The position numbers and the translations under genes are program-made. A DNA stretch of 60,449 nt from a virus: the IMG/VR virus record IMGVR_UViG_3300037247_000601, positions 1 to 60,449 of that record. One strand, 5' to 3'. Positions 1 through 60,449 of this stretch are shown here, piece by piece; the stretch's first letter is position 1, and the number at the start of each line of letters is the position of its first letter. The notes under the pieces are model-generated. The model searched no databases. It saw nothing but the letters and a program-made list of their open reading frames with translations, and was not told the DNA's origin.

Positions 1-127
1 CGATGGTCTTGGATATATCTACACCGCCGACCGGGGCTGTGGTGGACCAACTCTCGCCCACACAGGTGACAGCGACCTGCCCGCAGCGGAAAACCGCGCC
101 AACGCCGCGCTATACGCCGCCGCCCAC
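1..127. repeat. Terminal direct repeat, left copy (circular closure)
   Basis: Bases 1-127 are identical to 60323-60449. The repeat begins in the middle of a codon of the gene that starts at 60252 and continues to 331, so joining the two copies restores one uninterrupted gene. A repeat of exactly 127 bases equals a common largest k-mer of short-read assemblers. It is therefore best read as evidence of a closed circular assembly and not as a biological terminal repeat. A P22-like headful phage would give such a circular map. Confidence 0.95.
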
Positions 128-331
128 AACGCCGCCACCATTGCCGAGGATTTTGGCTACGACGGACAGGCCGCCGTGGAAGCACTGCCTGAAATTCTGA
201 GAGGCCTGTGGCGGATTGGCTACGAGCCACAAGGCAACCCAGAGGCCTCGCATAGCGGAGTCTTGACCAAGTGCGAAGACATAGCCCGCGCGCTTCTCAA
301 TGCCATCAAGACCAAGGAGCCCACGTCATGA
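2..331 (+). CDS. Small early protein, 3' part of the gene that begins at 60252
   Basis: This is the C-terminal 109 codons of a 133-residue protein whose ATG lies at 60252, across the circular junction. No domain is recognised. It contains an Ala/Asn-rich stretch and helical segments (AATIAEDFGY, VEALPEILRGLW). It ends in KTKEPTS, and the codons of KEP form the AAGGAG ribosome binding site of the next gene, whose ATG at 328 overlaps this stop as ATGA. It is a small rightward early gene of unknown function. Confidence 0.8.
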   Translation, partial: DGLGYIYTADRGCGGPTLAHTGDSDLPAAENRANAALYAAAHNAATIAEDFGYDGQAAVEALPEILRGLWRIGYEPQGNPEASHSGVLTKCEDIARALLNAIKTKEPTS

Positions 332-546
332 TTATTGAGATCGCAACCGCAATCCATCACGCCACGGATGCGCTCGGCAAGGAACGTGAGGAAGATTGCT
401 GCGGGTGTTGGCACATCATCTTGAACGAAGGTGCCCGCTGGCCAGTCTATGCCCGCTGCAACGAGTGCGGCGAGTATAGAGAAATTGGACACACCGATTT
501 AGTCGAGATTCCGGCCGCGCCCGCCATTCAGGAGCCCACGCCATGA
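328..546 (+). CDS. Small cysteine-rich early protein
   Basis: This 72-residue protein starts at the ATG overlapping the previous stop (ATGA). It carries a CCGCW and a later CNEC, which could form a small zinc-binding knuckle. It ends in QEPTP, whose codons supply the GGAG ribosome binding site for the next gene at 543. An alternative start at 271 would bury it in the preceding gene and is less likely. The function is unknown. Confidence 0.7.
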   Translation: MIIEIATAIHHATDALGKEREEDCCGCWHIILNEGARWPVYARCNECGEYREIGHTDLVEIPAAPAIQEPTP

Positions 547-785
547 CCTTCTCCGCCGCCGATCTGGCCCGCCTACGCGCCATGGCCCGGCGCTTCGACG
601 CCGAGGAGGTGCGCTATCGCAAGTACGTGGCCAACGCCGGTTACGGCGCCACCGTGAACTCCGAGCAGATGGCCCGTGACGCAGCCGCCGATGCGCGCAC
701 GATCCGTCGGGTTCTGCGGCAGATCGACCCCCTGATCGAAGGCCCGCGCCAGACGCTCGCCGCCATCGCGGGCGCGGCGGAGTAG
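543..785 (+). CDS. Small helical early protein
   Basis: This 80-residue protein is translationally coupled (ATGA) to the gene before it. It is predicted to be all helical and rich in Ala and Arg (MTFSAADLARLRAMARRF, later DAAADARTIRRVLRQI). No catalytic motif or membrane segment is seen. The function is unknown. Confidence 0.65.
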   Translation: MTFSAADLARLRAMARRFDAEEVRYRKYVANAGYGATVNSEQMARDAAADARTIRRVLRQIDPLIEGPRQTLAAIAGAAE

Positions 786-789
786 CGCC

Positions 790-1002
790 ATGCTGGCCGC
801 CACGCCCCTCGCGCACGCCACCGCGTCCTACTGGATCGCCTCGACCCTTTCCATGACGGCAAGCCGCGGCGGCTTCGAGGACATGCTGGCCATCCGGGCG
901 CTGAACGACATCCTGGTCGCGCCGCCCAGCGAGCGGCTGAAGTGCGCGGCCAGCGGCACGCTGGTCAGCACCGCGACGCAAGGGGAGTTGCGAGGATCAT
1001 GA
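790..1002 (+). CDS. Small early protein of unknown function
   Basis: This is a 70-residue reading frame 5 bp after the preceding stop; its own stop overlaps the HNH gene start at 999 (ATGA). The motif EDMLAIRALNDILVAPPSERLKC suggests a helical protein. The tight spacing supports it as a real gene, but composition alone gives only moderate confidence. Confidence 0.55.
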   Translation: MLAATPLAHATASYWIASTLSMTASRGGFEDMLAIRALNDILVAPPSERLKCAASGTLVSTATQGELRGS

Positions 1003-1595
1003 GACGCCTTGACGGCACCAAACACAATCGGCGGCATTCGCAACGCGGCTTTTGTGTTTATCCAGATTGCGAGCGGCGCAAATATGCCCGCGATTGGTGC
1101 CAGTACCATTACACGCGCTGGTATCTCACAGGTGATCCTTCCCCCGGCAAAAAGAATCCTTGGGGAATACCGGCCAACAAACGGTTTGATGATTGCATAA
1201 TGCCAGAGCCGAATTCTGGGTGTTGGCTGTGGACTGGTGCGGTCAGCTCTGAGGGTTATGCTGTCTTTGAGGTTGCGGGCAAACAGGTCCGCGCGCATCG
1301 CTTTTCGTATGAGCGCTATCGGGGCAAAATCCCTGGTGATCTCACAATTGACCACCTTTGCCGGGTTCGCTGCTGTGTAAATCCGAACCACTTAGAGGTA
1401 GTGACGATACAAGAAAACATTAGGCGACGCGAACACTGCAAGGGAGAGGCGAATGGGCGCGCGAAATTGACTTCTGAGCAGGTCTTGCAAATTCGCACTG
1501 CCTCACGGTCTGGCCCGGCACTGGCACGGGAGTTCGGTGTTAGTACGACAGTTATCTACAAAATACGCAGACACGAGCTGTGGGGGCACTTATGA
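999..1595 (+). CDS. HNH homing endonuclease with C-terminal DNA-binding segment
   Basis: This is a free-standing 198-residue HNH endonuclease. An N-terminal CxxxxC-type segment (CVYPDCERRKYARDWC) precedes the nuclease core, in which IDHLCRVRCCVNPNHLEVVT (about residues 125-145) carries the metal-binding His/Asn residues. The C-terminus has a helix-turn-helix of the kind fused to phage homing nucleases (KLTSEQVLQIR, then LAREFGVSTTVIYKI). The start at 999 is preferred over 942 because it overlaps the upstream stop as ATGA and has a GAGG upstream. Such genes usually spread by homing into intronless alleles. It sits inside the early operon and does not interrupt a recognisable gene. Confidence 0.88.
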   Translation: MRRLDGTKHNRRHSQRGFCVYPDCERRKYARDWCQYHYTRWYLTGDPSPGKKNPWGIPANKRFDDCIMPEPNSGCWLWTGAVSSEGYAVFEVAGKQVRAHRFSYERYRGKIPGDLTIDHLCRVRCCVNPNHLEVVTIQENIRRREHCKGEANGRAKLTSEQVLQIRTASRSGPALAREFGVSTTVIYKIRRHELWGHL

Positions 1596-1933
1596 ACCCC
1601 CGCAACATTGCAAAAGCCGAACCCGGGTTCTTTAGGGTCAAACAAACAAGGGGCGGGGTCTGGGTCGCAGCAATTGTGTTCAGACCGTGTCCGATAGAGT
1701 TCGAGCCCGAGACCTTCCAGGCCGTGGACCGCTGGCCCCACCTTGAGGCCGAAATCGACGGCAAGCCTGCAGACGTAGATCGGGTCTGGACAAGCGGCCG
1801 GCGCATCCCGATCGCCGAATACCTGTTCCTGAAAGACGACCGAGCCTGGGCGCGCGAGTGGGCGCCGCAGTCGCCCGAGGCCAACCCCAGGCAGCCGGTC
1901 GACTTCGACACGCTCCCGCCACCGGAATTCTGA
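1592..1933 (+). CDS. Early protein of unknown function
   Basis: This 113-residue protein starts at the ATG overlapping the HNH stop (ATGA); an earlier in-frame ATG at 1580 is less likely. It is rich in Trp, Pro and charged residues (VDRWPHLEAEIDGKP, AEYLFLKDDRAWAREW). The fold looks like a small alpha/beta protein. The same kind of protein is often seen in alphaproteobacterial phage early regions, but I can name no function. Confidence 0.7.
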   Translation: MNPRNIAKAEPGFFRVKQTRGGVWVAAIVFRPCPIEFEPETFQAVDRWPHLEAEIDGKPADVDRVWTSGRRIPIAEYLFLKDDRAWAREWAPQSPEANPRQPVDFDTLPPPEF

Positions 1934-1943
1934 GGAGACGACC

Positions 1944-2192
1944 ATGAAACTCGAACGCATCACGATCCGCGCCGCCGGTCCCTACGATAAGTTCACCGGC
2001 TACGAGGGCGAGATCACATTCTCTGGAGTACGCGGCGATGTGAAGATCCGTACCGGCGATGAGATGAGCCGCCGCATCTTGGAGGTGTGCGCCGACGAAC
2101 TCGTAGCCGCTAGCCAGCAGGTGGCGCGCGAGTTGACCGCGAACATCATCGAGCAGGTCGCACAGTCCGCCATCGAAACCCCCGCCGAGTAG
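1944..2192 (+). CDS. Early protein of unknown function
   Basis: This 82-residue protein follows a GAGGAG ribosome binding site. The N-terminal half is beta-rich (MKLERITIRAAGPYDKFTGY, GEITFSGVRGDVKIRT) and the C-terminal half is a long helix. It lies immediately before the coiled-coil protein and RecT and may be co-expressed with them. No known domain is recognised. Confidence 0.7.
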   Translation: MKLERITIRAAGPYDKFTGYEGEITFSGVRGDVKIRTGDEMSRRILEVCADELVAASQQVARELTANIIEQVAQSAIETPAE

Positions 2193-2201
2193 GAGATCAC
2201 C

Positions 2202-3050
2202 ATGACCGACGCCACCCTGCCGCCCGCTGGCACCGACAACTTCGGACTCAAACCACCAAAGCCGCCAGCCCCGCCCGGAATAGGTGACAATTTACCGCCC
2301 GATGATGCCAACCCGCTCCAGGACCGTCTAACCGAGGACCATGCCGATCTCATGGCCCGTCGCGACGAGCTGCTGGCTGCGGCCGAGCGCACGCCGGAGA
2401 CGGTCGACGACGAGGAGATGAACAAGAAATTCGCCACCCTGGCCAAACTGCTCGCCGCCCTGGTCAAGAAGACCGAGACCGAGCGCGTCGGCGAGAAGGA
2501 AGTCTATTTGGCCGGCGGCCGGCAGGTCGATGGCTGGTTCAAGCAGATCACCGACCCTGTCAAGAAAGCCAAGGTGTCGATCGAGACGCGCCAAACCGAG
2601 TGGCAGCGCAAGGTGGCGGCCGAGGAACGCCGGCGCCGGCAGGAGGAGGAGCGCAAGGCCCGCGAGGAAGCGGACCGGCTGGCCAAGGAAGCCGCCGCGA
2701 GGGAGCGGGAAGCCCGGGACGCCAAGACCCTGGACGATGCGGTCGCGGCCGAGGAAGTGGCCAAGCAGGCCGCAGCGGATGCCGAGGTCGCCGCCAAGGC
2801 CGCGGATGCCAAGCCGGCCGACTTGAGCCGCACCCGCAGCGACGAGGGCGCGGTGGCGAGCCTGCGCACATGGTGGGACTTCCGGTACGACAGCGCCGAC
2901 GCTTTCCGCCGGGACCTCGACCTGGAGTCGCTGCGCCAGCATTTGGGCCTCGATGCCTTGGAGAAGGCGGTCAGGTCATTTGTGAAGGCCAACGGTCGCA
3001 AGCTGGACGGGGTTGAGATATTCGAGAATTCCCGAACCGTCAACCACTAG
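2202..3050 (+). CDS. Coiled-coil protein upstream of RecT
   Basis: This 282-residue protein has a Pro-rich N-terminus (residues 1-40), a helical segment, a strongly charged coiled coil of Glu/Arg/Lys/Ala (about residues 130-205), and a compact C-terminal domain (TWWDFRYDSADAFRRDLDLE to the end). Its position next to a RecT gene fits a recombination or replication accessory role, which is an inference from context. No exonuclease motif (YqaJ or RecE type) is visible, so it does not obviously supply the missing RecT partner. A GGAG ribosome binding site precedes the ATG. Confidence 0.75.
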   Translation: MTDATLPPAGTDNFGLKPPKPPAPPGIGDNLPPDDANPLQDRLTEDHADLMARRDELLAAAERTPETVDDEEMNKKFATLAKLLAALVKKTETERVGEKEVYLAGGRQVDGWFKQITDPVKKAKVSIETRQTEWQRKVAAEERRRRQEEERKAREEADRLAKEAAAREREARDAKTLDDAVAAEEVAKQAAADAEVAAKAADAKPADLSRTRSDEGAVASLRTWWDFRYDSADAFRRDLDLESLRQHLGLDALEKAVRSFVKANGRKLDGVEIFENSRTVNH

Positions 3051-3059
3051 GAGGGCGCC

Positions 3060-3275
3060 ATGACCAAGCCGCTCTACAGGCGCGGACCACCGATCCGAGA
3101 TATCTGCGCTGTGGTGGCGCTGCTTGGTCAAGGTCAACGCTTCTATTGGGCATCCGACCCGCGCCCGAAGGCTCCCTTGATCTTGGCCGCAATGACCCTG
3201 AGAACACTAGAGAACGCAGCGCGAAGTGGCCACCTTCGGCTTGCCCTTTTGAGACAGGAGGATATCGCAACATGA
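3060..3275 (+). CDS. Small basic protein before RecT
   Basis: This 71-residue basic protein starts 9 bp after the coiled-coil gene with a GGAGGGC ribosome binding site. Its stop overlaps the RecT ATG (ATGA), indicating translational coupling. Motifs such as AVVALLGQGQRFYWASDPRP show no known family. Confidence 0.6.
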   Translation: MTKPLYRRGPPIRDICAVVALLGQGQRFYWASDPRPKAPLILAAMTLRTLENAARSGHLRLALLRQEDIAT

Positions 3276-4480
3276 GCACCCAAGTAGCAACCAAGCAGGC
3301 GCAGAGCCCCATGGAGGTGATGCGCACCCAGGTTCATAAGATCGAGATTGCGGACGTGTTGCCCGAGCATATCACGGAAGAAAAGTTCCGGCGCGTGGCC
3401 ATGACCGCCATCAACCAGAACCCGGATCTGTATAAGTGCGACCGCGGGTCGCTCTTAGGCGCGCTCTTGAACGCCGCCACTGACGGGCTGCTGCCAGACG
3501 GCCGCGAAGCAGCCCTGGTGCTGTTCGGGAAAACCGCCGTCTACATGCCAATGATCGCCGGGGTCTACAAGAAGGTCCGGAACTCTGGTGAGATATCCAC
3601 GCTCTCGTCTCACGTGATCTACGACAACGACGATTTTTCGTATTGGATTGACGAGGGGGGGCCACACTTGCGTCACGCCCCACTGTTATCTGGCGACAGG
3701 GGGAAGGTCACGGGGGTTTACGCGGTATGCAAGCTCAAAGACGGCAGTGTGGAAATCGAAACCATGACCGTCGTGCAGGTCGAGGAGGTACGCGCCGTCA
3801 GTCGCTCCAAAGGAGGGCCGTGGAACGATTGGTGGGATGAAATGGCGCGTAAGACGGTTGTGCGCCGTCTGTCTAAGCGCCTGCCTATGTCGAGCGACCA
3901 GGAGGGTGTCTTGCGCCGCGACGACGACATGTACGACCTGGACACCCCCACAGTCGAGGCGCCGCCCCGACCCCAGCGGGTCGCGCACCAGCCAACCCCG
4001 CCGCCCCAGGGCGAGGACCTGGACGAGCAGTACCGCCAGACCATGGCAGACGACGAGACAGAATCAGCCAGCGGTGAAACCAATGGGGACCATGACGGCC
4101 CAGGAGAAGAAGCCGCCACCGAGCAGGGCCGCAAGACTGTTAGCGCTGGGGCTTCCGACGCCAGCACTGGCAGCGTGAAAGCCCCTGCGCCCGAGCGTGA
4201 AGGTGCGGATAGCGCCGGGCAACCCTTCCTGGCCGAGGACGGCCGCGTGATCCTGTACGACGGCGCCGGCAAGGAGCTGTACCGCTATGAGCTCGCCAGG
4301 AATTTCTTCAAGGCCGTTAAGGCGCAGATCCCCAAGGACAACAACCCCCGCGCCTTCGTCGAGCGCGCCGCGCGCGCAGCCAACCACTTTGTCAGCAAGG
4401 ACGAGAGCCTGATGGACGTTTGGGACGAATGCGGCAGGGCCGCCACCGACGCCGAGGCCGCGCGGGACAACATGGAGTAG
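3272..4480 (+). CDS. recT: RecT-family single-strand annealing protein
   Basis: This is a 402-residue RecT-type recombinase that anneals complementary single strands during phage recombination and replication restart. The RecT core is at residues 40-230 and includes PDLYKCDRGSLLGALLNAA, DGREAALVLFGKTAVYMPMI and the GPWNDWWDEMARKTVVRRLS segment that closes the family core. The protein is longer than usual (about 270 residues) because of an acidic Pro/Gln/Glu-rich linker (230-330) and a small C-terminal domain. The start at 3272 is chosen because of the GGAGGAT just upstream and the ATGA overlap; upstream in-frame codons lack this. No 5'-3' exonuclease partner is recognised nearby. Confidence 0.93.
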   Translation: MSTQVATKQAQSPMEVMRTQVHKIEIADVLPEHITEEKFRRVAMTAINQNPDLYKCDRGSLLGALLNAATDGLLPDGREAALVLFGKTAVYMPMIAGVYKKVRNSGEISTLSSHVIYDNDDFSYWIDEGGPHLRHAPLLSGDRGKVTGVYAVCKLKDGSVEIETMTVVQVEEVRAVSRSKGGPWNDWWDEMARKTVVRRLSKRLPMSSDQEGVLRRDDDMYDLDTPTVEAPPRPQRVAHQPTPPPQGEDLDEQYRQTMADDETESASGETNGDHDGPGEEAATEQGRKTVSAGASDASTGSVKAPAPEREGADSAGQPFLAEDGRVILYDGAGKELYRYELARNFFKAVKAQIPKDNNPRAFVERAARAANHFVSKDESLMDVWDECGRAATDAEAARDNME

Positions 4481-4483
4481 GCC

Positions 4484-4537
4484 ATGACTGCCCCCCGCCA
4501 CATCACCGCCCAGCACCTGGCCGGGATGAGGAGTTGA
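4484..4537 (+). CDS. Possible 17-codon leader peptide
   Basis: A 17-residue frame (MTAPRHITAQHLAGMRS) fits exactly between RecT and the next gene and ends at the TGA one base before the next ATG. A similar but shorter frame (MTPRHVRKE) precedes the gene at 4826, and both are followed by ATGAGGAGT. The parallel suggests a duplicated gene junction. It may be a real leader or just relic sequence. Confidence 0.3.
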   Translation: MTAPRHITAQHLAGMRS

Positions 4538-4538
4538 G

Positions 4539-4769
4539 ATGATGCCCATTCCCAAGGAAGAACTGGACCACATGGCTGGTGAGGGCTGTATCGTCACCTA
4601 CCAGTACGGCTACGAGACAACGACCAACATTCTGGATGCCAGCTCGCTGGAAAATGAGGTTTGGCAGGAAGCCGCTTTCACGAACGGCCCACCGCTAGTG
4701 AAGATCACCATCGAGTTCGCGCCGGAAAAAGCGAAGAAACTGGTCGCGCAGCAAGCGCGCTCGAAATAG
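4539..4769 (+). CDS. Small early protein of unknown function
   Basis: This 76-residue acidic/basic mixed protein has an alpha/beta pattern (EGCIVTYQYGYETTTNILDA, PPLVKITIEFAPEKAKKLV). The start is the first of two adjacent ATGs after GAGGAGTTGAG. No domain is recognised. Confidence 0.65.
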   Translation: MMPIPKEELDHMAGEGCIVTYQYGYETTTNILDASSLENEVWQEAAFTNGPPLVKITIEFAPEKAKKLVAQQARSK

Positions 4770-4825
4770 AGGGAGACCACAACATGACGCCCCGCCATGT
4801 CAGGAAAGAATGAGGAGTAGAGGTG

Positions 4826-4936
4826 ATGAAATGGCAAGGCTGGATCATCACGGCAGACTGGTACGACGACATGGAATCAGGTCATTTCTGTGGTGCGGTC
4901 CATCGTACCAGGGTAGAGGCGATCATCCGTTTGTGA
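4826..4936 (+). CDS. Very small early protein (36 residues)
   Basis: This frame begins with an ATG 7 bp after GAGGAG and encodes MKWQGWIITADWYDDMESG followed by HFCGAVHRTRVEAIIRL. The pattern of two strands and a helix and the good ribosome binding site favour it over the overlapping frame from 4810. The end overlaps the repeated junction cassette at 4926-4947. Confidence 0.5.
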   Translation: MKWQGWIITADWYDDMESGHFCGAVHRTRVEAIIRL

Positions 4937-4947
4937 GGCTGACGATG
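4926..4947 (+). repeat. Recurrent gene-junction cassette, copy 1
   Basis: This 22-base element, beginning TCCGTTTGTGAGGCTGAC and ending in a start ATG, is repeated at 5063-5084 (one mismatch) and in diverged form at 5874-5895 and 6064-6086. Each copy contains the end of one small gene, the ribosome binding core GAGG, and the start codon of the next gene. Confidence 0.7.
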
Positions 4948-5058
4948 CTTGACCATACATGCGACGGCAAGTGCCCAGAATGCCTTCGATGGCAGCGGTG
5001 GCAGTTGTACTGCTGGCTCCGGGCCGCTGTCCTGCGGCGCCTGCTATATGGCCGGTGA
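4945..5058 (+). CDS. Very small zinc-finger-like protein (37 residues)
   Basis: The ATG lies at the end of junction cassette copy 1. The short product carries CDGKCPEC and a further Cys (QLYCW), enough for one zinc site, and a basic Trp/Leu/Arg tail. It is one of several tiny cysteine-rich early proteins in this stretch. The function is unknown. Confidence 0.5.
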   Translation: MLDHTCDGKCPECLRWQRWQLYCWLRAAVLRRLLYGR

Positions 5059-5062
5059 AATG

Positions 5063-5084
5063 TCCGTTTGTGAGGCTGATGATG
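5063..5084 (+). repeat. Recurrent gene-junction cassette, copy 2
   Basis: This copy differs from copy 1 (4926-4947) by one base and again ends at the start codon of the following gene (5082). GAGG sits about 7 bases before the ATG. Confidence 0.7.
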
Positions 5085-5246
5085 GCTGATGTAATTGAGT
5101 TGGAGGAGATTACGGTGTGTCCGGAATGCCACAGCCGAGAGTGGATTGTGGTTGAAACCCGATCATCTGGCGGGCCGTTCTGCCGCTGTGCTCAGTGTGG
5201 CTGGCAGGCTACATCCCGTTTCGAGGCTGAACAGGAAGATAACTGA
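5082..5246 (+). CDS. Small zinc-ribbon protein
   Basis: This 54-residue protein has two Cys pairs, CPEC near residue 13 and CRCAQC near residue 35, the spacing of a zinc ribbon. The ATG directly follows cassette copy 2. A zinc ribbon of this size usually binds nucleic acid or a protein partner; the target is unknown. Its tail (RFEAEQ) carries a diverged form of the same junction sequence. Confidence 0.65.
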   Translation: MADVIELEEITVCPECHSREWIVVETRSSGGPFCRCAQCGWQATSRFEAEQEDN

Positions 5247-5247
5247 A

Positions 5248-5688
5248 ATGGCCCACAGACCCCTCGAATACTGCTGCGCTTGTGACGCCCCGACTGGCCG
5301 TGCTGGGAAGGGCGAAGACAGCCTATATACGTCGAGCGGTGATCTCGGTCCGTACTGTGAGGACTGCTGGGATGACGTGAAATTCTGGCGTAAACTTGCC
5401 GAGCAGTACAGCTCCATGGTTGTGCGCAATAGCGACCAGATGGATTTCTTGGAGGCTGAGGTCGAGCGGCTGCGGGAGGCCCTGTTGAGCTACGCCGCAG
5501 TTCAATTTCTGCCCTCGAAATCCCCTGGTCAGATCCAGCGCGATCTGAGAGCCATCGCTGGCGAGGAGCATATCCACGTCGCCATGATTAGCGACAGCCG
5601 CTGTCTGATCTGCCGCCACGATCTGCGCCACGAAGTTCACACACGGCTCCCGCAAAAGTCCGCTTTAGACACCGAGGAAACCACATGA
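5248..5688 (+). CDS. Cysteine-rich early protein with helical middle
   Basis: This 146-residue protein has an N-terminal CCACDAPTG...CEDC zinc knuckle (residues 9-47), a helix with heptad-like spacing (QMDFLEAEVERLREALLSY) and a C-terminal CLICRHDLRHEVH. The start at 5248 is chosen because it follows the previous stop by one base; the longer upstream frame overlaps the zinc-ribbon gene. The stop overlaps the next ATG (5685). The function is unknown. Confidence 0.7.
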   Translation: MAHRPLEYCCACDAPTGRAGKGEDSLYTSSGDLGPYCEDCWDDVKFWRKLAEQYSSMVVRNSDQMDFLEAEVERLREALLSYAAVQFLPSKSPGQIQRDLRAIAGEEHIHVAMISDSRCLICRHDLRHEVHTRLPQKSALDTEETT

Positions 5689-5900
5689 ACAATGTCCGCT
5701 CACGGACGGCTTCTAGAGGATACTCTAGAACTCAGGAGCGCGCAGGGGGCGTGTCCGTAGTCCATCCTGCCCCCGGCTGCGTGGGAGAACAATCAGGCCC
5801 TAGGGGTACTGGTGCCGATTGGACGCAGCGCAAATTGACCCCCAGGCGGGTGCAATGCCCGCCGCCGAATTTCTCCGATTACGAGGCTCCCGGTGACTAA
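5685..5900 (+). CDS. Possible small basic protein
   Basis: This 71-codon frame overlaps the previous stop as ATGA. The product is Arg/Gly/Pro/Ser-rich with little secondary structure, so coding is uncertain. The DNA contains two close TCTAGA sites and an imperfect GGGGGC/GCCCCC inverted repeat that could instead mean a structured leader. It ends in a diverged junction cassette (5874-5895). Confidence 0.4.
   Translation: MNNVRSRTASRGYSRTQERAGGVSVVHPAPGCVGEQSGPRGTGADWTQRKLTPRRVQCPPPNFSDYEAPGD
5874..5895 (+). repeat. Recurrent gene-junction cassette, diverged copy 3
   Basis: The element starts TCCGATTACGAGGCTCCC and ends at the GTG start codon at 5893. It shares the CCG-TT-GAGGCT frame of copies at 4926 and 5063. 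Confidence 0.5.
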
Positions 5901-6087
5901 AAAATGGCCACAACAAAATCCTAATCACCGACACCCGCTCCAGATAGAGAACGAGCGGCTGCGGGCGGAGGTCGCAGCATACGAGCGGCTAGTTGGCGGC
6001 ATGAAGCAGATGATCAAATCCTTCGAGGACTGTTCGGTTATCGGGCGGTGGAAGCCGTATGCGTCCGATTGTGAGGCTGACGAATGA
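5893..6087 (+). CDS. Small coiled-coil early protein (GTG start)
   Basis: This 64-residue protein starts at GTG 5893, overlapping the end of the preceding frame. A helix with leucine-type spacing (IENERLRAEVAAYERLVGGM) resembles the nucleotide-binding or dimerising helices common in small phage early proteins. It ends in SDCEADE, encoded by the junction cassette at 6064-6086. Confidence 0.6.
   Translation: MTKKWPQQNPNHRHPLQIENERLRAEVAAYERLVGGMKQMIKSFEDCSVIGRWKPYASDCEADE
6064..6086 (+). repeat. Recurrent gene-junction cassette, copy 4
   Basis: This copy (TCCGATTGTGAGGCTGACG then AATG) joins the genes at 5893-6087 and 6084-6362. Compared with copy 1 it has one substitution and one inserted base. 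Confidence 0.6.
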
Positions 6088-6362
6088 CTCCATATCAATA
6101 TGCCCGGGCGGCGGAAAAAAACCTCGATCTGGGCTTGTCCGACGACCAGCGCATGGAACTGGCGCGACTGTTCCGGCTGGCGTTGGATCAGGGCTGTACG
6201 AGCTTTCGATGCGCGTTGGAGCAAATAGCAGAGGAACATGACGCAGGGCGGCACGACGGGCTCCCAGAACCCTGCCCGGCCTACGATGACCCCCATACAC
6301 CTTGGCTAATCGCCCGTGCGGCCCTGTCCGATATCGGACACCCGCCAGAGTCCGAAAGCTGA
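6084..6362 (+). CDS. Early protein of unknown function
   Basis: This 92-residue, mainly helical protein is coupled to the gene before it (ATGA). Segments such as SDDQRMELARLFRLALDQG and ARAALSDIGHPPESES show no known family. It is the last gene before a 190-base apparently untranslated stretch. Confidence 0.65.
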   Translation: MTPYQYARAAEKNLDLGLSDDQRMELARLFRLALDQGCTSFRCALEQIAEEHDAGRHDGLPEPCPAYDDPHTPWLIARAALSDIGHPPESES

Positions 6363-6553
6363 GGATTAGAGGCTTTTCAAATGAGTGCTGCGGCCATCAC
6401 GCGAGGTGGTTTTATCCTGAAAAACCGAACAGCTTCGGCAGTAGTAGGTTTAGGCGGTATAAAAAAAGGTTCGCCCTTATCCGCCCGGTCGGTGAGCGCG
6501 CGCAAACCCGACCAGCACTCTTTTGAGAAGCGTCAACAAACGAGGATTAGCTC
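6363..6553 (+). other. Apparently noncoding gap with short hairpins
   Basis: No well-supported gene is seen here. A 94-codon frame from 6381 exists but overlaps the better gene at 6554 for more than 100 bases and has an unconvincing composition. The stretch contains CCGAA-cagc-TTCGG and GGTCGG-15-CCGACC inverted repeats, and GAGGATTAG occurs at both edges (6362-6370 and 6541-6551). It may be a leader or a remnant of a deleted gene. Confidence 0.4.
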
Positions 6554-6763
6554 ATGCCTAGATGGACACATAGAGCCTATGCGTGGTTGCTGGGATATTT
6601 CTGGCTTCCCTGCCCAATCTGTGAACGGAACTTTGGTGGGCATGAGGTCAGGGGCCTGGGGCTAATGAAAACCTCCGGAAGCGGGAAATGTGTCTGTTCA
6701 AACTGTCAAGCAGAGGCGGCACGGCTGAATGAGCAAAACTTCGGGATTCGGGTGCTCGAATAG
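6554..6763 (+). CDS. Small zinc-binding early protein
   Basis: This 69-residue protein has CPIC (residues 20-23) and CVCSNC (residues 46-51), the spacing of a zinc ribbon, after an aromatic N-terminus (AYAWLLGYFWLP). GAGGA lies 11 bases before the ATG. The function is unknown. Confidence 0.65.
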   Translation: MPRWTHRAYAWLLGYFWLPCPICERNFGGHEVRGLGLMKTSGSGKCVCSNCQAEAARLNEQNFGIRVLE

Positions 6764-6782
6764 GAGCCCTGGGAGCATCACG

Positions 6783-6968
6783 ATGGAACGGAAATGGATC
6801 GAAGCTATTTGCACGGAAGGCCCACGAAAAGGCCAGCGATTCCGCGCGCAGCCTGCTTACGTCGGATGGTCAGTACAGATGCCAGACGGGACATTGGAAC
6901 TGTGGGCTTGGCCGCTGTTGAGACGACCGAATTATCGCGGCGTTATTGATTTCAGCGCGGCATCATAA
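6783..6968 (+). CDS. Small early protein of unknown function
   Basis: This is a 61-residue beta-rich protein (MERKWIEAICTEGPRKGQRF, YVGWSVQMPDGTLELWAW). The ATG at 6783 is preferred over 6729 because the longer form overlaps the previous gene and GGGAGC lies upstream. No domain is recognised. Confidence 0.6.
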   Translation: MERKWIEAICTEGPRKGQRFRAQPAYVGWSVQMPDGTLELWAWPLLRRPNYRGVIDFSAAS

Positions 6969-6981
6969 ACCAGGCAGAGTG

Positions 6982-7224
6982 ATGGACTTAGACAAGCTTT
7001 CTCCGGCGGCCCTTTCGGCGGCGATGCGCGGCGGAACGCTGAATTGGGGCCGACACGGCTCATCCATTGACCACGTTCGCTATGCCGAGCCCGCGCCATC
7101 GGAATCGCGGCGGCGCTGCCACTGTGGCTGCAAGCGCCGAGCGACACATGCCGGAATGGCAAATGGTGTCGCACTCACGATGGGCTGCGAACTGGCAATG
7201 GCCCGGTGGGTCCGCGGCGGGTGA
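6982..7224 (+). CDS. Small cysteine/histidine-containing early protein
   Basis: This 80-residue protein has CHCGCKRRATH and a later Cys (MGCEL), a possible zinc site. The C-terminal helix (GCELAMARWVRGG) is basic. The ATG at 6982 follows the stop of the previous gene by 13 bases. The function is unknown. Confidence 0.6.
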   Translation: MDLDKLSPAALSAAMRGGTLNWGRHGSSIDHVRYAEPAPSESRRRCHCGCKRRATHAGMANGVALTMGCELAMARWVRGG

Positions 7225-7250
7225 TGCCATAAACGAGCGAGGAGTGAGCC

Positions 7251-7727
7251 ATGAAACAACTATCAAAACACATGGGAATGGCTCTGAAAATGGCACGAGA
7301 GGCCGCCGATGAAAGCCTACACCGCTGGCCCGGGGGCTTCTGGACGGGCGATCCGTGGCGAGGAAGAGACGGCCCACGGGTGCCCCAAGAACACGTTGGG
7401 ACTGTGCAAAGTCCCGAACAGCTCAAGAGCACGCCCGGCGCTGGGATTACAACTACGAACGACGCTGGCGGGCTGTCCTTGGTAATTAACGACAACAAAC
7501 GAAGAGACGCAGACGTGATCCGTTTCAAGGGAAACAAGATCGTGCGATTTCTGCTGGACGCAGGACCGTTCGACCTAAATCAGTTGGCCCGGATGCCCTT
7601 CGACGCAGAGGACCACGAGCAGCTTGCCCAGCTAATCGGATACTCGGTCAGTGGATTTGGGGAGTTGTCATATGCCTCGGACGAGGCCATTGAAGCCGCC
7701 GACAAGTTGGCGGAAGAGGTGCCTTAA
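7251..7727 (+). CDS. Conserved phage protein with IRFKxNKIV / LIGYSVSGFGELSY domain
   Basis: The last 70 residues (from the GTG at 7515) form a compact domain, IRFKGNKIVRFLLD...EDHEQLAQLIGYSVSGFGELSY, that I recognise as a recurrent small phage protein of unknown function. The frame stays open upstream to an ATG at 7251 with a strong GAGGAG, giving 158 residues, but the extra N-terminal part is of low complexity and may be a separate short peptide. The true start could therefore be 7251 or 7515. It is the last gene of the rightward unit. Confidence 0.65.
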   Translation: MKQLSKHMGMALKMAREAADESLHRWPGGFWTGDPWRGRDGPRVPQEHVGTVQSPEQLKSTPGAGITTTNDAGGLSLVINDNKRRDADVIRFKGNKIVRFLLDAGPFDLNQLARMPFDAEDHEQLAQLIGYSVSGFGELSYASDEAIEAADKLAEEVP

Positions 7728-7821
7728 AAAGGAGCTTTTCCTTACATCCTGAGATCGCCCGCCAGTGCCGCGCGTACCACTTCATCCTGTGTCATAATTG
7801 AGGACTTATGAAGACTTTCCA
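7728..7821. other. Convergence point of the two transcription units
   Basis: The rightward unit ends at 7727 and the leftward one at 7822. A weak AAGGA-gcttt-TCCTT hairpin follows the rightward stop; no strong terminator is seen on either strand. Confidence 0.4.
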
Positions 7822-8487
7822 TTATAACATGGCTTTCACGTAGCCATCCACATCATGGCGTGAGATTGGACCAGGCCACCAGCTTACCGGCGCTAGGCGT
7901 ATTTCAGAACCGGGATGCACCAAACCCCAGATGGGTGGCCATGAGGGTGCAAAGTCCATAGGCATGACAAAGCGTTTCACAGGCGCCTCAATGGCGACAG
8001 CCGCCGTCCGATCCAATGTCTTGGGGGCGCCGAAAGTCACCAGTCCGGCCAGCTTCCAACCTGGGAAGGTCGCTGCGTACCAGGCAGCAAACAAGGTGCT
8101 CAACGCTCCGCCCATGGAGTGCCCCGCCACGTAAAGTGGGATATCGTCAGGTACGCGCTTGGCCATCGTGGCAGCGTCGAGCGCAATGGCCGCCAGCGCG
8201 TTCCGGTAGCCCGCATGGCAACGCCCAGGCCCGAGCCAGGACACGGGCCAAGGGCGCGTGAGGTTGCGCCACAGATCGATGATCGAGCCTCGTGATGCCT
8301 CGGTGCCGCGGAATACAATGGCCTGCCACTTGTCGGCCTTCACCAGCATTGCCTGCGTGCCGCGCCGGTCCAGCGTGGCTGCAAAATGCAAGTTCAACTT
8401 ATCCAATTCGCGCTCAACCTCGGACCAGGGCCGATAGACCAGTGCAGAGAGTTGCGCCAGTTGGCCAAGAGGGTGACGGGATTTCAT
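7822..8487 (-). CDS. Class 3 (fungal-type) lipase/esterase
   Basis: This 221-residue alpha/beta hydrolase has the complete class 3 lipase signature: nucleophile elbow GHSMGG (Ser124), the catalytic Asp in the family position DFAPSWPP (Asp178) and the C-terminal His in ISRHDVDGY (His211). The N-terminal part has AIVFRGTE, the family oxyanion-side strand. No signal peptide or membrane anchor is present. It is the last gene of the leftward unit, directly downstream of lysozyme-, holin- and lipoprotein-like genes, so a role in breaking lipids or ester bonds of the envelope at lysis is the best inference. The start at 8487 overlaps the previous stop (ATGA). Confidence 0.9.
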   Translation of the reverse strand: MKSRHPLGQLAQLSALVYRPWSEVERELDKLNLHFAATLDRRGTQAMLVKADKWQAIVFRGTEASRGSIIDLWRNLTRPWPVSWLGPGRCHAGYRNALAAIALDAATMAKRVPDDIPLYVAGHSMGGALSTLFAAWYAATFPGWKLAGLVTFGAPKTLDRTAAVAIEAPVKRFVMPMDFAPSWPPIWGLVHPGSEIRLAPVSWWPGPISRHDVDGYVKAML

Positions 8488-8651
8488 GGGGCTTCCAGGA
8501 GCCGCTGGAGGTCGCCTACGGTCACGGGGCGATCCCAGGTGCCTCCGCACAGCAGATCAACGCCCTGCCTGTCCGTGGGGCTCTCAAGCCTATGGTAGGC
8601 GCCCAGGGTCATGCCGCAGGTGGATTGGCCCTCGATGCGGATGTCAACCAT
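8484..8651 (-). CDS. Small protein of the lysis cassette
   Basis: This 55-residue protein is coupled on both sides: its ATG lies within the end of the lipoprotein gene and its stop overlaps the lipase start. It contains two Cys residues and a C-terminal helix (RPVTVGDLQRLLEAP). No domain is recognised. Confidence 0.6.
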   Translation of the reverse strand: MVDIRIEGQSTCGMTLGAYHRLESPTDRQGVDLLCGGTWDRPVTVGDLQRLLEAP

Positions 8652-9051
8652 CGGTCTCTCTCGGTGTTGGTTCGGACAATGGTGCAGAATCGGCACCGAG
8701 TGCATTGGCTGCTGGTTCCCACGGCTTGCCACTCTGCCAAATTACGCTGGCCTTGGGGTGTTCGGGCGCATACCAGTTGCCGGGATCGGCATACCATTCA
8801 AGCGCCGTGATAAGTCCGCGCAGCTTCTGTTCCGCATGTTTCCTGTGGTCGATATTCTCGGCCGCGAGCTTCGCAAGCATCTCGTAACGCTCACCTAATT
8901 CAAGGAACTCGGCCAGATAGTCATCCTGATCCTCGATGCCATATTTGATCAAAGCATCCTGTTGAACGGCACAGGCCCCCAGCAGCAGGGCCAGGACGAT
9001 GGCGGCTACGATCTTGGTCAGACTGGCCCAGCCTTTAATCATAGGTGCCAT
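8644..9051 (-). CDS. Lipoprotein, candidate spanin-like lysis protein
   Basis: This 135-residue protein has a basic n-region, a hydrophobic stretch (IVAAIVLALLLGAC) and a lipobox LLGAC, so it should be lipidated at the Cys and anchored to a membrane. The mature part starts AVQQDALIKYGIEDQDDY and continues in a long helix (ELGERYEMLAKLAAENIDH), which would suit an envelope-spanning role. Its place after the lysozyme supports a spanin-like function, but this is inference. The ATG at 9051 shares TGATG with the stop of the small frame before it. Confidence 0.7.
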   Translation of the reverse strand: MAPMIKGWASLTKIVAAIVLALLLGACAVQQDALIKYGIEDQDDYLAEFLELGERYEMLAKLAAENIDHRKHAEQKLRGLITALEWYADPGNWYAPEHPKASVIWQSGKPWEPAANALGADSAPLSEPTPRETDG

Positions 9052-9128
9052 CAAAAAGTGGGTATGTAGGCGATGGGCCGACCGATTGTCAAACCGGCAC
9101 CGCCGATCATGTCCCAATCTCTACTCAT
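9051..9128 (-). CDS. Very small peptide between lysozyme and lipoprotein genes
   Basis: This 25-residue frame (MSRDWDMIGGAGLTIGRPIA then YIPTF) starts 9 bases after the lysozyme stop with GGAG nearby and ends in a TGATG overlap with the lipoprotein gene. The tight coupling is the main support for it. Confidence 0.45.
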   Translation of the reverse strand: MSRDWDMIGGAGLTIGRPIAYIPTF

Positions 9129-9137
9129 GTCGCTCTC

Positions 9138-9869
9138 CTATTCGTGAAAGTTTCGCCGGCCCTGAAGCATATCTTCGGCATGCCGGGCTTCGTGCTCGGG
9201 GAATAGGCCCAATGATCTAGCGCGCATGTAAATCAGCGGCCACCCATTGGTGTACCACCGAGGCGGCACGGTGAAGGCATCCTTGACCGCCGGATCGATG
9301 CCATGCTGGCGTGCTAGAACGTCGAACTCGTTATCGGGCATCCAAACAGTCTTGGCCTTGCCCCTGGTGGCGGTCCACAATTCGAGCGGCTTGGGCAGGC
9401 TGGGCTCCAGGCCGATGCTCGCACGGTCAAGCGCCATCACGGCCCCGGCGCGCAACGTATCCTCGCCATAGGGCTGAGCACCGTTCTCGTGCTGGATAAT
9501 CGCAGCGGCAAGATTCATCAGGGTCGCGGGATCTTCGGGATCGATTACCTGGCTCTGCTCAACGTCCAGCGCGTCCCTGACTTGTGCCGCATAGGCATCG
9601 GTGGCGTTCTCGGACGGCGGCGCCCATCGGTCGATGATCTCCTGTACGGTATCGATCCGGCTCCCATCACTGGCCCGTCTGTGTCGGTGGTAGGTCAGCA
9701 GAACCTTGCACAGCGCCCGGATGCCATGGCGGGCGGTATCGAAGGTGGTAAAACGGGGACGGGGATGATCTTCCAGACCCAGTTCACCAATCCAAGGATC
9801 GCGGGCAAAAGCCGCTGGATTGAAGTCGAGATTTCCGGGGTTGTGATTTCGGATTCCGCGCGCGGTCAC
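9138..9869 (-). CDS. Muramidase/transglycosylase-like lysis or virion enzyme (RGIRNxNPGN family)
   Basis: This 243-residue protein opens with TARGIRNHNPGNL, the hallmark of phage peptidoglycan-degrading or peptidoglycan-associated proteins of the P5/RGIRNNNPGN type. The first 140 residues form the enzymatic domain (FTTFDTARHGIRALCKVLL, TVQEIIDRWAPPSENAT, ALMNLAAAIIQHENG). The C-terminal 100 residues (ELWTATRGKAKTVWMPDNEF onward) resemble a separate small domain. The start is GTG at 9869, overlapping the preceding stop (GTGA). Position in the lysis cassette suggests it is the endolysin. Confidence 0.75.
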   Translation of the reverse strand: MTARGIRNHNPGNLDFNPAAFARDPWIGELGLEDHPRPRFTTFDTARHGIRALCKVLLTYHRHRRASDGSRIDTVQEIIDRWAPPSENATDAYAAQVRDALDVEQSQVIDPEDPATLMNLAAAIIQHENGAQPYGEDTLRAGAVMALDRASIGLEPSLPKPLELWTATRGKAKTVWMPDNEFDVLARQHGIDPAVKDAFTVPPRWYTNGWPLIYMRARSLGLFPEHEARHAEDMLQGRRNFHE

Positions 9870-9997
9870 TTCTTTTTCTTCCCGTTCAACAGAGTTTCCA
9901 GGCGCACCAAACGGCGGTCAAAACGCCACAGCATGGCCAGCACGGCAATGATGGCCAGATCGCCACCGGCCCCGAGAAGCTGCAGAATGTCGGTCAT
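9866..9997 (-). CDS. Candidate holin (43 residues, one membrane segment)
   Basis: This very small protein has a single hydrophobic segment (DLAIIAVLAMLWRF) followed by a basic tail (DRRLVRLETLLNGKKK). The layout, N-out helix and charged C-terminus, fits small phage holins. It overlaps by ATGA/GTGA both the gene before it and the endolysin gene after it, so the three are translated together. Confidence 0.6.
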   Translation of the reverse strand: MTDILQLLGAGGDLAIIAVLAMLWRFDRRLVRLETLLNGKKKK

Positions 9998-10326
9998 GCG
10001 GCCACCTCCAATGCTTCGAGTTCAAGCAGCTTGTAATATCCCGCGTGGCAAATAATTTGCGCGTCCACACCGGCCAGGATTTTGTTGAGCCGGTAGATTT
10101 CGGTCCTGAGGCAGCCCATCCACCAATCCGGCATGGCGTCCGGGTCGGGCCATCGTATCTCAGTCAAGTCTATTCTCTTCACTGCTCCATGACAAAAAAA
10201 TGCCAGCACATAGAGACCTTGGGTATGGTTGAGACCAACGCGCGCCCCTTTGTGCCGGAGTTCGTAAGGAGCGTAGCGACGATCCCATTTCCGAGTTCTG
10301 CTCTGCCGCCGCAATAAGAGGCGCAT
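9994..10326 (-). CDS. Protein of unknown function upstream of the holin-like gene
   Basis: This 110-residue basic protein starts at ATG 10326 with GGAG six bases upstream. It is mixed alpha/beta (LNHTQGLYVLAFFCHGAVKR, WPDPDAMPDWWMGCLRTEIY). It ends in an acidic helix overlapping the next start. No family is recognised. Confidence 0.65.
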   Translation of the reverse strand: MRLLLRRQSRTRKWDRRYAPYELRHKGARVGLNHTQGLYVLAFFCHGAVKRIDLTEIRWPDPDAMPDWWMGCLRTEIYRLNKILAGVDAQIICHAGYYKLLELEALEVAA

Positions 10327-10353
10327 CACGTCTCCGGCGCCACGGGGCGACCC

Positions 10354-10857
10354 TTAGACCTCGAAGCGCAGCGGGTTTGGTACTGGGAGGTTGAAACTTC
10401 TCAAGAATGCCTCGACCAAAGACTTTGAGAAGGCCTGCCCCGCGCCTTTGCCGGTATCGACGGTTCGCTTCCCAGACATGAGGATAACGCAGCCGGCGGC
10501 GTCCGCTAAGGTCGCGATAATTTGATTAGGAAACTTCCGTGGGACGTGGAAGAGATAGACCACGCCCACGAAAGACACCATCGAGGCACCGCCGGTCTGT
10601 CGCACGAAGGCCCGCGCCTGGTCGCCTTCAAGCATCCCCCACATCACCGTGCTGGGCATCGGCCTCGGCGGCGTCTTGAAATATTCGAGCATCTCACGGG
10701 GCCCGATGCAGACCGCCTCGCCGGCCGCCGAGCGCGAAAACGACAGCGCCGCGACCGCGGCAAGGATTAGCAAAGCCGCGCACAGGCGGCTCAAGGAAAA
10801 TTTCGCATGGGGTTTCTCCTTTACTGATGTGCCACCCTTCGCAATGCCGAAACTCAT
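10354..10857 (-). CDS. Secreted or membrane-anchored protein of unknown function
   Basis: The 167-residue product has a typical signal sequence (RLCAALLILAAVAALSFSRS) ending near AAGEAVC. The mature part is alpha/beta and ends FLRSFNLPVPNPLRFEV. The ATG at 10857 is one choice; the frame also extends to a TTG at 10896 that overlaps the tail fibre stop, and an internal TTG just before the signal sequence follows AAGGAG. It may act in the periplasm during lysis or superinfection control, which is only inferred from position. Confidence 0.6.
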   Translation of the reverse strand: MSFGIAKGGTSVKEKPHAKFSLSRLCAALLILAAVAALSFSRSAAGEAVCIGPREMLEYFKTPPRPMPSTVMWGMLEGDQARAFVRQTGGASMVSFVGVVYLFHVPRKFPNQIIATLADAAGCVILMSGKRTVDTGKGAGQAFSKSLVEAFLRSFNLPVPNPLRFEV

Positions 10858-10892
10858 GCGAGAGCGGCTGTCAGAGAAAAGAAATTCGTATA

Positions 10893-12488
10893 TCAAAGCT
10901 CCGATTCTGCTGTCCAGTGAAAACCCTTCAATTCGTCGATCGCACCGCTAGTGGCGAACGCCGCGTGGCACCCACTGTCGCCGATATCCTCTAGCGTGAT
11001 ATCGAAGTCGGCCCCGGTGGTTAGGTCGCGGTACTTGCCGCTCGCTCCCGTGGTGCTGTAGCCAGTCATGGTCGGCGCGGCGTGTTTGACGACCTTGAAG
11101 TGGATCGAGATGCTGCCCGCCGCCACCGGATCAGTGAGCCGCACCGCACCGGCCTCTGTGGACGTACCAGGCACGGTTCCCTGGTCGTATGACTTCTCAT
11201 AGTGCGGCAGGCACAGAGCCAGTTCCTCAGCGTGCGACCGCCGCGGGAATGGAATGGCGTTCGGACCGGGAACGACTAGGAGATCCGCTATGTAAAGAAA
11301 ATCTCCGACCGTTGTGGTCACGTCATCGGACCAGATAAAGAGGCCGGCATTCGTAGCACTCGCCGTGTCGATCGATATGTTTTCAATCTTGAATGTTTGA
11401 TAGCTGGTCGTGAGCGCCGCCAGGCTGGCTGGCGTGTTCTCATAGGTCCAGTTCGCCACTAAAGTCGGGTTTGTTCCCGCCGCTTCCCAGGCCGAGACCG
11501 GGTCCGAAGTCACGCTGTCAGCGGTCGAATCCCAGGAGACCAGGGCGGCTCGCAAATTAGCAATGCTGGTCCCGGTTCGGCGCGCTTTGAAGCTCAGACT
11601 GCCCACGCCAGAGATTAACACCGCTGCATCCCGGGCCACCAGAATTTGGAAATACCCGAACTTCTTGTTTGCCGTCTCGACATCGAAGCGCCAAGCCGCA
11701 TAAGAGCCGGTGGGAACAACAGATGTTTCCTGTGTGACATCGACAACATTGTTGCCGTCACTTAGCAAAATTCCCCTATCCAGCAACACCGTATCGTCGT
11801 TGTTGGCTGGTGTGGTTGCAGAGGTGTACGCCGTACCATCACCGCGTCGTTGATCTTGGCGGAAGTCGCCGTTTTTCAGGAGATTGCGGACCGGGTAGGC
11901 CACGGTGGCGGTCGGAGTGAGCAGTTGCATATACGTGCCGTCGTATTTCCACATATGCCATGAGCCGGATTCCAGGTCACCGTCTGCCAAGTCCAGATCA
12001 TGGTTTTTCTTGATCGTCTTGGCAGCAAAGGCCGTTCCCCCCGCCTCTGTAATGGCGAGGGTCGCCGACCCCGTGTTGGTGAAGTTCACCTTGGCCGCGA
12101 AAGAATCACCGTTCGCCAAGGCCGACATGGTGCGATTGACCGTCAGCGCATAGGCATTGGCCGAGCCCGTGGTGTCCAGGGTGGACTTGATCGTGTCGTC
12201 GATCAGAGAATCATTGCTGCCACGGACCGGATCGGAGCTCGAAATCTGAACGTCGCCGGAATCCGACAGCACGACCTTGTAATCCTGGTCCTTCAGGAAG
12301 ATCGCGCCCCAGCGGCCGGCACTGTCCGCCACAACCGGATTGGCGTTGGCCGAACTCAGTGCGTCGTCCGAGTAGGTGTCGAGCGGGGTCGAGGTGCCCG
12401 ATTCGTAGAACTGAAGCTTGCCACCGGCCAGAACACCGCCGGAGGCGTTCTGCGCCTCGGCGCGGGGCATGTGAAAACGATTGGCCAT
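10893..12488 (-). CDS. Tail fibre / receptor-binding protein
   Basis: This 531-residue protein begins with MANRFHMPRAEAQNASGG, an N-terminal virion-attachment pattern with GGKLQFYESGTSTPLDTYSD that is common in podovirus tail fibres. The middle is a Ser/Thr/Asn-rich beta region. From about residue 205 (NLLKNGDFRQDQRRGDGT) there is a carbohydrate-binding-like beta-sandwich, and a C-terminal module contains LALCLPHYEKSYDQG. The start at 12488 has GGAG nine bases upstream. It should determine host recognition. It is followed by the lysis genes and preceded by a regulatory gap. Confidence 0.8.
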   Translation of the reverse strand: MANRFHMPRAEAQNASGGVLAGGKLQFYESGTSTPLDTYSDDALSSANANPVVADSAGRWGAIFLKDQDYKVVLSDSGDVQISSSDPVRGSNDSLIDDTIKSTLDTTGSANAYALTVNRTMSALANGDSFAAKVNFTNTGSATLAITEAGGTAFAAKTIKKNHDLDLADGDLESGSWHMWKYDGTYMQLLTPTATVAYPVRNLLKNGDFRQDQRRGDGTAYTSATTPANNDDTVLLDRGILLSDGNNVVDVTQETSVVPTGSYAAWRFDVETANKKFGYFQILVARDAAVLISGVGSLSFKARRTGTSIANLRAALVSWDSTADSVTSDPVSAWEAAGTNPTLVANWTYENTPASLAALTTSYQTFKIENISIDTASATNAGLFIWSDDVTTTVGDFLYIADLLVVPGPNAIPFPRRSHAEELALCLPHYEKSYDQGTVPGTSTEAGAVRLTDPVAAGSISIHFKVVKHAAPTMTGYSTTGASGKYRDLTTGADFDITLEDIGDSGCHAAFATSGAIDELKGFHWTAESEL

Positions 12489-12555
12489 GATTACTCCAAC
12501 GGAAAAAGCCCGCGTGTTGCGGACCGGGACGGTTACCACTCTTACGAAAAAGTGA

Positions 12556-12584
12556 TTGGACTCCGCGCGCTGAACATATATATT
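12556..12584 (+). promoter_or_regulatory. Candidate sigma70-like promoter pointing right
   Basis: TTGGAC (12556-12561) and TATATT (12579-12584) are separated by 17 bases, and a GACTC (GANTC type) lies across the -35 region. It points into an intergenic stretch that ends in a strong hairpin terminator. Promoter calls by eye are uncertain. Confidence 0.35.
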
Positions 12585-12608
12585 TTAATCACTCATGAGT
12601 AAAATATA
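12579..12608. promoter_or_regulatory. AT-rich inverted repeat in the fibre upstream region
   Basis: TATATTTTA (12579-12587) and TAAAATATA (12600-12608) are perfect inverted arms around a palindromic ACTCATGAGT. It could be an operator or a pair of back-to-back -10 elements for the tail fibre gene on the minus strand and for the short rightward unit. Confidence 0.45.
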
Positions 12609-12748
12609 CGGACGCGAACTGAATGTTAACGGTTGTCACCCGAGGGCTAGTCATATCCTCCGCTGGACAGGGAAGATAGTCATGAATCTTGAAAAAGACA
12701 ACGGATTCTGATATCCAGTATAAAGGGCCGCTTGAAGCGGCCTTTTAT
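12591..12748 (+). ncRNA. Candidate small RNA in the fibre/giant-protein gap
   Basis: A rightward promoter candidate (12556-12584) and a hairpin terminator (12726-12746) bracket about 155 bases with only 9- to 18-codon frames. This would give a small RNA transcribed against the direction of all neighbours. The evidence is the promoter/terminator pair only. Confidence 0.3.
12726..12746. terminator. Bidirectional hairpin terminator
   Basis: GGCCGC (12726-12731) pairs with GCGGCC (12737-12742) over a 5-base loop, followed by TTTT on the plus strand and by CCCTTTATA on the minus strand. It lies just after the 1974-residue protein gene (minus) and would separate it from the tail fibre gene. Confidence 0.7.
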
Positions 12749-12762
12749 ATGGGCGGGTCGAA

Positions 12763-15700
12763 TTATGGACTAGCGGCCTGCACGCCAATGCGGAGGCGAG
12801 GATGAACGCGGCTTTCCTTCTCGTACCGGTCCCGGCGCTCGATCAGATAGTCACGCATCTCGCGGTACTCGTCGCGCCGATGTTCCTTCTCTTCCTCGGA
12901 CAGGCTCTGATCGCGCCCGAGGTTCCGCATGGCTCTGGTGACTTTCTTGATCTCCCAGCGGTAGCGCGAGAGATTGCGGTCGCGCGTGTCCTCCGGGTTG
13001 ACCGGGTAGATGTTGACGCCTATCAGCCGGGCCGAGGCCTGCATGGCGGTCAACGGCGGGTCGCCGCGGTAGTTCGGCTGGTCGGTCAGCGAGCGATACA
13101 TGTGCCCGGTAAAGCCGATGTCGGTTAGCCAAGTGGGGGCCACGAGACGCCAGGAGTATTGCAGAATCTTGAGGGCCGCAACCCTCGGCGGGTCTGTCTC
13201 CCGGACAATACTATAGCCGGTGAAGGTGTCTACACCTGTCGTGGCAGCAATCGCAATTTGAGGCGCCGGGCCGCCGAAGATCCCAAAATCTTTGAACAAC
13301 TCCAACCCGCCCTCTCGAACTTCACCTGTTGCTATCTTGACCGCAGAGGTGAACGCTTGCTCGTGGGCACCCCACGGCATGAAGTAACTAAGGTCGATAG
13401 GCTGCCAGCGTCCCTTTTCATCCTGGACCGGCCAGAGCATCACAAGCCCCTTATCGTGCATCCACTCGGGCAGCGCCTTCAACAGCGCGTTGATATCGTC
13501 GTCGTCAACGTCATGCAGCGCCTTGACGAGAGCCTCGCCCAATATGTAAGGGATTGCGTAATACATGAACATGCGCCCGGGGTGCCGCGCCGCGCCGCGC
13601 AGGATAGCCGGCGCCGCTTTATAGAAGAACGTGACGAACGGGGCCCCAACTGGAGACCGGCGAGCCTGCTTGATCCAGTTTGGCACGGCCGAATAATCGA
13701 ACAGCGCCTCTTGCGCCTTGGCCACGGCCTCCTGATCGGTGGCGCCGCGACGCTTCTGGTCGATGATGACCGCCGTTTTCCCCCAGGTTTCGATGAACTG
13801 ATAGAAGTTTGCCGCACCTTCAACTTTGTCCGCCACCGTGAATGCTACTTTATAGGCAAACCCCAAGAATCCGTCTTGCTCCCCTTTGATGCGCAGAACG
13901 TCTTTATGCAAATCTTTAAGTTCGTTGGCCTTGAACGTGCTCGCGGGGATACCAGACCTGATAGCCAGGCGGTAGTTTTGACCGTTATTGCGAATCTCTC
14001 GGAGCGCCTGGCCCATGCGCAAGATTGGATTCCGCACGTCCCCGGCAATGTGCATCAGGACCATGCCGGAGAAAATATTGCGGTTTACCGTGGGCGGGTT
14101 GAGCGGCACCTTGGACAGTTTCCAAAACGCATGGGCAACCCGAGCAGCTTCAAGAGTCTTATCGAGGACCGTCTCCTCGCCGAGGATCGTTCTGCGCGAG
14201 CCCATGATGTCGTTCCAGATATCCTTGCGGACATAGGCGCCGCGGAGATCACCGTATCGTGGATTGTCGGGAAGCTTCTCGAATTCCTCTAAAATGGGGC
14301 GCGCAACCTGGTCCCGGAACAGTCCCAAACCCTGCTCGCCCAGAGCGTCCATCTCCTCGGCCAGCCCCCGCATCCCCTCGGCCTGGGCTTTGTCGACGTG
14401 CCGGGAGCGGTCGCGGAGCGCTTGGGCCTCGGCCTTGAGCCAGTAGGGCGTCACTTTCCGGCTGCTGCGGATACCCGGCGGTTTCCACTCGACGAAGCTA
14501 TTGGGCAACATCCACTCGGGATTGCCCGCTATGTCGTGGAGGAAGTCCTCCATGGCCATATCGTGGGCAGGAACCGACAGCGCGCGGCGTACCAGGAAGC
14601 CCGGGTCTTTGATCTCCCCCAGGTACAGGTCGCGATACTCGGCCGGCAGATCCTCGATGCGTTCTTTGAGATAGCCCCGCTCGCCAATCTTGAGGCCCGC
14701 GCCGCCCGACCCCGTGTGCCGTTCCAAGAGAAATTTCAGGTAGACCCTCGGCAGGTACTCGTCGGCGTATTTGTCAAAAGACTTCTGGGGCAGAATCCCG
14801 CGCCGGACCATTTCCTTGCCCAGCTTCTTGATCGTGGATTTGGCCGCCACCGCGGCGTTGCGCAGACTCACGGGCTTTTTCTTGAACACTCGCCCCTTCT
14901 GCCGGATCAGGACCGGACGGTGCGGGATCATGTTCGGGTTCGCGCCCTTGGTGGTCAGGTATTCTATGACCAATTTCGCCTCCACGTCCGTAGCGTTGTC
15001 GAACACCTGACCCAGATGATCGGCAATCCGCTCGGCGCGCCAGGCGCGACCCATGGCAGCACGATAAATTTCGAGATACTGTTCCGCGCCCTGCTTCCCC
15101 AGCGCCGTCATGTGGGGGTCTCGGAAGGGGTAGCCCTTGGTGGCCTTCTGTATCCAGCTCAGATCGGCGATATAATCGAGCGCGCGATCGGCAATCTTGC
15201 CCCATTGTTTCTGGGCCGCAGGGAGGTTGATGCCGGCGTGGAGTTCAATTTCACCCTGTCCACGCCCCGCCACGTCGAACAGCCCCTCGTCGGCGGGCTT
15301 CTGCGCGGCCTTGGCCTTCGCCCGGCCCTGCATCTTGCGCTCGGCAAGTTCGCGGTCGCTGATCTTTTCAGCGCCGGGGAGGACGGTCTGAGGGCCTTGG
15401 GGGGTGGGCTCGACGGTGGGTTGACGATCTTGCTCAGCAGCAAAGGCCTCGTCAAATTCCTCCGTCGCGGCCTTATATTCCTTAGCCGCTACCTCAAACT
15501 CGGAATCATCAGCCATCCGAGTTCGGTATAACTCGGCAATTTTCTTGTACTTTCGGGTAGCAATATCGTGTTTTTTGATGGCGGCCCGATATTCCGGGCT
15601 TAGTTCCGCGCCTTCTCCCGCTGCCGCACCACGATCTCCTGCATCTCGATCAGGTTGGGCAGCCCCTTCTTCGCCTCGGGCGAGAGGTTCGGCCTCTTCA

Positions 15701-18687
15701 ACATCTTCTTGAGATACTGGAGTCGCCTGCGCGAGCGTGCGAGATTCGAAGTCGGCTGTGTCATCGGGATAATCCTCGATGTAGCGGTCGATGTCATATT
15801 CTGCCCAACCGTCGTCAAAGTCACGCCCTTCCTGCTCGGCCCGAATCTCCATCTCCCGGGCCACCGCCAAGGAGAGGCCAGTGTCGTCCAGCCGGTCGAC
15901 CGCTTCCTGGGGGATGCCGAGCTCGAGCGCCTTATCGGTCGCCGAGGTGCGTTCTACCGCCGCCTCGTCCTCATCGCGCCGGGCTTCGGCCATATCGAGA
16001 TCGGCGGGGTGGTAGATTTTTTTGATCGCGTTTTCGCGGATCAGTTCCCCTACGGCGTGGTCGTAAGAGCCTTCCGGCAGCAATCCAAGCTGCTCGAAAT
16101 GCTCGCGGAACCAGTGCTGGGACTTGCCGTCCTTGCGGATCAGGCCACGGGTCAAATGCAGATCCTGCGCCCGCGTTTCATCGCTGGGCTGCAAGCCGCC
16201 TTGTTCTTTGATGATGGCCACGATATCGCGAGGCACAGTTTGGTTCGGCACCAGACCAGTCCTGGTCAACCACCCGGTCGAGCGAAGATGCCCCTGAAGA
16301 CGGATCGCCGCGTCTGGGCTGATCTTGAGTCTGCGGGCCAGCATGCCAGGCGTGACCTTACCCAACTTGCCCTCCTGGCGGCGCCAATTAATGAACGCTT
16401 TGCCGGGCTCGACAGAGAGTTGCCAGCTTCCATCCGGCTCCGCGGCCTCCTGGGGGCCCACAGGAGCCACTTCGACCTTAACTGGGTAGACCAGGTCCTG
16501 TGCGATAATCCCGCGTCTTCCTTGGTCCCGTCGCAACTGGCCTTCTTCTGTTAACTGGTCGGCTCTGCTGGCAATCTCCGTAGCCACCACCCTGTTGACA
16601 TATCTACCTTCGGATGTGACGAAGCCATCATCGGACTGGATTTCTTTTGCCTCGAAACCCGCCTCCCTGGCCCGCTCCATCGCTGCACTGTGGAACTCGC
16701 CAGTGAAAACTTCGCCCGAAAGTGTTCTGACGGCAGAAGCGACAATGGTCTCGCTGGGAGCCGCTGTGGTGGCGATCTCAGCCTCGGAAGGTGCCTGGGG
16801 CACCTTAAACGGCTCCGCGCGCACAGCGGGCCGCCCTGGCCCCGTGGGGACGGCCTCTGTCTCGCGTATGAGGTGGCCCTGGAACCGGGGCGCGGATGTT
16901 TCACGTGAAACATCCCCTGGTTCGGCCCGCTTTCTTACGGCCTCATCGACGAGCCGCTGATATTCCGCCTGATAGGCCGACGCTTCGCGTTCGCCGAAGT
17001 TCTGGCGTATGGCCTCAATTTTGGATTCGATCGACTTTGTGGCCATGCCGAACTGTTCGAAATCCTCCCGCGCCTTGTCGGTGATCTCCTGGCCGACGGC
17101 CTCGGCCCGGGCTTCCAAGACCTGTTCGGGGGTGATAACCTCCGGCCGTGCCTGAATGGGTTGTACAGTGGTGGCAATCTCTGGACCCAGTTCTACGGCG
17201 GTGGCTGTCGGAGCCGGCCGTGGCTGTGTTTCTGGTGCAGGCGGCTGTGGTTCTGGCGCTGCTGTACGGCCAAGCCGTTGTTCGATGTCTTCGATTGTCG
17301 GTGCTGGCTGTGCTTCTTCTGTGGCGGTTGTTTTCTCGTCCGCCCCCTTCTTTGAGCGCCGCACCCGAACGCCCATCATCCCTGCCAAGGTATTGAACAG
17401 CGCACCAACCGTGAAGCCGACCTCGCCAGCCTCGGCCGCGCCCTGGAACATCTCGCGCTCCGTATCGTAGAGACCCTGGGCTATCAGGTTCTCCGATACC
17501 GATTGGAACAGTTCCTGCACGCCCTCCTCGACACCGCCCTTGAGCGCGTTGATGAAGATGCGCTGGAATTGTCCGCCGGACGCCTTGTCGTAGCGGTCCA
17601 GCAACCGCGCGACCGGCAGTGCCTCCGAGGTGCCCACGAGACCCGCCATCTTGGCGGAAGTCATGGCAGTCTCAAAGGACGCCCCGCTCTGCACGGCGTC
17701 TCGGAAGGTCGCGGACCCGTTGACCAGCGCACCAGTTCCAGCGGTGACAAGTGTCGCCGGCATGCGCAGCACCCGCCCGGCAATGCCGGTGAGGAGGAAA
17801 GCGCCCGTCGAACCGACGCCTTTGCCCGCCTGGACGACGAAACGGCCCTCATGTTCCTTGGGAATGGGGAACGCTTCCTCGGTACTCTCGCGCAGTGTTA
17901 GTCCCCATTTGTAGGCCGGTTCCTCCGAGACGGGCCTGATTCCAGCCCCGATCTTATCCCGAAGACCCTCGCGGGTCGCCTCGTCCGCGCTCATGTACTG
18001 GATCAAGTCCGCTGTCTGGAACGGAAGTTTCCCGATATTCCTCAGACCCTCGCCACGATCGATGGCGTCGAATATCGACATGGTTTGCCGGAGCGCATTC
18101 TGTCTGGCTATGCCAACTGACTCGGGCAGGCCCGCCGCAGTGCCGGCCGCACCCTGAACCACACCGTAAAGCACACTGCGGGTGAGGCTCTGGGGCTCTG
18201 CCGCTTCCAACCGGCCCAGGATGCTGTCGAGGGTCAGAACCGTGCCCAGGCGCGCCATAATGCTGTTGAGCGTCGGCGCAATAGGCTCGACGGTCGTCTG
18301 TTGCGGCGCGGCCAGTCCCCCACCCAGATCGACCGGGGCAACCGCCGGCATCTCAGCAGCCATGGCCCCTCCCAGGTTGACCGGGACCGCGGCGGAGGCA
18401 GGAACGGGGACAGCTACCGGCGGTGGGGCAGCCTGGGCGACCTGGGTCGGCGCCGGGGTTCCCTGGAGCGCTCGCTCGAAAGCCGCCTTGCCGCCATACT
18501 TATCAAGCACGTTCTGCAAGGCATCGCGGTATTCCGCAGCCTGCGGCGTCACCCCCCGCATAGACAGGCCGCGCGGGTTGTCTGACGTGTAAATCGTTGG
18601 AGGCTTGAGCGCGATCAGGCGGTCGAGATCCTGTTGAGCAGCACCGTCCAAGCGGGCCTCGATACTAGCGAGAGTAACCGGCGGCAT
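12763..18687 (-). CDS. Giant internal virion / large polyvalent-type protein (1974 residues)
   Basis: This is the largest gene. The N-terminal 120 residues are followed by Ala/Pro/Val-rich linkers and a region with membrane-seeking helices (GSTGAFLLTGIAGRVLRMPA, then GGVEEGVQELFQSVSENLI, about residues 285-410). The middle is charged and modular, with Pro-rich linkers and coiled-coil segments. The last 450 residues (from about 1500, KLSKVPLNPPTVNRNIFSG) include FVTFFYKAAPAILRGAARHP and YYAIPYILGEALVKAL, which I recall from C-terminal domains of large polyvalent proteins and phage injection proteins. Together with the three genes upstream it likely forms the DNA-ejection machinery; an enzymatic activity cannot be named. 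The gene contains a consensus parS site at 16894-16915. It is coupled (ATGA) to the gene at 18687-19757. Confidence 0.75.
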   Translation of the reverse strand: MPPVTLASIEARLDGAAQQDLDRLIALKPPTIYTSDNPRGLSMRGVTPQAAEYRDALQNVLDKYGGKAAFERALQGTPAPTQVAQAAPPPVAVPVPASAAVPVNLGGAMAAEMPAVAPVDLGGGLAAPQQTTVEPIAPTLNSIMARLGTVLTLDSILGRLEAAEPQSLTRSVLYGVVQGAAGTAAGLPESVGIARQNALRQTMSIFDAIDRGEGLRNIGKLPFQTADLIQYMSADEATREGLRDKIGAGIRPVSEEPAYKWGLTLRESTEEAFPIPKEHEGRFVVQAGKGVGSTGAFLLTGIAGRVLRMPATLVTAGTGALVNGSATFRDAVQSGASFETAMTSAKMAGLVGTSEALPVARLLDRYDKASGGQFQRIFINALKGGVEEGVQELFQSVSENLIAQGLYDTEREMFQGAAEAGEVGFTVGALFNTLAGMMGVRVRRSKKGADEKTTATEEAQPAPTIEDIEQRLGRTAAPEPQPPAPETQPRPAPTATAVELGPEIATTVQPIQARPEVITPEQVLEARAEAVGQEITDKAREDFEQFGMATKSIESKIEAIRQNFGEREASAYQAEYQRLVDEAVRKRAEPGDVSRETSAPRFQGHLIRETEAVPTGPGRPAVRAEPFKVPQAPSEAEIATTAAPSETIVASAVRTLSGEVFTGEFHSAAMERAREAGFEAKEIQSDDGFVTSEGRYVNRVVATEIASRADQLTEEGQLRRDQGRRGIIAQDLVYPVKVEVAPVGPQEAAEPDGSWQLSVEPGKAFINWRRQEGKLGKVTPGMLARRLKISPDAAIRLQGHLRSTGWLTRTGLVPNQTVPRDIVAIIKEQGGLQPSDETRAQDLHLTRGLIRKDGKSQHWFREHFEQLGLLPEGSYDHAVGELIRENAIKKIYHPADLDMAEARRDEDEAAVERTSATDKALELGIPQEAVDRLDDTGLSLAVAREMEIRAEQEGRDFDDGWAEYDIDRYIEDYPDDTADFESRTLAQATPVSQEDVEEAEPLARGEEGAAQPDRDAGDRGAAAGEGAELSPEYRAAIKKHDIATRKYKKIAELYRTRMADDSEFEVAAKEYKAATEEFDEAFAAEQDRQPTVEPTPQGPQTVLPGAEKISDRELAERKMQGRAKAKAAQKPADEGLFDVAGRGQGEIELHAGINLPAAQKQWGKIADRALDYIADLSWIQKATKGYPFRDPHMTALGKQGAEQYLEIYRAAMGRAWRAERIADHLGQVFDNATDVEAKLVIEYLTTKGANPNMIPHRPVLIRQKGRVFKKKPVSLRNAAVAAKSTIKKLGKEMVRRGILPQKSFDKYADEYLPRVYLKFLLERHTGSGGAGLKIGERGYLKERIEDLPAEYRDLYLGEIKDPGFLVRRALSVPAHDMAMEDFLHDIAGNPEWMLPNSFVEWKPPGIRSSRKVTPYWLKAEAQALRDRSRHVDKAQAEGMRGLAEEMDALGEQGLGLFRDQVARPILEEFEKLPDNPRYGDLRGAYVRKDIWNDIMGSRRTILGEETVLDKTLEAARVAHAFWKLSKVPLNPPTVNRNIFSGMVLMHIAGDVRNPILRMGQALREIRNNGQNYRLAIRSGIPASTFKANELKDLHKDVLRIKGEQDGFLGFAYKVAFTVADKVEGAANFYQFIETWGKTAVIIDQKRRGATDQEAVAKAQEALFDYSAVPNWIKQARRSPVGAPFVTFFYKAAPAILRGAARHPGRMFMYYAIPYILGEALVKALHDVDDDDINALLKALPEWMHDKGLVMLWPVQDEKGRWQPIDLSYFMPWGAHEQAFTSAVKIATGEVREGGLELFKDFGIFGGPAPQIAIAATTGVDTFTGYSIVRETDPPRVAALKILQYSWRLVAPTWLTDIGFTGHMYRSLTDQPNYRGDPPLTAMQASARLIGVNIYPVNPEDTRDRNLSRYRWEIKKVTRAMRNLGRDQSLSEEEKEHRRDEYREMRDYLIERRDRYEKESRVHPRLRIGVQAASP
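16894..16915. promoter_or_regulatory. parS: Consensus parS (ParB-binding) site inside a coding gene
   Basis: The 16-base TGTTTCACGTGAAACA (16897-16912) is identical to the bacterial chromosomal parS consensus and sits in a perfect 22-base palindrome. In the reading frame of the giant protein it encodes VSRET (residues 593-597). Host ParB would be expected to bind it and could spread on the phage DNA. No parA or parB gene is seen in the phage. Confidence 0.85.
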
Positions 18688-19757
18688 CAGTTGTAACCGA
18701 GTTCACTCAGTCTGGCGGCGAGCGCATCCAACACAGCCTGGGGCGGTTTCTTACCGCTGGCTTTGAGTTCCTGAGTATATGCCCTGATATCCTCGACACT
18801 CATTTGCGAGGGGTTCTTGTCAGCCTTCGCCTTCGGCACGGCTTTGGGCTTTTCTGCTGCCGCTCCACTCCCGCCGAAGCCAAACAGTTCTTGCAGCCAG
18901 GAGCGCCCTTCCTCGGAGTCAGGCTCGGCCTCCGGCGGCTTCACCCGGCCATAGGCCAGATCCCCGATGGCCGTGGCCTGCTCGAAGGCACGGTCGGCGC
19001 CATACCCGGCCGACGCATAGCGCGCCGCAAGATCGCGCACATAGGCGTCGTAGCTCTTGTCCTTGCTCTCCAGTTTGAGCGCCAAGGCGTCTTTCATGCT
19101 GATCCCGGCCAGCTTGGCGATGAACGGAACATCCTTTTGCAAGGCCGTCAGCCCACCGGCTCCCGTCGTGGCCAGGGCCCTTTCGCCTTTCAAGTAGCCG
19201 GGCCTCAACTCCACCCCACCACCCGGCACATTCCGGTATCCGGTCGGCGGCGTGGGTACCTTGGCGATCTGGCCCAGCACCGCCTCGCCGAGGGCAATCT
19301 GTTCGCTGGTCCACTGGTCGTCGTAGGCGGTCGGCGCGCCCTTGATGTTCAGCCCCTCGGCTTGGGCGCGCTCCAGCGCCACGCCCCACATCTGCGCACG
19401 CCGGCCCACCGGGGCGGACTGGACCACCTTCATCAGATTGACCTGGGTCTCCAGACCCTGCTTGAACTCGTCCTGCTTGCGCTTGTCCGCCTTGGCGTAG
19501 AAATCCACGATCTGCGCGGTCTTTTGGGGATTGGCCGCCATCCCCTGACCGATCGCAGCCTGGTCGCCGGCGATGATCTGCGGCACCAGCGCGTTGTACT
19601 GGTTCCGGCGGCCTTGCGCGCCCTGCATTTCCTGTAGCTGGGCCTGGCGCAACGCGTTGGAGGTGCGCTGGCCCTGGCGCTGCTGCGCCCGGTCCCGGAT
19701 GGCCGGCATGTCGATGCCGCGGGCCTGCAAGGCCGGATAAGAGGTGAACGTGGGCAT
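18687..19757 (-). CDS. Ejection/internal virion protein
   Basis: This 356-residue, mainly helical protein (Gln/Ala-rich: IRDRAQQRQGQRTSNALRQ, then LQEMQGAQGRRNQYNAL) resembles the helical ejection proteins of podoviruses. The C-terminal part has a Lys/Ala/Pro linker and a final helical module (MSVEDIRAYTQELKASGKKP). The start at 19757 has GGGAGAG just upstream. It lies between a gp7-like protein and the giant protein, as expected for the internal-protein block. Confidence 0.65.
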   Translation of the reverse strand: MPTFTSYPALQARGIDMPAIRDRAQQRQGQRTSNALRQAQLQEMQGAQGRRNQYNALVPQIIAGDQAAIGQGMAANPQKTAQIVDFYAKADKRKQDEFKQGLETQVNLMKVVQSAPVGRRAQMWGVALERAQAEGLNIKGAPTAYDDQWTSEQIALGEAVLGQIAKVPTPPTGYRNVPGGGVELRPGYLKGERALATTGAGGLTALQKDVPFIAKLAGISMKDALALKLESKDKSYDAYVRDLAARYASAGYGADRAFEQATAIGDLAYGRVKPPEAEPDSEEGRSWLQELFGFGGSGAAAEKPKAVPKAKADKNPSQMSVEDIRAYTQELKASGKKPPQAVLDALAARLSELGYN

Positions 19758-19767
19758 CCGTCTCTCC

Positions 19768-20310
19768 CTAGTACCAGTTGTACGCGGTGCCGGAATATGG
19801 CTGGCTTTGCCATCCGCGAGTTCCGCCACCGTCCTCGTCATCGTCCCAGAAGGCATCGATCGCGCCCGCATAGCCCTGCATCAGAGCATTGCTCGAGCCG
19901 ATGTACCCCGAGGCCTGCGCCTGGCCGCCCGACATGATGGTCTGACTCAGTTGCCCCGAGGTGGCGCCGTACTGGCCGGCCGCGCTGGCGCCAAGTTGGC
20001 CGGTGTACTGCGTGGCCGTCTGGCCGATGCCCGCCATCGAGGCCAGGCGATTGGCATAGCTGTTGAATTCCGAGCTCGCCAGACCCTGGCCGTAGCTGGT
20101 CAACTCCCGCAACAGCCCGCCGGACATCAGCTTGCCCTTGGCAGCCGCCGAGCGTTCGAAGGCACGCGTGCCTTCATCCATGCGGAACTGGTAGCCGGGG
20201 GACTTGTAGAACGGAGAGTAATCCGGCGAGCCCCCACCGGCCTGCATCGCTGTGGCGATCTGGCCCCCGATATCGGCAATCTGGATGTCAAGTTCTTCGA
20301 TGCTTGGCAT
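19768..20310 (-). CDS. Ejection/DNA-transfer-like virion protein
   Basis: This 180-residue protein contains YKSPGYQFRMDEGTRAFERS, AAAKGKLMSGGLLRELTSYG and QGLASSEFNSYANRLASMAG, a recurrent set in phage internal or DNA-transfer proteins. The C-terminus is Gly/Ser/Gln-rich and ends in an acidic stretch (DDDEDGGG). Coupled start (TAATG) to the gene upstream. Probable role: ejected with the DNA. Confidence 0.7.
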   Translation of the reverse strand: MPSIEELDIQIADIGGQIATAMQAGGGSPDYSPFYKSPGYQFRMDEGTRAFERSAAAKGKLMSGGLLRELTSYGQGLASSEFNSYANRLASMAGIGQTATQYTGQLGASAAGQYGATSGQLSQTIMSGGQAQASGYIGSSNALMQGYAGAIDAFWDDDEDGGGTRGWQSQPYSGTAYNWY

Positions 20311-21314
20311 TACTTCGAGCCTTTCCGATTGGCGGCCTTGTTGGCCCGGATGAGGAAGTTGCGGCCCAGCATCTTGACCGCCGGCCGCGACATCACGACC
20401 TCACCCTCTTGGGCGGTGATCCGCATGTTGTTCCGGTATGTCTTGGGGTTGTGGTCCGTCACTGGACCGCCCTTGTGCCATCCCGGTCCGGCGGTATCTT
20501 CTCCAGTTTGGCCCCCGCCGCCCATCCCGCCGCTATAATCGCCGCCATCACGATCACCGCCACCCTGGGCCGCTGCTTCCGATCCCGGCCCCGCGCCAGG
20601 CCCCGCTCCGCCGGCTGCCGTAGCAGCGGCAGCGATGTCACCGGCAACGCTCGGATCAATGCCGCCACCCGCATCGCCGGTGGTCTCAGCGCTGTAAATT
20701 TGGTTTGCCAGACCCGAGATGATGCCGACTGGCCCACCGAGGAAGGACGCGACCGTACTGGCCCAATCCTCGAATGAGCCGCTCCATTCAGCGACGCCAA
20801 AGTCGTTGTCGCGGCCTTGCGGATCATCCGCGCCCGCGCCCGGCCCGCCGTCACCACCCCGGCCGGCGTCCCAGATTTGCCGCAGAGCCCCAAGCTGTTC
20901 CTGTGACAAGCCGCCCTGCGCGCCAGCCTGTCCCGACGCTCCGCCGCCAGTCGTCAACCGTGCCCGCTGGGCCCGCAGTTCGTTCAACTGCCCCTGCAGT
21001 TGCACCATCTGGTGGCCGCCAGGAATGAACATTTGGTTCATGGTTTGCAACGCGCCCGCGCCCGTGGCCCGGTAAGGCGCCAGGTCCGCACGGCCAACAT
21101 TGTAGGCCTCTTTGGTGAAAGCCAGGGCGTTGCGGCTTTCGCCGGCGGCGATTTCGGCGGCCCGCACCATGGCTTGGGAAGCATCTTCGGCAGCGCCGGC
21201 CGCTTGCGAGCCAGCGAACAGCGAAATGCCGGCGCTCAGAATATCGCCGAAGTTGAAATCGCAGAATCGAGCCCGCAGGAATCTCGGTTCAAGGAGTGTC
21301 GGATCTTGTTTCAT
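20310..21314 (-). CDS. Internal virion protein, Gly-rich
   Basis: This 334-residue protein has a hydrophobic N-terminal segment (DILSAGISLFAGSQAAGAAE), a helical region typical of podovirus internal proteins (GESRNALAFTKEAYNVGRAD, PYRATGAGALQTMNQMF) and a Gly/Ala-rich low-complexity stretch. The last 70 residues are compact (GPVTDHNPKTYRNNMRITAQ, EGEVVMSRPAVKMLGRNFL). The ATG at 21314 has AGAGG upstream. Probable component of the ejection apparatus. Confidence 0.65.
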   Translation of the reverse strand: MKQDPTLLEPRFLRARFCDFNFGDILSAGISLFAGSQAAGAAEDASQAMVRAAEIAAGESRNALAFTKEAYNVGRADLAPYRATGAGALQTMNQMFIPGGHQMVQLQGQLNELRAQRARLTTGGGASGQAGAQGGLSQEQLGALRQIWDAGRGGDGGPGAGADDPQGRDNDFGVAEWSGSFEDWASTVASFLGGPVGIISGLANQIYSAETTGDAGGGIDPSVAGDIAAAATAAGGAGPGAGPGSEAAAQGGGDRDGGDYSGGMGGGGQTGEDTAGPGWHKGGPVTDHNPKTYRNNMRITAQEGEVVMSRPAVKMLGRNFLIRANKAANRKGSK

Positions 21315-21325
21315 ATCAACCTCTG

Positions 21326-22189
21326 CTACGCCGTTCGATAGGCCGTGATGCGGAGCGTCAAGCTGCCCGCGGTGTAATCGGTGGTGCCGCCGCTGTACTT
21401 GCCCACGATGTCCGTTCCCGAGGCCGAGGCGGCGAACAGGTGCGAGGCCGTGGCTGGGTTGGGCATGCCGGCATCGCCCCAGCGCGCAACCGCGAGGCTT
21501 TGCAGCGTGGCCGCCGGGATGACCGACCAAGTGCTTGTACCGTCCGTGATATCGAGCAGCCGGTCCCCACCGCCGCCGGAGAAGTCCGTTCCGTCCCCCG
21601 ACAGCACGATATCGAGCACCTTCCAGGTCTCGTCCGTCGCGGCATCGAGCAGTATCTTCTCGGCTGCGCTCGCTAGATCAGCCTGGCCGACCGTCATCTC
21701 GAAGACTTGGAGCGCCACGTCTATGGTGGGGTTGCCCGAAACGCCGTCACCATCGGCCCAGAAGGCACCGCCAGCGGCCGTGATGGTCCTTTGCGCCCAG
21801 GTGTTCGCCCCCGTCCTAACGGCTATCCCTGTGCTTCCCAGGGCCTCCAGGGCCGCAATATCATCAGCCAGCGCCAGCGTGGGATTACCCGCCACCCCGT
21901 CGCCGTTGGAAACCGAAATGCCCGCCGCTGGGCCCGTCAGGGTACGCTCCACATAAGCCGCCGCGGCGGTCCGCACCACCAACCCCGTGCCAGCCAGCGC
22001 CGCCAGGGCGTCGAGGTCCGCGTCCCAAGCCTGCACCGTGACGCCCAAGTCACCGGCCAGCAGAGCCGTGACATCTCCCGCCCCGCCAGAGCGCAGCCAC
22101 ATGGCATGGAAGAACCATCGCCACTCCCGGTTGACGGGTTTATCGCCCGCAATCGGCACATTCGGAATCGGAATCTGGGCTTCGGCCAT
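21326..22189 (-). CDS. Tail fibre-type repeat protein
   Basis: The 287-residue product contains repeats VTVQAWDADLDALAAL and GISVSNGDGVAGNPTLALAD / FWADGDGVSGNPTIDV, a module found in many phage tail fibres. The C-terminal 120 residues form a beta-rich tip domain (KVLDIVLSGDGTDFSGGGGD). The start at 22189 overlaps the stop of the gp10-like gene (ATGA). It probably attaches to the neck or tail hub made by the neighbouring gene. Confidence 0.75.
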   Translation of the reverse strand: MAEAQIPIPNVPIAGDKPVNREWRWFFHAMWLRSGGAGDVTALLAGDLGVTVQAWDADLDALAALAGTGLVVRTAAAAYVERTLTGPAAGISVSNGDGVAGNPTLALADDIAALEALGSTGIAVRTGANTWAQRTITAAGGAFWADGDGVSGNPTIDVALQVFEMTVGQADLASAAEKILLDAATDETWKVLDIVLSGDGTDFSGGGGDRLLDITDGTSTWSVIPAATLQSLAVARWGDAGMPNPATASHLFAASASGTDIVGKYSGGTTDYTAGSLTLRITAYRTA

Positions 22190-24843
22190 CAGGCGCGGCC
22201 CTGCCGGGGGTTCAGGTGGGCCGCCAGGATGCTGCGCTTCACCGGATCGGAGACCACCACACTGAAGATACGCTCGCGCGCCGAGCCCATGCGGGTCCAC
22301 CGAAGGCGCTTCCGATACTCGCCCAGCTTGCCCATCGACCGGAACGGCTTGCGCGCCGACCAGGTGCGCCCGCCGTCGTCGGACCATTCGAGCCAGATTT
22401 GCGGGTCTGACCCCTGGCCGGTCGTCAGGCCGATGCCGGATTCGATATCGAGTTCGAACTTGCGGTGGGAAACTCTCGTGCGATCGGCATGGATGACCGA
22501 GCCGGTCGCTCTCCCTTGCATGGTGACGCCGTATTCCTGGTAGGTATCGAGGTCCAGCTCCCCGATCTTGCCGTCCTGGAAGTCGCCCACCAGGTGCTTG
22601 CCATAGGCCTCGATATGCGTGCTGACCCGCCAGCGGCCCATGCCGAACGACTGGCGCTCGTGCCACAATTTGGTCGCAATATCATAGACCCAAGTGTGAT
22701 CTTCGGCCGGGAAGGTGCAGACGTAGAACTTGTGGCCCGCCATGGTGTAAATGAGCGCGCAGGCGTCATCGATCACCGTGTATTTCCGCAACGCCTCCTC
22801 GATGCCGTGCTGGCTGATCCGCACCGGTTGATACCCGTCAGCGCGGTAGAATATCCGGTCCTCGCCGAGCCAGAAGATGCTGTTGTCGTCCTCCGCTACC
22901 GAGAACGCCGCCGCGCAGCCCCGCTCGATAAATCCGCCTTCGTATCTGGAGAATGGGGGCGAGCCTGATCCGCTGTTATACCAAATCTCGATAGTCTCGG
23001 CACCGAACAGCCACAACTCTCGCCTTTGGGAGATCAGCGACACCAGGTTGTCCGGGTCGCCCTCCGCGGTCGCGATATCGGTCGCGGTGTAGAGCGTGCC
23101 GTCGTTCAGGTTGGACAGGAACCACTGGCCCGTGCCGTCACGAATGAAAACGAAATACTGGTCTTGGAAATCCACCACGCGGCTGGGGTAGAAATCGTCG
23201 TCGGTGATCTCCACCAGTCCGCCCGTCGTGGTGTAGATCCAGCCGTTCGTTCCATCAACGATGACGAGCTGCGACGGGCCAGCATCGTTGTGCGACATGG
23301 ACACTTTGTTGATGCAGCCCGGCGTCGTACCCGTTCCATCGCTCCCCGGCATGACAAAGCCACCTGCCATGGTGAGCGTATTGTCGTCAACCGCCATGTC
23401 GCCCGTGGTGGTGATGATAATTACTGAGCCGTTGGAGGCCGTTCCGCCGGCCGAAGTTCCAGAGGCCCCTGTTATTGTGACTTGGTTGCCCGCCACGGTG
23501 ACAGCCCAAAGCGTCGTGCTGAACGAATATTGGTAGACCGTGTTGGTAGACGTGCCGAGGATATAAAGATCGCCCCCGTCTTGGTGGATGAACATCCACC
23601 TGGGCTGACTTTCTTCCCCAGCGACGGAAAACGACCGCTCGGCATAACCGGCCGTGGTCAAGTCGCCCTTCACCGTCATGGTAAATTCATAAATGATGCC
23701 GCTGCCCGATTGGAACTGGTCAACGACGAAAAACTGATGGCCATTCAAAAGGAAAAAAGAACTCAGAGCACCCGTGAACACACCACCCGACGCCGTGCCC
23801 GGGTTGAAGCTTGAAATAAACGTGAGGTCCAAAGCATTGTAAGCCGCACCCGTGCTGTATTCGCTAATAAGCCCGTCTATATCGCAAATGTACGCCTTTG
23901 AACCGTCGTCATTGAAGGAAAGACTGCGGGGGGCAACGCTGAACCTTACCCTTTGGCCGTACGTATGGTCCGCCGATGAAATGTCATACGCGCCACCACA
24001 GACGACTTTGTATATCGTCTTATAGGTTACCTCGCATATCCAGACGGTCAGGCCATCGGGCGACCATGTGTGACCCTGCACATCGTCAAAGCCGGTTTGA
24101 TTTACGCCATCGCCGCCTGAGATTTTTTCCGATTCAAAACTCGCCGTGCCGCCATAATCAAACGTCACGCTGTCATAAGATGCAGTATCTACTCCACCTG
24201 GGGTTGGCAGGGAATATTGATACATCTTGTCAGTCGAGCCAGACCCGGAAGCAGCAGCGAACATCTTGGTTTTACCGGACGAAAAACTCAGGCCATCGGT
24301 ACTGCTAATTGACGACGGGTTGCTTCCAATATCGAAGGACTTGATGCTCGGCCCCGGAGGCAACTTGATAAACGTGCCAATGATGGTCTTGAGCCATTCG
24401 GCCGTCACCTCGTCACTTGTCGCCCAAGTGACCGGCGCGGCCAGAATTTCGTTTCCATCAACCGTAATCGACGTGATCTGGTTCGCAGAATCAGCCGTCC
24501 CCCCAGTGATGGAGAAGCTGGCCGATGCCCCCATGGACACGCCCGGCTCGCCCTCACCGCCCTTCTGAATGCTGCCCAGCGGGACAGCTTTACCGTTCGC
24601 GTCCACGCTATAGAGCGTACAGCCCGAGACGGCGTACAGCACCCCGTCCATCTTCTCCGTGCCGCGAATCGGGCCGTCGCCCACGGCGGGCGCCCACTCC
24701 TTGATGCCGGGGCTGTTAAACAGCACCACCGGGCTCTTGGCGTCGTTGGGCGCCGCCTCGGCGAAATAGTTCACCAGTTGCTGCGCCGAGAGCGGCAGGG
24801 CCCGTGACTGGTAGCTGTTGATTGCGAAGCGAATGGGGGGCAT
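22189..24843 (-). CDS. gp10-like packaged-DNA stabilisation / tail accessory protein with inserted beta-propeller
   Basis: This 884-residue protein matches P22 gp10-type neck proteins at both ends: INSYQSRALPLSAQQLVNYF, LFNSPGIKEW and LYAVSGCTLYSVD at the N-terminus, and LVSLISQRRELWLFGAETIE, FIERGCAAAFSVAEDDNSIF and YQPVRISQHGIEEAL later. Residues about 165-446 are an insertion of repeated strands (TDKMYQYSLPTPGGVDTASY, PDGLTVWIC, NTVYQYSFSTTLW) that look like blades of a beta-propeller. The two flanking pieces (109-160 and 446-496) look like halves of one small domain. The DNA of the insertion (about 23508-24351) is visibly less GC-rich than the rest. The protein should close the portal and hold tail fibres. 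Confidence 0.8.
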   Translation of the reverse strand: MPPIRFAINSYQSRALPLSAQQLVNYFAEAAPNDAKSPVVLFNSPGIKEWAPAVGDGPIRGTEKMDGVLYAVSGCTLYSVDANGKAVPLGSIQKGGEGEPGVSMGASASFSITGGTADSANQITSITVDGNEILAAPVTWATSDEVTAEWLKTIIGTFIKLPPGPSIKSFDIGSNPSSISSTDGLSFSSGKTKMFAAASGSGSTDKMYQYSLPTPGGVDTASYDSVTFDYGGTASFESEKISGGDGVNQTGFDDVQGHTWSPDGLTVWICEVTYKTIYKVVCGGAYDISSADHTYGQRVRFSVAPRSLSFNDDGSKAYICDIDGLISEYSTGAAYNALDLTFISSFNPGTASGGVFTGALSSFFLLNGHQFFVVDQFQSGSGIIYEFTMTVKGDLTTAGYAERSFSVAGEESQPRWMFIHQDGGDLYILGTSTNTVYQYSFSTTLWAVTVAGNQVTITGASGTSAGGTASNGSVIIITTTGDMAVDDNTLTMAGGFVMPGSDGTGTTPGCINKVSMSHNDAGPSQLVIVDGTNGWIYTTTGGLVEITDDDFYPSRVVDFQDQYFVFIRDGTGQWFLSNLNDGTLYTATDIATAEGDPDNLVSLISQRRELWLFGAETIEIWYNSGSGSPPFSRYEGGFIERGCAAAFSVAEDDNSIFWLGEDRIFYRADGYQPVRISQHGIEEALRKYTVIDDACALIYTMAGHKFYVCTFPAEDHTWVYDIATKLWHERQSFGMGRWRVSTHIEAYGKHLVGDFQDGKIGELDLDTYQEYGVTMQGRATGSVIHADRTRVSHRKFELDIESGIGLTTGQGSDPQIWLEWSDDGGRTWSARKPFRSMGKLGEYRKRLRWTRMGSARERIFSVVVSDPVKRSILAAHLNPRQGRA

Positions 24844-25145
24844 CAGGCAATCCCGTCGTCATCAAAAGGATTAACAATCCGGCGTGTATCGGATTTGGTA
24901 ATCTCTCTCAGCAGACAGACCTTGACATACTCCGGCATGGCTCCGGACGGTATCCGACCATCGTGCGGGGCAAACCAATTGGCGTCGTAGCCACGATCCT
25001 TATCCCAAGCAACCACCGCATAGCCTGCGATGTTGGGCATCGCCGCGATGGTCTTCACATCATCTTTCAACATCGACCGTGTTCGCTTTGCCTCACGCTG
25101 AGCGCGGTTGTTGCGATGAACGGACAGCGAGACGGGCTGGCTCAT
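24843..25145 (-). CDS. Conserved phage protein of unknown function
   Basis: This 100-residue protein has a basic helical N-terminus (SLSVHRNNRAQREAKRTRSM) and an alpha/beta C-terminal half (IAGYAVVAWDKDRGYDANWF). Both ends overlap neighbours (ATGA). It lies between the gp4- and gp10-like genes and is probably structural or an assembly factor; no function can be named. Confidence 0.7.
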   Translation of the reverse strand: MSQPVSLSVHRNNRAQREAKRTRSMLKDDVKTIAAMPNIAGYAVVAWDKDRGYDANWFAPHDGRIPSGAMPEYVKVCLLREITKSDTRRIVNPFDDDGIA

Positions 25146-25282
25146 CGCTTACTCTTCGGCTTGCGACCGGTCGCCAAGCTCTTGCCTGTCTTGGCCTGTG
25201 CGATCCGCGCGGCCTTGCCCTTCGATGCGCCTTGCCGGCGGATAGCGTCGTACATCTTATGCACCTTGGTATTTTTGGGCAT
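25142..25282 (-). CDS. Very small basic protein (46 residues)
   Basis: This Lys/Arg-rich peptide (MPKNTKVHKMYDAIRRQG, then ASKGKAARIAQAKTGKSLATG) is of a type often found between head-tail genes in phages. It is coupled to the next gene (ATGA) and starts 4 bases after the gp4-like gene. It may bind nucleic acid. Confidence 0.6.
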   Translation of the reverse strand: MPKNTKVHKMYDAIRRQGASKGKAARIAQAKTGKSLATGRKPKSKR

Positions 25283-25285
25283 CGG

Positions 25286-25699
25286 TTACCCCTCGTCAAT
25301 GTCGTAGGCGCTCACCCGGCGGGTGAAGTAGCGCGGGTGCAGCGCGCGATCAACCTGCATGTCGTCGTCGAACTCGAGCGTGCCCAACTGGAAGGTCTTG
25401 AACGCCGCGACCGCGATGGCCACCACCGAGGCGGGCGCGTCGATGCCATCCCACTCGGCCGCCAAGTGAACCGCAAGGTTGTAGCGGATGCCTTTCAGGT
25501 ACTTGTCGTGGACCAGGAGCTCGTCGTCTTGGGCCACGGTCGACCAGCCGATGTGGATACCGGCGTTCTCCCAATCGTGAACCATCTCGTTCAGCGCCGC
25601 CAGGCCGTCCACAGCGTCCTCGGCAGAGGCGGTCTCGCCGGCTTCGATGGCATTGATGAGCCGCAGCGCGCGAGTGATGATATCGATTGCCGTGGCCAT
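25286..25699 (-). CDS. gp4-like head-tail connector (packaged-DNA stabilisation) protein
   Basis: This 137-residue all-helical protein matches the P22 gp4 family: DIITRALRLINAIEAGETAS, DGLAALNEMVHDWENAGIHI and the later KYLKGIRYNLAVHLAAEW. In P22, twelve copies bind under the portal and accept the tail. The start at 25699 overlaps the glycosyltransferase stop. Together with the gp10-like protein it defines the P22-like neck. Confidence 0.85.
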   Translation of the reverse strand: MATAIDIITRALRLINAIEAGETASAEDAVDGLAALNEMVHDWENAGIHIGWSTVAQDDELLVHDKYLKGIRYNLAVHLAAEWDGIDAPASVVAIAVAAFKTFQLGTLEFDDDMQVDRALHPRYFTRRVSAYDIDEG

Positions 25700-26379
25700 C
25701 AGGCGGCCTCCCCTGCCTTCTTCTCCGCGCGTGCAATCAGCTCGCCGAAATTACCCCGGTAGGCCTTGGATCCGATGTGCCACAGCGTCATGTTGGGATC
25801 GAGAAAGACCTTGCCGCCCGCGGCGTTCCAGCGTCGGCAGAACAGGGCGTCCTCGCCGGTGATCCGACCGTTGGCTATCTCGACATCGAACAGACCGTAG
25901 CAATCGTTTCCATCTCTATCCTGGTATTTGGTGTCCTGGTGAATCTTGGTCAGCTTCTCGATGGCCCGGCGGGAAATCTTGAGGAACCCGGTCCCCAGGT
26001 AGTCGACCTCGATCAGCCGCTGGCCGCCGGGCTTCATGCCGCCAATATTATACATCTCCGCGTCTTCGCGCTTCTGCCGATATGCCCCGCCAATCACGTC
26101 ATGGGGCGACAACGCAAGCCGGATCGCGTCCTCGGGCTCCCAAGAGATATCGGCGTCAATGAACAACAGATCGGTCGCCCCCGACGCCATAAAATCCGCC
26201 ACCATGCGGTTGCGCGCGTCTTGAATGATCGCATTATTCATCAAGAACGAATGGGTGAACACAATGCCGGCCTGCGCCAATGCGGGCAGGGTCAGGATCA
26301 GGCTCTTGGTGTACTCACAGTACACCTGGCCCGAGTGGGACGGGGTGGCTATGAACAGGTGACGGCGGGGCTTGCTCAA
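25699..26379 (-). CDS. Glycosyltransferase, GT-A fold
   Basis: This 226-residue enzyme has the nucleotide-sugar metal motif in TDLLFIDADISWEPEDAIRL (DAD, residues 75-77) after an N-terminal HLFIATPSHSGQVYCEY strand and the conserved DARNRMVADFM. Later YLGTGFLKISRRAIEKL and GEDALFCRRWNAAGG fit the acceptor half. The length is right for a single GT-A domain. It is a paralogue of the N-terminal half of the protein at 27260-28579. The acceptor (capsid, tail or host glycan) is unknown. Confidence 0.8.
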   Translation of the reverse strand: MSKPRRHLFIATPSHSGQVYCEYTKSLILTLPALAQAGIVFTHSFLMNNAIIQDARNRMVADFMASGATDLLFIDADISWEPEDAIRLALSPHDVIGGAYRQKREDAEMYNIGGMKPGGQRLIEVDYLGTGFLKISRRAIEKLTKIHQDTKYQDRDGNDCYGLFDVEIANGRITGEDALFCRRWNAAGGKVFLDPNMTLWHIGSKAYRGNFGELIARAEKKAGEAA

Positions 26380-26401
26380 TTCCGTGATCCTTTGCTATGC
26401 T
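26372..26401 (+). promoter_or_regulatory. Sigma70-like promoter for the lone rightward gene
   Basis: TTGCTC (26372-26377) and TATGCT (26396-26401) are separated by 18 bases. The promoter overlaps the start of the glycosyltransferase gene on the other strand and points to the gene at 26496. Confidence 0.5.
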
Positions 26402-26495
26402 GTGCGCGCGTCAGGAGGGTTACCGGGGTTTGGTCCCATGGGCCTGTCCTTTCCAGCGGCGATCTTTCTGGCGCACCCTTGGAAAGGAGAAACCC

Positions 26496-26858
26496 ATGAC
26501 TTACTCAGTTGAAGACACTGCTTTTGTTATCGACAAGGCCGCCGATCATGAGGAATGCCCGGAGTGCAAAGGTGGCACGCTGCCACCACTCCAAATGACC
26601 ACGACCTACGCTCACGCCCTTACTTCACCGGGCGCCGTCTTGCAGGTCTCCCATGAACAGCCGATCCCAGATCAGTTTGCACACCTGCCGCATGGCTATT
26701 CTTGTTCGAACACCGACTGCTATTTTGGCAAGATACTGACGCCTTACGAGGAGAAGATGCAGAAGATTATCTATTCCTTGTCGAACAAAGTAAAGTTCGC
26801 CGAGGTAGAACGTGCCGCACCACTGAGTAGCCGCTTGATGGCCGCCTTCAAGGGTTGA
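26496..26858 (+). CDS. Rightward 'moron'-type gene: zinc-binding protein of unknown function
   Basis: This 120-residue protein has CPECKGGTLPP and a later CSNTDC, giving one likely zinc site, and a helical C-terminus (KMQKIIYSLSNKVKFAEVER). It has its own promoter and a strong AAGGAG seven bases before the ATG. It is the only well-supported rightward gene within the 50-kb leftward unit. Its end overlaps the converging SAP-like gene by 11 bases. Such independently expressed inserts often act on the host or on superinfecting phages; the function is unknown. Confidence 0.7.
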   Translation: MTYSVEDTAFVIDKAADHEECPECKGGTLPPLQMTTTYAHALTSPGAVLQVSHEQPIPDQFAHLPHGYSCSNTDCYFGKILTPYEEKMQKIIYSLSNKVKFAEVERAAPLSSRLMAAFKG

Positions 26859-27273
26859 CCGCGGCTGCGTCCAGAGCTTCCAGCATCTCGATCACCGCCA
26901 CCTTGTTGGTGCCGGCCTTCGGTCCCTTGCCGGTGCGCCGCTTGAGAGCAGATTTCAGGTCGTTGAACTTGTGGTCCGCGTAGGGCCTGGACAGCGCCGA
27001 ATCATCGGGAGTCGGTTCGACCTCCTCGTCCTCAAGAACCGGAACAGGGGGGTCATTCTGCTCGCCAAACCATGCCTGTGTAACCGCCGCCGCAAGGTGC
27101 GATCCGTCCACGGCCTTGTCGACCTTCGCCGGGCTGTCGACCCAGCCCTCTGGCAGTGGCTCGCCGTCAAAAATTTCCTTCTCGATCTCGCCATCTCCGC
27201 CGCGGCGATACCCGAAGGTCGGGTTTGCAAATTTGAGGATGCGGGCCTGCATCTTGGCGTCAGGCTGCTGCAT
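26848..27273 (-). CDS. Virion-region protein with C-terminal SAP/HeH-like motif
   Basis: This 141-residue protein has an N-terminal segment (MQARILKFANPTFGYRRGGD) common in phage head-region proteins, an acidic middle, and a C-terminal FNDLKSALKRRTGKGPKAGT NKVAVIEMLEALD that fits the helix-extended-helix SAP/HeH fold used to bind DNA. It may be a minor head protein. The start at 27273 overlaps the preceding gene; 27306 is possible but buries the start deeper. Confidence 0.6.
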   Translation of the reverse strand: MQQPDAKMQARILKFANPTFGYRRGGDGEIEKEIFDGEPLPEGWVDSPAKVDKAVDGSHLAAAVTQAWFGEQNDPPVPVLEDEEVEPTPDDSALSRPYADHKFNDLKSALKRRTGKGPKAGTNKVAVIEMLEALDAAAVNP

Positions 27274-28579
27274 TTTCTGCTTGCTCCTTGATGTCTGTAG
27301 GTTCACGGCGGATCAAGGCCGCGTGCTGTTCAATGAAATCAACTCGTCGACCGTTCTCCGCGCACCATTCCACTATGGCCGTGCCATAGGCTCGGTCGTC
27401 GGCGTCATCGACAATGATGGTCTCGGTGCGGTGGCCGAACCGCTCGTAGAACCCCATCCGGTCGCCGACGAGCCGCGGTGGGCCGTCGTTAAGCCCCAGC
27501 GCGAATTCGGTCGGCAGCTCGGTCTCATAATCGCTCAAGTCGTACCAGCCGTCCTTGATGGCACAATCACATACACCAATCCCGGAGACGCCGGATTCCT
27601 CTATCATTTCCCCTAGTCGGATTGCCCAGAACGGATCATGCTCCAGACAATAGATTGGCTGGTCTGTCACTGCGGCCATAAGAATAGTCGTCAGACCACT
27701 CCCGGCCTCAATAATTGGGCCATCGGCTTTCTTAGCCATGGCAACGCAAACAAGCAGAACATCCGCTGGGGGAGAATAGAGATTGTCCATGTACTTAGCC
27801 GCTTCCATGAACAGCTTCGGTTCCATACTGCCCTTGGCTAGTTCCTCGGTCACATATCGCAAGGTGGTGCCATTATCACGCCGGAGAGCCGCGCCGAGAC
27901 TATCCTGCATAATGGTCTTGGTTGCATGGCCCAGATACAGATCCGGAGCTGCCCAGACTTTGCCGCCGTCGGCAATCCACTTGTGGCAGAAACTAAGATC
28001 CCCACCCCAGCGAGTGCCATCTTTGTAGGTACGCTCGAACAACAATGGGATCATAGAACGCCGATCGCCATCGTTATGGTAATGCTGGGCGTTGCGAGCA
28101 AGAGTTTCCAGCACCCTTCGCCTGATACGCATAAAGCCCGTTGGAAGTCCCGCGACCTGGATTAATCCTTGGTCGTTGGGCTTTATCTCGCCGGGGATCA
28201 TTAGAATTGGCATGTTGAAAGAAGACGCTGTGCCCTCACGGCGATACGGATAAATGCCCCCGACGATATCGCAATCGTAGGAAACCAGCGCAATGAGTGA
28301 TTCCGGATCCCACGATACATCGGCGTCAATGAAGACCAGATCCGTGCAATCGGTCAACAGGAATTCTTGAACCAATCGGTTCCGAGCATCGTCAACGTGA
28401 CAGTTACCCGAAAGCAGCATGTAGGAATTCAAAAACCCCGCATCTTCCAGCGCCATCCGGCTGCGCTGAATGGAGAAAGTGTAGCTGGCATCGAGATTGT
28501 CATAAGCCGTGGTCGCTAACATGATCTTTTGAACGCCGGTCATTTCGGCATTAGTGTGGTCGAGAAAGAAATCTGACAT
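27260..28579 (-). CDS. Glycosyltransferase fused to a methyltransferase-like domain
   Basis: This 439-residue protein has two parts. Residues 1-230 are a GT-A glycosyltransferase with the metal motif in LVFIDADVSWDPESLIAL (Asp85, Asp87), the conserved DDARNRLVQEFL and WGGDLSFCHKWIADGG. Residues about 270-420 look like a class I SAM-dependent methyltransferase: GPIIEAGSGLTTILM (motif I, about 288-300), the acidic turn YCLEHDPFW (about 310-318), and IIVDD (motif IV-like). A fusion of sugar transfer and methylation would suit making a methylated glycan. The ATG at 28579 is preferred over a TTG six bases upstream. Confidence 0.75.
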   Translation of the reverse strand: MSDFFLDHTNAEMTGVQKIMLATTAYDNLDASYTFSIQRSRMALEDAGFLNSYMLLSGNCHVDDARNRLVQEFLLTDCTDLVFIDADVSWDPESLIALVSYDCDIVGGIYPYRREGTASSFNMPILMIPGEIKPNDQGLIQVAGLPTGFMRIRRRVLETLARNAQHYHNDGDRRSMIPLLFERTYKDGTRWGGDLSFCHKWIADGGKVWAAPDLYLGHATKTIMQDSLGAALRRDNGTTLRYVTEELAKGSMEPKLFMEAAKYMDNLYSPPADVLLVCVAMAKKADGPIIEAGSGLTTILMAAVTDQPIYCLEHDPFWAIRLGEMIEESGVSGIGVCDCAIKDGWYDLSDYETELPTEFALGLNDGPPRLVGDRMGFYERFGHRTETIIVDDADDRAYGTAIVEWCAENGRRVDFIEQHAALIRREPTDIKEQAENAAA

Positions 28580-28620
28580 GGTCAACCTTGTAATTATTGG
28601 TAAAGAGCAACTCGATAGAC

Positions 28621-28884
28621 TTACGACGTGACGATCAAGCCAAGATTGACCATGGCGGTGTATAGCCGTGTGACTGCCGCCTCGTTGGTGCCGGTGGTGG
28701 CGGTTGTCACAACCGCCGTAACGGACGGCCGGGCAATCGGCGTGGCGCCATAGAACCCAACCGTGCTAGTCGCGCTTTCGCCCACTTTGGCTCCCGTAGC
28801 GGCTAAAGCATTGTGGAGTTTCATGCGATCCTGAGACTGGAGGTTCGGCAACAGCCGCGTAAGGTGTCCGCTTTCGGTAGCCAT
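28621..28884 (-). CDS. Head-fibre/decoration-like protein, paralogue 1
   Basis: This 87-residue protein shares TVGFYGATPIARPSVTA and NEAAVTRLYTAMVNLGL with the gene just upstream (28945-29181). This pattern, GF-GATP-I followed by a short helix NLGL, recurs in small proteins beside phage coat genes. The N-terminus (MATESGHLTRLLPNLQSQDR) is unique to this copy. A virion surface role is likely but not proven. GAAGGAGAA precedes the ATG. Confidence 0.65.
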   Translation of the reverse strand: MATESGHLTRLLPNLQSQDRMKLHNALAATGAKVGESATSTVGFYGATPIARPSVTAVVTTATTGTNEAAVTRLYTAMVNLGLIVTS

Positions 28885-28907
28885 GATGGTTCTCCTTCAA
28901 GCCGGAA

Positions 28908-28932
28908 GCGGGGGAGTTTTTAATTCCCCCGC
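28908..28932. other. GC-rich hairpin between the two decoration-like genes
   Basis: GCGGGGGA (28908-28915) pairs perfectly with TCCCCCGC (28925-28932) over a 9-base loop. No U-tract follows on the minus strand, so it is more likely a processing or attenuation element than a full terminator. Confidence 0.5.
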
Positions 28933-28944
28933 CCGTCGATAAGC

Positions 28945-29181
28945 CTACGTCGTGGTATACAAGCCGAGATTGACCAAGGCCGTATTGATCGCCACGATCG
29001 CCGCTTCATTGGTGGCCGTGGTGGCGGACGCGGTTGGCGCCGTAACGGTCGCCCGAACAATCGGTGTAGCGCCGAAAAATCCGATCTTGCTCGTCGAGGT
29101 TTTCCCGAGACCCACACCGTCGCCGGTCGGGTTGCCGTTGTACCAACGGACATTGGAAGTGGTAACGCTGTTGACAGTCAT
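28945..29181 (-). CDS. Head-fibre/decoration-like protein, paralogue 2
   Basis: This 78-residue protein shares KIGFFGATPIVRATVTAP and NEAAIVAINTALVNLGL with the neighbour at 28621-28884. The N-terminus (VTTSNVRWYNGNPTGDGVGL) is different. The pair looks like a tandem duplication, placed between the coat gene and the glycosyltransferase fusion. The ribosome binding site is GAGGAG. Confidence 0.65.
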   Translation of the reverse strand: MTVNSVTTSNVRWYNGNPTGDGVGLGKTSTSKIGFFGATPIVRATVTAPTASATTATNEAAIVAINTALVNLGLYTTT

Positions 29182-29203
29182 TGTCTTCTCCTCACGGAGA
29201 CAA

Positions 29204-29217
29204 CCCCCCGGAGGGGG
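29204..29217 (-). terminator. Hairpin after the coat gene
   Basis: CCCCC-cgga-GGGGG forms a stable stem directly downstream of the coat gene stop. The minus strand continues GTTGTC, a poor U-tract, so it may only reduce read-through or protect the coat mRNA. Confidence 0.4.
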
Positions 29218-29247
29218 CCGTGCCGTGTCATATGATGGATGTTGCGC

Positions 29248-30483
29248 TTACGCGGTGCCGCTCACCCGGGTCGCCAATTCCGGATAAATCGCTTTCACGC
29301 CGTAGAGAATATCGCCGCGGATGATCTCGACATCGTTATCGATATCGTAATCCTTGACCAGCCGCACACTCAACCCGCGATGGGTCTCGCGCGCCTTCCA
29401 CTGGACAGAGTCCGGCATTTCGAGTGGCACGTTCACCAGAGCGAAGGCGTTCTTGTGGAACACCATGTTCTGGGGAGTGATTTCCGCCGCCGTGGTCGAC
29501 TTGTAGATGATCGTGGCATTGTTGGGCGCCGAGTTCGAGACAGTCTGATACGGACCCGAAGTGATGATCGGAGGCGAGATGGAGAGCGTCGTGTCGCTGG
29601 TCGTGGTGACGTTGGCCGTCACATCGGCCCGGAGAACGAACTCCTGCAGGAAATCCAGCGTCACCTTCGACACCGGATTGACCGCGAACACCGTATCGAT
29701 GGTGAACACATCGCCCTCGAAGAGGGAGTCAGCGGTGGTCCAACCGTCCGTCACGAGATCCATCTTGTAGGCGGTCAGCACGTTGGCATAGGTGGTGCTT
29801 TGAGCAGTGGTCACAAGCGGCGTGCCGTCCCCACCCGGGCCAGTGGTGTGACGGGCGACGTTCTGGTCCATGTAGGTTTCCAGATTGGCCACCCGGCCCA
29901 ACCGGGCCTGACGGTAGGCTTCCGCCTGTGGACTGGCAGGCTGGTCGGTGAGAGTGAGCCCCGCCAGGTTACCAATCATCGCCCAGGAATCGGCCGGAGC
30001 CAGAACGGCGTTGCGCTGATCCTGCGGAACCGCCATCTCGTCGAGCCGCTGGGGCGCCTTGGATAGATCGGCGAAGCTGTTGATGGTATTGGACGGGGTT
30101 CCGACCCAGTTCCAGATCTGCTTGTAGAGATCGAGCAGATCGGTATCGACCTTGTTCGCCAGCGCGATCATGGCCGGCTTGATGTAGCGATAAGCGTACT
30201 CCTCGATCGACAGCGTGAGGTCCTGAGTGGAGAAGTTCCAGGAGACGTGCTTGCGCTTGTCGATGGTGATGTTGGTCGATGCTTCCTCCACGTCCTGGTT
30301 GGTCCTGGTCGCACCGTCGGTAACGACGAACTTGACCGGCTTGCGGATCGAAACCGTCTCGCCGACCTTGACGAACTCCTTGCGGTAATCGCGATGAACG
30401 AGATTGCCCATCACGAGGTTGTTTTCGAGCTGGAACAACGCCTCCTTGGCGATGATGCTCGGGGTAAGGATTCTCTGTACCAT
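29248..30483 (-). CDS. Major capsid protein, P22 coat (gp5) family
   Basis: This 411-residue protein matches the P22-type coat: N-terminal SIIAKEALFQLENNLVMGNL and DYRKEFVKVGETVSIRKPV, then LTLSIEEYAYRYIKPAMIAL and a C-terminal LPLEMPDSVQ-like segment (VPLEMPDSVQWKARETHRGL, SVRLVKDYDIDNDVEIIRGD). The usual length for the family is about 410-430. It follows the scaffold gene directly, the normal order. Strong ribosome binding is not obvious; the ATG touches the scaffold stop. Confidence 0.93.
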   Translation of the reverse strand: MVQRILTPSIIAKEALFQLENNLVMGNLVHRDYRKEFVKVGETVSIRKPVKFVVTDGATRTNQDVEEASTNITIDKRKHVSWNFSTQDLTLSIEEYAYRYIKPAMIALANKVDTDLLDLYKQIWNWVGTPSNTINSFADLSKAPQRLDEMAVPQDQRNAVLAPADSWAMIGNLAGLTLTDQPASPQAEAYRQARLGRVANLETYMDQNVARHTTGPGGDGTPLVTTAQSTTYANVLTAYKMDLVTDGWTTADSLFEGDVFTIDTVFAVNPVSKVTLDFLQEFVLRADVTANVTTTSDTTLSISPPIITSGPYQTVSNSAPNNATIIYKSTTAAEITPQNMVFHKNAFALVNVPLEMPDSVQWKARETHRGLSVRLVKDYDIDNDVEIIRGDILYGVKAIYPELATRVSGTA

Positions 30484-31686
30484 CTACTTGATCTTTCCTG
30501 ATCGCCTCCCCGCGATGTATTCGTCCATCGACATCTTTTCGGGGCTCGGGCGCATGGCAGCGCCAGAACCGCCCAATGTCGGGACAGGCGGGGGGGCTGA
30601 TGTGGGGGTGGGGACCGGCTTCGCTTGCTGGCCCGGCTTGTCGGCGGGCGCCTGTTCGGCTGCCGCTGCCGCGGTGTTGTCCTCCGGCTTTGCAGCCGGG
30701 GCGGCCTGTTCGGCCGTCAAGGTGAATTCGATCTTCGCCAGAGCGCGGCCAAGGTCCACGTCGATCATGTCGAACATGGCTTTCGATTCGTCCTGGTGGG
30801 TCGCCAAGTAGTAGGCGAGACCCGGGCCCTGCTCGGACTGCCAGATTGCCTGTGCGGCGCGTGGATCAATCGCTAAGGACAAGTCGTACACCACGTCATC
30901 GTAGTCCTTGTGGAGCTCGCGGGCCGCTTCCTCCCGCTCACCAAAGGTCTCCATGGTCTCGGCTTGACGCTCGGCAGCGGCGCGATTGGCCGCCTCCTGG
31001 CGGGCCTGTTCGGCCTTGGTTTCGGCTTTGGTTTCGTTTGCCGCCACCGTGTCCTTGGTCCACTTGCCCATGGCAGTGGCCCATTTCTCGTTGTCGAAGT
31101 CGTGGTCCTCGAGCGTCGGCGGCTCGGCAGGCACTTCCTCGGCCTTTGCGGCCGCTTCCGCCTCTGCGGCGGGTGCCCTCTCCCGGAGCTGCGCCTGAAG
31201 CCCGGCCAGTTGCTCCTGAAGCGTCTGGATGGCGCGGCCCTGCTCGCGACGCTCGCGACGGGACTGGGAGCGGCGCCGGGGCTTGGTCTTCTTCGGCTCG
31301 TATTCCTTGTCCTCATCGTCCGCGAGGTCGGCGGCTTCGCTACCTGCGTCGCCGCCGTCCTCGTCACCGCCCGGAGCGGGCTCTGCTTGAGCCTTCGGGG
31401 CGGCGTTGTCAGATTCCGGGGCTTCGGTGTCCTTGGCGACGAGCTCGGCCAGTTGCTCGGCCGTTGGACCTGCGTCTCCCTTGTCGCCTTCCGCGGCCTC
31501 TGCGGCCTCCTCGTCACTGGCAGGTTCGTCAGGCAGGGGGTCGTCCTGATCCCGGAACATCGGGTCGATCCACTGGGTATCCTGGCTTTCGCTGTCGGCA
31601 ACGGGCGGGGTCTCCGGATTGACCGAAGGAACGCTCATGGCGGGTGCGGGTTCGGGGGTGGCAGTCTGTGCCTTGGAATCTGGCAT
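30484..31686 (-). CDS. Scaffolding protein
   Basis: This 400-residue, highly charged protein is acidic and Pro/Ala-rich in the first 130 residues, then has a basic patch (KKTKPRRRSQSRRERREQGR), a long coiled coil (QTLQEQLAGLQAQLRERAPA and the Ala/Glu stretch after it), and ends in MSMDEYIAGRRSGKIK, a short basic helix-turn-helix like the coat-binding tail of P22 scaffold. It lies directly upstream of the coat gene. It should be present in procapsids and released on packaging. Confidence 0.85.
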   Translation of the reverse strand: MPDSKAQTATPEPAPAMSVPSVNPETPPVADSESQDTQWIDPMFRDQDDPLPDEPASDEEAAEAAEGDKGDAGPTAEQLAELVAKDTEAPESDNAAPKAQAEPAPGGDEDGGDAGSEAADLADDEDKEYEPKKTKPRRRSQSRRERREQGRAIQTLQEQLAGLQAQLRERAPAAEAEAAAKAEEVPAEPPTLEDHDFDNEKWATAMGKWTKDTVAANETKAETKAEQARQEAANRAAAERQAETMETFGEREEAARELHKDYDDVVYDLSLAIDPRAAQAIWQSEQGPGLAYYLATHQDESKAMFDMIDVDLGRALAKIEFTLTAEQAAPAAKPEDNTAAAAAEQAPADKPGQQAKPVPTPTSAPPPVPTLGGSGAAMRPSPEKMSMDEYIAGRRSGKIK

Positions 31687-31744
31687 ACCTTGCTATCCTT
31701 CTTCAGGTGCGACGGCCTCTGCGGCCGGTGCGTGGGTATGGAAA

Positions 31745-31762
31745 AGCCGCCCGGAGGCGGCT
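31745..31762 (-). terminator. Rho-independent terminator upstream of the scaffold gene
   Basis: On the minus strand AGCCGCC-tccg-GGCGGCT is followed by TTTCC. A second stem (CCCCG 31784-31788 with CGGGG 31797-31801) precedes it. They separate the portal-region transcript from the scaffold/coat genes and imply a promoter for the latter close by. Confidence 0.7.
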
Positions 31763-31828
31763 GGTGGTGGTGTCTTAGATCGACCCCGCTGTCAGACGGG
31801 GCCGGGCTTTATTCTGCCGACGGTAAAC

Positions 31829-32011
31829 TCAGGACTCACAGGGCATCGCCTCCTCACGCGGGTGGTTGTATCCACAGCGCCACCACTTGACCCAGCCGCT
31901 CGGCGCGGGGTCCGACAGTATGCGCCGTAGGGTGTTTTTGCTGCCTGCCCAGCCTTCTCGTCTGCACTTACGTCCGCATTCAAAGGCTTCTTCGATCCAT
32001 GTGGTCGCCAT
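31829..32011 (-). CDS. RMF-like small protein (ribosome modulation factor fold)
   Basis: This 60-residue protein reads AFECGRKCRREGWAG then N..........P...W...WRCGY. The spacing of Ala-x2-Gly, Gly, the Asn and Pro and the C-terminal Trp-Gly/Tyr matches ribosome modulation factor and related small phage proteins. In bacteria RMF drives 100S ribosome dimers. If it works the same way the phage could slow host translation; this is inference from the pattern only. Confidence 0.55.
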   Translation of the reverse strand: MATTWIEEAFECGRKCRREGWAGSKNTLRRILSDPAPSGWVKWWRCGYNHPREEAMPCES

Positions 32012-32032
32012 TTCGTAAATACTCCTGATGGG

Positions 32033-32272
32033 TTAGTCCATCCAGTTGCCGCCCCAACTCTGATAGTGATATTTCCGCAGCATAGGAAGGTTGTATGGGA
32101 CGCTCTCTTTGGCGATGCGGCAACATTCGGCGCGAATAGCCGCTAATGCCGTCGTTCCGGTATCGCAAAAGACCACCGTCGAAAGGTTTTTGGGATATTT
32201 GACGAAGTGCCGCTGCCACATCGGGGCGAGTTCCCGCCGCACCGCCATATCGATCATCTCCTCACGGGTCAT
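32033..32272 (-). CDS. Small protein of unknown function
   Basis: This 79-residue protein begins MTREEMIDMAVRRELAPMW and has a Cys pair (ECCRIAKESVPY). It lies between portal-region small genes. No family is recognised. Confidence 0.6.
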   Translation of the reverse strand: MTREEMIDMAVRRELAPMWQRHFVKYPKNLSTVVFCDTGTTALAAIRAECCRIAKESVPYNLPMLRKYHYQSWGGNWMD

Positions 32273-32282
32273 GGACTTGCCT

Positions 32283-32573
32283 CTAAGCGTAGTGGTTCGT
32301 CTGGCCGTTCATGCTCTTGTCGCGGCTCTTGCGCGCCTTGCTGTACTCGGAATACGGCATCTTGCCCATCTTGCTCGGGCTCATCCCGATGTACTCCAGG
32401 GCTTTGGCCTGCTCCTTGGCCTTCGCCATCGCGGCCTTGTAGCGGGCCTTGTCTTTCTTGATCTCGCCGGCCTTGATCAGCGTCCGAACGTCGCTCTCGG
32501 ACTGGTACTTCTTGTCCATTGCGGACATCTTGGAAAAGCTCTCTCCGTGCATCATGACGGCGGTCTCCATCAT
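32283..32573 (-). CDS. Conserved helical phage protein
   Basis: This 96-residue Lys/Met/Ala-rich protein contains DVRTLIKAGEIKKDKARYKA and MAKAKEQAKALEYIG, a pattern that recurs beside portal genes in phages. It is probably all helical. The start is one of two adjacent ATGs (32573 or 32570); the much longer upstream frame overlaps the Tat-signal gene. Confidence 0.65.
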   Translation of the reverse strand: MMETAVMMHGESFSKMSAMDKKYQSESDVRTLIKAGEIKKDKARYKAAMAKAKEQAKALEYIGMSPSKMGKMPYSEYSKARKSRDKSMNGQTNHYA

Positions 32574-32583
32574 TTGAAGTGTT

Positions 32584-32862
32584 TCAGTTGAGCGGCGATT
32601 CGAAAAATGCCGACTTATGGTAGATGTACATCGGCTGGGCACGCAGTCTATCCATCGCCGGATTAACCACACGAGAAGCAAACTCATCGAGAGTGAGGGT
32701 CATGTTGGCCGCTCGTGGCTGAATCGTGGCCGCTTCGCCCGGCGCTGCGGCGAAGAAGCCCTCAGCGGGCGTGACCGTCATTACGACCGAAGCACCAGAT
32801 GCTGCGGCCACTGGGACAGCAGACAGCGCGGCCAAGAAAGCGCGGCGGGACAAACCCTTCAT
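32584..32862 (-). CDS. Small protein with a twin-arginine (Tat) signal
   Basis: This 92-residue protein starts MKGLSRRAFLAALSAVPVAA, a textbook Tat signal (SRRAFL) with a moderately hydrophobic h-region and an Ala-rich cleavage zone near ASGAS. The mature part is short (LTLDEFASRVVNPAMDRLRA). It would be exported folded across the host inner membrane. An exported Tat substrate in the head-gene block is unexpected. The function is unknown. Confidence 0.65.
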   Translation of the reverse strand: MKGLSRRAFLAALSAVPVAAASGASVVMTVTPAEGFFAAAPGEAATIQPRAANMTLTLDEFASRVVNPAMDRLRAQPMYIYHKSAFFESPLN

Positions 32863-32873
32863 CTCTCGTTTCC

Positions 32874-33062
32874 TCACTGAATTGTGGCTGGCTGCTGACC
32901 CATCCACACCACATTGAGACCTTGAGCTTCGGCGATCCGGTGACGGCCTGCGACCAAGACCCGCGCGCGCGCCGTGTCGTCGTCACTCAGCGCGGCCTCG
33001 ATGGCATCGAGCAGCGAGCACATGTCAACCGCCCAAGCCTCGTAGTTCACTTCGCCGGTCAT
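32874..33062 (-). CDS. Small helical protein after portal
   Basis: This 62-residue acidic protein (EAWAVDMCSLLDAIEAALSD, then RVLVAGRHRIAEAQGLNVVW) is coupled to the portal gene by an ATGA overlap. It resembles short helical proteins commonly encoded after portal genes; the function is unknown. Confidence 0.65.
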   Translation of the reverse strand: MTGEVNYEAWAVDMCSLLDAIEAALSDDDTARARVLVAGRHRIAEAQGLNVVWMGQQPATIQ

Positions 33063-35221
33063 TGCACCGGCACCGAGCCGGCCCCATTGGTAGGATACGC
33101 TTGCGGGGGCTGCGGAGCAACTGGCCCAGTCGGTGCCACGGTGGGCATCTGCACCGGTGAATCGGGCGCCAGAATATCCCGCAACACCGCCTCGACCTGG
33201 CCCTCGATCATGGACTTGAACTGGCCGTTCGCCATCGCGAACTCGAACGCCTTCTCCAGGTTCTCCAGCTTGATCTGCTCGGTCTCTTCCTCGGTCTTGG
33301 CCACCTCGGCGGCCATCTCGATGATTTTCGCATTGGCCTCCGTGTCCTTGCGGGCCTGATCGCGCTGGTCGGTCTCGATCTTGGCCTTGGCCTCGATCTC
33401 CTCGGGCGAAGGCGGCGGCGGCGCGGGCTCCTCCTCGCCATCCTTCAACTCCACCATGCCCGGCGGCAGCATCTTGCGGAACCGCTCCGCTAGATCGTCC
33501 GAGCCCGGGAAATCGAGGGCTTTCACGATGATGTCCATCGCCACCTTGCCCGCTTCGGGCACGGCCTTCACCAGTTGCAACAGCGAATCAGCCGCCTCGG
33601 TCCGTTTGGTAGAATAGGACGGCCCGGTGGTGACCGCAACGTCGTAGACCCCGACCGCTAGATCGTTGACCCGGTGCTCCTGGCCGGCGTCGTCCACCAC
33701 CGTCTGGTTGATGCGCGCCGCCTCGGTGGTCCCGTCCTCGTTCAGCAAGCGGATGACTCGATCGCTGTCGTAGACCTTGGGGATGATCCGCACCAACTGC
33801 CGCCCGCAAGCCACGATGGCCAGTTTCAGATTGTCGCTGTAATTGAAAGTCGAGATGTCCGATTGACGCTGCCGGGCGATTATTGCCTTGCCACTGGTCT
33901 CTGGTAGGCTGGGCGCGCGGGCGGCATCAAAATAAACCCCCGTGGTGGCCTTCATGTCGTCCTGGGCTATCAGGATTTCCTGGTGCATCGACGGGCTGCC
34001 CAGGGCTGGCTGGACACGCTGGGGCGGCAGGCCGCTGTTATTATCGTCCGGCGCGTAGGGCAAATACGGCATGTTGCGCGTGTTGGCCTGGTTCCACAGG
34101 GCCTCGACGCCGGCGATATTCTTCGGGGTAACCATGAAGGGCGATTTGGGCTGTAGCGCGATCTGCTCGGTCTGCGCTGCGCGCCAGTAATTGTACATCC
34201 GCTGCGGGTCTTTGGCGTGGCGAATGATGCCGTTCCTGATGGTGCGCCGGCCGATGTGGGTCTCATCGCCGATCACTGGAATGATCGGAATATCGGTGCC
34301 GATCCACTCGAACGGCCCTTCCAGCACCTCGTGGCCGTTGATGATGCGCATCTCGACCTTGTTGCGCTCCACCACTCGGCGCCTCTTGATGTAATGCCCC
34401 TGCCCAGTCTCAGCATCCTGCACCACCCCATCGCCCTCGTTCATCTCGGTGATGTCGATCGTCCGCCCGTCATCCAGTAGCGCCAGCGTCCGCTTCTCCA
34501 GAGTCTTGGTCCAATATTCGGCGACCCGGATTTCCTCGCCCTGCCGCCAATCGCCCAGATGGGTCGAGTCGGCGTCCATGAAGTCGAAGCCGACCAGGGC
34601 CGATTTCGGATAGCGCGCCTTGTAGGTCTCCAAGCCCATTGCCTCCTCGTAGAAGCAATACATCGCATCCGAACGGTCGAGTTCCACCGCCTGCGGATCC
34701 CAGGTCACCGCGTAGGGGTCGACGATGCGCTTGATGCGGATCACCTGGTCGAATGCCTGCTCGTGAGAATACTCGGTCGTGATCCGAAAGTGGCCGATAC
34801 CGCACTGCGCCGCACCCTCGGCCGCGGTCACATAGGCGATAACAGCGTTCGACTGATGCTCTATATGCCGGATCGTCCCGGTGAAGATATCGGCAATTTC
34901 ATCGTCACTGGTATCGTCGCCCGGTAGAACTTTGATGGCCGGCCGGTTCTGGCGAATTTCGTTGACGATCTGCTTCACGAAGGCCGGCATCCGGTTGATG
35001 GTCAGTATCGGGCGGCCATCCTCGTTGCGCTCGCGACGAATTTCCTCCGGCCATTGGTCGCCAGCCATGAATTCCAGGTCTTCGATACCGGCGTCCCGGT
35101 TGTCCTGCTCATGGTCGACCGCGATCTGATAGCGGTCGCGGGCGATGCGCATGAGTTCGGCGTCCTTGCCGCCGATGTCCTCGACATCGGGCAGTTTGTC
35201 CTCGACGCGCTCAACCATCAT
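33059..35221 (-). CDS. Portal protein, P22 gp1 family
   Basis: This 720-residue protein has the P22-type portal features: FMAGDQWPEEIRRERNEDGR, PILTINRMPAFVKQIVNEIR, then HIEHQSNAVIAYVTAAEGAA and the DPYAVTWDPQAVELDRSDAM segment. The clip/stem region lies around residues 330-480. The last 120 residues are a charged helical tail with PPPPSPEEIEAK, and end in a Pro/Gln-rich stretch. Length is normal for this family (about 720). Twelve copies should form the DNA entry ring. Confidence 0.93.
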   Translation of the reverse strand: MMVERVEDKLPDVEDIGGKDAELMRIARDRYQIAVDHEQDNRDAGIEDLEFMAGDQWPEEIRRERNEDGRPILTINRMPAFVKQIVNEIRQNRPAIKVLPGDDTSDDEIADIFTGTIRHIEHQSNAVIAYVTAAEGAAQCGIGHFRITTEYSHEQAFDQVIRIKRIVDPYAVTWDPQAVELDRSDAMYCFYEEAMGLETYKARYPKSALVGFDFMDADSTHLGDWRQGEEIRVAEYWTKTLEKRTLALLDDGRTIDITEMNEGDGVVQDAETGQGHYIKRRRVVERNKVEMRIINGHEVLEGPFEWIGTDIPIIPVIGDETHIGRRTIRNGIIRHAKDPQRMYNYWRAAQTEQIALQPKSPFMVTPKNIAGVEALWNQANTRNMPYLPYAPDDNNSGLPPQRVQPALGSPSMHQEILIAQDDMKATTGVYFDAARAPSLPETSGKAIIARQRQSDISTFNYSDNLKLAIVACGRQLVRIIPKVYDSDRVIRLLNEDGTTEAARINQTVVDDAGQEHRVNDLAVGVYDVAVTTGPSYSTKRTEAADSLLQLVKAVPEAGKVAMDIIVKALDFPGSDDLAERFRKMLPPGMVELKDGEEEPAPPPPSPEEIEAKAKIETDQRDQARKDTEANAKIIEMAAEVAKTEEETEQIKLENLEKAFEFAMANGQFKSMIEGQVEAVLRDILAPDSPVQMPTVAPTGPVAPQPPQAYPTNGAGSVPVQ

Positions 35222-35411
35222 GGAGTCCGATCCGCTGCAGTTGGTCTTTCCGAATCAGCCGATAGCGGCCGATAGTACCGATGGCGGTCCACACGACTCC
35301 GTCGTCAGATTCGTCGTCAATCCAGCACAAGAGAGGGACCCGAGCGCAATCATGGCTCGAAGCTGTGCAAAACTGTGTGTGCATCAGACGGTGGGCGACT
35401 GGATCAATCAT
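35211..35411 (-). CDS. Small protein before portal
   Basis: This 66-residue frame starts at the ATG overlapping the preceding stop (a GTG lies one codon earlier) and overlaps the portal start by 11 bases. It contains CTASSHDCARVPLLCWIDDE, with three Cys. Function unknown. Confidence 0.55.
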   Translation of the reverse strand: MIDPVAHRLMHTQFCTASSHDCARVPLLCWIDDESDDGVVWTAIGTIGRYRLIRKDQLQRIGLHDG

Positions 35412-35605
35412 CACGGGTTGATCCGCAGCACCTGTTCGATATGCCCCTGCCCCTGCGTGTCCGAACTGATTTGTACCGACGTCTCACCGCCGGCGGCATC
35501 ATCGCAATAGGCATACACCAGCCCATCATCGCCGACAGCGAGGCGCTTGCAGATAAGGCCCTCTGGCAGGGTGACGAAGTGCCGGATGCCGCTAACGTCT
35601 TCCAT
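35411..35605 (-). CDS. Small protein between terminase and portal
   Basis: This 64-residue beta-rich protein reads RHFVTLPEGLICKRLAVGDD and LVYAYCDDAAGGETSVQISS. Its ATG directly abuts the preceding TAG. It may be a small structural protein. No family recognised. Confidence 0.6.
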   Translation of the reverse strand: MEDVSGIRHFVTLPEGLICKRLAVGDDGLVYAYCDDAAGGETSVQISSDTQGQGHIEQVLRINP

Positions 35606-35842
35606 CTACGCCCCCAACTTTCCAAAGGGAACAATTACGTCAAAAGATTTGGCGGTCCAAGTTATACGCAAGGCGCCCGGCAATAATTTCAGACACGCAA
35701 GCAAACCATGCCGGTAAATTCGAGACCGAGGGCGTTGCACAATACGCCAGAGCCAAAAACCAACTGCCTCCGCCCAAGGCCAAACGCCTTCGCGGCCAAA
35801 GATTGGTTGGTGATTGCGCCGCATCCGTTCAACTCCACTCAT
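35606..35842 (-). CDS. Small basic protein after large terminase
   Basis: This 78-residue protein is Trp/Arg/Leu-rich (WPWAEAVGFWLWRIVQRPRS, RIYRHGLLACLKLLPGALRI), with a possible amphipathic or membrane-associating helix. It overlaps the terminase stop by ATGA. Function unknown. Confidence 0.6.
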   Translation of the reverse strand: MSGVERMRRNHQPIFGREGVWPWAEAVGFWLWRIVQRPRSRIYRHGLLACLKLLPGALRITWTAKSFDVIVPFGKLGA

Positions 35843-37428
35843 CACGCCCCCATCCAGCTACCGGCCGCGCCTCGGCGGCGCCCGCCCAGCGGGTTGATCT
35901 TCGACATGTCGATGGTCAGCGGCGCCTTGGCGGCGACCAGCACTTCCTCGTCGCAGATGCGCGACAGCGCATCAAGCGCGTCCTTGTGGGCGCCGACCGG
36001 GAAATGCTCGATCTCCTCGTCCAGGAACTGCCGCACCACATCGACCGTCTCACCTTCCCAATTCGGCCGCATGAGCCGTTCCAGCAGATAGATCCGGTGT
36101 GCCTCGAAAATCGGCTGCAAGCGCATGATCCGGTCATCCTTGTGGAGCTGGCGGCCCAAGGGAGTCACGTCGAAATGGTAGGTTTCCTCTTCCTGACGCC
36201 ATTCGATCGCCTCGATGTCGGCCTGGAGCCCGTATTGCTCGTAGCCGACGAACATCGGCTTGTAGGCGCGGTGCAGTTCGATCACCTTGGCGACCTTCTC
36301 GGTCAGGTTCATCTTGTCGAAGATCAGATCGATCATGTACCAGTTGTCGTCGGCGCCGTAGCCCAGCACCCACATGGCCGTGAAATCGCTCTCGCGCTTT
36401 TTCTTCGAGGCCGGGTCGACCAGGATGATGCGGCACAGGTTGTCGTGGTTGCCGCCCTTCCAGAACCGGATATCCTCGCGCTTGAAACCCAGCGTCGCAT
36501 CGGCGCGCGGGTCTAGCAGCATCTGGCAGTTGTAGACGTAGGAGCCCATGTCCCGACGCTTCCGCGCGTTCTCCTCGGCGCTCATCAACACCGGCTCGCC
36601 GTCGACCGTGCCGTCCACCGTGGCCGGGTATCGGCGCTCCTTGGCGGCCTTGCGGCGCAGGATTTCCTCGTAGGGGTCAGCCTGGTGATATTTCGAGCCC
36701 TTGTAGCGGATCACGCCACCGCGCCGGCCAAGGTTCAGCGAGGTCGCCCAGGCGTTGGTGCATTTCTTGATCTTCTCGGAGGCATCGCGCCCCGATACGG
36801 TGTCGAGCGTCACCAGATCGTCGTAGTCCAGCACATGAAAATGCTTCGATGTCGGCTGCGATTCCACCACACCCCACGCCTCGACCGTGGCTTCATTGGG
36901 GTTGGTCTTGCGTTTGACCACGATCCCGTTATCGAGCGACCAGCGCGAGGCTTGGTTCTTCGGGTCACGCCACAGCACCTCGGGATAGAGGAACTTGAGA
37001 TCGTCGTTGGTTTCCAGTTCCAGCTTGATCTGGCGCAAGAATCCCTTGGCGATGTCGCGGGTGTGGCTGAAAATCCCGATGGTGATCTCGGGGTTTTTCA
37101 GGATCGTCTGGATGTTTAGCGCGAAGGTCGAAATGGTCGATTTGTAGTGCTCGCGCGACCACAGATCGAGATAGCCGTCCGGCGCATTCTGAACTTCCCG
37201 GGCCCGGTCGAAAATCCACGGATGCAGCGCGTCCTTCCGTTTCAGGATGTAGACCAGCAAATAGAACAGATCGTTGCGGCCCAGGAAGGCGCGCGCCTCG
37301 TGGTAGCCGTCCTCCCCACCCGCCTCGAACGCCTGGTTCAGGTGGCGCGTGTACCAGCCGATGCGGTCGCGCAAGGCGTCGGCCGAAGGGGCGGGGGGAA
37401 CCCGACGATCAATGGAGGACTGGGACAC
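35842..37428 (-). CDS. terL: Terminase large subunit
   Basis: This 528-residue packaging motor has an ATPase domain with a non-canonical P-loop WSREHYKSTIS (residues 90-100), Walker B in FHVLDYDDLV (196-204) and a nuclease domain beginning RIILVDPASKKKRESDFTAM (Asp337, Asp347) and ending with VGAHKDALDALSR. The P-loop has SREHYKST in place of the usual G-x4-GKS/T, a variant also seen in other phage terminases. It should cut and pump DNA into the procapsid through the portal encoded nearby. Confidence 0.93.
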   Translation of the reverse strand: MSQSSIDRRVPPAPSADALRDRIGWYTRHLNQAFEAGGEDGYHEARAFLGRNDLFYLLVYILKRKDALHPWIFDRAREVQNAPDGYLDLWSREHYKSTISTFALNIQTILKNPEITIGIFSHTRDIAKGFLRQIKLELETNDDLKFLYPEVLWRDPKNQASRWSLDNGIVVKRKTNPNEATVEAWGVVESQPTSKHFHVLDYDDLVTLDTVSGRDASEKIKKCTNAWATSLNLGRRGGVIRYKGSKYHQADPYEEILRRKAAKERRYPATVDGTVDGEPVLMSAEENARKRRDMGSYVYNCQMLLDPRADATLGFKREDIRFWKGGNHDNLCRIILVDPASKKKRESDFTAMWVLGYGADDNWYMIDLIFDKMNLTEKVAKVIELHRAYKPMFVGYEQYGLQADIEAIEWRQEEETYHFDVTPLGRQLHKDDRIMRLQPIFEAHRIYLLERLMRPNWEGETVDVVRQFLDEEIEHFPVGAHKDALDALSRICDEEVLVAAKAPLTIDMSKINPLGGRRRGAAGSWMGA

Positions 37429-37942
37429 TGGCCAGCTTCTCCTCGAGTTCCTGGTTCATTTCCTCAATGATCTTGTCCATCTTGTCGCGCGTCAGGTTGT
37501 CGACGCGATCGGTCGCGCGGCCCTCGAGGAGCTCGTACATCTTGGACGCCCGCTCGCTGACCTCAACTAGGGCGCGGATATCGGCAGCCTTGCAATTGTC
37601 GACCTTGATCTTGGCCAACATCTTGATGGCTTTGCTCAGGCTCTCGGTGGCCACTGTATCGAACTGCGCCGCGCGGGTAATCACTTGGGCCGTGGCGGTC
37701 GTGGCTATTTTCTTAGATGCAGCGGCCACCACCTTCTCGTCATGCTCGCGCGCGCATTTGACCCATTTACGCTTGGCGCGCCAGTAGTCGAAAGTGCTCT
37801 CAGATGGTGCCCGCCGCCCGGTGGCCAGAAAGGCCTCACGGACCCGGCGCACTGAACGGCGGCCATCAAGCGCGATGTAGGCCGCACGCGCCTCGGGTTC
37901 TCTGACCAAGGGCGGAAGGCCGTTGGTGGGCTTCTTCGCCAT
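37409..37942 (-). CDS. terS: Terminase small subunit (probable)
   Basis: This 177-residue protein has an N-terminal DNA-binding-type helical region (SVRRVREAFLATGRRAPSES, TFDYWRAKRKWVKCAREHDE) and a helical oligomerisation part with ALVEVSERASKMYELLEGRA. It overlaps the large terminase start by 20 bases, the usual arrangement. Family membership is inferred from position and organisation more than from a signature. Confidence 0.75.
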   Translation of the reverse strand: MAKKPTNGLPPLVREPEARAAYIALDGRRSVRRVREAFLATGRRAPSESTFDYWRAKRKWVKCAREHDEKVVAAASKKIATTATAQVITRAAQFDTVATESLSKAIKMLAKIKVDNCKAADIRALVEVSERASKMYELLEGRATDRVDNLTRDKMDKIIEEMNQELEEKLASVPVLH

Positions 37943-38310
37943 CACGCCGGCGCCGCCAGCAAGAACAGCGGCCCATGGCCCAGGTGGGTCACGTTGCCCG
38001 AGGAATCGGTGATCTGGAGTATCTGCATGAAGCGCCCCGATTTGCCGTCCAGGTCTGAGTTGTCGACCGTGATCACCGCCTGACCGGCCGTGAGCGCGAT
38101 CTCGCCCGCCGTGCTGGTCTTGCTCGCCACCGACTGTCCCGTCCAGGGCTTGCGCCGGCGCCGCGGCACCGCCCGGTAGACCTTCCAGGCCGCGCTGGCG
38201 CTCACGACACTCAGGTCGTCGCCGTCCGAATCCTTGAGCGCGATCGTGATAGTGCCATCGGTGCCGACCGCATATTCCATCTCGTGAAAGCGGCGCAGGT
38301 CTCGGCTCAT
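37942..38310 (-). CDS. Protein of unknown function upstream of terminase
   Basis: This 122-residue beta-rich protein begins MSRDLRRFHEMEYAVGTDGT and has ITIALKDSDGDDLSVVSASA, FMQILQITDSSGNVTHLGHG. The look is that of a small virion Ig-like domain. The start at 38310 overlaps the preceding stop (ATGA), and the stop overlaps terS. Confidence 0.6.
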   Translation of the reverse strand: MSRDLRRFHEMEYAVGTDGTITIALKDSDGDDLSVVSASAAWKVYRAVPRRRRKPWTGQSVASKTSTAGEIALTAGQAVITVDNSDLDGKSGRFMQILQITDSSGNVTHLGHGPLFLLAAPA

Positions 38311-38513
38311 CAGACTTTCCCTGTTCCAGATGGTTTCGGCTGCCTGCCTGTGGCGCTTTGGCTCGGCTGGATTCCCGTGGCGGTGTGTGCGTCTTGACGA
38401 CCTGTCAGCGTGGCCTCGTGGATAATCACGGCGGCGTCCGCAGCCCAGGCGCCAGCAATCCAACTGGTCTGCTCCCAAGCGCCCGCTACCCAGGCGTCCC
38501 CAATTACTAACAT
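38310..38513 (-). CDS. Small protein with Trp/Gly/Ala repeats
   Basis: This 67-residue frame shows an imperfect repeat (GDAWVAGAWEQTSWIAGAWA) and a Ser/Thr/Gln/Pro tail. It lies three bases after the appendage gene and is coupled to the next gene by ATGA. Function unknown. Confidence 0.55.
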   Translation of the reverse strand: MLVIGDAWVAGAWEQTSWIAGAWAADAAVIIHEATLTGRQDAHTATGIQPSQSATGRQPKPSGTGKV

Positions 38514-38516
38514 GGG

Positions 38517-41384
38517 CTACACACCATCGAATGGGGTTGCATTTCCGTCTCCGACAATCTCCGCATCGTTGATACTTTTGACGTTCGCATCAAGTTCATT
38601 GGCCTTTGTAAAGGTGAAGGCATCCGAAATTGCGGTGTCGGCCTCGGCATTGATATTCGTCAGATTTAACGCGACCTCTAATTCAATGTTGATATTCGTG
38701 CCATTGTTCGTGAACTTGAGAATGCCGCGCGGTCGGACGGTCATGTCATTGCAGCTGGCAGCAATGATAAGCTGACCAGCAACGAATTCGGCAGTTATCA
38801 CGTCGGCAGCAATTCCGTCTACTAATTCTACCCCACCAGAGTGATCTCGGATACTCACCTTCGTCACACCTGACCCAGGGAAAGTGAGCGTGGGCGACGC
38901 GTCTCCCGGCATAGCACTGCGACAACCTGCGAACATGTGATTATCATATGCTCGAAGTGCAATGTCGCCGCTCCACCAGCACTTTTCGGCAATAATTTCA
39001 GCAGAAGCGAGCGCTATCAATGAACAAGCGAACGCACGCATCTGCCCGGTCCCGCCCTGTGTCCCGGTTAGGATGACATTGTAGAATTCGGAATTATCAA
39101 CGTCCTGCGAGCCCAACGTGATCTTGTTACTAAGGCCAAGACCGACAAATATATAGCCCTCATAAGTCTGAGCCAGCGTAGCTTGAGTATCGTTAATCAG
39201 ATAGATTACCTGAACGCCAAGAGCCACCGCGATGGTGGTCACCGCAGCAATCGTGCTGACGGGATTCTCAATCGTCCCATCAAGCCCGAGCGTTGTCCCT
39301 GTGTTTGCTGCTCCATCATCAAAGTAAACACCTGGGCCATGCGGACCGGCGTAGGCTGTCATTGTAATGGCCGCACCAACGGTACCTTGCGTTTGATGCC
39401 CCGAAAGCGCCTCATCCATTGCTGCATCGCCAATCTCACTCTTCATACCTGTTGACATGCCGCCAAGATCAGTCAGCCCAGCGCCTGCGGTGCCGATCTC
39501 GGTGGCGTCAACCAGGATGTCAGCGATGTCCGAACCCTTCCACGCACCGCCGATATTGACCGTCGGGCTTCCGGTCAAATTATTGACAATGCTCTTATAC
39601 GACCCTCTTATCTCAACAGTCGCGTCTGCGCCGTTCAACGTCACTGTCCCGAGACGGCCATTAATGGTAATTGTATCACCAGACTCCAGCCCAGAAACCG
39701 TAATGCTGTCCATCCAATTGCGCCATTCAGCAGTAATTGCCTGGCCCGCAGTTTTTGTGAAAGTCGAGGCACCCGCTCCCGCAACATTGCTGTAGCAATT
39801 ATGGTATTCATAATCACCTGCGAGAGTTTGAGTAACAGTGCCGCCAAATGCACAGAAATCGAAGTGCCCAATCTGGACCGACATTGTGCCAATATCACAA
39901 CCTTCATAATGTACTTCTGTCGCTGATGTCCCAACACCTGTTACATGAGCACCTTGAAAATAAGCCCCGTCCACATCCTGACCGCCGAGCGCAAGCGTCC
40001 AGTTGTCGCCAAAGTAGCTTTCATTGACCGTGCTCTCGGCCAAAGTTACGCTCGACCCATTGATGATGTGGAAATCCGAAATCCCGGTCGTTGTCGAAAG
40101 TGCTTTGATATCCGCAACAGTCAAACAAGGGTTATCCGCCACCCCGTTGACAAACGCCTCGGTTCCAGCAGTACCGTTGTTCGTGTCTAGCCATAGCTGG
40201 CCGTTGGCATACCCGACCGTCTGCCCAATACCAACTGCCTCGATAAGCAGCTCATCAACGCCGAGGACGTGGCCGGCAGCGGTGGCGTCCACAAAGCGAA
40301 TGAGAACCTTGCCGATGTCGGCGCCAGTAAGCTCCGTATGTTTCGACAGCAGGGGGATCACTAGTGTCTGATTCGTCGCCTGTGCTGTGCCTTGCAAGAC
40401 CGCGCGGGTTTCCCAGTCAGTCCCCACGAAATCGTAAGCCTGAATGTTGACGGTGTCGTTGTTGCCCGTCAGGTAGCCGTGGAAGTTGATAAGTGATGCC
40501 GTCCGACCGCCGCCTACATCAATCTGATAGACCCAGTCGAGATTATCATTGTCGTTGGTCAGGACGTGATACGTGCCGTCAAGCGCCTCGGCGTTCGCGA
40601 ATGTTCCAGCTTCGGTGCCAACCTTGCCGATAGTCTTGATGGTCGAAATTATGGTTTCCGAGCCACCAAAGGTTTCCGCCGCATAAGTTTCGGTGATCAC
40701 GATCTCATTGGTGGTCTCGCTGACAATCGTGTACGCATTGTTGTAATTCGTTGACCCGGCAATCGTTACCTCGAAACCAGCTGTAAAGGCATGGCTCGTA
40801 ACCGGAATCCCGACCAATCCGGAACCCTTATCTACCGCGGCTGCATTGTCGATCGTGTCGGTGATGGCATTGTCAGTCTCAACCTGAAACGAAAGCGAGC
40901 CACCGGACGCCGAACCAATGTTACCAACTTGTGACTGAGTTGCCGGGAAGGTATCCCCCGTCAGGCCAGTGGTGTCATACTGAAGTTCAAGATTGTCGGC
41001 TGCCGTACTATCGCCGGAAATCTTCGTGACATCGACCTCCACGAACCTGTTCTCGATGCTGAAGGTTGCCACAACGGTGCCGACCGCGCTCACGCTGTCG
41101 ATCGTGCCCGTCGTGATGATCACAAGATAGTCGTTGGCGACGGCATAGAAGCCGTCGGCGCTGAGGTCCAGGCGGACGTGGTTCAATCCCACTAGGCCAT
41201 CGTGGTCGACGCCCAGGGTGATCCCGGCCGTGGATTGTGCATCACTGTTGGCCTTGTAGACACTGAGAACGGGCGACCCAGCCAGGACCGTGGGAATGTC
41301 GGCGGCGCTGAACGAGGTAAAGCCGAAGTCGACCGTCGCGTCTTCTTTGCGGTCGCCGAGGTCGATGACGCCGTTTACCGACAT
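38517..41384 (-). CDS. Large beta-helical appendage/structural protein (955 residues)
   Basis: The N-terminal 120 residues (IPTVLAGSPVLSVYKANSDA, GLNHVRLDLSADGFYAVAND) resemble the attachment module of several phage appendage proteins. Residues about 400-630 and 680-880 are two related beta-solenoid repeats: each starts with a YFDD/LWLDTNNGT-type strand, then a GxxIYLIND / FHIINGSS strand, then LGSQDVDNSEFYN / LGGQDVDGAYFQG. The last 90 residues are less regular. The gene is AT-richer than the head genes. It probably builds a fibre or spike, though it lies upstream of the terminase. Confidence 0.65.
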   Translation of the reverse strand: MSVNGVIDLGDRKEDATVDFGFTSFSAADIPTVLAGSPVLSVYKANSDAQSTAGITLGVDHDGLVGLNHVRLDLSADGFYAVANDYLVIITTGTIDSVSAVGTVVATFSIENRFVEVDVTKISGDSTAADNLELQYDTTGLTGDTFPATQSQVGNIGSASGGSLSFQVETDNAITDTIDNAAAVDKGSGLVGIPVTSHAFTAGFEVTIAGSTNYNNAYTIVSETTNEIVITETYAAETFGGSETIISTIKTIGKVGTEAGTFANAEALDGTYHVLTNDNDNLDWVYQIDVGGGRTASLINFHGYLTGNNDTVNIQAYDFVGTDWETRAVLQGTAQATNQTLVIPLLSKHTELTGADIGKVLIRFVDATAAGHVLGVDELLIEAVGIGQTVGYANGQLWLDTNNGTAGTEAFVNGVADNPCLTVADIKALSTTTGISDFHIINGSSVTLAESTVNESYFGDNWTLALGGQDVDGAYFQGAHVTGVGTSATEVHYEGCDIGTMSVQIGHFDFCAFGGTVTQTLAGDYEYHNCYSNVAGAGASTFTKTAGQAITAEWRNWMDSITVSGLESGDTITINGRLGTVTLNGADATVEIRGSYKSIVNNLTGSPTVNIGGAWKGSDIADILVDATEIGTAGAGLTDLGGMSTGMKSEIGDAAMDEALSGHQTQGTVGAAITMTAYAGPHGPGVYFDDGAANTGTTLGLDGTIENPVSTIAAVTTIAVALGVQVIYLINDTQATLAQTYEGYIFVGLGLSNKITLGSQDVDNSEFYNVILTGTQGGTGQMRAFACSLIALASAEIIAEKCWWSGDIALRAYDNHMFAGCRSAMPGDASPTLTFPGSGVTKVSIRDHSGGVELVDGIAADVITAEFVAGQLIIAASCNDMTVRPRGILKFTNNGTNINIELEVALNLTNINAEADTAISDAFTFTKANELDANVKSINDAEIVGDGNATPFDGV

Positions 41385-41431
41385 GGCCTAAATCCCCTGC
41401 CGCTTGGCCTTGATGCCCTGAAGCCGTTCGG

Positions 41432-42790
41432 TCATGGGCTCTGCCAAGAATTGCCGGTTTCAAACGTCCCCACCACGTCGGGCATAATGGTCACTACCTC
41501 CGCATAATTCCCGGTTATCTGGCTATCCACCCAAGGCTCGTTTCCGTTGGAGGTGCAGCGGATATCATTGCTACCGTTGCCATCGCAAATGTTGTCTTTA
41601 ACGAATACCTGGCTGTAGACCGCACCGGACGTTCCCTTAACTAAGATGATGCCTTCCCCGGCGTTATCTCGAACGATGTTGGAGGAAATATTGGTGCAGC
41701 GGTGAGCCTTGCCCGGGAAATTCGCCTCGAAAATAATCCCCTTACCGCTATTGTTGCGAACCACGTTGGCCGTTATGTTATTTCCTTCAAATATACCGTT
41801 GACCGCTGATATTCCATGCCAGTCATTGCCCTCGCAACAATTGCTCGTCACCACTGTGTGGTTGCAGTCGGGCTTTAGTGCTATCCCGGTCTCTGCATTG
41901 CCCTCACAGACATTCCCGGAAACCACAATACCTGTGCAATCTCTCAGTCGTATCCCATCCGCTCTGTTGTTTCGAGAGATGTTGTTCGCCACCAAGGATT
42001 TACGAACCCAAGTGGCCTCGGTCGATGCGCCGGTTAAGCTAATGCCCGATCCAAGATTGTCCCTGATGTTGTTCCCAGTTACGATAATTCCGTCGCCGAT
42101 GTCCGTGGCCGTATCATCTCCAGAAATCTTTATCCCGGCCTGCCCATTTCCGAAGATGTTATTTCCTGTGACAATCGCACGGTTCGAATTAATGGAAAGC
42201 CCCGTGTGAGCGTTATTGAATATTTTGCAGCCATTGACACTCCCATCTGTTTCGCCATGGGCCGCATTCCCGCCGTTGCCCAGCCACAATCCCCTCGTGA
42301 CGCCGTTGGCAACGCTGTCCCTGATGGTGCAATTGGCCCAATTGTTCCGGGTGCCTCCGAAGGCCATCGCTTGAGCACTCGCAGCACCGGCAAAAATTTC
42401 TATGTCCTCGACTTGCGTATCCGTGCATCTATCAAGACCGGGGCCTAGTGCTGCAATACCATTAAGATCAAAAATTAAATCCTCAATGGCGCAGCGCACA
42501 CACCCCCGTAATTCAAAAAATTCTGGAACTGACGCATTTAACATTACTTGACTTGGAGGAGCCATGAGTTTGAGAGTCGCACCCGGCCCAATAATTTTTA
42601 CGTGAGACATTCCAGTCATATTCAGACCGGCCCAACTGTCACTTCCTAAAGGATACACGCCGGGCAGGAAACGCAACGTGTCTCCATTCGATAGCGAACG
42701 TATTGCTGCCTGAACTTCGGCGGCACTGTCGGCGCTCTCGACCGTAACTGTGCCGGTCGTGCGGTCATCGGCTCTAGGTTTGCGTGCCAT
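41432..42790 (-). CDS. Right-handed parallel beta-helix tailspike-like protein
   Basis: This 452-residue protein begins with ADDRTTGTVTVESADSAAEV and continues in PbH1-type coils with Asn ladders, for example IVTGNNIFGNGQAGIKISG, IIVTGNNIRDNLGSGISLTG and VVSGNVCEGNAETGIALKPD. Pectate-lyase-like spikes of this kind bind or cut surface polysaccharide. No catalytic pair can be assigned by eye. The ATG at 42790 is used; 42817 is possible. The DNA is lower in GC than the rest of the unit. Confidence 0.75.
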   Translation of the reverse strand: MARKPRADDRTTGTVTVESADSAAEVQAAIRSLSNGDTLRFLPGVYPLGSDSWAGLNMTGMSHVKIIGPGATLKLMAPPSQVMLNASVPEFFELRGCVRCAIEDLIFDLNGIAALGPGLDRCTDTQVEDIEIFAGAASAQAMAFGGTRNNWANCTIRDSVANGVTRGLWLGNGGNAAHGETDGSVNGCKIFNNAHTGLSINSNRAIVTGNNIFGNGQAGIKISGDDTATDIGDGIIVTGNNIRDNLGSGISLTGASTEATWVRKSLVANNISRNNRADGIRLRDCTGIVVSGNVCEGNAETGIALKPDCNHTVVTSNCCEGNDWHGISAVNGIFEGNNITANVVRNNSGKGIIFEANFPGKAHRCTNISSNIVRDNAGEGIILVKGTSGAVYSQVFVKDNICDGNGSNDIRCTSNGNEPWVDSQITGNYAEVVTIMPDVVGTFETGNSWQSP

Positions 42791-42823
42791 TACCAACCAC
42801 ACCAAAATCCTTGACATTGATCG

Positions 42824-44209
42824 TCATGACGTAAGGGCCTCCATGAACGCTTGAGTCTTGCGAACGTTGTTGAAATATTGAACTTCTTGATATGTTGCTT
42901 GCTCAATATTCTCCGTTCCACCTGGATGATCCCCCAGGGAAAGCTGAGTTAAATCCTCGGGAAGGGTTGTAACGCTAGTGTCTGTTACCACTGACGAGCC
43001 ATCGACCACCATCTCAACATCATCAATTGCCCAAGCCAGAGCCACCTGATGCAAAGTATCGACAGCGGGAATGCCGCCGGTATTAATTGAAACATCGCTG
43101 TTACCGTCTCTTATTCGAGCTTGAAAAGCATCAACACTGCCATGAAGATTGATGCGGAATGTATCGGTGTTGCTGCCATCGTTGATGGAAATCACTGGCT
43201 GCGTGGTGCCGTTCTTAATGCCCCCGCCATTTATGTATTTTGTATACAGGGTGCCGGGTGCACTGCTATCAGCGAACCAGCTCAAAGTTGTTTCAACGAT
43301 GAGGTCTTCCGTCCGCGTCACGGCCCCCGTAGTGGTGGGTATGAAAGAAGTGACGTGAGCCGAGTCAGCGTCAGTACCAACTTCCTCAAGCTGGAACCCT
43401 CCCCAAAATACACTGTTTGTCACTTCTGCCGTATCAACCCCATCAGCAGTCGTATTGATAATTTCAAAACGCCCGTCCGTTTGCCCCGTTACGATCTGAC
43501 CGCCCCCTTCGATGCGAAAAACGCCGCCACCGACATCTGTCATTTTTGCACTGTTGGACGAATAAGACCCAGTACCAACCGCTTGAGCAGTACCTACGTT
43601 CCCAGTGCTCAGATCGAACCACGCCTCGAACCCGTTATCCCCGTCAGACTCGTCAATCCACGACATTTTCACCCAGTCGTGACTTCCCGTAGTGCCCTGA
43701 CTGACAAAAGCCGAAATGCCGACTTTGGTGTTGTTCGTGACCGTTATGGTCTGCTGGATCGTTTCGGCGCTGTCCCCATGCAGCACGTCATCCATTGTGG
43801 CGTTGCCATCAGGGAAAGTACCGGCATTCGCCGTAATCGTCGTGTTGGTGCCGGGGTTAGTCCATGTGGTTTCAAGGTCATTCGCCTGGAGGCATTTATT
43901 GACCCGCTGCGTTTCCCGTAAAAGTCCCTCTGCCGCGCCAGTTACAGGATGGTGAGTGAAGCGCGGTTCGTTATTGGTTGTCGAGACAAGCGCCGCATTT
44001 TCGTCCCAGATCAAGCTGGTGCCATTGTTGCCCGTATAGGTTGGCACTGGGCCTTTGACGACCGACTGCGCGATGGTGGAGCCGGAGTCGAGCAGGTAGA
44101 TGTAGTGAAGCGTGAGAGAGGCGTCGCCAGTGGACGGAGCAAATAGCACCACCGCTGCAATCAGCGCGGTACTACATAGCAGCTTGCTCCGGGGTTTCAG
44201 ACAGCTCAT
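42824..44209 (-). CDS. Signal-peptide-bearing LamG-like structural protein
   Basis: This 461-residue protein starts with a basic region and a hydrophobic stretch (LLCSTALIAAVVLFAPSTGD), a likely signal peptide. Residues about 90-290 look like a carbohydrate-binding beta-sandwich (LLRETQRVNKCLQANDLETT, HDWVKMSWIDESDGDNGFEA, GGGVFRIEGGG), and about 310-455 like a LamG/concanavalin sheet (TLYTKYINGGGIKNG, HQVALAWAIDDVEMVVDGSS). A signal peptide is odd for a virion component and may mean that the protein is exported. Confidence 0.6.
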   Translation of the reverse strand: MSCLKPRSKLLCSTALIAAVVLFAPSTGDASLTLHYIYLLDSGSTIAQSVVKGPVPTYTGNNGTSLIWDENAALVSTTNNEPRFTHHPVTGAAEGLLRETQRVNKCLQANDLETTWTNPGTNTTITANAGTFPDGNATMDDVLHGDSAETIQQTITVTNNTKVGISAFVSQGTTGSHDWVKMSWIDESDGDNGFEAWFDLSTGNVGTAQAVGTGSYSSNSAKMTDVGGGVFRIEGGGQIVTGQTDGRFEIINTTADGVDTAEVTNSVFWGGFQLEEVGTDADSAHVTSFIPTTTGAVTRTEDLIVETTLSWFADSSAPGTLYTKYINGGGIKNGTTQPVISINDGSNTDTFRINLHGSVDAFQARIRDGNSDVSINTGGIPAVDTLHQVALAWAIDDVEMVVDGSSVVTDTSVTTLPEDLTQLSLGDHPGGTENIEQATYQEVQYFNNVRKTQAFMEALTS

Positions 44210-44679
44210 GCTGGGAGAATCCCCACGCGGATCGTCAGGTCCGAAGTCGAGGCATAATTGGCCGTCCCGCGTTCCATGATCGCCGCATAGAGCGCCGTGT
44301 TGCTGAACGGGATAGCGAGATTCAACGCCTGGCCGATCGAGTTGTCGTTGAAGTCAATCCAGGTGGTGACCTGCGCGACCCCGAGGATGTTCACCAGATC
44401 GGCGTCAGCAATATCCAGCGCCGCATTCTCGGTGAAGGTTGTGTTCGACGGGTTGGTGTCGAAGAACACCACATCCTTGTCGATGTCCTGCTTCGCCAGA
44501 TCGGTGATGAGCACCGACTGGATCAACCCGCCGCCGAACTTCTTCTCCGATTCAATGTCCGAGATGTTCAACAGCCCTCCCACCAGATCGCCGCTGGAGT
44601 AATCGGGTGTTGCCTCCACCGTTACGGGCAGTTCGACAAAATACACCCCGCCGCGCTTCGACACAGTGCGTGCTACCAT
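44206..44679 (-). CDS. Structural or decoration-like protein of unknown function
   Basis: This 157-residue beta-rich protein begins MVARTVSKRGGVYFVELPVT and includes TTWIDFNDNSIGQALNLAIP and FSNTALYAAIMERGTANYAS. It is the first gene after a strong terminator and has GAGAGGAAA before the ATG, so it probably starts a late transcript that runs into the appendage and head genes. Confidence 0.6.
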   Translation of the reverse strand: MVARTVSKRGGVYFVELPVTVEATPDYSSGDLVGGLLNISDIESEKKFGGGLIQSVLITDLAKQDIDKDVVFFDTNPSNTTFTENAALDIADADLVNILGVAQVTTWIDFNDNSIGQALNLAIPFSNTALYAAIMERGTANYASTSDLTIRVGILPA

Positions 44680-44700
44680 GAGCGTTTCCTCTCGGTCATG

Positions 44701-44734
44701 AAAAACCCCGCTCTCGGCTGAGTGCCGGACGGGG
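44701..44734 (-). terminator. Rho-independent terminator before the structural block
   Basis: On the minus strand CCCCG (44734-44730) and CGGGG (44710-44706) close a stem containing an inner CGGC/GCCG stem, followed by TTTTTC. It separates the regulator genes from the structural genes. Confidence 0.75.
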
Positions 44735-44797
44735 AGAGAGTCGAAGGCGCGCTAGCTACTGAGCCAGACACGCCGCACAATTGTGAAGAAGCGGCCG

Positions 44798-44953
44798 TTA
44801 CCTCTTAGGCCGGCTGTAGCCCTTCATGGGTCGCTCCTTCGCCACAGCGGCCTTGGGCGAGGCCCTGGCGGCCTTGGCGGGGCGGGGCCTGGCCACGGCA
44901 GCACGGGCCTTGGGACTGACCTGGGCGGGCAGCGTGGGGCGGCGACGGGGCAT
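44798..44953 (-). CDS. Very basic Lys/Arg/Ala/Pro-rich protein (51 residues)
   Basis: The product (MPRRRPTLPAQVSPKARAAV, continuing with PAKAARASPKAAVAKERP) is histone-H1-tail-like and should bind nucleic acid. It is preceded by GGAG and flanked by terminators on both sides (44970-44987 and 44701-44734), so it is its own transcription unit. Role unknown; packaging or DNA compaction is possible. Confidence 0.55.
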   Translation of the reverse strand: MPRRRPTLPAQVSPKARAAVARPRPAKAARASPKAAVAKERPMKGYSRPKR

Positions 44954-44969
44954 GGCTGATTCTCCACAG

Positions 44970-44987
44970 AAAACCCGCCGCGGGCGG
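44970..44987 (-). terminator. Candidate terminator after the HTH regulator
   Basis: On the minus strand CCGCC-cgc-GGCGG is followed by GTTTTC. It lies between the HTH gene at 45092-45547 and the small basic protein gene. Confidence 0.5.
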
Positions 44988-45091
44988 TGCCGAGCAGGCG
45001 GTTGTCTCACGCGAAATAGTGCGTTTAGCGCAAATATCCAACGCTGGGGCGAAACCCTATGGCATTTCGGGCATTTCGGGCAAGTGTTTTT
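44988..45091. other. Intergenic stretch with 9-base tandem repeat
   Basis: GGCATTTCG is repeated twice in tandem near 45060-45078, and a 13-of-16 match to parS (TGTCTCACGCGAAATA) lies at 45003-45018. No gene is seen. It probably holds a leftward promoter for the small basic protein. Confidence 0.4.
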
Positions 45092-45547
45092 TCAACCTGC
45101 TTCGGCCAGCTTGTCCAAGATATCCTGGACCCCATCGGCATACCAACGGCGAACCGTGCGGCTATTGGTGCCCAGCGTCTTGGCTATCTGCGCCCACGAG
45201 TAAGCCGGTCGCTCGCTTAACGGATGAATCAACATGCGACCTGACACTGCCTTTCGATGGTGTGGGAGATTCATCATCAGCAGCCATCCCAGCACCTCGT
45301 CCAAGCGGGCTATGGCCGGCCGGTCGGCGTGCAGTTTGGTGGTATTACGAATCTGCGCCAGGGCCTCTTGCCGCTCCGCCACGCTGCCCTGGTCCGCCTT
45401 GCCGGCCACGTCCCAGAACCGTTGCAGTACGTCGGGCCAAGCTACATTGTACCCCGCTGGCATACCATCGACGGGCATGGGCAGCATCATCAGGGTCTTG
45501 CCCGCATCCTCGAGCCGCCGCTTCACCTCATCGCGCAAATCAACCAT
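45092..45547 (-). CDS. HTH regulator, candidate late-gene activator
   Basis: This 151-residue protein has a C-terminal helix-turn-helix (PAYSWAQIAKTLGTNSRTVR RWYADGVQDIL, residues about 112-144) of a kind fused to small phage DNA-binding proteins. The N-terminal 100 residues are helical (LRDEVKRRLEDAGKTLMMLP). Its place just before the structural block recalls late-gene regulators; this is inference. Confidence 0.65.
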   Translation of the reverse strand: MVDLRDEVKRRLEDAGKTLMMLPMPVDGMPAGYNVAWPDVLQRFWDVAGKADQGSVAERQEALAQIRNTTKLHADRPAIARLDEVLGWLLMMNLPHHRKAVSGRMLIHPLSERPAYSWAQIAKTLGTNSRTVRRWYADGVQDILDKLAEAG

Positions 45548-45707
45548 CGGGGCGCTTCATGCTTTTCTTTATTATCCGATCAGCTTCCTGGCCCATGATT
45601 TTCCCAAGCTGTTCATGGACTGCATCAAAAAACCGCCACACCGAAACTGGCCGGAACCGTACTTCTCGAAAGCGAAGCTCGATCTCTCTTGCCGTTTGCG
45701 TGTTCAT
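45540..45707 (-). CDS. Small basic protein (55 residues)
   Basis: The frame starts at ATG 45707 and its stop lies inside the start of the HTH gene. The product is helical and basic (AREIELRFREVRFRPVSVWR, ADRIIKKSMKRPDG). Ribosome binding is weak, so it may be translated by coupling. Confidence 0.5.
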   Translation of the reverse strand: MNTQTAREIELRFREVRFRPVSVWRFFDAVHEQLGKIMGQEADRIIKKSMKRPDG

Positions 45708-45799
45708 TTTGAGGTCGCCCCCTTTCTTTCTGGATCATTCCTTGCACCTCCGCGTCGGGTCATGGATATGGTCCGCTGTGCTGTTGCTGTCTCGGTCAT
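45704..45799 (-). CDS. Very small peptide (31 residues)
   Basis: MTETATAQRTISMTRRGGAR then NDPERKGATSK. It has AAGG upstream and overlaps the next ATG as ATGA. Support comes from the coupling only. Confidence 0.4.
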   Translation of the reverse strand: MTETATAQRTISMTRRGGARNDPERKGATSK

Positions 45800-45813
45800 T
45801 GATTTGGCCTTCG

Positions 45814-46116
45814 TTATTGTGCCAACTCGGCTTTCGCCGGTCCCTGGCGGCTGATGTCATGCCAACCCTCGGCGTCTTCCATCCTCTCGGCCAGCAGAGC
45901 GCCAATCCGTCGAGCCGCGTCGATGAATAAATCTTTCCGGTATTTCCGCCGCTTTAGTATCTCCACGGTGTCAGTAAATCTCGTGAGGTTCCGACACCGG
46001 GATGGCGGCTCGATGTGGGAAAGTCCTCGCGCGTTTACGCCATCGAGGTTCAATCTCATGGTGTACCGCTGGCCATAGGGACCGATCATCGACATTTCCA
46101 GAAACCAATCTTCCAT
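45814..46116 (-). CDS. Phage protein with C-terminal LAERMEDAEGWHD motif
   Basis: This 100-residue protein has an N-terminal beta part (LEMSMIGPYGQRYTMRLNLD) and a helix with AARRIGALLAERMEDAEGWH. The C-terminal motif recurs in small phage proteins of unknown function. It lies between the replication protein and HTH regulator. Confidence 0.6.
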   Translation of the reverse strand: MEDWFLEMSMIGPYGQRYTMRLNLDGVNARGLSHIEPPSRCRNLTRFTDTVEILKRRKYRKDLFIDAARRIGALLAERMEDAEGWHDISRQGPAKAELAQ

Positions 46117-46146
46117 CGCTCAGTTCCTCTCTCCCGTCCTTTACCG

Positions 46147-46332
46147 TCAAGACCCACCCCCGAACTGGTGCTCCGCCACTTCGACGATCTTCGCCCGAAT
46201 ACCTGCGTCCTCCACTTGGCTCAACCTCACCACCAAGGTCTCGTGGTTCTCCCAGGCCCGGGCGCCCAGGGCATTAAGTTGCGCCCGGGTCGTGGTCGGC
46301 ACCGTCTGGATGCGGGCGAGGCTGTCTTTCAC
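46147..46332 (-). CDS. Small protein coupled to the replication gene (GTG start)
   Basis: This 61-residue protein starts at GTG 46332, overlapping the replication gene stop as GTGA. It is helical (VPTTTRAQLNALGARAWENH, ETLVVRLSQVEDAGIRAKIV). A longer upstream frame exists only as an overlap with the replication gene. Function unknown. Confidence 0.55.
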   Translation of the reverse strand: MKDSLARIQTVPTTTRAQLNALGARAWENHETLVVRLSQVEDAGIRAKIVEVAEHQFGGGS

Positions 46333-47351
46333 GGCTCGCCACCGCTCTGAACAATCTTGAACTTCTCCATCACCTCGGTAGCGATCTGGCAGTCCGGCTC
46401 GCCCGGCTTCGGCCCCCAGTGGTCCATCCACTCGCCGGTTGCGTCCAAGCGTACCAGCTGGCGGTACTGTTCGCGCAGGTTCTCCTCGCCCTCGATCAGG
46501 TATGGGCCTTGGTCCTGACCGTTGCCGCCTGGGTATTTGCCTTCCACGATCTTGGCCAAGTTAGCGGGTTTGATGACCCAGTCGATATCGGCCTTAAACG
46601 GCCTATCACGGCCTGGTCCGGGTGCCACCTTACCGGTCAGGAACTCGCTCGCCGCTATACGCTGGCAGTAGGCTCGCCATTGTTCGATGTCGTTGCCGAA
46701 GTCTTCCTTGAGCCGGAGGGCCAATCCCTTGGCACGCCCGCTCGGCAGCTTGACCGCCTCTGCCAAGCCGACCTCACCGCAAACCTCGTTCCAGATTTCC
46801 ATCATCTCCCTCGCCGCGCCAGCGGCGCTGGTTTGTGGTTCTGGTTTGTTGTTAGTGGTTAGTGGTACTGGTAAAGGAGATCGAATGGGTATCGAAGGGG
46901 TATCGATAGGGTCTGCCATGGGCCACCCTTCCCTATCCGATAGGGTATCGGAAAAATGATCGAGTTGCGGTTCGAGAAGTTCCTTAAGTGACTGGTACAC
47001 ATTGGTATTTTGCGGAACACGATTGACAAGCATCAAGGCATGTATGGCAACTTTAACGCTTCTGATCGGGTCTTTTCGCAACCCATTGACGATTAGGGTC
47101 CAGCCAGTGGTTTCGTCGCGCACGATGAAGCCCGTTCGAGACATCTCCGATAGGGCTTCGCATACCCCTTCGATACCCCATGCGCCAAAGCGCGGAATGT
47201 CTGAGATGGCACCCACGCCGATCCGGAAACAACCGATCGCGTTCCGATGCGGGCCAGTGATCAGAAACAGCCCGAGTAGGGCCGCGCGGTCGCTCAGCGC
47301 CGCGATCTTCTCCCCGTCCCAGTATTCTTCGTACACCTTGCCGTAGCTCAA
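46329..47351 (-). CDS. Replication initiation/O-like protein
   Basis: This 340-residue protein has an N-terminal winged-helix-like region (LSDRAALLGLFLITGPHRNA, YVRDET-type strand), a low-complexity linker (about 140-175), and a C-terminal domain with YCQRIAASEFLTGKVAPGPG and PFKADIDWVIKPANLAKIVE, which I recognise from phage replication proteins that load DnaB. It lies next to the C5 methyltransferase and helicase genes. Iteron-like repeats lie inside the linker-coding part (46887-46951), as in lambda O. Confidence 0.8.
   Translation of the reverse strand: MSYGKVYEEYWDGEKIAALSDRAALLGLFLITGPHRNAIGCFRIGVGAISDIPRFGAWGIEGVCEALSEMSRTGFIVRDETTGWTLIVNGLRKDPIRSVKVAIHALMLVNRVPQNTNVYQSLKELLEPQLDHFSDTLSDREGWPMADPIDTPSIPIRSPLPVPLTTNNKPEPQTSAAGAAREMMEIWNEVCGEVGLAEAVKLPSGRAKGLALRLKEDFGNDIEQWRAYCQRIAASEFLTGKVAPGPGRDRPFKADIDWVIKPANLAKIVEGKYPGGNGQDQGPYLIEGEENLREQYRQLVRLDATGEWMDHWGPKPGEPDCQIATEVMEKFKIVQSGGEP
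46887..46951. repeat. Iteron-like repeats, candidate replication origin
   Basis: GGGTATCGA/G occurs at 46887-46895, 46898-46906 and 46943-46951, with a perfect 15-base palindrome CCCTATCCGATAGGG at 46931-46945. A further inverted copy is at 47170-47178. The repeats encode the linker of the O-like protein. Confidence 0.55.
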
Positions 47352-47394
47352 AACGGCCTCCTATCGCTCGAGTTCTATTTCATCCGGCGCTTGC

Positions 47395-48696
47395 TCATAA
47401 CGCCGCTCTCATGAACGCCGCCGCGACTTGCGGGACGATGGCATTGCCGTAGGCGCGCAGCTTGCCCACGCGGGCGGGAATCCCATGATCCAGCGGGAAT
47501 GTTCCGGGCTCAACGCGCCGCGATTTTCCGTCTCCGCAAGGGATGATGTCGTAGGCGTCCCAGAAGCCAAGGTCGCCATGTGGTGGAGAGACAATCCTTT
47601 CGACACGCCCCGCTCCATCCGGTTCTTCTCGGTTGACACCTTGCGCATCTTCCGACCGTCCCGGTGGTTCTGGGTATCTGGAGTTGCCCACCCGGCGATC
47701 GCCGCTGCATCCGGGGTCGGCCAGCCTGCCAATGCAGTCTGCGTCTCCAGACTCGCCTGGCGCTTGCTCCCCGCCGGCTGTGTTTTTTTTATTCGCCCGC
47801 CGTTCGGGACGTTCGGCGTTGCCCAGCCCGCTAAGTAAACCTGATCCTCCAGCCGGCTCCTGTGATTGAGCGCCCTGTTGGGGTTGCCCGTCGTGTGGCC
47901 GCTCTCCACAGAACGCGGCGTGCCCCACCCGGCCAATTCCGCCACTTCGTTGAGGGGCCTCGCATTCTTTCCGTGCTGGTTCGACTTGTCGCCCTTCCAG
48001 TCCCGCGCCGAGGTCGTTGGCCAGCCCGCAACCAAAGCCGTCGTCTTGCGACTGCTGTCGTTGTTCCCCGCCTCGTTGTAGCCCTTCTGGGCCGGGGGGC
48101 CCGCCATCGGCGTTGGCCAGCCACCAAAGCCGCTGTCGGGGGTGCGGCGCTCCGACGCTCGCAGCGCACAAATCCGAGGCGGCAACGGCAAATCCGAGTA
48201 TCTCCAGCGAACCTCGTACTCCGGCGAACCAGCGCCGGCCATCGATGCTTTCAACCTGCTCTCCAAAGACGATTGCAGGGCGGAGCTCGGTGATGAGGCG
48301 CCATGCTTCCGGCCAAAGGTGCCGGGAATCTTCGTCCCACGCGTGGCCGCAGTCGGCGCATATGAAGAAGCCAGTTCGTCGAGGGCACGGGACAAGCAAC
48401 GCGCTACCGCAGCTTGGGCACGTCTTCTGCTTGCCGGCGACGGAGAATGGGGGACAGGGGCATGAGGCTGTCCAAATAGGTCGGTCGTCGGGGATGCCGG
48501 CGAGCCTTGCAGCCGCGGCCCAACCGCCGATTCCGGCGAACAAGTGGACTTGTCCGTAGCCCTTGAGGTCATCGCCCGCCACCTCCCGGATATCGCGCTC
48601 GTCCACCTCGCCGGCGGGGATATGCCCGGCCGCGATCAGGTTGCGCAGCCAAGCCGCGCAATAGGCGTCGATCTCGTTGTAATAGGCAGAGGCCAT
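47395..48696 (-). CDS. DNA cytosine-5 methyltransferase
   Basis: This 433-residue enzyme has motif I HLFAGIGGWA (residues 51-60), the catalytic motif IV SCPCPPFS (Cys81), an inserted CPSC...CADC zinc knuckle (93-116), GEQVES (motif VI) and APHPRQRLWWLA (motif VIII). The C-terminal target region ends with LRAYGNAIVPQVAAAF (motif X). Residues about 195-350 are low-complexity Gly/Arg/Glu, which coincides with a long second open frame (47409-48572). It methylates C5 of cytosine at an unknown site, probably to escape host restriction. Confidence 0.88.
   Translation of the reverse strand: MASAYYNEIDAYCAAWLRNLIAAGHIPAGEVDERDIREVAGDDLKGYGQVHLFAGIGGWAAAARLAGIPDDRPIWTASCPCPPFSVAGKQKTCPSCGSALLVPCPRRTGFFICADCGHAWDEDSRHLWPEAWRLITELRPAIVFGEQVESIDGRRWFAGVRGSLEILGFAVAASDLCAASVGAPHPRQRLWWLANADGGPPGPEGLQRGGEQRQQSQDDGFGCGLANDLGAGLEGRQVEPARKECEAPQRSGGIGRVGHAAFCGERPHDGQPQQGAQSQEPAGGSGLLSGLGNAERPERRANKKNTAGGEQAPGESGDADCIGRLADPGCSGDRRVGNSRYPEPPGRSEDAQGVNREEPDGAGRVERIVSPPHGDLGFWDAYDIIPCGDGKSRRVEPGTFPLDHGIPARVGKLRAYGNAIVPQVAAAFMRAAL
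47409..48572 (-). CDS. Overlapping second frame (387 codons) inside the C5 methyltransferase
   Basis: On the same strand but in another frame, 387 codons stay open within the methyltransferase gene. The product has six related GW-TP segments (GGWPTPMAG, AGWPTTSARDW, AGWGTPRSV, AGWATPNVP, AGWPTPDAA, AGWATPDTQ) and ends SRWIMGFPPAWASCAPTAMP then SSRKSRRRS, endings I recall in phage and bacterial proteins annotated near C5 methyltransferases. The ATG at 48572 has GGGAGGTGG eight bases upstream. Whether it is translated is unproven; a random 387-codon frame is possible in GC-rich DNA, but the internal repeats argue for selection. Confidence 0.5.
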   Translation of the reverse strand: MTSRATDKSTCSPESAVGPRLQGSPASPTTDLFGQPHAPVPHSPSPASRRRAQAAVARCLSRALDELASSYAPTAATRGTKIPGTFGRKHGASSPSSALQSSLESRLKASMAGAGSPEYEVRWRYSDLPLPPRICALRASERRTPDSGFGGWPTPMAGPPAQKGYNEAGNNDSSRKTTALVAGWPTTSARDWKGDKSNQHGKNARPLNEVAELAGWGTPRSVESGHTTGNPNRALNHRSRLEDQVYLAGWATPNVPNGGRIKKTQPAGSKRQASLETQTALAGWPTPDAAAIAGWATPDTQNHRDGRKMRKVSTEKNRMERGVSKGLSLHHMATLASGTPTTSSLAETENRGALSPEHSRWIMGFPPAWASCAPTAMPSSRKSRRRS

Positions 48697-51330
48697 TCAA
48701 AAAACGATCTCCTCCTGGTTCTCCTGTTCCGCCGCGTCCCCCTCGTGAAACCGCATGCGCGGCCCGTCGAACTCCACCGTCACGCTGCCCGTGGGCCCGT
48801 TGCGCTGCTTGGCCACGATGATCTCCGCTTTGCTGCGCTTGTCTTCCAGGCGCGTGTACCAAGTGCGCTCGCGTCTTTCGAACGTCTCGTCTGTCTCATT
48901 GCCGCGGCGCTGGGGCTTCTCATTTCGCAGATAGTATTCCTCGCGGTACAGGAACATCACCACGTCGGCGTCCTGCTCGATCGAGCCCGATTCGCGCAAG
49001 TCCGGCAGGCGCGGCCGGTGATCGTCGCGACTGTCAACTTGGCGCGAAAGCTGGCTGAGCAGGATCACCGGCACGCGCAACTCCTTGGCGATACCAGTCT
49101 TGATCTGCCGCGTCATCTGACCGATCTCTTCGTAACGCTGCATGCCATGCGGCCGGCGGTCGTCGCCCATCAGTTGCAGATAGTCGATCACCACCAGATC
49201 GAGCCCGCCGGCCCGCTGCATGCGCCGCGCCCGCGCCCGGATACCCGCTACCGAAATGGTCGAGGTATCGTCGATATGAAGCGGGAGTGCTGCCAGCGCC
49301 TCGCGGCACTGCACCACTTGGTCCATCTCGGCCTCGCTCAGCCAGCCGTTGTTGATGTTTTTGGAATCGATTCCGGTGATCCGGCTGATCTCGCGCTGGA
49401 TCACGTCCTCGGCGGTCATCTCCAACGAGAAGAAGGCGGGCCGCTGGCCAGATCGCGCGGCATTGAAGGCGATTCCCTCGGCGGCCGCGGTGTTGTGAGT
49501 CACGACGAAATCATCGGTTATATATTGGCGAGACGGGTGTGTGACGGAAATACAAGTTGCGTCAGCGATCCTGGTTGGAACAATAGAAAGAATGGTTGGC
49601 TTTCTTGTGCGGGAAACAGGACAACCCGCTCTCTCTCGTTTTCGTCCGAGGGTAAAAAGCTCATCTTTCGGCAGAGAACAAATGTTCACAACCCAGGAGG
49701 GGCGCCGCTTGAGAATTCCTTTGCTGGTGCGGTAGTGGGTGGTTTTAGCCCTCTTGGTTACCCACCCGCCTAGAGACCGAGCAAGGTCGACAACTTGACC
49801 AGCGAGTCGCTCGCTACTGCTGTAAAACCGAACTGTGCCGTGTGTCTCAATAGAGCCATCAGTATCCAGCAACCCTCGAAGTAAGGCCAAACGATCTGCG
49901 CGCGGAGCCGTTAAATAAATCCCCGGGATGAATTTTTCTGTAGACAGCAAATTCCAAATTCCAAGTTTCTCCAATTTTGAAACGAGTTGATTTGGTTGCG
50001 ACCCGCTACGCCGCATAGGAGTGCCATGGTCACGGTAGGCAACACGACGCGCCCATTTTGCGCGGCCACAACAAAGAGCAGAACACCACTTTCTACTTCT
50101 ATGGCCGCCAGATATTTCAACACCACAATATTCACAGTTTTTGGCTTTTACGCCGACTATCCGATAAGTAATATCTCCAACCGTCTTAGATAGAATGAGG
50201 CCATCGCCGACCGCGGCAGCAACACCGTGAACTATTTCTTCATCCACCGACGTAATGTTCGCCGTTCCACCATGGAAAGCGCCATCCCCAAGGAGAACCC
50301 CCAAGAGCCACGAGTCGATCGGCAAAGATTGCTCATGGCCAAAATCCCCATTGAAAGTGTCGATCCGAAGACGTTTTTCGTAACTCGGACGCTTCAGGAG
50401 TCCTTCGAGATCGTTCGTAGAAAGCACCCGCGCTTCTCTCCATCCCCGATTATTGACACGCCATAAATGCTCGCCGCAGCACTCCGCAAAGCGACCGTCC
50501 GAGAAAGTCACTCTATAAATTTGCTTCTGTCCTTGCGGGAATACGCCGCTGACCAAGGAACGGCGACCATCCACCGAAGCGAGTTCGTCACCAGGTTTCA
50601 GATCCCGCATTGTGGCCCAACCCACCGGGGTAAGAATTTTCGCGTCAAGAGGCTGCGCTTTCCCCATGGAGGTCGCGCCCGCCAGCACGTAGAGCTTGCC
50701 CGGCTTCAACCCGCCGATCAGTTTATCCAGGCTTTTCAAGCCGGTGCACAAGCCCGCCGCGCCGGTCCCTTGCGCCTTGTAGGCGTCTTGAATCTGCTCC
50801 AGCGCGCCCTCGACCCGGTTTCCCAGCGGCTCCAACCCGCCGCGGTCGCCTGCACCCAAGATGGCGTCCAGGCCGCCCTGCGCTTCCTCGATAATGGTCT
50901 CGGCTGGGCGATCCAGGTCAACGTCATGCAGCGCCTCGATGGTGTCCTGGGCGCCCAGGATGGCCTCGCGCCGGCGGTACAGGTCCACCAGGGTGGCGGC
51001 GTACTGGCCCGCCTGCTGCGTGCCCGCGGCCGCCAAGGTGAGCTCGACCAGATATTGCGGGCCGGTCATGCCGGGGGCGGGCTCGTCGGCCTCGAACAGC
51101 GCCCGCAGGCTGAGGGCCGAGGCGGTCTGGCCGCGCTCGATCAACTTGGCCATGGCCTCGTAGATGCGGCCGTGGAGCGCGTCGTCAAAGTGCTCGGGCT
51201 TGAGCGCGTCGGCCACTTGATCGTAGGCCGCGTTGTCGGCCAGCAGGATACCGAGTAGCGCCTGTTCGATCTCGGAATTCGCCGGCGGCGGCCGGGGCGC
51301 GGGGTCGTCGATCGTGAAGGGATCGGTCAT
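48697..51330 (-). CDS. dnaB: Replicative DnaB-type helicase interrupted by an intein
   Basis: The 877-residue precursor contains a 488-residue helicase and a 389-residue intein (225-613). N-terminal residues 15-110 are the DnaB primase-binding domain (EIEQALLGILLADNAAYDQV). The RecA core has P-loop GATSMGK|T split by the intein after Lys224, then SLEMTAEDVIQREISRITG, DLVVIDYLQLMGD (Walker B) and VILLSQLSRQVDSRDDHRPR. The last 40 residues are acidic. It unwinds DNA at the phage fork and should be loaded by the O-like protein downstream. Splicing is needed to restore the P-loop. Confidence 0.95.
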   Translation of the reverse strand: MTDPFTIDDPAPRPPPANSEIEQALLGILLADNAAYDQVADALKPEHFDDALHGRIYEAMAKLIERGQTASALSLRALFEADEPAPGMTGPQYLVELTLAAAGTQQAGQYAATLVDLYRRREAILGAQDTIEALHDVDLDRPAETIIEEAQGGLDAILGAGDRGGLEPLGNRVEGALEQIQDAYKAQGTGAAGLCTGLKSLDKLIGGLKPGKLYVLAGATSMGKAQPLDAKILTPVGWATMRDLKPGDELASVDGRRSLVSGVFPQGQKQIYRVTFSDGRFAECCGEHLWRVNNRGWREARVLSTNDLEGLLKRPSYEKRLRIDTFNGDFGHEQSLPIDSWLLGVLLGDGAFHGGTANITSVDEEIVHGVAAAVGDGLILSKTVGDITYRIVGVKAKNCEYCGVEISGGHRSRKWCSALCCGRAKWARRVAYRDHGTPMRRSGSQPNQLVSKLEKLGIWNLLSTEKFIPGIYLTAPRADRLALLRGLLDTDGSIETHGTVRFYSSSERLAGQVVDLARSLGGWVTKRAKTTHYRTSKGILKRRPSWVVNICSLPKDELFTLGRKRERAGCPVSRTRKPTILSIVPTRIADATCISVTHPSRQYITDDFVVTHNTAAAEGIAFNAARSGQRPAFFSLEMTAEDVIQREISRITGIDSKNINNGWLSEAEMDQVVQCREALAALPLHIDDTSTISVAGIRARARRMQRAGGLDLVVIDYLQLMGDDRRPHGMQRYEEIGQMTRQIKTGIAKELRVPVILLSQLSRQVDSRDDHRPRLPDLRESGSIEQDADVVMFLYREEYYLRNEKPQRRGNETDETFERRERTWYTRLEDKRSKAEIIVAKQRNGPTGSVTVEFDGPRMRFHEGDAAEQENQEEIVF
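49492..50658 (-). mobile_element. Class 3-type intein with LAGLIDADG endonuclease
   Basis: Intein residues 225-613 of the precursor begin AQPLDAKILTPVGWATMRDL and end ITDDFVVTHN before Thr614. Position 1 is Ala instead of Cys/Ser, block B is CGEHLW with Trp two residues after the His, block F has Cys593 (TCISV), and the +1 residue is Thr: this Trp-Cys-Thr set is the class 3 signature. Endonuclease motifs are LLGVLLGDGAF (342-352) and LLRGLLDTDGSI (483-494). Between them is a zinc knuckle (Cys399, Cys402, Cys416, Cys420). The DNA is lower in GC than the flanking helicase. Confidence 0.92.
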
Positions 51331-51584
51331 GGCGCGATCCGCCCTTCATAGATGCCCCAAGCACGCGCCTTGATGTAGTCCAGTGCCGAGAATGACCAGC
51401 GGCCCACGATCGCTCGGTTGATCATGCCAAAATTAATCCAAGCCTGATCGTGGTCGCGCTGCCGCAAGCAGAACGCATAGGTGAGCGCCACGCCGTTACG
51501 GGTCATCTTCGGCATGGCGATCTCTTCCAGAATGACCCTCTGGGGGTTGACCAGTTTCACACGCAGGCTGGTTTCTTGGCTCAT
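51327..51584 (-). CDS. Small protein upstream of the helicase
   Basis: This 85-residue protein is coupled to the helicase by ATGA. It reads LRVKLVNPQRVILEEIAMPK and MTRNGVALTYAFCLRQRDHD then AWINFGMINRAIVGRWSFSA. Mixed alpha/beta; function unknown, maybe replication-linked. Confidence 0.65.
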   Translation of the reverse strand: MSQETSLRVKLVNPQRVILEEIAMPKMTRNGVALTYAFCLRQRDHDQAWINFGMINRAIVGRWSFSALDYIKARAWGIYEGRIAP

Positions 51585-52027
51585 GGTGCCTCGCTGGGCT
51601 GGCGCCTGTGGCAGCGCGCGTCGTGAACCGGGCAATAGCTCGATCCAGGCTGGACCGCTGCAGGGCAGCGCGGAGCGTCGGCGTAGAGCGTGAAGTCGCG
51701 GCCTTTTTCGCCTTCGATGAACTGGCAGGCGCGGCGCGGGGGTGCGACTGGCTCCGGTTGCGCAATCGGCTCAGAAATCGGGTTTGGTTGCGGCCGCGGT
51801 TCCGCAACTGTCTCTGTCGTGCGGCGCAGCGCCACCTTGCGCGTCGGCGCTACCTGGCCGACGCGAATAATTGGCCACGGCCGGGATTCCAGGCGCATCC
51901 GATGGACCTTGCCCGCCACGGCGTTCTTGGACACGCCCAGCGCCTTACCGATCAGGCTGGCCGAGGTGCCGGCGTCCCACAGTTCGGTCAGCCGCGCGAC
52001 GCGCTCTTGGGTCCAGGTCTGGGTCAT
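51581..52027 (-). CDS. gcrA: GcrA-family cell-cycle regulator
   Basis: This 148-residue protein has the GcrA N-terminal HTH WTQERVARLTELWDAGTSAS and SLIGKALGVSKNAVAGKVHR and the C-terminal sigma-factor-binding module CQFIEG...CP...GSSYCPVHDARC. GcrA proteins occur in Alphaproteobacteria, where they join sigma70 and activate promoters with methylated GANTC. Here it sits beside the methyltransferase, helicase and small zinc proteins. The Pro-rich linker (about 75-100) is normal for the family. The start at 52027 (ATGA overlap) is preferred over 52048. Confidence 0.9.
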   Translation of the reverse strand: MTQTWTQERVARLTELWDAGTSASLIGKALGVSKNAVAGKVHRMRLESRPWPIIRVGQVAPTRKVALRRTTETVAEPRPQPNPISEPIAQPEPVAPPRRACQFIEGEKGRDFTLYADAPRCPAAVQPGSSYCPVHDARCHRRQPSEAP

Positions 52028-52254
52028 GTCGAGGGCGCCCGTCGCCATTTGGTGTAGGTCATGGTCTCAGGGTAGAGCCACCGTACCTCGCGGATCAGCC
52101 CGAACCATCGCTTCCGTGTTCTGATCTCCCCCTTGAGGTGTCGGCCCTTGCCTGGGCACGGCAGGTACATGGTCGGGTCAAAATCGTCGTCGCTCGCTTC
52201 GTCTCTGATCCCAACTAAATCGCTGCACTCAGAACAGATAATCGAGACGGTCAT
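52024..52254 (-). CDS. Small zinc-binding protein
   Basis: This 76-residue protein begins MTVSIICSECSDLVGIRDEA with a CSEC knuckle and a third Cys in MYLPCPGKGRH. The rest is basic (RTRKRWFGLIREVRWLYPET). It lies between GcrA and the DNA methyltransferase and overlaps both. Function unknown. Confidence 0.6.
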   Translation of the reverse strand: MTVSIICSECSDLVGIRDEASDDDFDPTMYLPCPGKGRHLKGEIRTRKRWFGLIREVRWLYPETMTYTKWRRAPST

Positions 52255-52313
52255 TCGTCGTCCTCCAGCGTTGGTGTGGAGTCGGCCCACGCTATCTCGG
52301 TGTTCTCCGCCAT
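52251..52313 (-). pseudogene. Short peptide, possible N-terminal remnant of a DUF5131-type gene
   Basis: This 20-residue frame (MAENTEIAWADSTPTLEDDE) touches the methyltransferase stop and overlaps the next start as ATGA. The start resembles the N-terminus of phage DUF5131 proteins (MAENTxIEWxDxTxNPW), of which nothing else remains. It may be a relic or just a coupling peptide. Confidence 0.35.
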
Positions 52314-53897
52314 CTATGATGGTGCTCCCTCGAACAATGGCGTATCGGCGCCCTCGACGTGTGCTAGGCGCCGCCGGATGTCGGCGACGAACCGCGCCTC
52401 TTTCTCGATCACGATGGCGTCGAAACCTTCGCGTAAGCAGGCCATGGCGGTGGTGCCCGATCCGGCGAAGGGGTCGAGAACCAGTCCGCCCGGCGGCGTG
52501 ATAAGGCGGCACAGATAGGCCATTAGGTCGACGGGTTTCACCGTGGGGTGCTTGGAGCCCAGGCGGTCGGCCTTGTCCGCCTTGGCGGTGTAGAAAAATC
52601 GTGCGGCGGTGCCTTGGTCTCCATACGCCTCAAAACCACCGGCTCGGTCCGGCATGTCGCCATAGACGTTGGCGAAGGGTGAGGACGGCTCGGCTCCAGT
52701 CAGTGAGCCACCTGGGCCGGTTCGGGGGAACGCCTGCAGCACCTCCTCGGAGCCGTCGTGAATGCAATTTGCCGGCCATCTTCCCGCCGGTGAGCCCCCG
52801 CGCGGCCCAGGCGTTGCCGCAAAGTCAGTTGAGCCTTTTTCGGCGTAACGACGATCAGCCGACGCCTCGCCGTCACGGCCGTTGCCCTGATAGGCGTTCG
52901 GCCGATAGCCGTGCTCATGGTTTGCTTGGTTAAATCTGTCGGTCCCCGGCGGCGTCGTGTTTTTGAAAGTCCCCACCCTGCACCCGTCGATGTTCAGCGC
53001 CCCCGTGCCATGCTCCAGCACGTTCGCCGCGACGGTCTTTTCCGACAGCGGCTTGCGGGCTAGGCAGATGATCTCGGTGGCGGGCTTCAGCGCTGTGCCC
53101 CAGCCTTCCCATTGCTTGGCGGCATCGGTCGCCGGGGCGGTTTGGTCCCCACCGACAGAGCCGAGACGTTCGCCGCCGAGGCCACCCATGTCCCCGTCAT
53201 GCTGGCCCGTTATTTCGCGCTCGGTTTCTACTCGTTCAATCAGCGCCAACCAATCATCTGCCAGCGATAGAAGTGGTTGCAATATTCGCCATTGTGCCCG
53301 CGTCGGGACGTTGTGACCCCTTGCCCAGTTAACGGAAGCTCCACCGTGATTGTGATTGTCGTAGAAATGTCCCGCGCCACATATTGCCGCATGGGTAAGT
53401 CCGGTTTTATGGCGCTGTTGTTCGTAGTGTTTTGCAAACTCGCTGAACATTCCTGCCCGCGGTGCCCCCCTATCTATCCCCTTGCTCACGTCATGTGATT
53501 TCGGAAAACCGGTGCCGTAGTGCCACATGATGGTGTCGCGAATCTCAAACCCCGCGTCCTCGATCGCGCAAGCTAGGCGGTGGTAGGTACGCGTGCCGCC
53601 AAATACCAGCATGTGCCCGCCGGGCTTGAGCAGTTCGAACGCCAGCCGCCAGGTCTCGGGCCGGAACGCAATATCGCCGCCGTCCCAAGTTTGGCCCATA
53701 AAGCCAGCCGCAGCCCGGCCGTAAACGCCCGTCGCGCCGTCGCTCTTGACCGGCGCGCTGCCGTCCTTGCCGAAGCGCTTCACGATGCTGACCAAATGAT
53801 AGGGTGGATCGCAACAGACCGAGTCGACCTGGACGCCTTCCTCATGGAGTCGCGGCATCACTTCCAGGCAGTCGCCGTGTTCGACCCGCACGCTCAT
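52314..53897 (-). CDS. DNA N4/N6-methyltransferase
   Basis: This 527-residue enzyme has DPPY (CCDPPYHLVS, residues 28-37) and the SAM-binding motif DPFAGSGTTAMACL (about 477-490) in the order DPPY first, FxGxG last, as in beta-type N6A/N4C methyltransferases. KHPTVKPVDLMAYLCRLITP precedes motif I. A central insertion (about 150-330) holds low-complexity and His/Asn-rich parts. The target site cannot be told. Together with the C5 enzyme it may protect phage DNA or act with GcrA. Confidence 0.88.
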   Translation of the reverse strand: MSVRVEHGDCLEVMPRLHEEGVQVDSVCCDPPYHLVSIVKRFGKDGSAPVKSDGATGVYGRAAAGFMGQTWDGGDIAFRPETWRLAFELLKPGGHMLVFGGTRTYHRLACAIEDAGFEIRDTIMWHYGTGFPKSHDVSKGIDRGAPRAGMFSEFAKHYEQQRHKTGLTHAAICGAGHFYDNHNHGGASVNWARGHNVPTRAQWRILQPLLSLADDWLALIERVETEREITGQHDGDMGGLGGERLGSVGGDQTAPATDAAKQWEGWGTALKPATEIICLARKPLSEKTVAANVLEHGTGALNIDGCRVGTFKNTTPPGTDRFNQANHEHGYRPNAYQGNGRDGEASADRRYAEKGSTDFAATPGPRGGSPAGRWPANCIHDGSEEVLQAFPRTGPGGSLTGAEPSSPFANVYGDMPDRAGGFEAYGDQGTAARFFYTAKADKADRLGSKHPTVKPVDLMAYLCRLITPPGGLVLDPFAGSGTTAMACLREGFDAIVIEKEARFVADIRRRLAHVEGADTPLFEGAPS

Positions 53898-53973
53898 GCT
53901 GTCTCCCCGCAGTCCCCGGGTCGCTCCAATGCGTGCCGGCAGAGTGCAATCCAGTGTATGAGTGTCAAAAACT

Positions 53974-54603
53974 TCACAGCAACCGCCCCACGAATTCCGC
54001 TGGCATCATAATGTTCTTCCGGTGATTGCAGGAGGTACACGAAATGACGAGATTTTCTGGACCATTCGATCCCCCGCGTGCCAAGGCAATCCGGTGGTCG
54101 ACGCGATACTTCTTGCCGACCTTCTTATTGCACCACCAGCAGCGGCCTTTCTGACCAACGAGCAGTTTCTTTATATCATCGGCGGTATGGTTGCCGGGTG
54201 CTACCAGCTTCCGCGCGCGATACCTATGTGCCTTGGCCCGAGCCAGCTCTCTGTTTCGCTCGGGGTTGTTTTCGATCCACCGCTTTATGATCTCTTTCTT
54301 TTTCTCGCGGTCTCGACGGCACCGCATGCGATCATACGCGCGGATTTGATCTCGCTTCTTATCTCGGCGGGCGCGATCTTTGGCAGCAGCATTTGGGCCC
54401 GCTCTCCATCGCGCCCTTGTGGAGTCGGCCACGCATTGGCGGCACTTCCGACAGAACCACAGCTTGCCATTGGGCTTCCCTGTCGTCCCAAAATATTCCA
54501 GGGACAAAGGCTTCATTTGAAGGCATACCCTGCAAGTTCGAACCGAAGAATCGGCCGGCTCGATCCGCTGGGCCATGACCGCGCTGGAGGTGTTCTGGGT
54601 CAT
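53974..54603 (-). CDS. HNH endonuclease with N-terminal zinc motif
   Basis: This 209-residue protein has CRVCLQMKP...FCRKCRQC (about 24-57), a long basic helix (DRMRCRRDREKKKEIIKRWI), and a C-terminal HNH domain GRCWWCNKKVGKKYRVDHRI then ALARGGSNGPENLVISCTSC NHRKN. The domain order resembles free-standing homing endonucleases. It lies between the methyltransferase and RusA. Confidence 0.85.
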   Translation of the reverse strand: MTQNTSSAVMAQRIEPADSSVRTCRVCLQMKPLSLEYFGTTGKPNGKLWFCRKCRQCVADSTRARWRAGPNAAAKDRARRDKKRDQIRAYDRMRCRRDREKKKEIIKRWIENNPERNRELARAKAHRYRARKLVAPGNHTADDIKKLLVGQKGRCWWCNKKVGKKYRVDHRIALARGGSNGPENLVISCTSCNHRKNIMMPAEFVGRLL

Positions 54604-55011
54604 CTAGGCCGCCTCCCCCTGCCCGCTCGCGCCGAACAGCGGCCCCTCGGCATGTTCGGCGTCCCAGGGCCAGACCCGCACTTCGCATTGCGCGATGCCT
54701 GCCGCCCAAGCGATAGTGACCGACTCGGCGTTACGGTCGTCGTCAATCAGGCGGTGGCGCACCAGCAGATCCTCGGTCGCCTTGATGTAATTGCTGGCGT
54801 CCATCAAGGACCGGCGCTTCGACTGAGGTAGCAGGATGGTGAGCGTAAAGGCGCCATGGATGGGCTGGAGTCCGACCCGCTGGGTCAACAATTCGTTGCC
54901 AGCCGCTCGCAGCCAGGTTCGATATCGCTCGGTCTTGGCCCGTCCGCGGCCCGGCACGTTGCGGTACAGTGAGTTGGTGCTGGGGGGCATGGGCAGCGAG
55001 AGGGTAATCAT
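54604..55011 (-). CDS. rusA: RusA-like Holliday junction resolvase
   Basis: This 135-residue protein matches RusA: ITLSLPMPPSTNSLYRNVPG at the N-terminus, the acidic core LMDASNYIKATEDLLVRHRL (catalytic-type Asps) and LIDDDRNAESVTIAWAAG. Dimers resolve Holliday junctions produced by recombination, in line with the RecT on the other unit. Coupled to the HNH gene upstream by ATGA. Confidence 0.92.
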   Translation of the reverse strand: MITLSLPMPPSTNSLYRNVPGRGRAKTERYRTWLRAAGNELLTQRVGLQPIHGAFTLTILLPQSKRRSLMDASNYIKATEDLLVRHRLIDDDRNAESVTIAWAAGIAQCEVRVWPWDAEHAEGPLFGASGQGEAA

Positions 55012-55520
55012 GTCATCCCCTCAATGCGTCGCCGCACCTCCACCGTGCCATCGATCTTCCGCCGCAGCCGCGTGTCGAACGGGCGCGATTGCAACTTGGC
55101 GCCACGGCGCTTCTTCGGCTTGACCAGCCTCTTGTGGTGTGCGCGCTCGGCCGCCTCCTTGGCGGACTTGCGGTTGTGGCAGTCAAAGCAAAGGAGTCGC
55201 AGGTTGCCGAGCAGGAAATATTTGCGGCGCTGAGCGGGTGGCAGATCGGTCACTTTCCAAAGCGGTACCTCGTGATCAACTTCCAGAAAAGCACCGTCCG
55301 GGCCACAGTCCACACAAGCGGCGCCATCACGTTCGATCAGTTGGGGTTTGAACCGCGAGACATTCTGCGCCATCCAATATTCGTCCGCACAACCCTTGTG
55401 CATCGTGGTTTGACGAGCATGCGCCTTGCCATTCTTCTTGAGCCGTGGCTCGATCGGCTCGTCGCACCACCGGCACCAGCCGGGCCGTGCGGGGCTCAAT
55501 GGTGGCTTGCGGTGGCTCAC
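55008..55520 (-). CDS. HNH endonuclease (head-associated or homing type)
   Basis: This 170-residue protein has an N-terminal CRWCDEPI zinc pair and the HNH core ACVDCGPDGAFLEVDHEVPL, ending LLGNLRLLCFDCHNRKSAKE. The tail is very basic (RLVKPKKRRGAKLQSRPFDT). It stands next to RusA. Whether it acts in packaging, defence or homing is not clear. Confidence 0.85.
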   Translation of the reverse strand: MSHRKPPLSPARPGWCRWCDEPIEPRLKKNGKAHARQTTMHKGCADEYWMAQNVSRFKPQLIERDGAACVDCGPDGAFLEVDHEVPLWKVTDLPPAQRRKYFLLGNLRLLCFDCHNRKSAKEAAERAHHKRLVKPKKRRGAKLQSRPFDTRLRRKIDGTVEVRRRIEGMT

Positions 55521-55523
55521 CCC

Positions 55524-55820
55524 TCACCTCCCGAAAAAGCCGCCGCCCCCTCCGCGCCTGATAAGGCTGCGGTCATGGGGACGGCGTAGGACAGGGAGGC
55601 ATCGCGGGGAAACAGGAAGCAACCCCGCGACTACACCGGATGGGAACCGGTGTTCGGTTGCTGCGGGCCGGGCGCTACCCCGGCTCTCGGCTGTTACGGT
55701 GTCAGAGGCCTTGCGGCCTATCTCCGCCGGGCCGAACCCGTGGTGCGTGTCTTGCTTTCGCATAGCGGGGCCGTCCCGCATCCACGCCGCCGCAGCAATA
55801 AGTCGCGCCAGTACCTTCAT
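55524..55820 (-). CDS. Doubtful small frame overlapping a structured region
   Basis: A 98-codon frame starts 4 bases after the short frame at 55825-55902. Its N-terminal 40 residues (MKVLARLIAAAAWMRDGPAM) look plausible, but the rest is Arg/Gly/Pro-rich and coincides with four hairpins, so it may be untranslated. I give it low confidence. Confidence 0.3.
   Translation of the reverse strand: MKVLARLIAAAAWMRDGPAMRKQDTHHGFGPAEIGRKASDTVTAESRGSARPAATEHRFPSGVVAGLLPVSPRCLPVLRRPHDRSLIRRGGGGGFFGR
55603..55719. ncRNA. Four-hairpin structured element
   Basis: Four consecutive perfect stems are present: CGCGGGG 55603-55609 with CCCCGCG 55623-55629; ACACCGG 55633-55639 with CCGGTGT 55647-55653; GCCGGG 55667-55672 with CCCGGC 55679-55684; and AGGCC 55706-55710 with GGCCT 55715-55719. 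The density is unlike any other stretch here. It might be a riboswitch-like leader, a small RNA, or an origin/attachment element; strand is not known. Confidence 0.45.
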
Positions 55821-55824
55821 GCTC

Positions 55825-55902
55825 TCAGCCTACCTCAGGGAAATCGGTAGGGAAACCACGGCCCCTACGCTGGCACGGCTCATAGAGAAGGATTGCTGTC
55901 AT
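55825..55902 (-). CDS. Very small peptide sharing GRGFPTDFPEV
   Basis: This 25-residue frame (MTAILLYEPCQRRGRGFPTD then FPEVG) is coupled to the gene before it by ATGA. Its end is coded by a 34-base repeat found again in the gene at 56722-56931. It looks like a truncated duplicate of part of that gene. Confidence 0.45.
   Translation of the reverse strand: MTAILLYEPCQRRGRGFPTDFPEVG
55830..55863. repeat. 34-base direct repeat, copy 1
   Basis: Exact duplicate of 56775-56808. On the minus strand it encodes GRGFPTDFPEV in the short peptide at 55825-55902. Confidence 0.9.
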
Positions 55903-56276
55903 GGGGCGCTCCGCCCAGGCACCGGGTCGCCCATCAGGGCCGCCGTCACGTTGCCGCGCACGGACGCCGGCAGTCGGTCAATCTCGGTCGCGGCCCGCGG
56001 GTCGTCCTCGAAGCAGCAGCCGGCAGGCAGCTGTTCACTCGCCGCCCTTTTGTTCGCGCCTAGCCGCCCTAGCCCCCTGGTGCGGCGCGGCAGGCCCAGT
56101 ATGGACGCGCGCACCGTCACCGCGCTGGACGTGCGGCCCAATTCCTTGGCGATATCGTCGATCGGCAAGCCCCCGGTCCACATGAGGCACAGGCGGTCGA
56201 GATCTTCCTCGGTCCATTTGAGCGGCCTTCTGCCGTACAGGCCCAGGGCCGGACGGGCGTTGAGCGGGCACATCAT
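55899..56276 (-). CDS. GcrA/Myb-like DNA-binding protein
   Basis: This 125-residue protein has WTEEDLDRLCLMWTGGLPID followed by DIAKELGRTSSAVTVRASIL, a Myb/SANT-like HTH very like the N-terminus of GcrA (WTxExxxxLxxLW...G.S...IA..LG.S..AV..K). The sigma-binding C-terminus of GcrA is absent. It may modulate transcription of phage or host genes. The start at 56276 overlaps the preceding stop. Confidence 0.65.
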   Translation of the reverse strand: MMCPLNARPALGLYGRRPLKWTEEDLDRLCLMWTGGLPIDDIAKELGRTSSAVTVRASILGLPRRTRGLGRLGANKRAASEQLPAGCCFEDDPRAATEIDRLPASVRGNVTAALMGDPVPGRSAP

Positions 56277-56473
56277 CGTCCCCTCGCTTGGTGCATCCGC
56301 CGAAACAGGCTGTTCACGGCGTCGACCACGCCTGCGAAATCAAAGCCGGCTGTCGCGTGCAGCGTCGGATCGCCGAACGGCATGGATCGACCGCCGAAGG
56401 CCCGGCGCCGAAAAGTCGAGCGCTTTTTGCGCCGCCGCCGGGGGCTCTTGGCCTTGAGACTGGCCCGGCTCAT
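56273..56473 (-). CDS. Small Arg/Lys-rich protein
   Basis: This 66-residue protein begins MSRASLKAKSPRRRRKKRST and continues FRRRAFGGRSMPFGDPTLHA; the C-terminal helix is FAGVVDAVNSLFRRMHQARG. The basic start should bind nucleic acid. Coupled on both sides by ATGA. Function unknown. Confidence 0.55.
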   Translation of the reverse strand: MSRASLKAKSPRRRRKKRSTFRRRAFGGRSMPFGDPTLHATAGFDFAGVVDAVNSLFRRMHQARGR

Positions 56474-56721
56474 GGGGCACTCCAATTCCATGGTACGGGC
56501 AGGCAGCAATACACCGCGGCACTGGTCGCAATCGGCGGCTCCTTCACGGCACAGTGAACGCAGCCCCGCGTGAACGGCGCGTTGCCCTTGCCGCAAGCGG
56601 GACAGAGCCAGCCGAGGCGGAGGCGGTGGCGAGCGTTCATAGGAGCATCACGCCAACCCTGGTCAGGACAGCCCTTCGCGGTGACTTCGTGAAGCGACGA
56701 TCCGCAGATATTGCAGGCCAT
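56470..56721 (-). CDS. Small zinc-ribbon protein
   Basis: This 83-residue protein contains CNICGSSLH at the N-terminus and CPACGKGNAPFTRGCVHC, two zinc-binding Cys pairs. The tail is Pro/Trp-rich. One of a run of small cysteine-rich early proteins at this end of the leftward unit. Function unknown. Confidence 0.6.
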   Translation of the reverse strand: MACNICGSSLHEVTAKGCPDQGWRDAPMNARHRLRLGWLCPACGKGNAPFTRGCVHCAVKEPPIATSAAVYCCLPVPWNWSAP

Positions 56722-56931
56722 CTATCCCGTGCTCCTCGGTGTGTTTGCCCTTAACCACCACCAGCGCCAGCGGTCTACCTCAGGGAAATCGGTAGGGAAA
56801 CCACGGCCTGTTCGGTCAGGATAAGTACAACTCAAAGAGGCCCGTGTCCTGGCGGCGAACATTCCGCACATGCAGTCGTGGCAATAGCAGCGGCCACAAT
56901 TCGGGCACTGTCCCGTGCAGTTACGGGCCAT
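56722..56931 (-). CDS. Small Cys-rich protein containing the 34-base repeat
   Basis: This 69-residue protein has a dense Cys cluster (CTGQCPNCGRCYCHDCMCGM) that could bind two zinc ions. Further on GRGFPTDFPEVDRWRWWWL is encoded by the 34-base repeat shared with 55830-55863. The ATG at 56931 directly follows the preceding stop. Function unknown. Confidence 0.6.
   Translation of the reverse strand: MARNCTGQCPNCGRCYCHDCMCGMFAARTRASLSCTYPDRTGRGFPTDFPEVDRWRWWWLRANTPRSTG
56775..56808. repeat. 34-base direct repeat, copy 2
   Basis: Exact duplicate of 55830-55863, lying inside the Cys-rich gene at 56722-56931. It is probably the older copy because it is embedded in a complete gene. Confidence 0.9.
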
Positions 56932-57159
56932 CTAATCGGCTCTCATGGGCGCCGCTTCCTCTCGAGCGCTAACCACTTGCTGTTTGTTCTCCATGGACTT
57001 CCATTTGATACGAGCATGCAGGAGGGCATCCAACGCCAACTCGATGCTGTGCCAGTTTTCCGCACGAGCGATGATCAGGCAGATCGCATCATCGACACGC
57101 GATAGACCGGATTGCGGTGCAGAGCCCAGATTGGGGCCGTTCTCCACGCGGAGTGCCAT
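56932..57159 (-). CDS. Small helical protein of unknown function
   Basis: This 75-residue protein (VDDAICLIIARAENWHSIEL, ALDALLHARIKWKSMENKQQ) is all helical. It abuts the Cys-rich gene. No domain recognised. Confidence 0.6.
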   Translation of the reverse strand: MALRVENGPNLGSAPQSGLSRVDDAICLIIARAENWHSIELALDALLHARIKWKSMENKQQVVSAREEAAPMRAD

Positions 57160-57453
57160 CTATTTTCCTCCCTTCCCTGTCACTTCGACCCGGCCGCGCT
57201 TGTGGCCGTCCAGTCGTTTCAACCCATAGGCAGGCCAGCCGTCTGGTTCCATGTCCCCTGCCTGCAGACCGGAGCCGATTTCTGGCGCTGGCGGGCGGTC
57301 CCCGTCATCGCCGTGCGTCTCAGGCTCGGCCATGCGGCGGCGGCGCTTTATGCCAGCCCAAAATGCTCGCAAGCTCCACCACGTCAGGGCCAAAACTAGG
57401 CCCATGACTAAAATCCAGAGAATGTTGGCCAGGATGGCGGGGTCGTCGAGCAT
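57160..57453 (-). CDS. Single-pass membrane protein
   Basis: This 97-residue protein has one membrane segment (ILANILWILVMGLVLALTWW) followed by a very basic stretch (GIKRRRRMAE) and a hydrophilic tail. The N-out/C-in topology follows the positive-inside rule. It might act on the host membrane early in infection (e.g. exclusion); function unknown. Confidence 0.65.
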   Translation of the reverse strand: MLDDPAILANILWILVMGLVLALTWWSLRAFWAGIKRRRRMAEPETHGDDGDRPPAPEIGSGLQAGDMEPDGWPAYGLKRLDGHKRGRVEVTGKGGK

Positions 57454-57455
57454 GG

Positions 57456-57953
57456 TTACGACGCCTCTTGCAAGGGACGCATCTTGTCCATACGCGCGAA
57501 CAGCGCCCGGGCCGTGCCCTCGCGACAGGCAAAGTCACCCTTCCGCCAGCGCGCCAGCGTGGTATTGGCCACGCCCTCGGCTCGGCAAACGTCGTCCAGG
57601 CTGACGCCAAGACCGGCGCAGCGGGCCTCGAGCTGCTGCAAATACGATTTAACCGCGGCACCAAGATCAATAGATAAATTCGGGGATTTCTGGGTTGGCG
57701 GAAAAGTCAATAATACAGGAAGATGCGCCGTCAACATTTCTGGCGCGAACCGAAACCACTCGCCCCGGATTCGGAGATTGCTAAATCTTTCGTGCAGCGA
57801 ACGCTCAACACCACGTTCACCGGGGAACGACCTTAGAATTCTGAGAACATCGTGATGAGCGGTTTGCAGTGCTGAGCGGCGTTTTTCGACATTCTCCGCG
57901 CACCCAATCTTCACCGGACCATCGTCGCCTGCTTGGATGAAATAGATCAACAT
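57456..57953 (-). CDS. T5orf172/GIY-YIG-type nuclease fused to HTH
   Basis: This 165-residue protein starts MLIYFIQAGDDGPVKIGCAE and continues NVEKRRSALQTAHHDVLRIL then LHERFSNLRIRGEWFRF, the pattern of the GIY-YIG superfamily T5orf172 group. The C-terminal part (SYLQQLEARCAGLGVSLDDV, AEGVANTTLARWRKGDF) is a Cro/CI-like HTH. Such fusions are common in phage regulators or nucleases; whether this one cuts DNA is uncertain. The start at 57953 is the best ATG before the core. Confidence 0.7.
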   Translation of the reverse strand: MLIYFIQAGDDGPVKIGCAENVEKRRSALQTAHHDVLRILRSFPGERGVERSLHERFSNLRIRGEWFRFAPEMLTAHLPVLLTFPPTQKSPNLSIDLGAAVKSYLQQLEARCAGLGVSLDDVCRAEGVANTTLARWRKGDFACREGTARALFARMDKMRPLQEAS

Positions 57954-57987
57954 GCGCGGAGCCCTGCTCACGCAGTGGGATTGGGAA

Positions 57988-58188
57988 TCATGCTGCGCCC
58001 CGTTCTCTGTAGAAATCGTTGGGCTGGACCTGTCCATCAGTCATGCCCTTAATTGCGAGCATGGTCGATAGATCGGGAATCGCCTCGCCCCTTGCGGCAC
58101 GTGTAACTGTTGAAACTGACCGCCCAATTCGCGCCGCAAATTCAGTGGCTGTTAACTCGTTAATTCTGAGATATTCGGATAAGGTCAT
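57988..58188 (-). CDS. Cro/CI-type repressor
   Basis: This 66-residue HTH protein reads LSEYLRINELTATEFAARIG, RSVSTVTRAARGEAIPDLST, a classic lambda-Cro-like DNA-binding fold. It is the first leftward gene, next to the divergent operators at 58208-58255. It likely regulates the choice between the two transcription units. The DNA right upstream has GGGGGC before the ATG. Confidence 0.85.
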   Translation of the reverse strand: MTLSEYLRINELTATEFAARIGRSVSTVTRAARGEAIPDLSTMLAIKGMTDGQVQPNDFYRERGAA

Positions 58189-58207
58189 GCCCCCTTATAA
58201 AAGTTTT

Positions 58208-58222
58208 TTGCAGCGGGCGCAA
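58208..58222. promoter_or_regulatory. Operator O1 (TTGC-N7-GCAA)
   Basis: TTGCAGCGGGCGCAA is an inverted repeat, TTGC with GCAA seven bases apart. Its centre is 33 bases from that of the second site, about three helical turns, so two repressor dimers would lie on one face. Confidence 0.65.
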
Positions 58223-58240
58223 GTTTTTTCTTGACCTATT

Positions 58241-58255
58241 TTGCGGTTTGTGCAA
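58241..58255. promoter_or_regulatory. Operator O2 (TTGC-N7-GCAA)
   Basis: TTGCGGTTTGTGCAA repeats the TTGC-N7-GCAA pattern and overlaps the spacer of the candidate rightward promoter (58231-58259). Binding here would block rightward transcription. Confidence 0.65.
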
Positions 58256-58354
58256 TTGTCCCCCATTGGTTCGCCCTTGGACCGCTCCCCGGACCCCCGG
58301 CGCCACCCGCAACCCACTTCCCCTAGGCGCCGGGGCAGGGCTAGGAGGAAAGCG

Positions 58355-58609
58355 ATGAACCGCATCATCATCAAACGCATAATCGACGGCTACACCATCA
58401 AGGCCGTGGCGCATTACCTCCCGACCGAAGACGGCTGGGAATGCCGCGTGAAAGAAGGCGCGGTCTGGGTTGAGGCGCGCGATCCCGATGAAACCGGCAA
58501 TGATGTCTGGGCCACGCTGGTCGACATGATCGACCTCGCCCTGGAGACCGCACGCCAGCGCGACGCCATGAACGCCGGCCCGTTTTCCAGCGCACAGTGC
58601 CACGCCTAA
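58355..58609 (+). CDS. First rightward early protein
   Basis: This 84-residue protein begins MNRIIIKRIIDGYTIKAVAH and has LPTEDGWECRVKEGAVWVEA; the C-terminal half is a helix. AGGAGGAAAG precedes the ATG, the best ribosome binding site of the unit. Function unknown. Confidence 0.75.
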   Translation: MNRIIIKRIIDGYTIKAVAHYLPTEDGWECRVKEGAVWVEARDPDETGNDVWATLVDMIDLALETARQRDAMNAGPFSSAQCHA

Positions 58610-58643
58610 CAGCCCCGAGGGGCCAGGATGAGAGACAACAGCC

Positions 58644-58940
58644 ATGCCGAAGACCCCGAAGATCCACGTAATGCGCCACAAGCTGGAACTCGACATCGAG
58701 GTCGATCCCACCAGCCACAAGTCGCTCGACAACGCAGTGAGCGTTATGATGCGCGTCAAGGTGTACGTTGCAGGGCTTGAAGCCAGCCTGAAGGTCACCG
58801 ATTCGCGCCTGACGCGCGTCCCTGTCCCTGTCCCCGAGTCGGTGCAGGAAGCGCCGGAGCCCGCGGCCGCGGAACCAGCCGACAACCTGGAGCCCCCGGC
58901 GAATCTGCGCCGCGTGCCCAAGCCGGCCGCCGCGGAGTGA
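58644..58940 (+). CDS. Early protein, Pro/Ala-rich tail
   Basis: This 98-residue protein has a beta/alpha part (PKIHVMRHKLELDIEVDPTS, AVSVMMRVKVYVAGLEASLK) and a Pro/Val/Glu/Ala tail. Function unknown. Confidence 0.65.
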   Translation: MPKTPKIHVMRHKLELDIEVDPTSHKSLDNAVSVMMRVKVYVAGLEASLKVTDSRLTRVPVPVPESVQEAPEPAAAEPADNLEPPANLRRVPKPAAAE

Positions 58941-58944
58941 CGCC

Positions 58945-59304
58945 ATGAACAATGCCCTACTTTCTCTCATCGCGGCAGAGTGCAAAGAGCCCTGTGCCAA
59001 CGAGCCCGATCTGCTGAAGCGAATCAAGAAAGCCATGGTGCCCGTCGCCAACGGTCACTGGATGGTAACTGACGAGGATATGTGCATCCGAGGCGCTCTG
59101 GCTGCGGTTCTGCTGGACCCAGAGACAACGGAAGATGACAAGCAGCGAATTACCTTGACGCTCGAACAGATGCGCTCGATCAGCGCCATGATATCGGGCG
59201 TTCCAGTAGACATTGAGCGTGTCCTGGACAACCCAGATGGAGTTGAGACAGTCCCCTTAGTCAAGCTCTGGCATGAGGCCAAGGCTAAGGAAATCACACC
59301 ATGA
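58945..59304 (+). CDS. Early protein of unknown function
   Basis: This 119-residue helical protein reads NNALLSLIAAECKEPCANEP, LLKRIKKAMVPVANGHWMVT. The end KAKEITP is part of the recurring KEP junction; its stop overlaps the next start (ATGA). Confidence 0.65.
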   Translation: MNNALLSLIAAECKEPCANEPDLLKRIKKAMVPVANGHWMVTDEDMCIRGALAAVLLDPETTEDDKQRITLTLEQMRSISAMISGVPVDIERVLDNPDGVETVPLVKLWHEAKAKEITP

Positions 59305-59543
59305 TGCAACCAATGCCCCCCGAAGGCCAGGGCGGCTACGCTCGCAAGGTGCAGGACATCGCAATCGAGCGCGATCAGCTCAAGACGGCGAACGCGGAGC
59401 TTATCGCCGCACTGGAGAGTGTTTCTCATTGGCAGCGGGCTAAGTGCGAAGACGCGAGCGCCGAAATGCTGTTCATGTTGCTCGACAATAAGGTCGGTAT
59501 TGCACTCATCGCGCTGGCCAAGACCAAGGAACCCACGCCTTGA
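59301..59543 (+). CDS. Small coiled-coil early protein, paralogue of 59899-60255
   Basis: This 80-residue protein has ERDQLKTANAELIAALESVS, a helix almost identical to ERDRLLVANAELVEALEALL in the gene at 59899. The end is TKEPTP, the KEP junction. It probably oligomerises; function unknown. Confidence 0.7.
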   Translation: MMQPMPPEGQGGYARKVQDIAIERDQLKTANAELIAALESVSHWQRAKCEDASAEMLFMLLDNKVGIALIALAKTKEPTP

Positions 59544-59902
59544 CCAGCTCTTACCTGGAAAGGCCCCTCAGAACCGAAGCCGAGGCACGTGCCATGACCG
59601 ACCTCGCAGCGATTGATTTGGAGGAGATCAAAGCTCGCCAGCACGATATCTCGGCAAACAGCAGTCAATTGCGCGGAGACAAGAACGCCCTTATCGCTGC
59701 CGTCGAGGCGCTGCGGGAGCGCGTGGCGGAGCTTGAGGGGGATATGTTTGTTGCACGAGTCCATGCTGCCGAGGCCCACGCGACCGAGCTGGCAGGGGTG
59801 CTAGATAACATAGCAAGGGTGTCCAGTAGCTTCCCCTCCCGACAAGCAGCCCGCGCCGTCCTCAAGGCCCACGGTCCAGTCAAGCAGGAGTCCGCGCCAT
59901 GA
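59540..59902 (+). CDS. Small coiled-coil early protein (TTG start)
   Basis: The frame starts at a TTG overlapping the preceding TGA; an internal ATG is at 59594. The 120-residue product carries a coiled coil (NALIAAVEALRERVAELEGD). The end KQESAP is another junction type. Function unknown. Confidence 0.6.
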   Translation: MTSSYLERPLRTEAEARAMTDLAAIDLEEIKARQHDISANSSQLRGDKNALIAAVEALRERVAELEGDMFVARVHAAEAHATELAGVLDNIARVSSSFPSRQAARAVLKAHGPVKQESAP

Positions 59903-60255
59903 CCGAGAGAGCCGAGAAGCGCGCCGAGCCGACGCCGGAGCGCGACTGTAGGCCGGGAACTGGCCGTTTTGAGTGTGATGAAAACGGCTTAGTCGTTGAA
60001 CGGTTTGCTAACGGTGACTGTTCCTTTGATATTTTTGACGCGAGCGAGTGGCCGGGCGGTGACGAAGACGGAAACTTTTATGCCCGCTTGATAGCCGACA
60101 CCGCAGCCGAGCGCGACCGGCTTCTGGTGGCCAACGCGGAGCTGGTGGAAGCGCTGGAAGCACTGTTGAAACAGGCTGTCTGGGATTGCCGCGAAACATA
60201 CGCTGTTGAGTTAGCCCGCGCCGTCCTGGCCAAGGCCAAGGAGCCCGGATCATGA
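59899..60255 (+). CDS. Small coiled-coil early protein
   Basis: This 118-residue protein starts MTERAEKRAEPTPERDCRPG, has a beta domain (FECDENGLVVERFANGDCSF) and the coiled-coil AAERDRLLVANAELVEALEA. It ends AKAKEPGS, coding the AAGGAG that serves the next gene. Paralogue of 59301-59543 in its helix. Confidence 0.7.
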   Translation: MTERAEKRAEPTPERDCRPGTGRFECDENGLVVERFANGDCSFDIFDASEWPGGDEDGNFYARLIADTAAERDRLLVANAELVEALEALLKQAVWDCRETYAVELARAVLAKAKEPGS

Positions 60256-60449
60256 CCCAGCGCAGCGGGAAGTTCACCAGGGGGCCGTGTGTATTCGACG
60301 ATATCTCGCGACCGAATGAAACCGATGGTCTTGGATATATCTACACCGCCGACCGGGGCTGTGGTGGACCAACTCTCGCCCACACAGGTGACAGCGACCT
60401 GCCCGCAGCGGAAAACCGCGCCAACGCCGCGCTATACGCCGCCGCCCAC
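60252..60449 (+). CDS. Small early protein, 5' part of the gene continuing at 2-331
   Basis: The ATG at 60252 overlaps the preceding stop (ATGA). The product starts MTQRSGKFTRGPCVFDDISR and runs through the repeated 127 bases to finish at 331 on the other side of the junction, 133 residues in all. Seen alone it is truncated by the end of the window only. Confidence 0.8.
   Translation, partial: MTQRSGKFTRGPCVFDDISRPNETDGLGYIYTADRGCGGPTLAHTGDSDLPAAENRANAALYAAAH
60323..60449. repeat. Terminal direct repeat, right copy
   Basis: This is the exact duplicate of bases 1-127. Removing one copy gives a 60,322 bp circle. See the left copy for interpretation. Confidence 0.95.

Follow-up and report, generated by a model that had tools for sequence, protein, structure and literature searches.

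A host-type parS palindrome in a giant gene of a podovirus as a putative loading site for host ParB

Bacillus phage phi29, in a report attributed to Meijer et al. 2005 (EMBO J), is said to carry parS sites that are used together with the host protein Spo0J. The podovirus described here resembles phi29 in displaying host-type parS on a genome devoid of its own ParB, whereas phi29, with its four sites, infects a sporulating host and is believed to enter the spore, and the present genome holds a single perfect palindrome and has a host that is very likely an alphaproteobacterium unable to sporulate. The chromosomal ParABS centromeres of Caulobacter, Pseudomonas and Bacillus have the same class of 16-bp palindrome, sometimes located within genes; nevertheless, the copy considered here is phage-borne, is not accompanied by parAB and has no link to the host oriC.

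Phage and plasmid ParABS systems, including P1 and the extrachromosomal mycobacterial prophages, in which ParABS is phage-encoded (PMC7157519), likewise endow a phage genome with a centromere site but comprise their own ParA, their own ParB and a cognate site, whereas neither gene was found here and the site is of the host type. The Arthrobacter phages Ranunculus, BruhMoment, Beagle and MellowYellow share with the present phage an in-frame stretch of codons, GAT-GTT-TCA-CGT-GAA-AC(A/G), read as DVSRET within a virion gene, in their case that of the capsid protease; on the other hand, these phages and their hosts are unrelated to those discussed here, and their genes display one to three sites each.

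Phage genome and probable host

The window, meaning the whole stretch of 60,449 nucleotides that was analysed (IMG/VR record IMGVR_UViG_3300037247_000601), is bounded by an exact 127-bp terminal repeat, with copies at 1-127 and 60323-60449 (plus strand). The record itself states no completeness, and the repeat indicates that it is probably a complete circularised genome. The minus strand encodes (i) a P22-like portal protein (33059-35221; Pfam P22_portal, E 2.3e-176), (ii) the major head protein (29248-30483; PHROG 283, E 2.1e-89), and (iii) the terminase large subunit (35842-37428; PHROG 38, E 5.2e-52; Pfam Terminase_6C), and the other families matched in the genome include scaffold, head-closure protein, RecT, RusA, DnaB helicase and methyltransferases. 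The phage is a podovirus with a P22-type portal, and no integrase family was found in the ORFs scanned by profile. Contamination of the contig with host DNA was ruled out by the portal, terminase and capsid genes together with the terminal repeat.

GcrA is a cell-cycle regulator of Alphaproteobacteria, bacteria that do not form endospores. Two GcrA homologues are encoded on the minus strand, one at 51581-52048 (Pfam PF07750, E 6.5e-16) and a second at 55899-56276 (Pfam PF07750, E 6e-7, over the cut-off), and these constitute the best evidence on the host, which, judged from gene content, is very likely an alphaproteobacterium, a class with canonical parS and ParB. Elsewhere on the same strand, the DnaB helicase gene (48697-51330) contains an internal LAGLIDADG endonuclease domain, probably an intein, and the region 52314-53897 encodes an N6/N4 methyltransferase similar to DpnA and CcrM (E 2e-15). 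The GANTC motif occurs 129 times in the window, compared with about 216 occurrences expected from base composition.

The lack of phage parA and parB put forward in the first-pass annotation was upheld: the HMM search found no ParB_N domain in the phage genome, the ORFs scanned by profile contain no member of the ParA and ParB families, and the reading frames spanning the genome junction, inspected by eye, show no ParA or ParB. Because the terminal repeat points to a complete, circularised assembly, this absence holds genome-wide. A ParB of the phage's own was rejected as the binder of the site, given a genome without ParB_N, and neither of the ParA and ParB genes that would characterise a P1-like system was found.

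The palindrome and the gene that carries it

The parS consensus TGTTTCACGTGAAACA is present as an exact 16-mer at 16897-16912, enclosed in the perfect 22-bp palindrome GGATGTTTCACGTGAAACATCC at 16894-16915, with neither feature assigned to a strand; the base pair just outside is mismatched and ends the palindrome at 22 bp. The site comprises the 16-bp palindrome, the CACGTG core and the GTTTC/GAAAC arms of a chromosomal-type parS, and is found without the nearby oriC and parAB that a chromosomal parS has on its own replicon, the phage genome having no ParB_N or ParA families. It is, as in phi29, a host-type parS on a ParB-less phage genome, the class of the host being deduced from GcrA. A sequence search thus bears out both the exact chromosomal consensus and the perfect 22-base palindrome inside a giant gene that had been claimed from the letters alone, and the earlier chance expectation of about 1e-5 in 60 kb agrees with the 7.1e-6 copies of TGTTTCACGTGAAACA per window obtained with a first-order Markov model of the window sequence. 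The window contains one exact copy, the runners-up at 7521 and 45003 having three mismatches each, and a perfect palindrome of at least 22 bp, whatever its sequence, is expected 0.035 times per window. The second-longest palindrome of the window, GAAGGCACGCGTGCCTTC, is a perfect 18-bp one at 20158-20175. A structured RNA at the site was also considered and dropped, the Rfam search at the palindrome having matched none.

The ORF that carries the site is a giant one of 1974 aa (12763-18687, minus strand), in which parS occupies codons 592-597, read in frame as GAT GTT TCA CGT GAA ACA, that is, DVSRET, in the context EPG-DVSRET-SAPR. Under the phage's own codon usage, the probability that DVSRET is spelled as the 16-mer is 3.1e-5, and across 27 genes there are, besides DVSRET, zero peptide positions able to spell it. 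The giant protein shows no family at curated cut-offs in the profile search, and its position beside head and tail genes suggests a virion gene. Its relatives, including MW202615 (25%) and seven further records (25-36%), are alignable from about residue 1160 onward, with just weak short matches upstream; the site therefore falls in a variable linker, outside the only part conserved among relatives. No close relative of the giant protein was found among the viral contigs, genome contigs and phages searched, and the P0001 query against whole records of portal relatives gave no match apart from MW202615. A parS within two mismatches is absent from 29 distant virus records, related by the P22 portal or by the giant protein, and from MW202615, which makes the site particular to the phage's own lineage rather than common to the wider group.

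Prevalence of parS in other phages, its host matching and its conservation

The exact parS 16-mer is present in at least 120 IMG/VR contigs, compared with 11 contigs for a dinucleotide-matched control palindrome in the whole collection. One asymmetric 18-bp version of parS alone occurs in at least 120 contigs, and it is carried by 13 of the first 120 contigs with exact parS; the IMG/VR total is therefore probably above 1,000, which would make the control palindrome not just at least 11 times but probably about 100 times rarer than parS. Misfiled host DNA may account for part of the IMG/VR parS count. Among 270 parS sites on IMG/VR contigs, 41% are not within an ORF of at least 100 aa, versus 17% of random positions. 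Some of the IMG/VR contigs display five exact parS copies within about 1 kb.

The isolate phages offer a comparable picture. Two 30-base parS queries match 386 and 390 records, which fall into about 35 name groups with Listeria, Microbacterium, Arthrobacter, Gordonia, Bacillus and Pseudomonas phages at the head, versus control palindromes that match 1 record, 65 records (63 of them Synechococcus) and 12 records (10 of them Lactococcus, with imperfect matches), corresponding to one to three lineages per control. INPHARED records are not independent of one another and some of the Listeria records resemble unsorted contigs, so that the fair unit of comparison is the lineage and not the record. 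The control found in the 63 Synechococcus phage records is TGTTGCACGTGCAACA; those listed are all S-RIM2, probably a clonal chance occurrence. Of 20 fetched phage records, 19 have 1 to 6 sites within two mismatches, the exception being MW202615, which was chosen for its giant protein, and a reversed control pattern gives 0 sites in all 20. By HMM search, ParB_N is absent from 55 of 66 records, nearly all of them parS-bearing phages, and ParB-like folds are found in the other 11 (6 over the family cut-off); regular expressions, a poorer ParB test than the HMM search, detected no ParB or ParA motifs in 120 IMG/VR loci. Canonical parS is strongly enriched across phages that mostly do not encode ParB, and this general pattern outweighs the single site in interest.

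The variant of the site carried by phages, judged from the sequences compared, follows that of the host. The site of Pseudomonas phage UAVern is TGTTCCACGTGGAACA, the sequence of parS2/parS3 in P. aeruginosa (PMC4368675), and phages of Pseudomonas come first when this variant serves as the query, with Mycobacterium, Escherichia and Klebsiella phages also matched. The four sites of phi29 are of the Bacillus type, TGTTTCACGTGGAACA, and lie mostly inside genes.

Positional and sequence conservation, observed at the sites of other phages rather than at the 16897-16912 copy, indicates that phage parS is under selection in several lineages, one of them alphaproteobacterial. Phages phi29 and BSP11 preserve parS at a common endolysin position despite an amino-acid change (NVSRGT/NVSRET), where 53% of the codons for identical amino acids agree. 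In Arthrobacter phages, the capsid-protease gene has the in-frame DVSRET parS at several distinct positions, where relatives are gapped or have other residues. The two parS sites of Ruegeria phages V10 and DSS3_MAL1 form islands, up to 97% identical, amid intergenic DNA whose identity is about 45-52%.

Further features of these phages concern the arrangement of the sites. Related Arthrobacter phages vary in the places of parS within the capsid-protease gene, as if it had been repeatedly gained; two Ruegeria phages contain repeated GCGCTTGAAGCGC-like palindromes flanking the parS sites; and phiPsa300 (385-400 and 99134-99149) and related Pseudomonas phages carry a host-type parS in the direct terminal repeat, which places it at both genome ends.

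Loading of host ParB and competing explanations

Host-matched parS is also present in many unrelated phages, and the phage described here therefore probably borrows the chromosome-segregation protein of its host. The reading that we favour, and hold to be reasonably likely, is that 16897-16912 constitutes a putative cis-acting loading site for host ParB, the likeliest use of which would be to position or partition phage DNA together with the nucleoid or the pole. At phage entry or replication, the palindrome would be bound by host ParB dimers, which would close as CTP-dependent clamps and slide over some 1-2 kb of neighbouring DNA, a stretch contained within the giant gene. In this way the phage genome would acquire a host partition complex and, to its presumed benefit, could be relocated, anchored or structured by host ParA, SMC and polar factors, with positioning or partition alongside the host nucleoid or pole as the likeliest outcome, comparable to the proposal for phi29 in sporulating Bacillus. 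In Caulobacter, ParB binds strong parS sites with low nM affinity, and its spreading from a single site reaches about 2 kb (PMC5815017). Two points count against a loading site: the phage has a single copy, compared with four in phi29 and two to six in many phages, and a coat of host ParB on a late gene could impede transcription of that gene.

The main rival explanation supposes that replicated phage parS competes for ParB, ParA and MipZ, so that chromosome segregation and division of the host stall. Such a takeover would make a phage protein unnecessary and would be in keeping with the two phage homologues of the GcrA family of cell-cycle regulators; moreover, a plasmid with two parS sites is lethal to Caulobacter, and ectopic parS perturbs MipZ and division (PMC5815017). 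Nevertheless, a lytic phage brings about death anyway, which leaves the gain unclear, and one site would compete only weakly before the late stage of infection, so that we consider a takeover unlikely. Somewhat less credit still is given to chance, by which DVSRET with the parS spelling would have arisen in an unconstrained linker and any ParB binding would bring no benefit: the single copy in a non-conserved linker and the distant relatives without the site are what chance would predict, but neither the 7e-6 copies expected per window nor the IMG/VR control palindrome, at least 11 times and probably about 100 times rarer, sits well with it.

A further explanation, the most doubtful of those weighed, places the function in local control, with ParB clamps on the giant gene acting as a transient barrier or as a condensing agent that holds back late transcription or packaging for as long as the clamps stay in place, or as SMC loaders. 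The stretch expected to be coated by ParB, given spreading of about 2 kb, does fall inside a giant late gene, and the sites of the Arthrobacter phages also lie in head genes; on the other hand, the sites of Ruegeria, Gordonia and Pseudomonas phages are intergenic or located in terminal repeats, and the share of IMG/VR sites outside ORFs of 100 aa or more (41%) exceeds that of random positions (17%).

Phage phi29 is reportedly already known to make use of host ParB by way of parS. What is new here is that one perfect site, and no more, lies within a gene of the virion cluster in a phage whose host probably does not sporulate. A literature search yielded accounts of phage parS limited to phage-encoded ParABS and none that describes a feature general to phages; this is weak evidence given that most subscription journals lay outside its coverage. 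The enrichment and host matching described above favour the view, which we find rather likely, that host-matched parS for borrowing host ParB is a widespread and repeatedly evolved phage strategy, extending over phages of Actinobacteria, Bacillota, Pseudomonas and Alphaproteobacteria and thus beyond phi29 and spores; loading of host ParB in the present phage would then represent an alphaproteobacterial case, with the site in a virion-cluster gene and no partition gene of its own. A predicted parS in a metagenomic contig is, by itself, no sign of chromosomal DNA. If the strategy is real, a 16-bp DNA tag alone would let many phages use or subvert bacterial chromosome segregation, and questions of how phage DNA is positioned, of pseudolysogeny and of what a stray parS costs in fitness would become testable by breaking one site.
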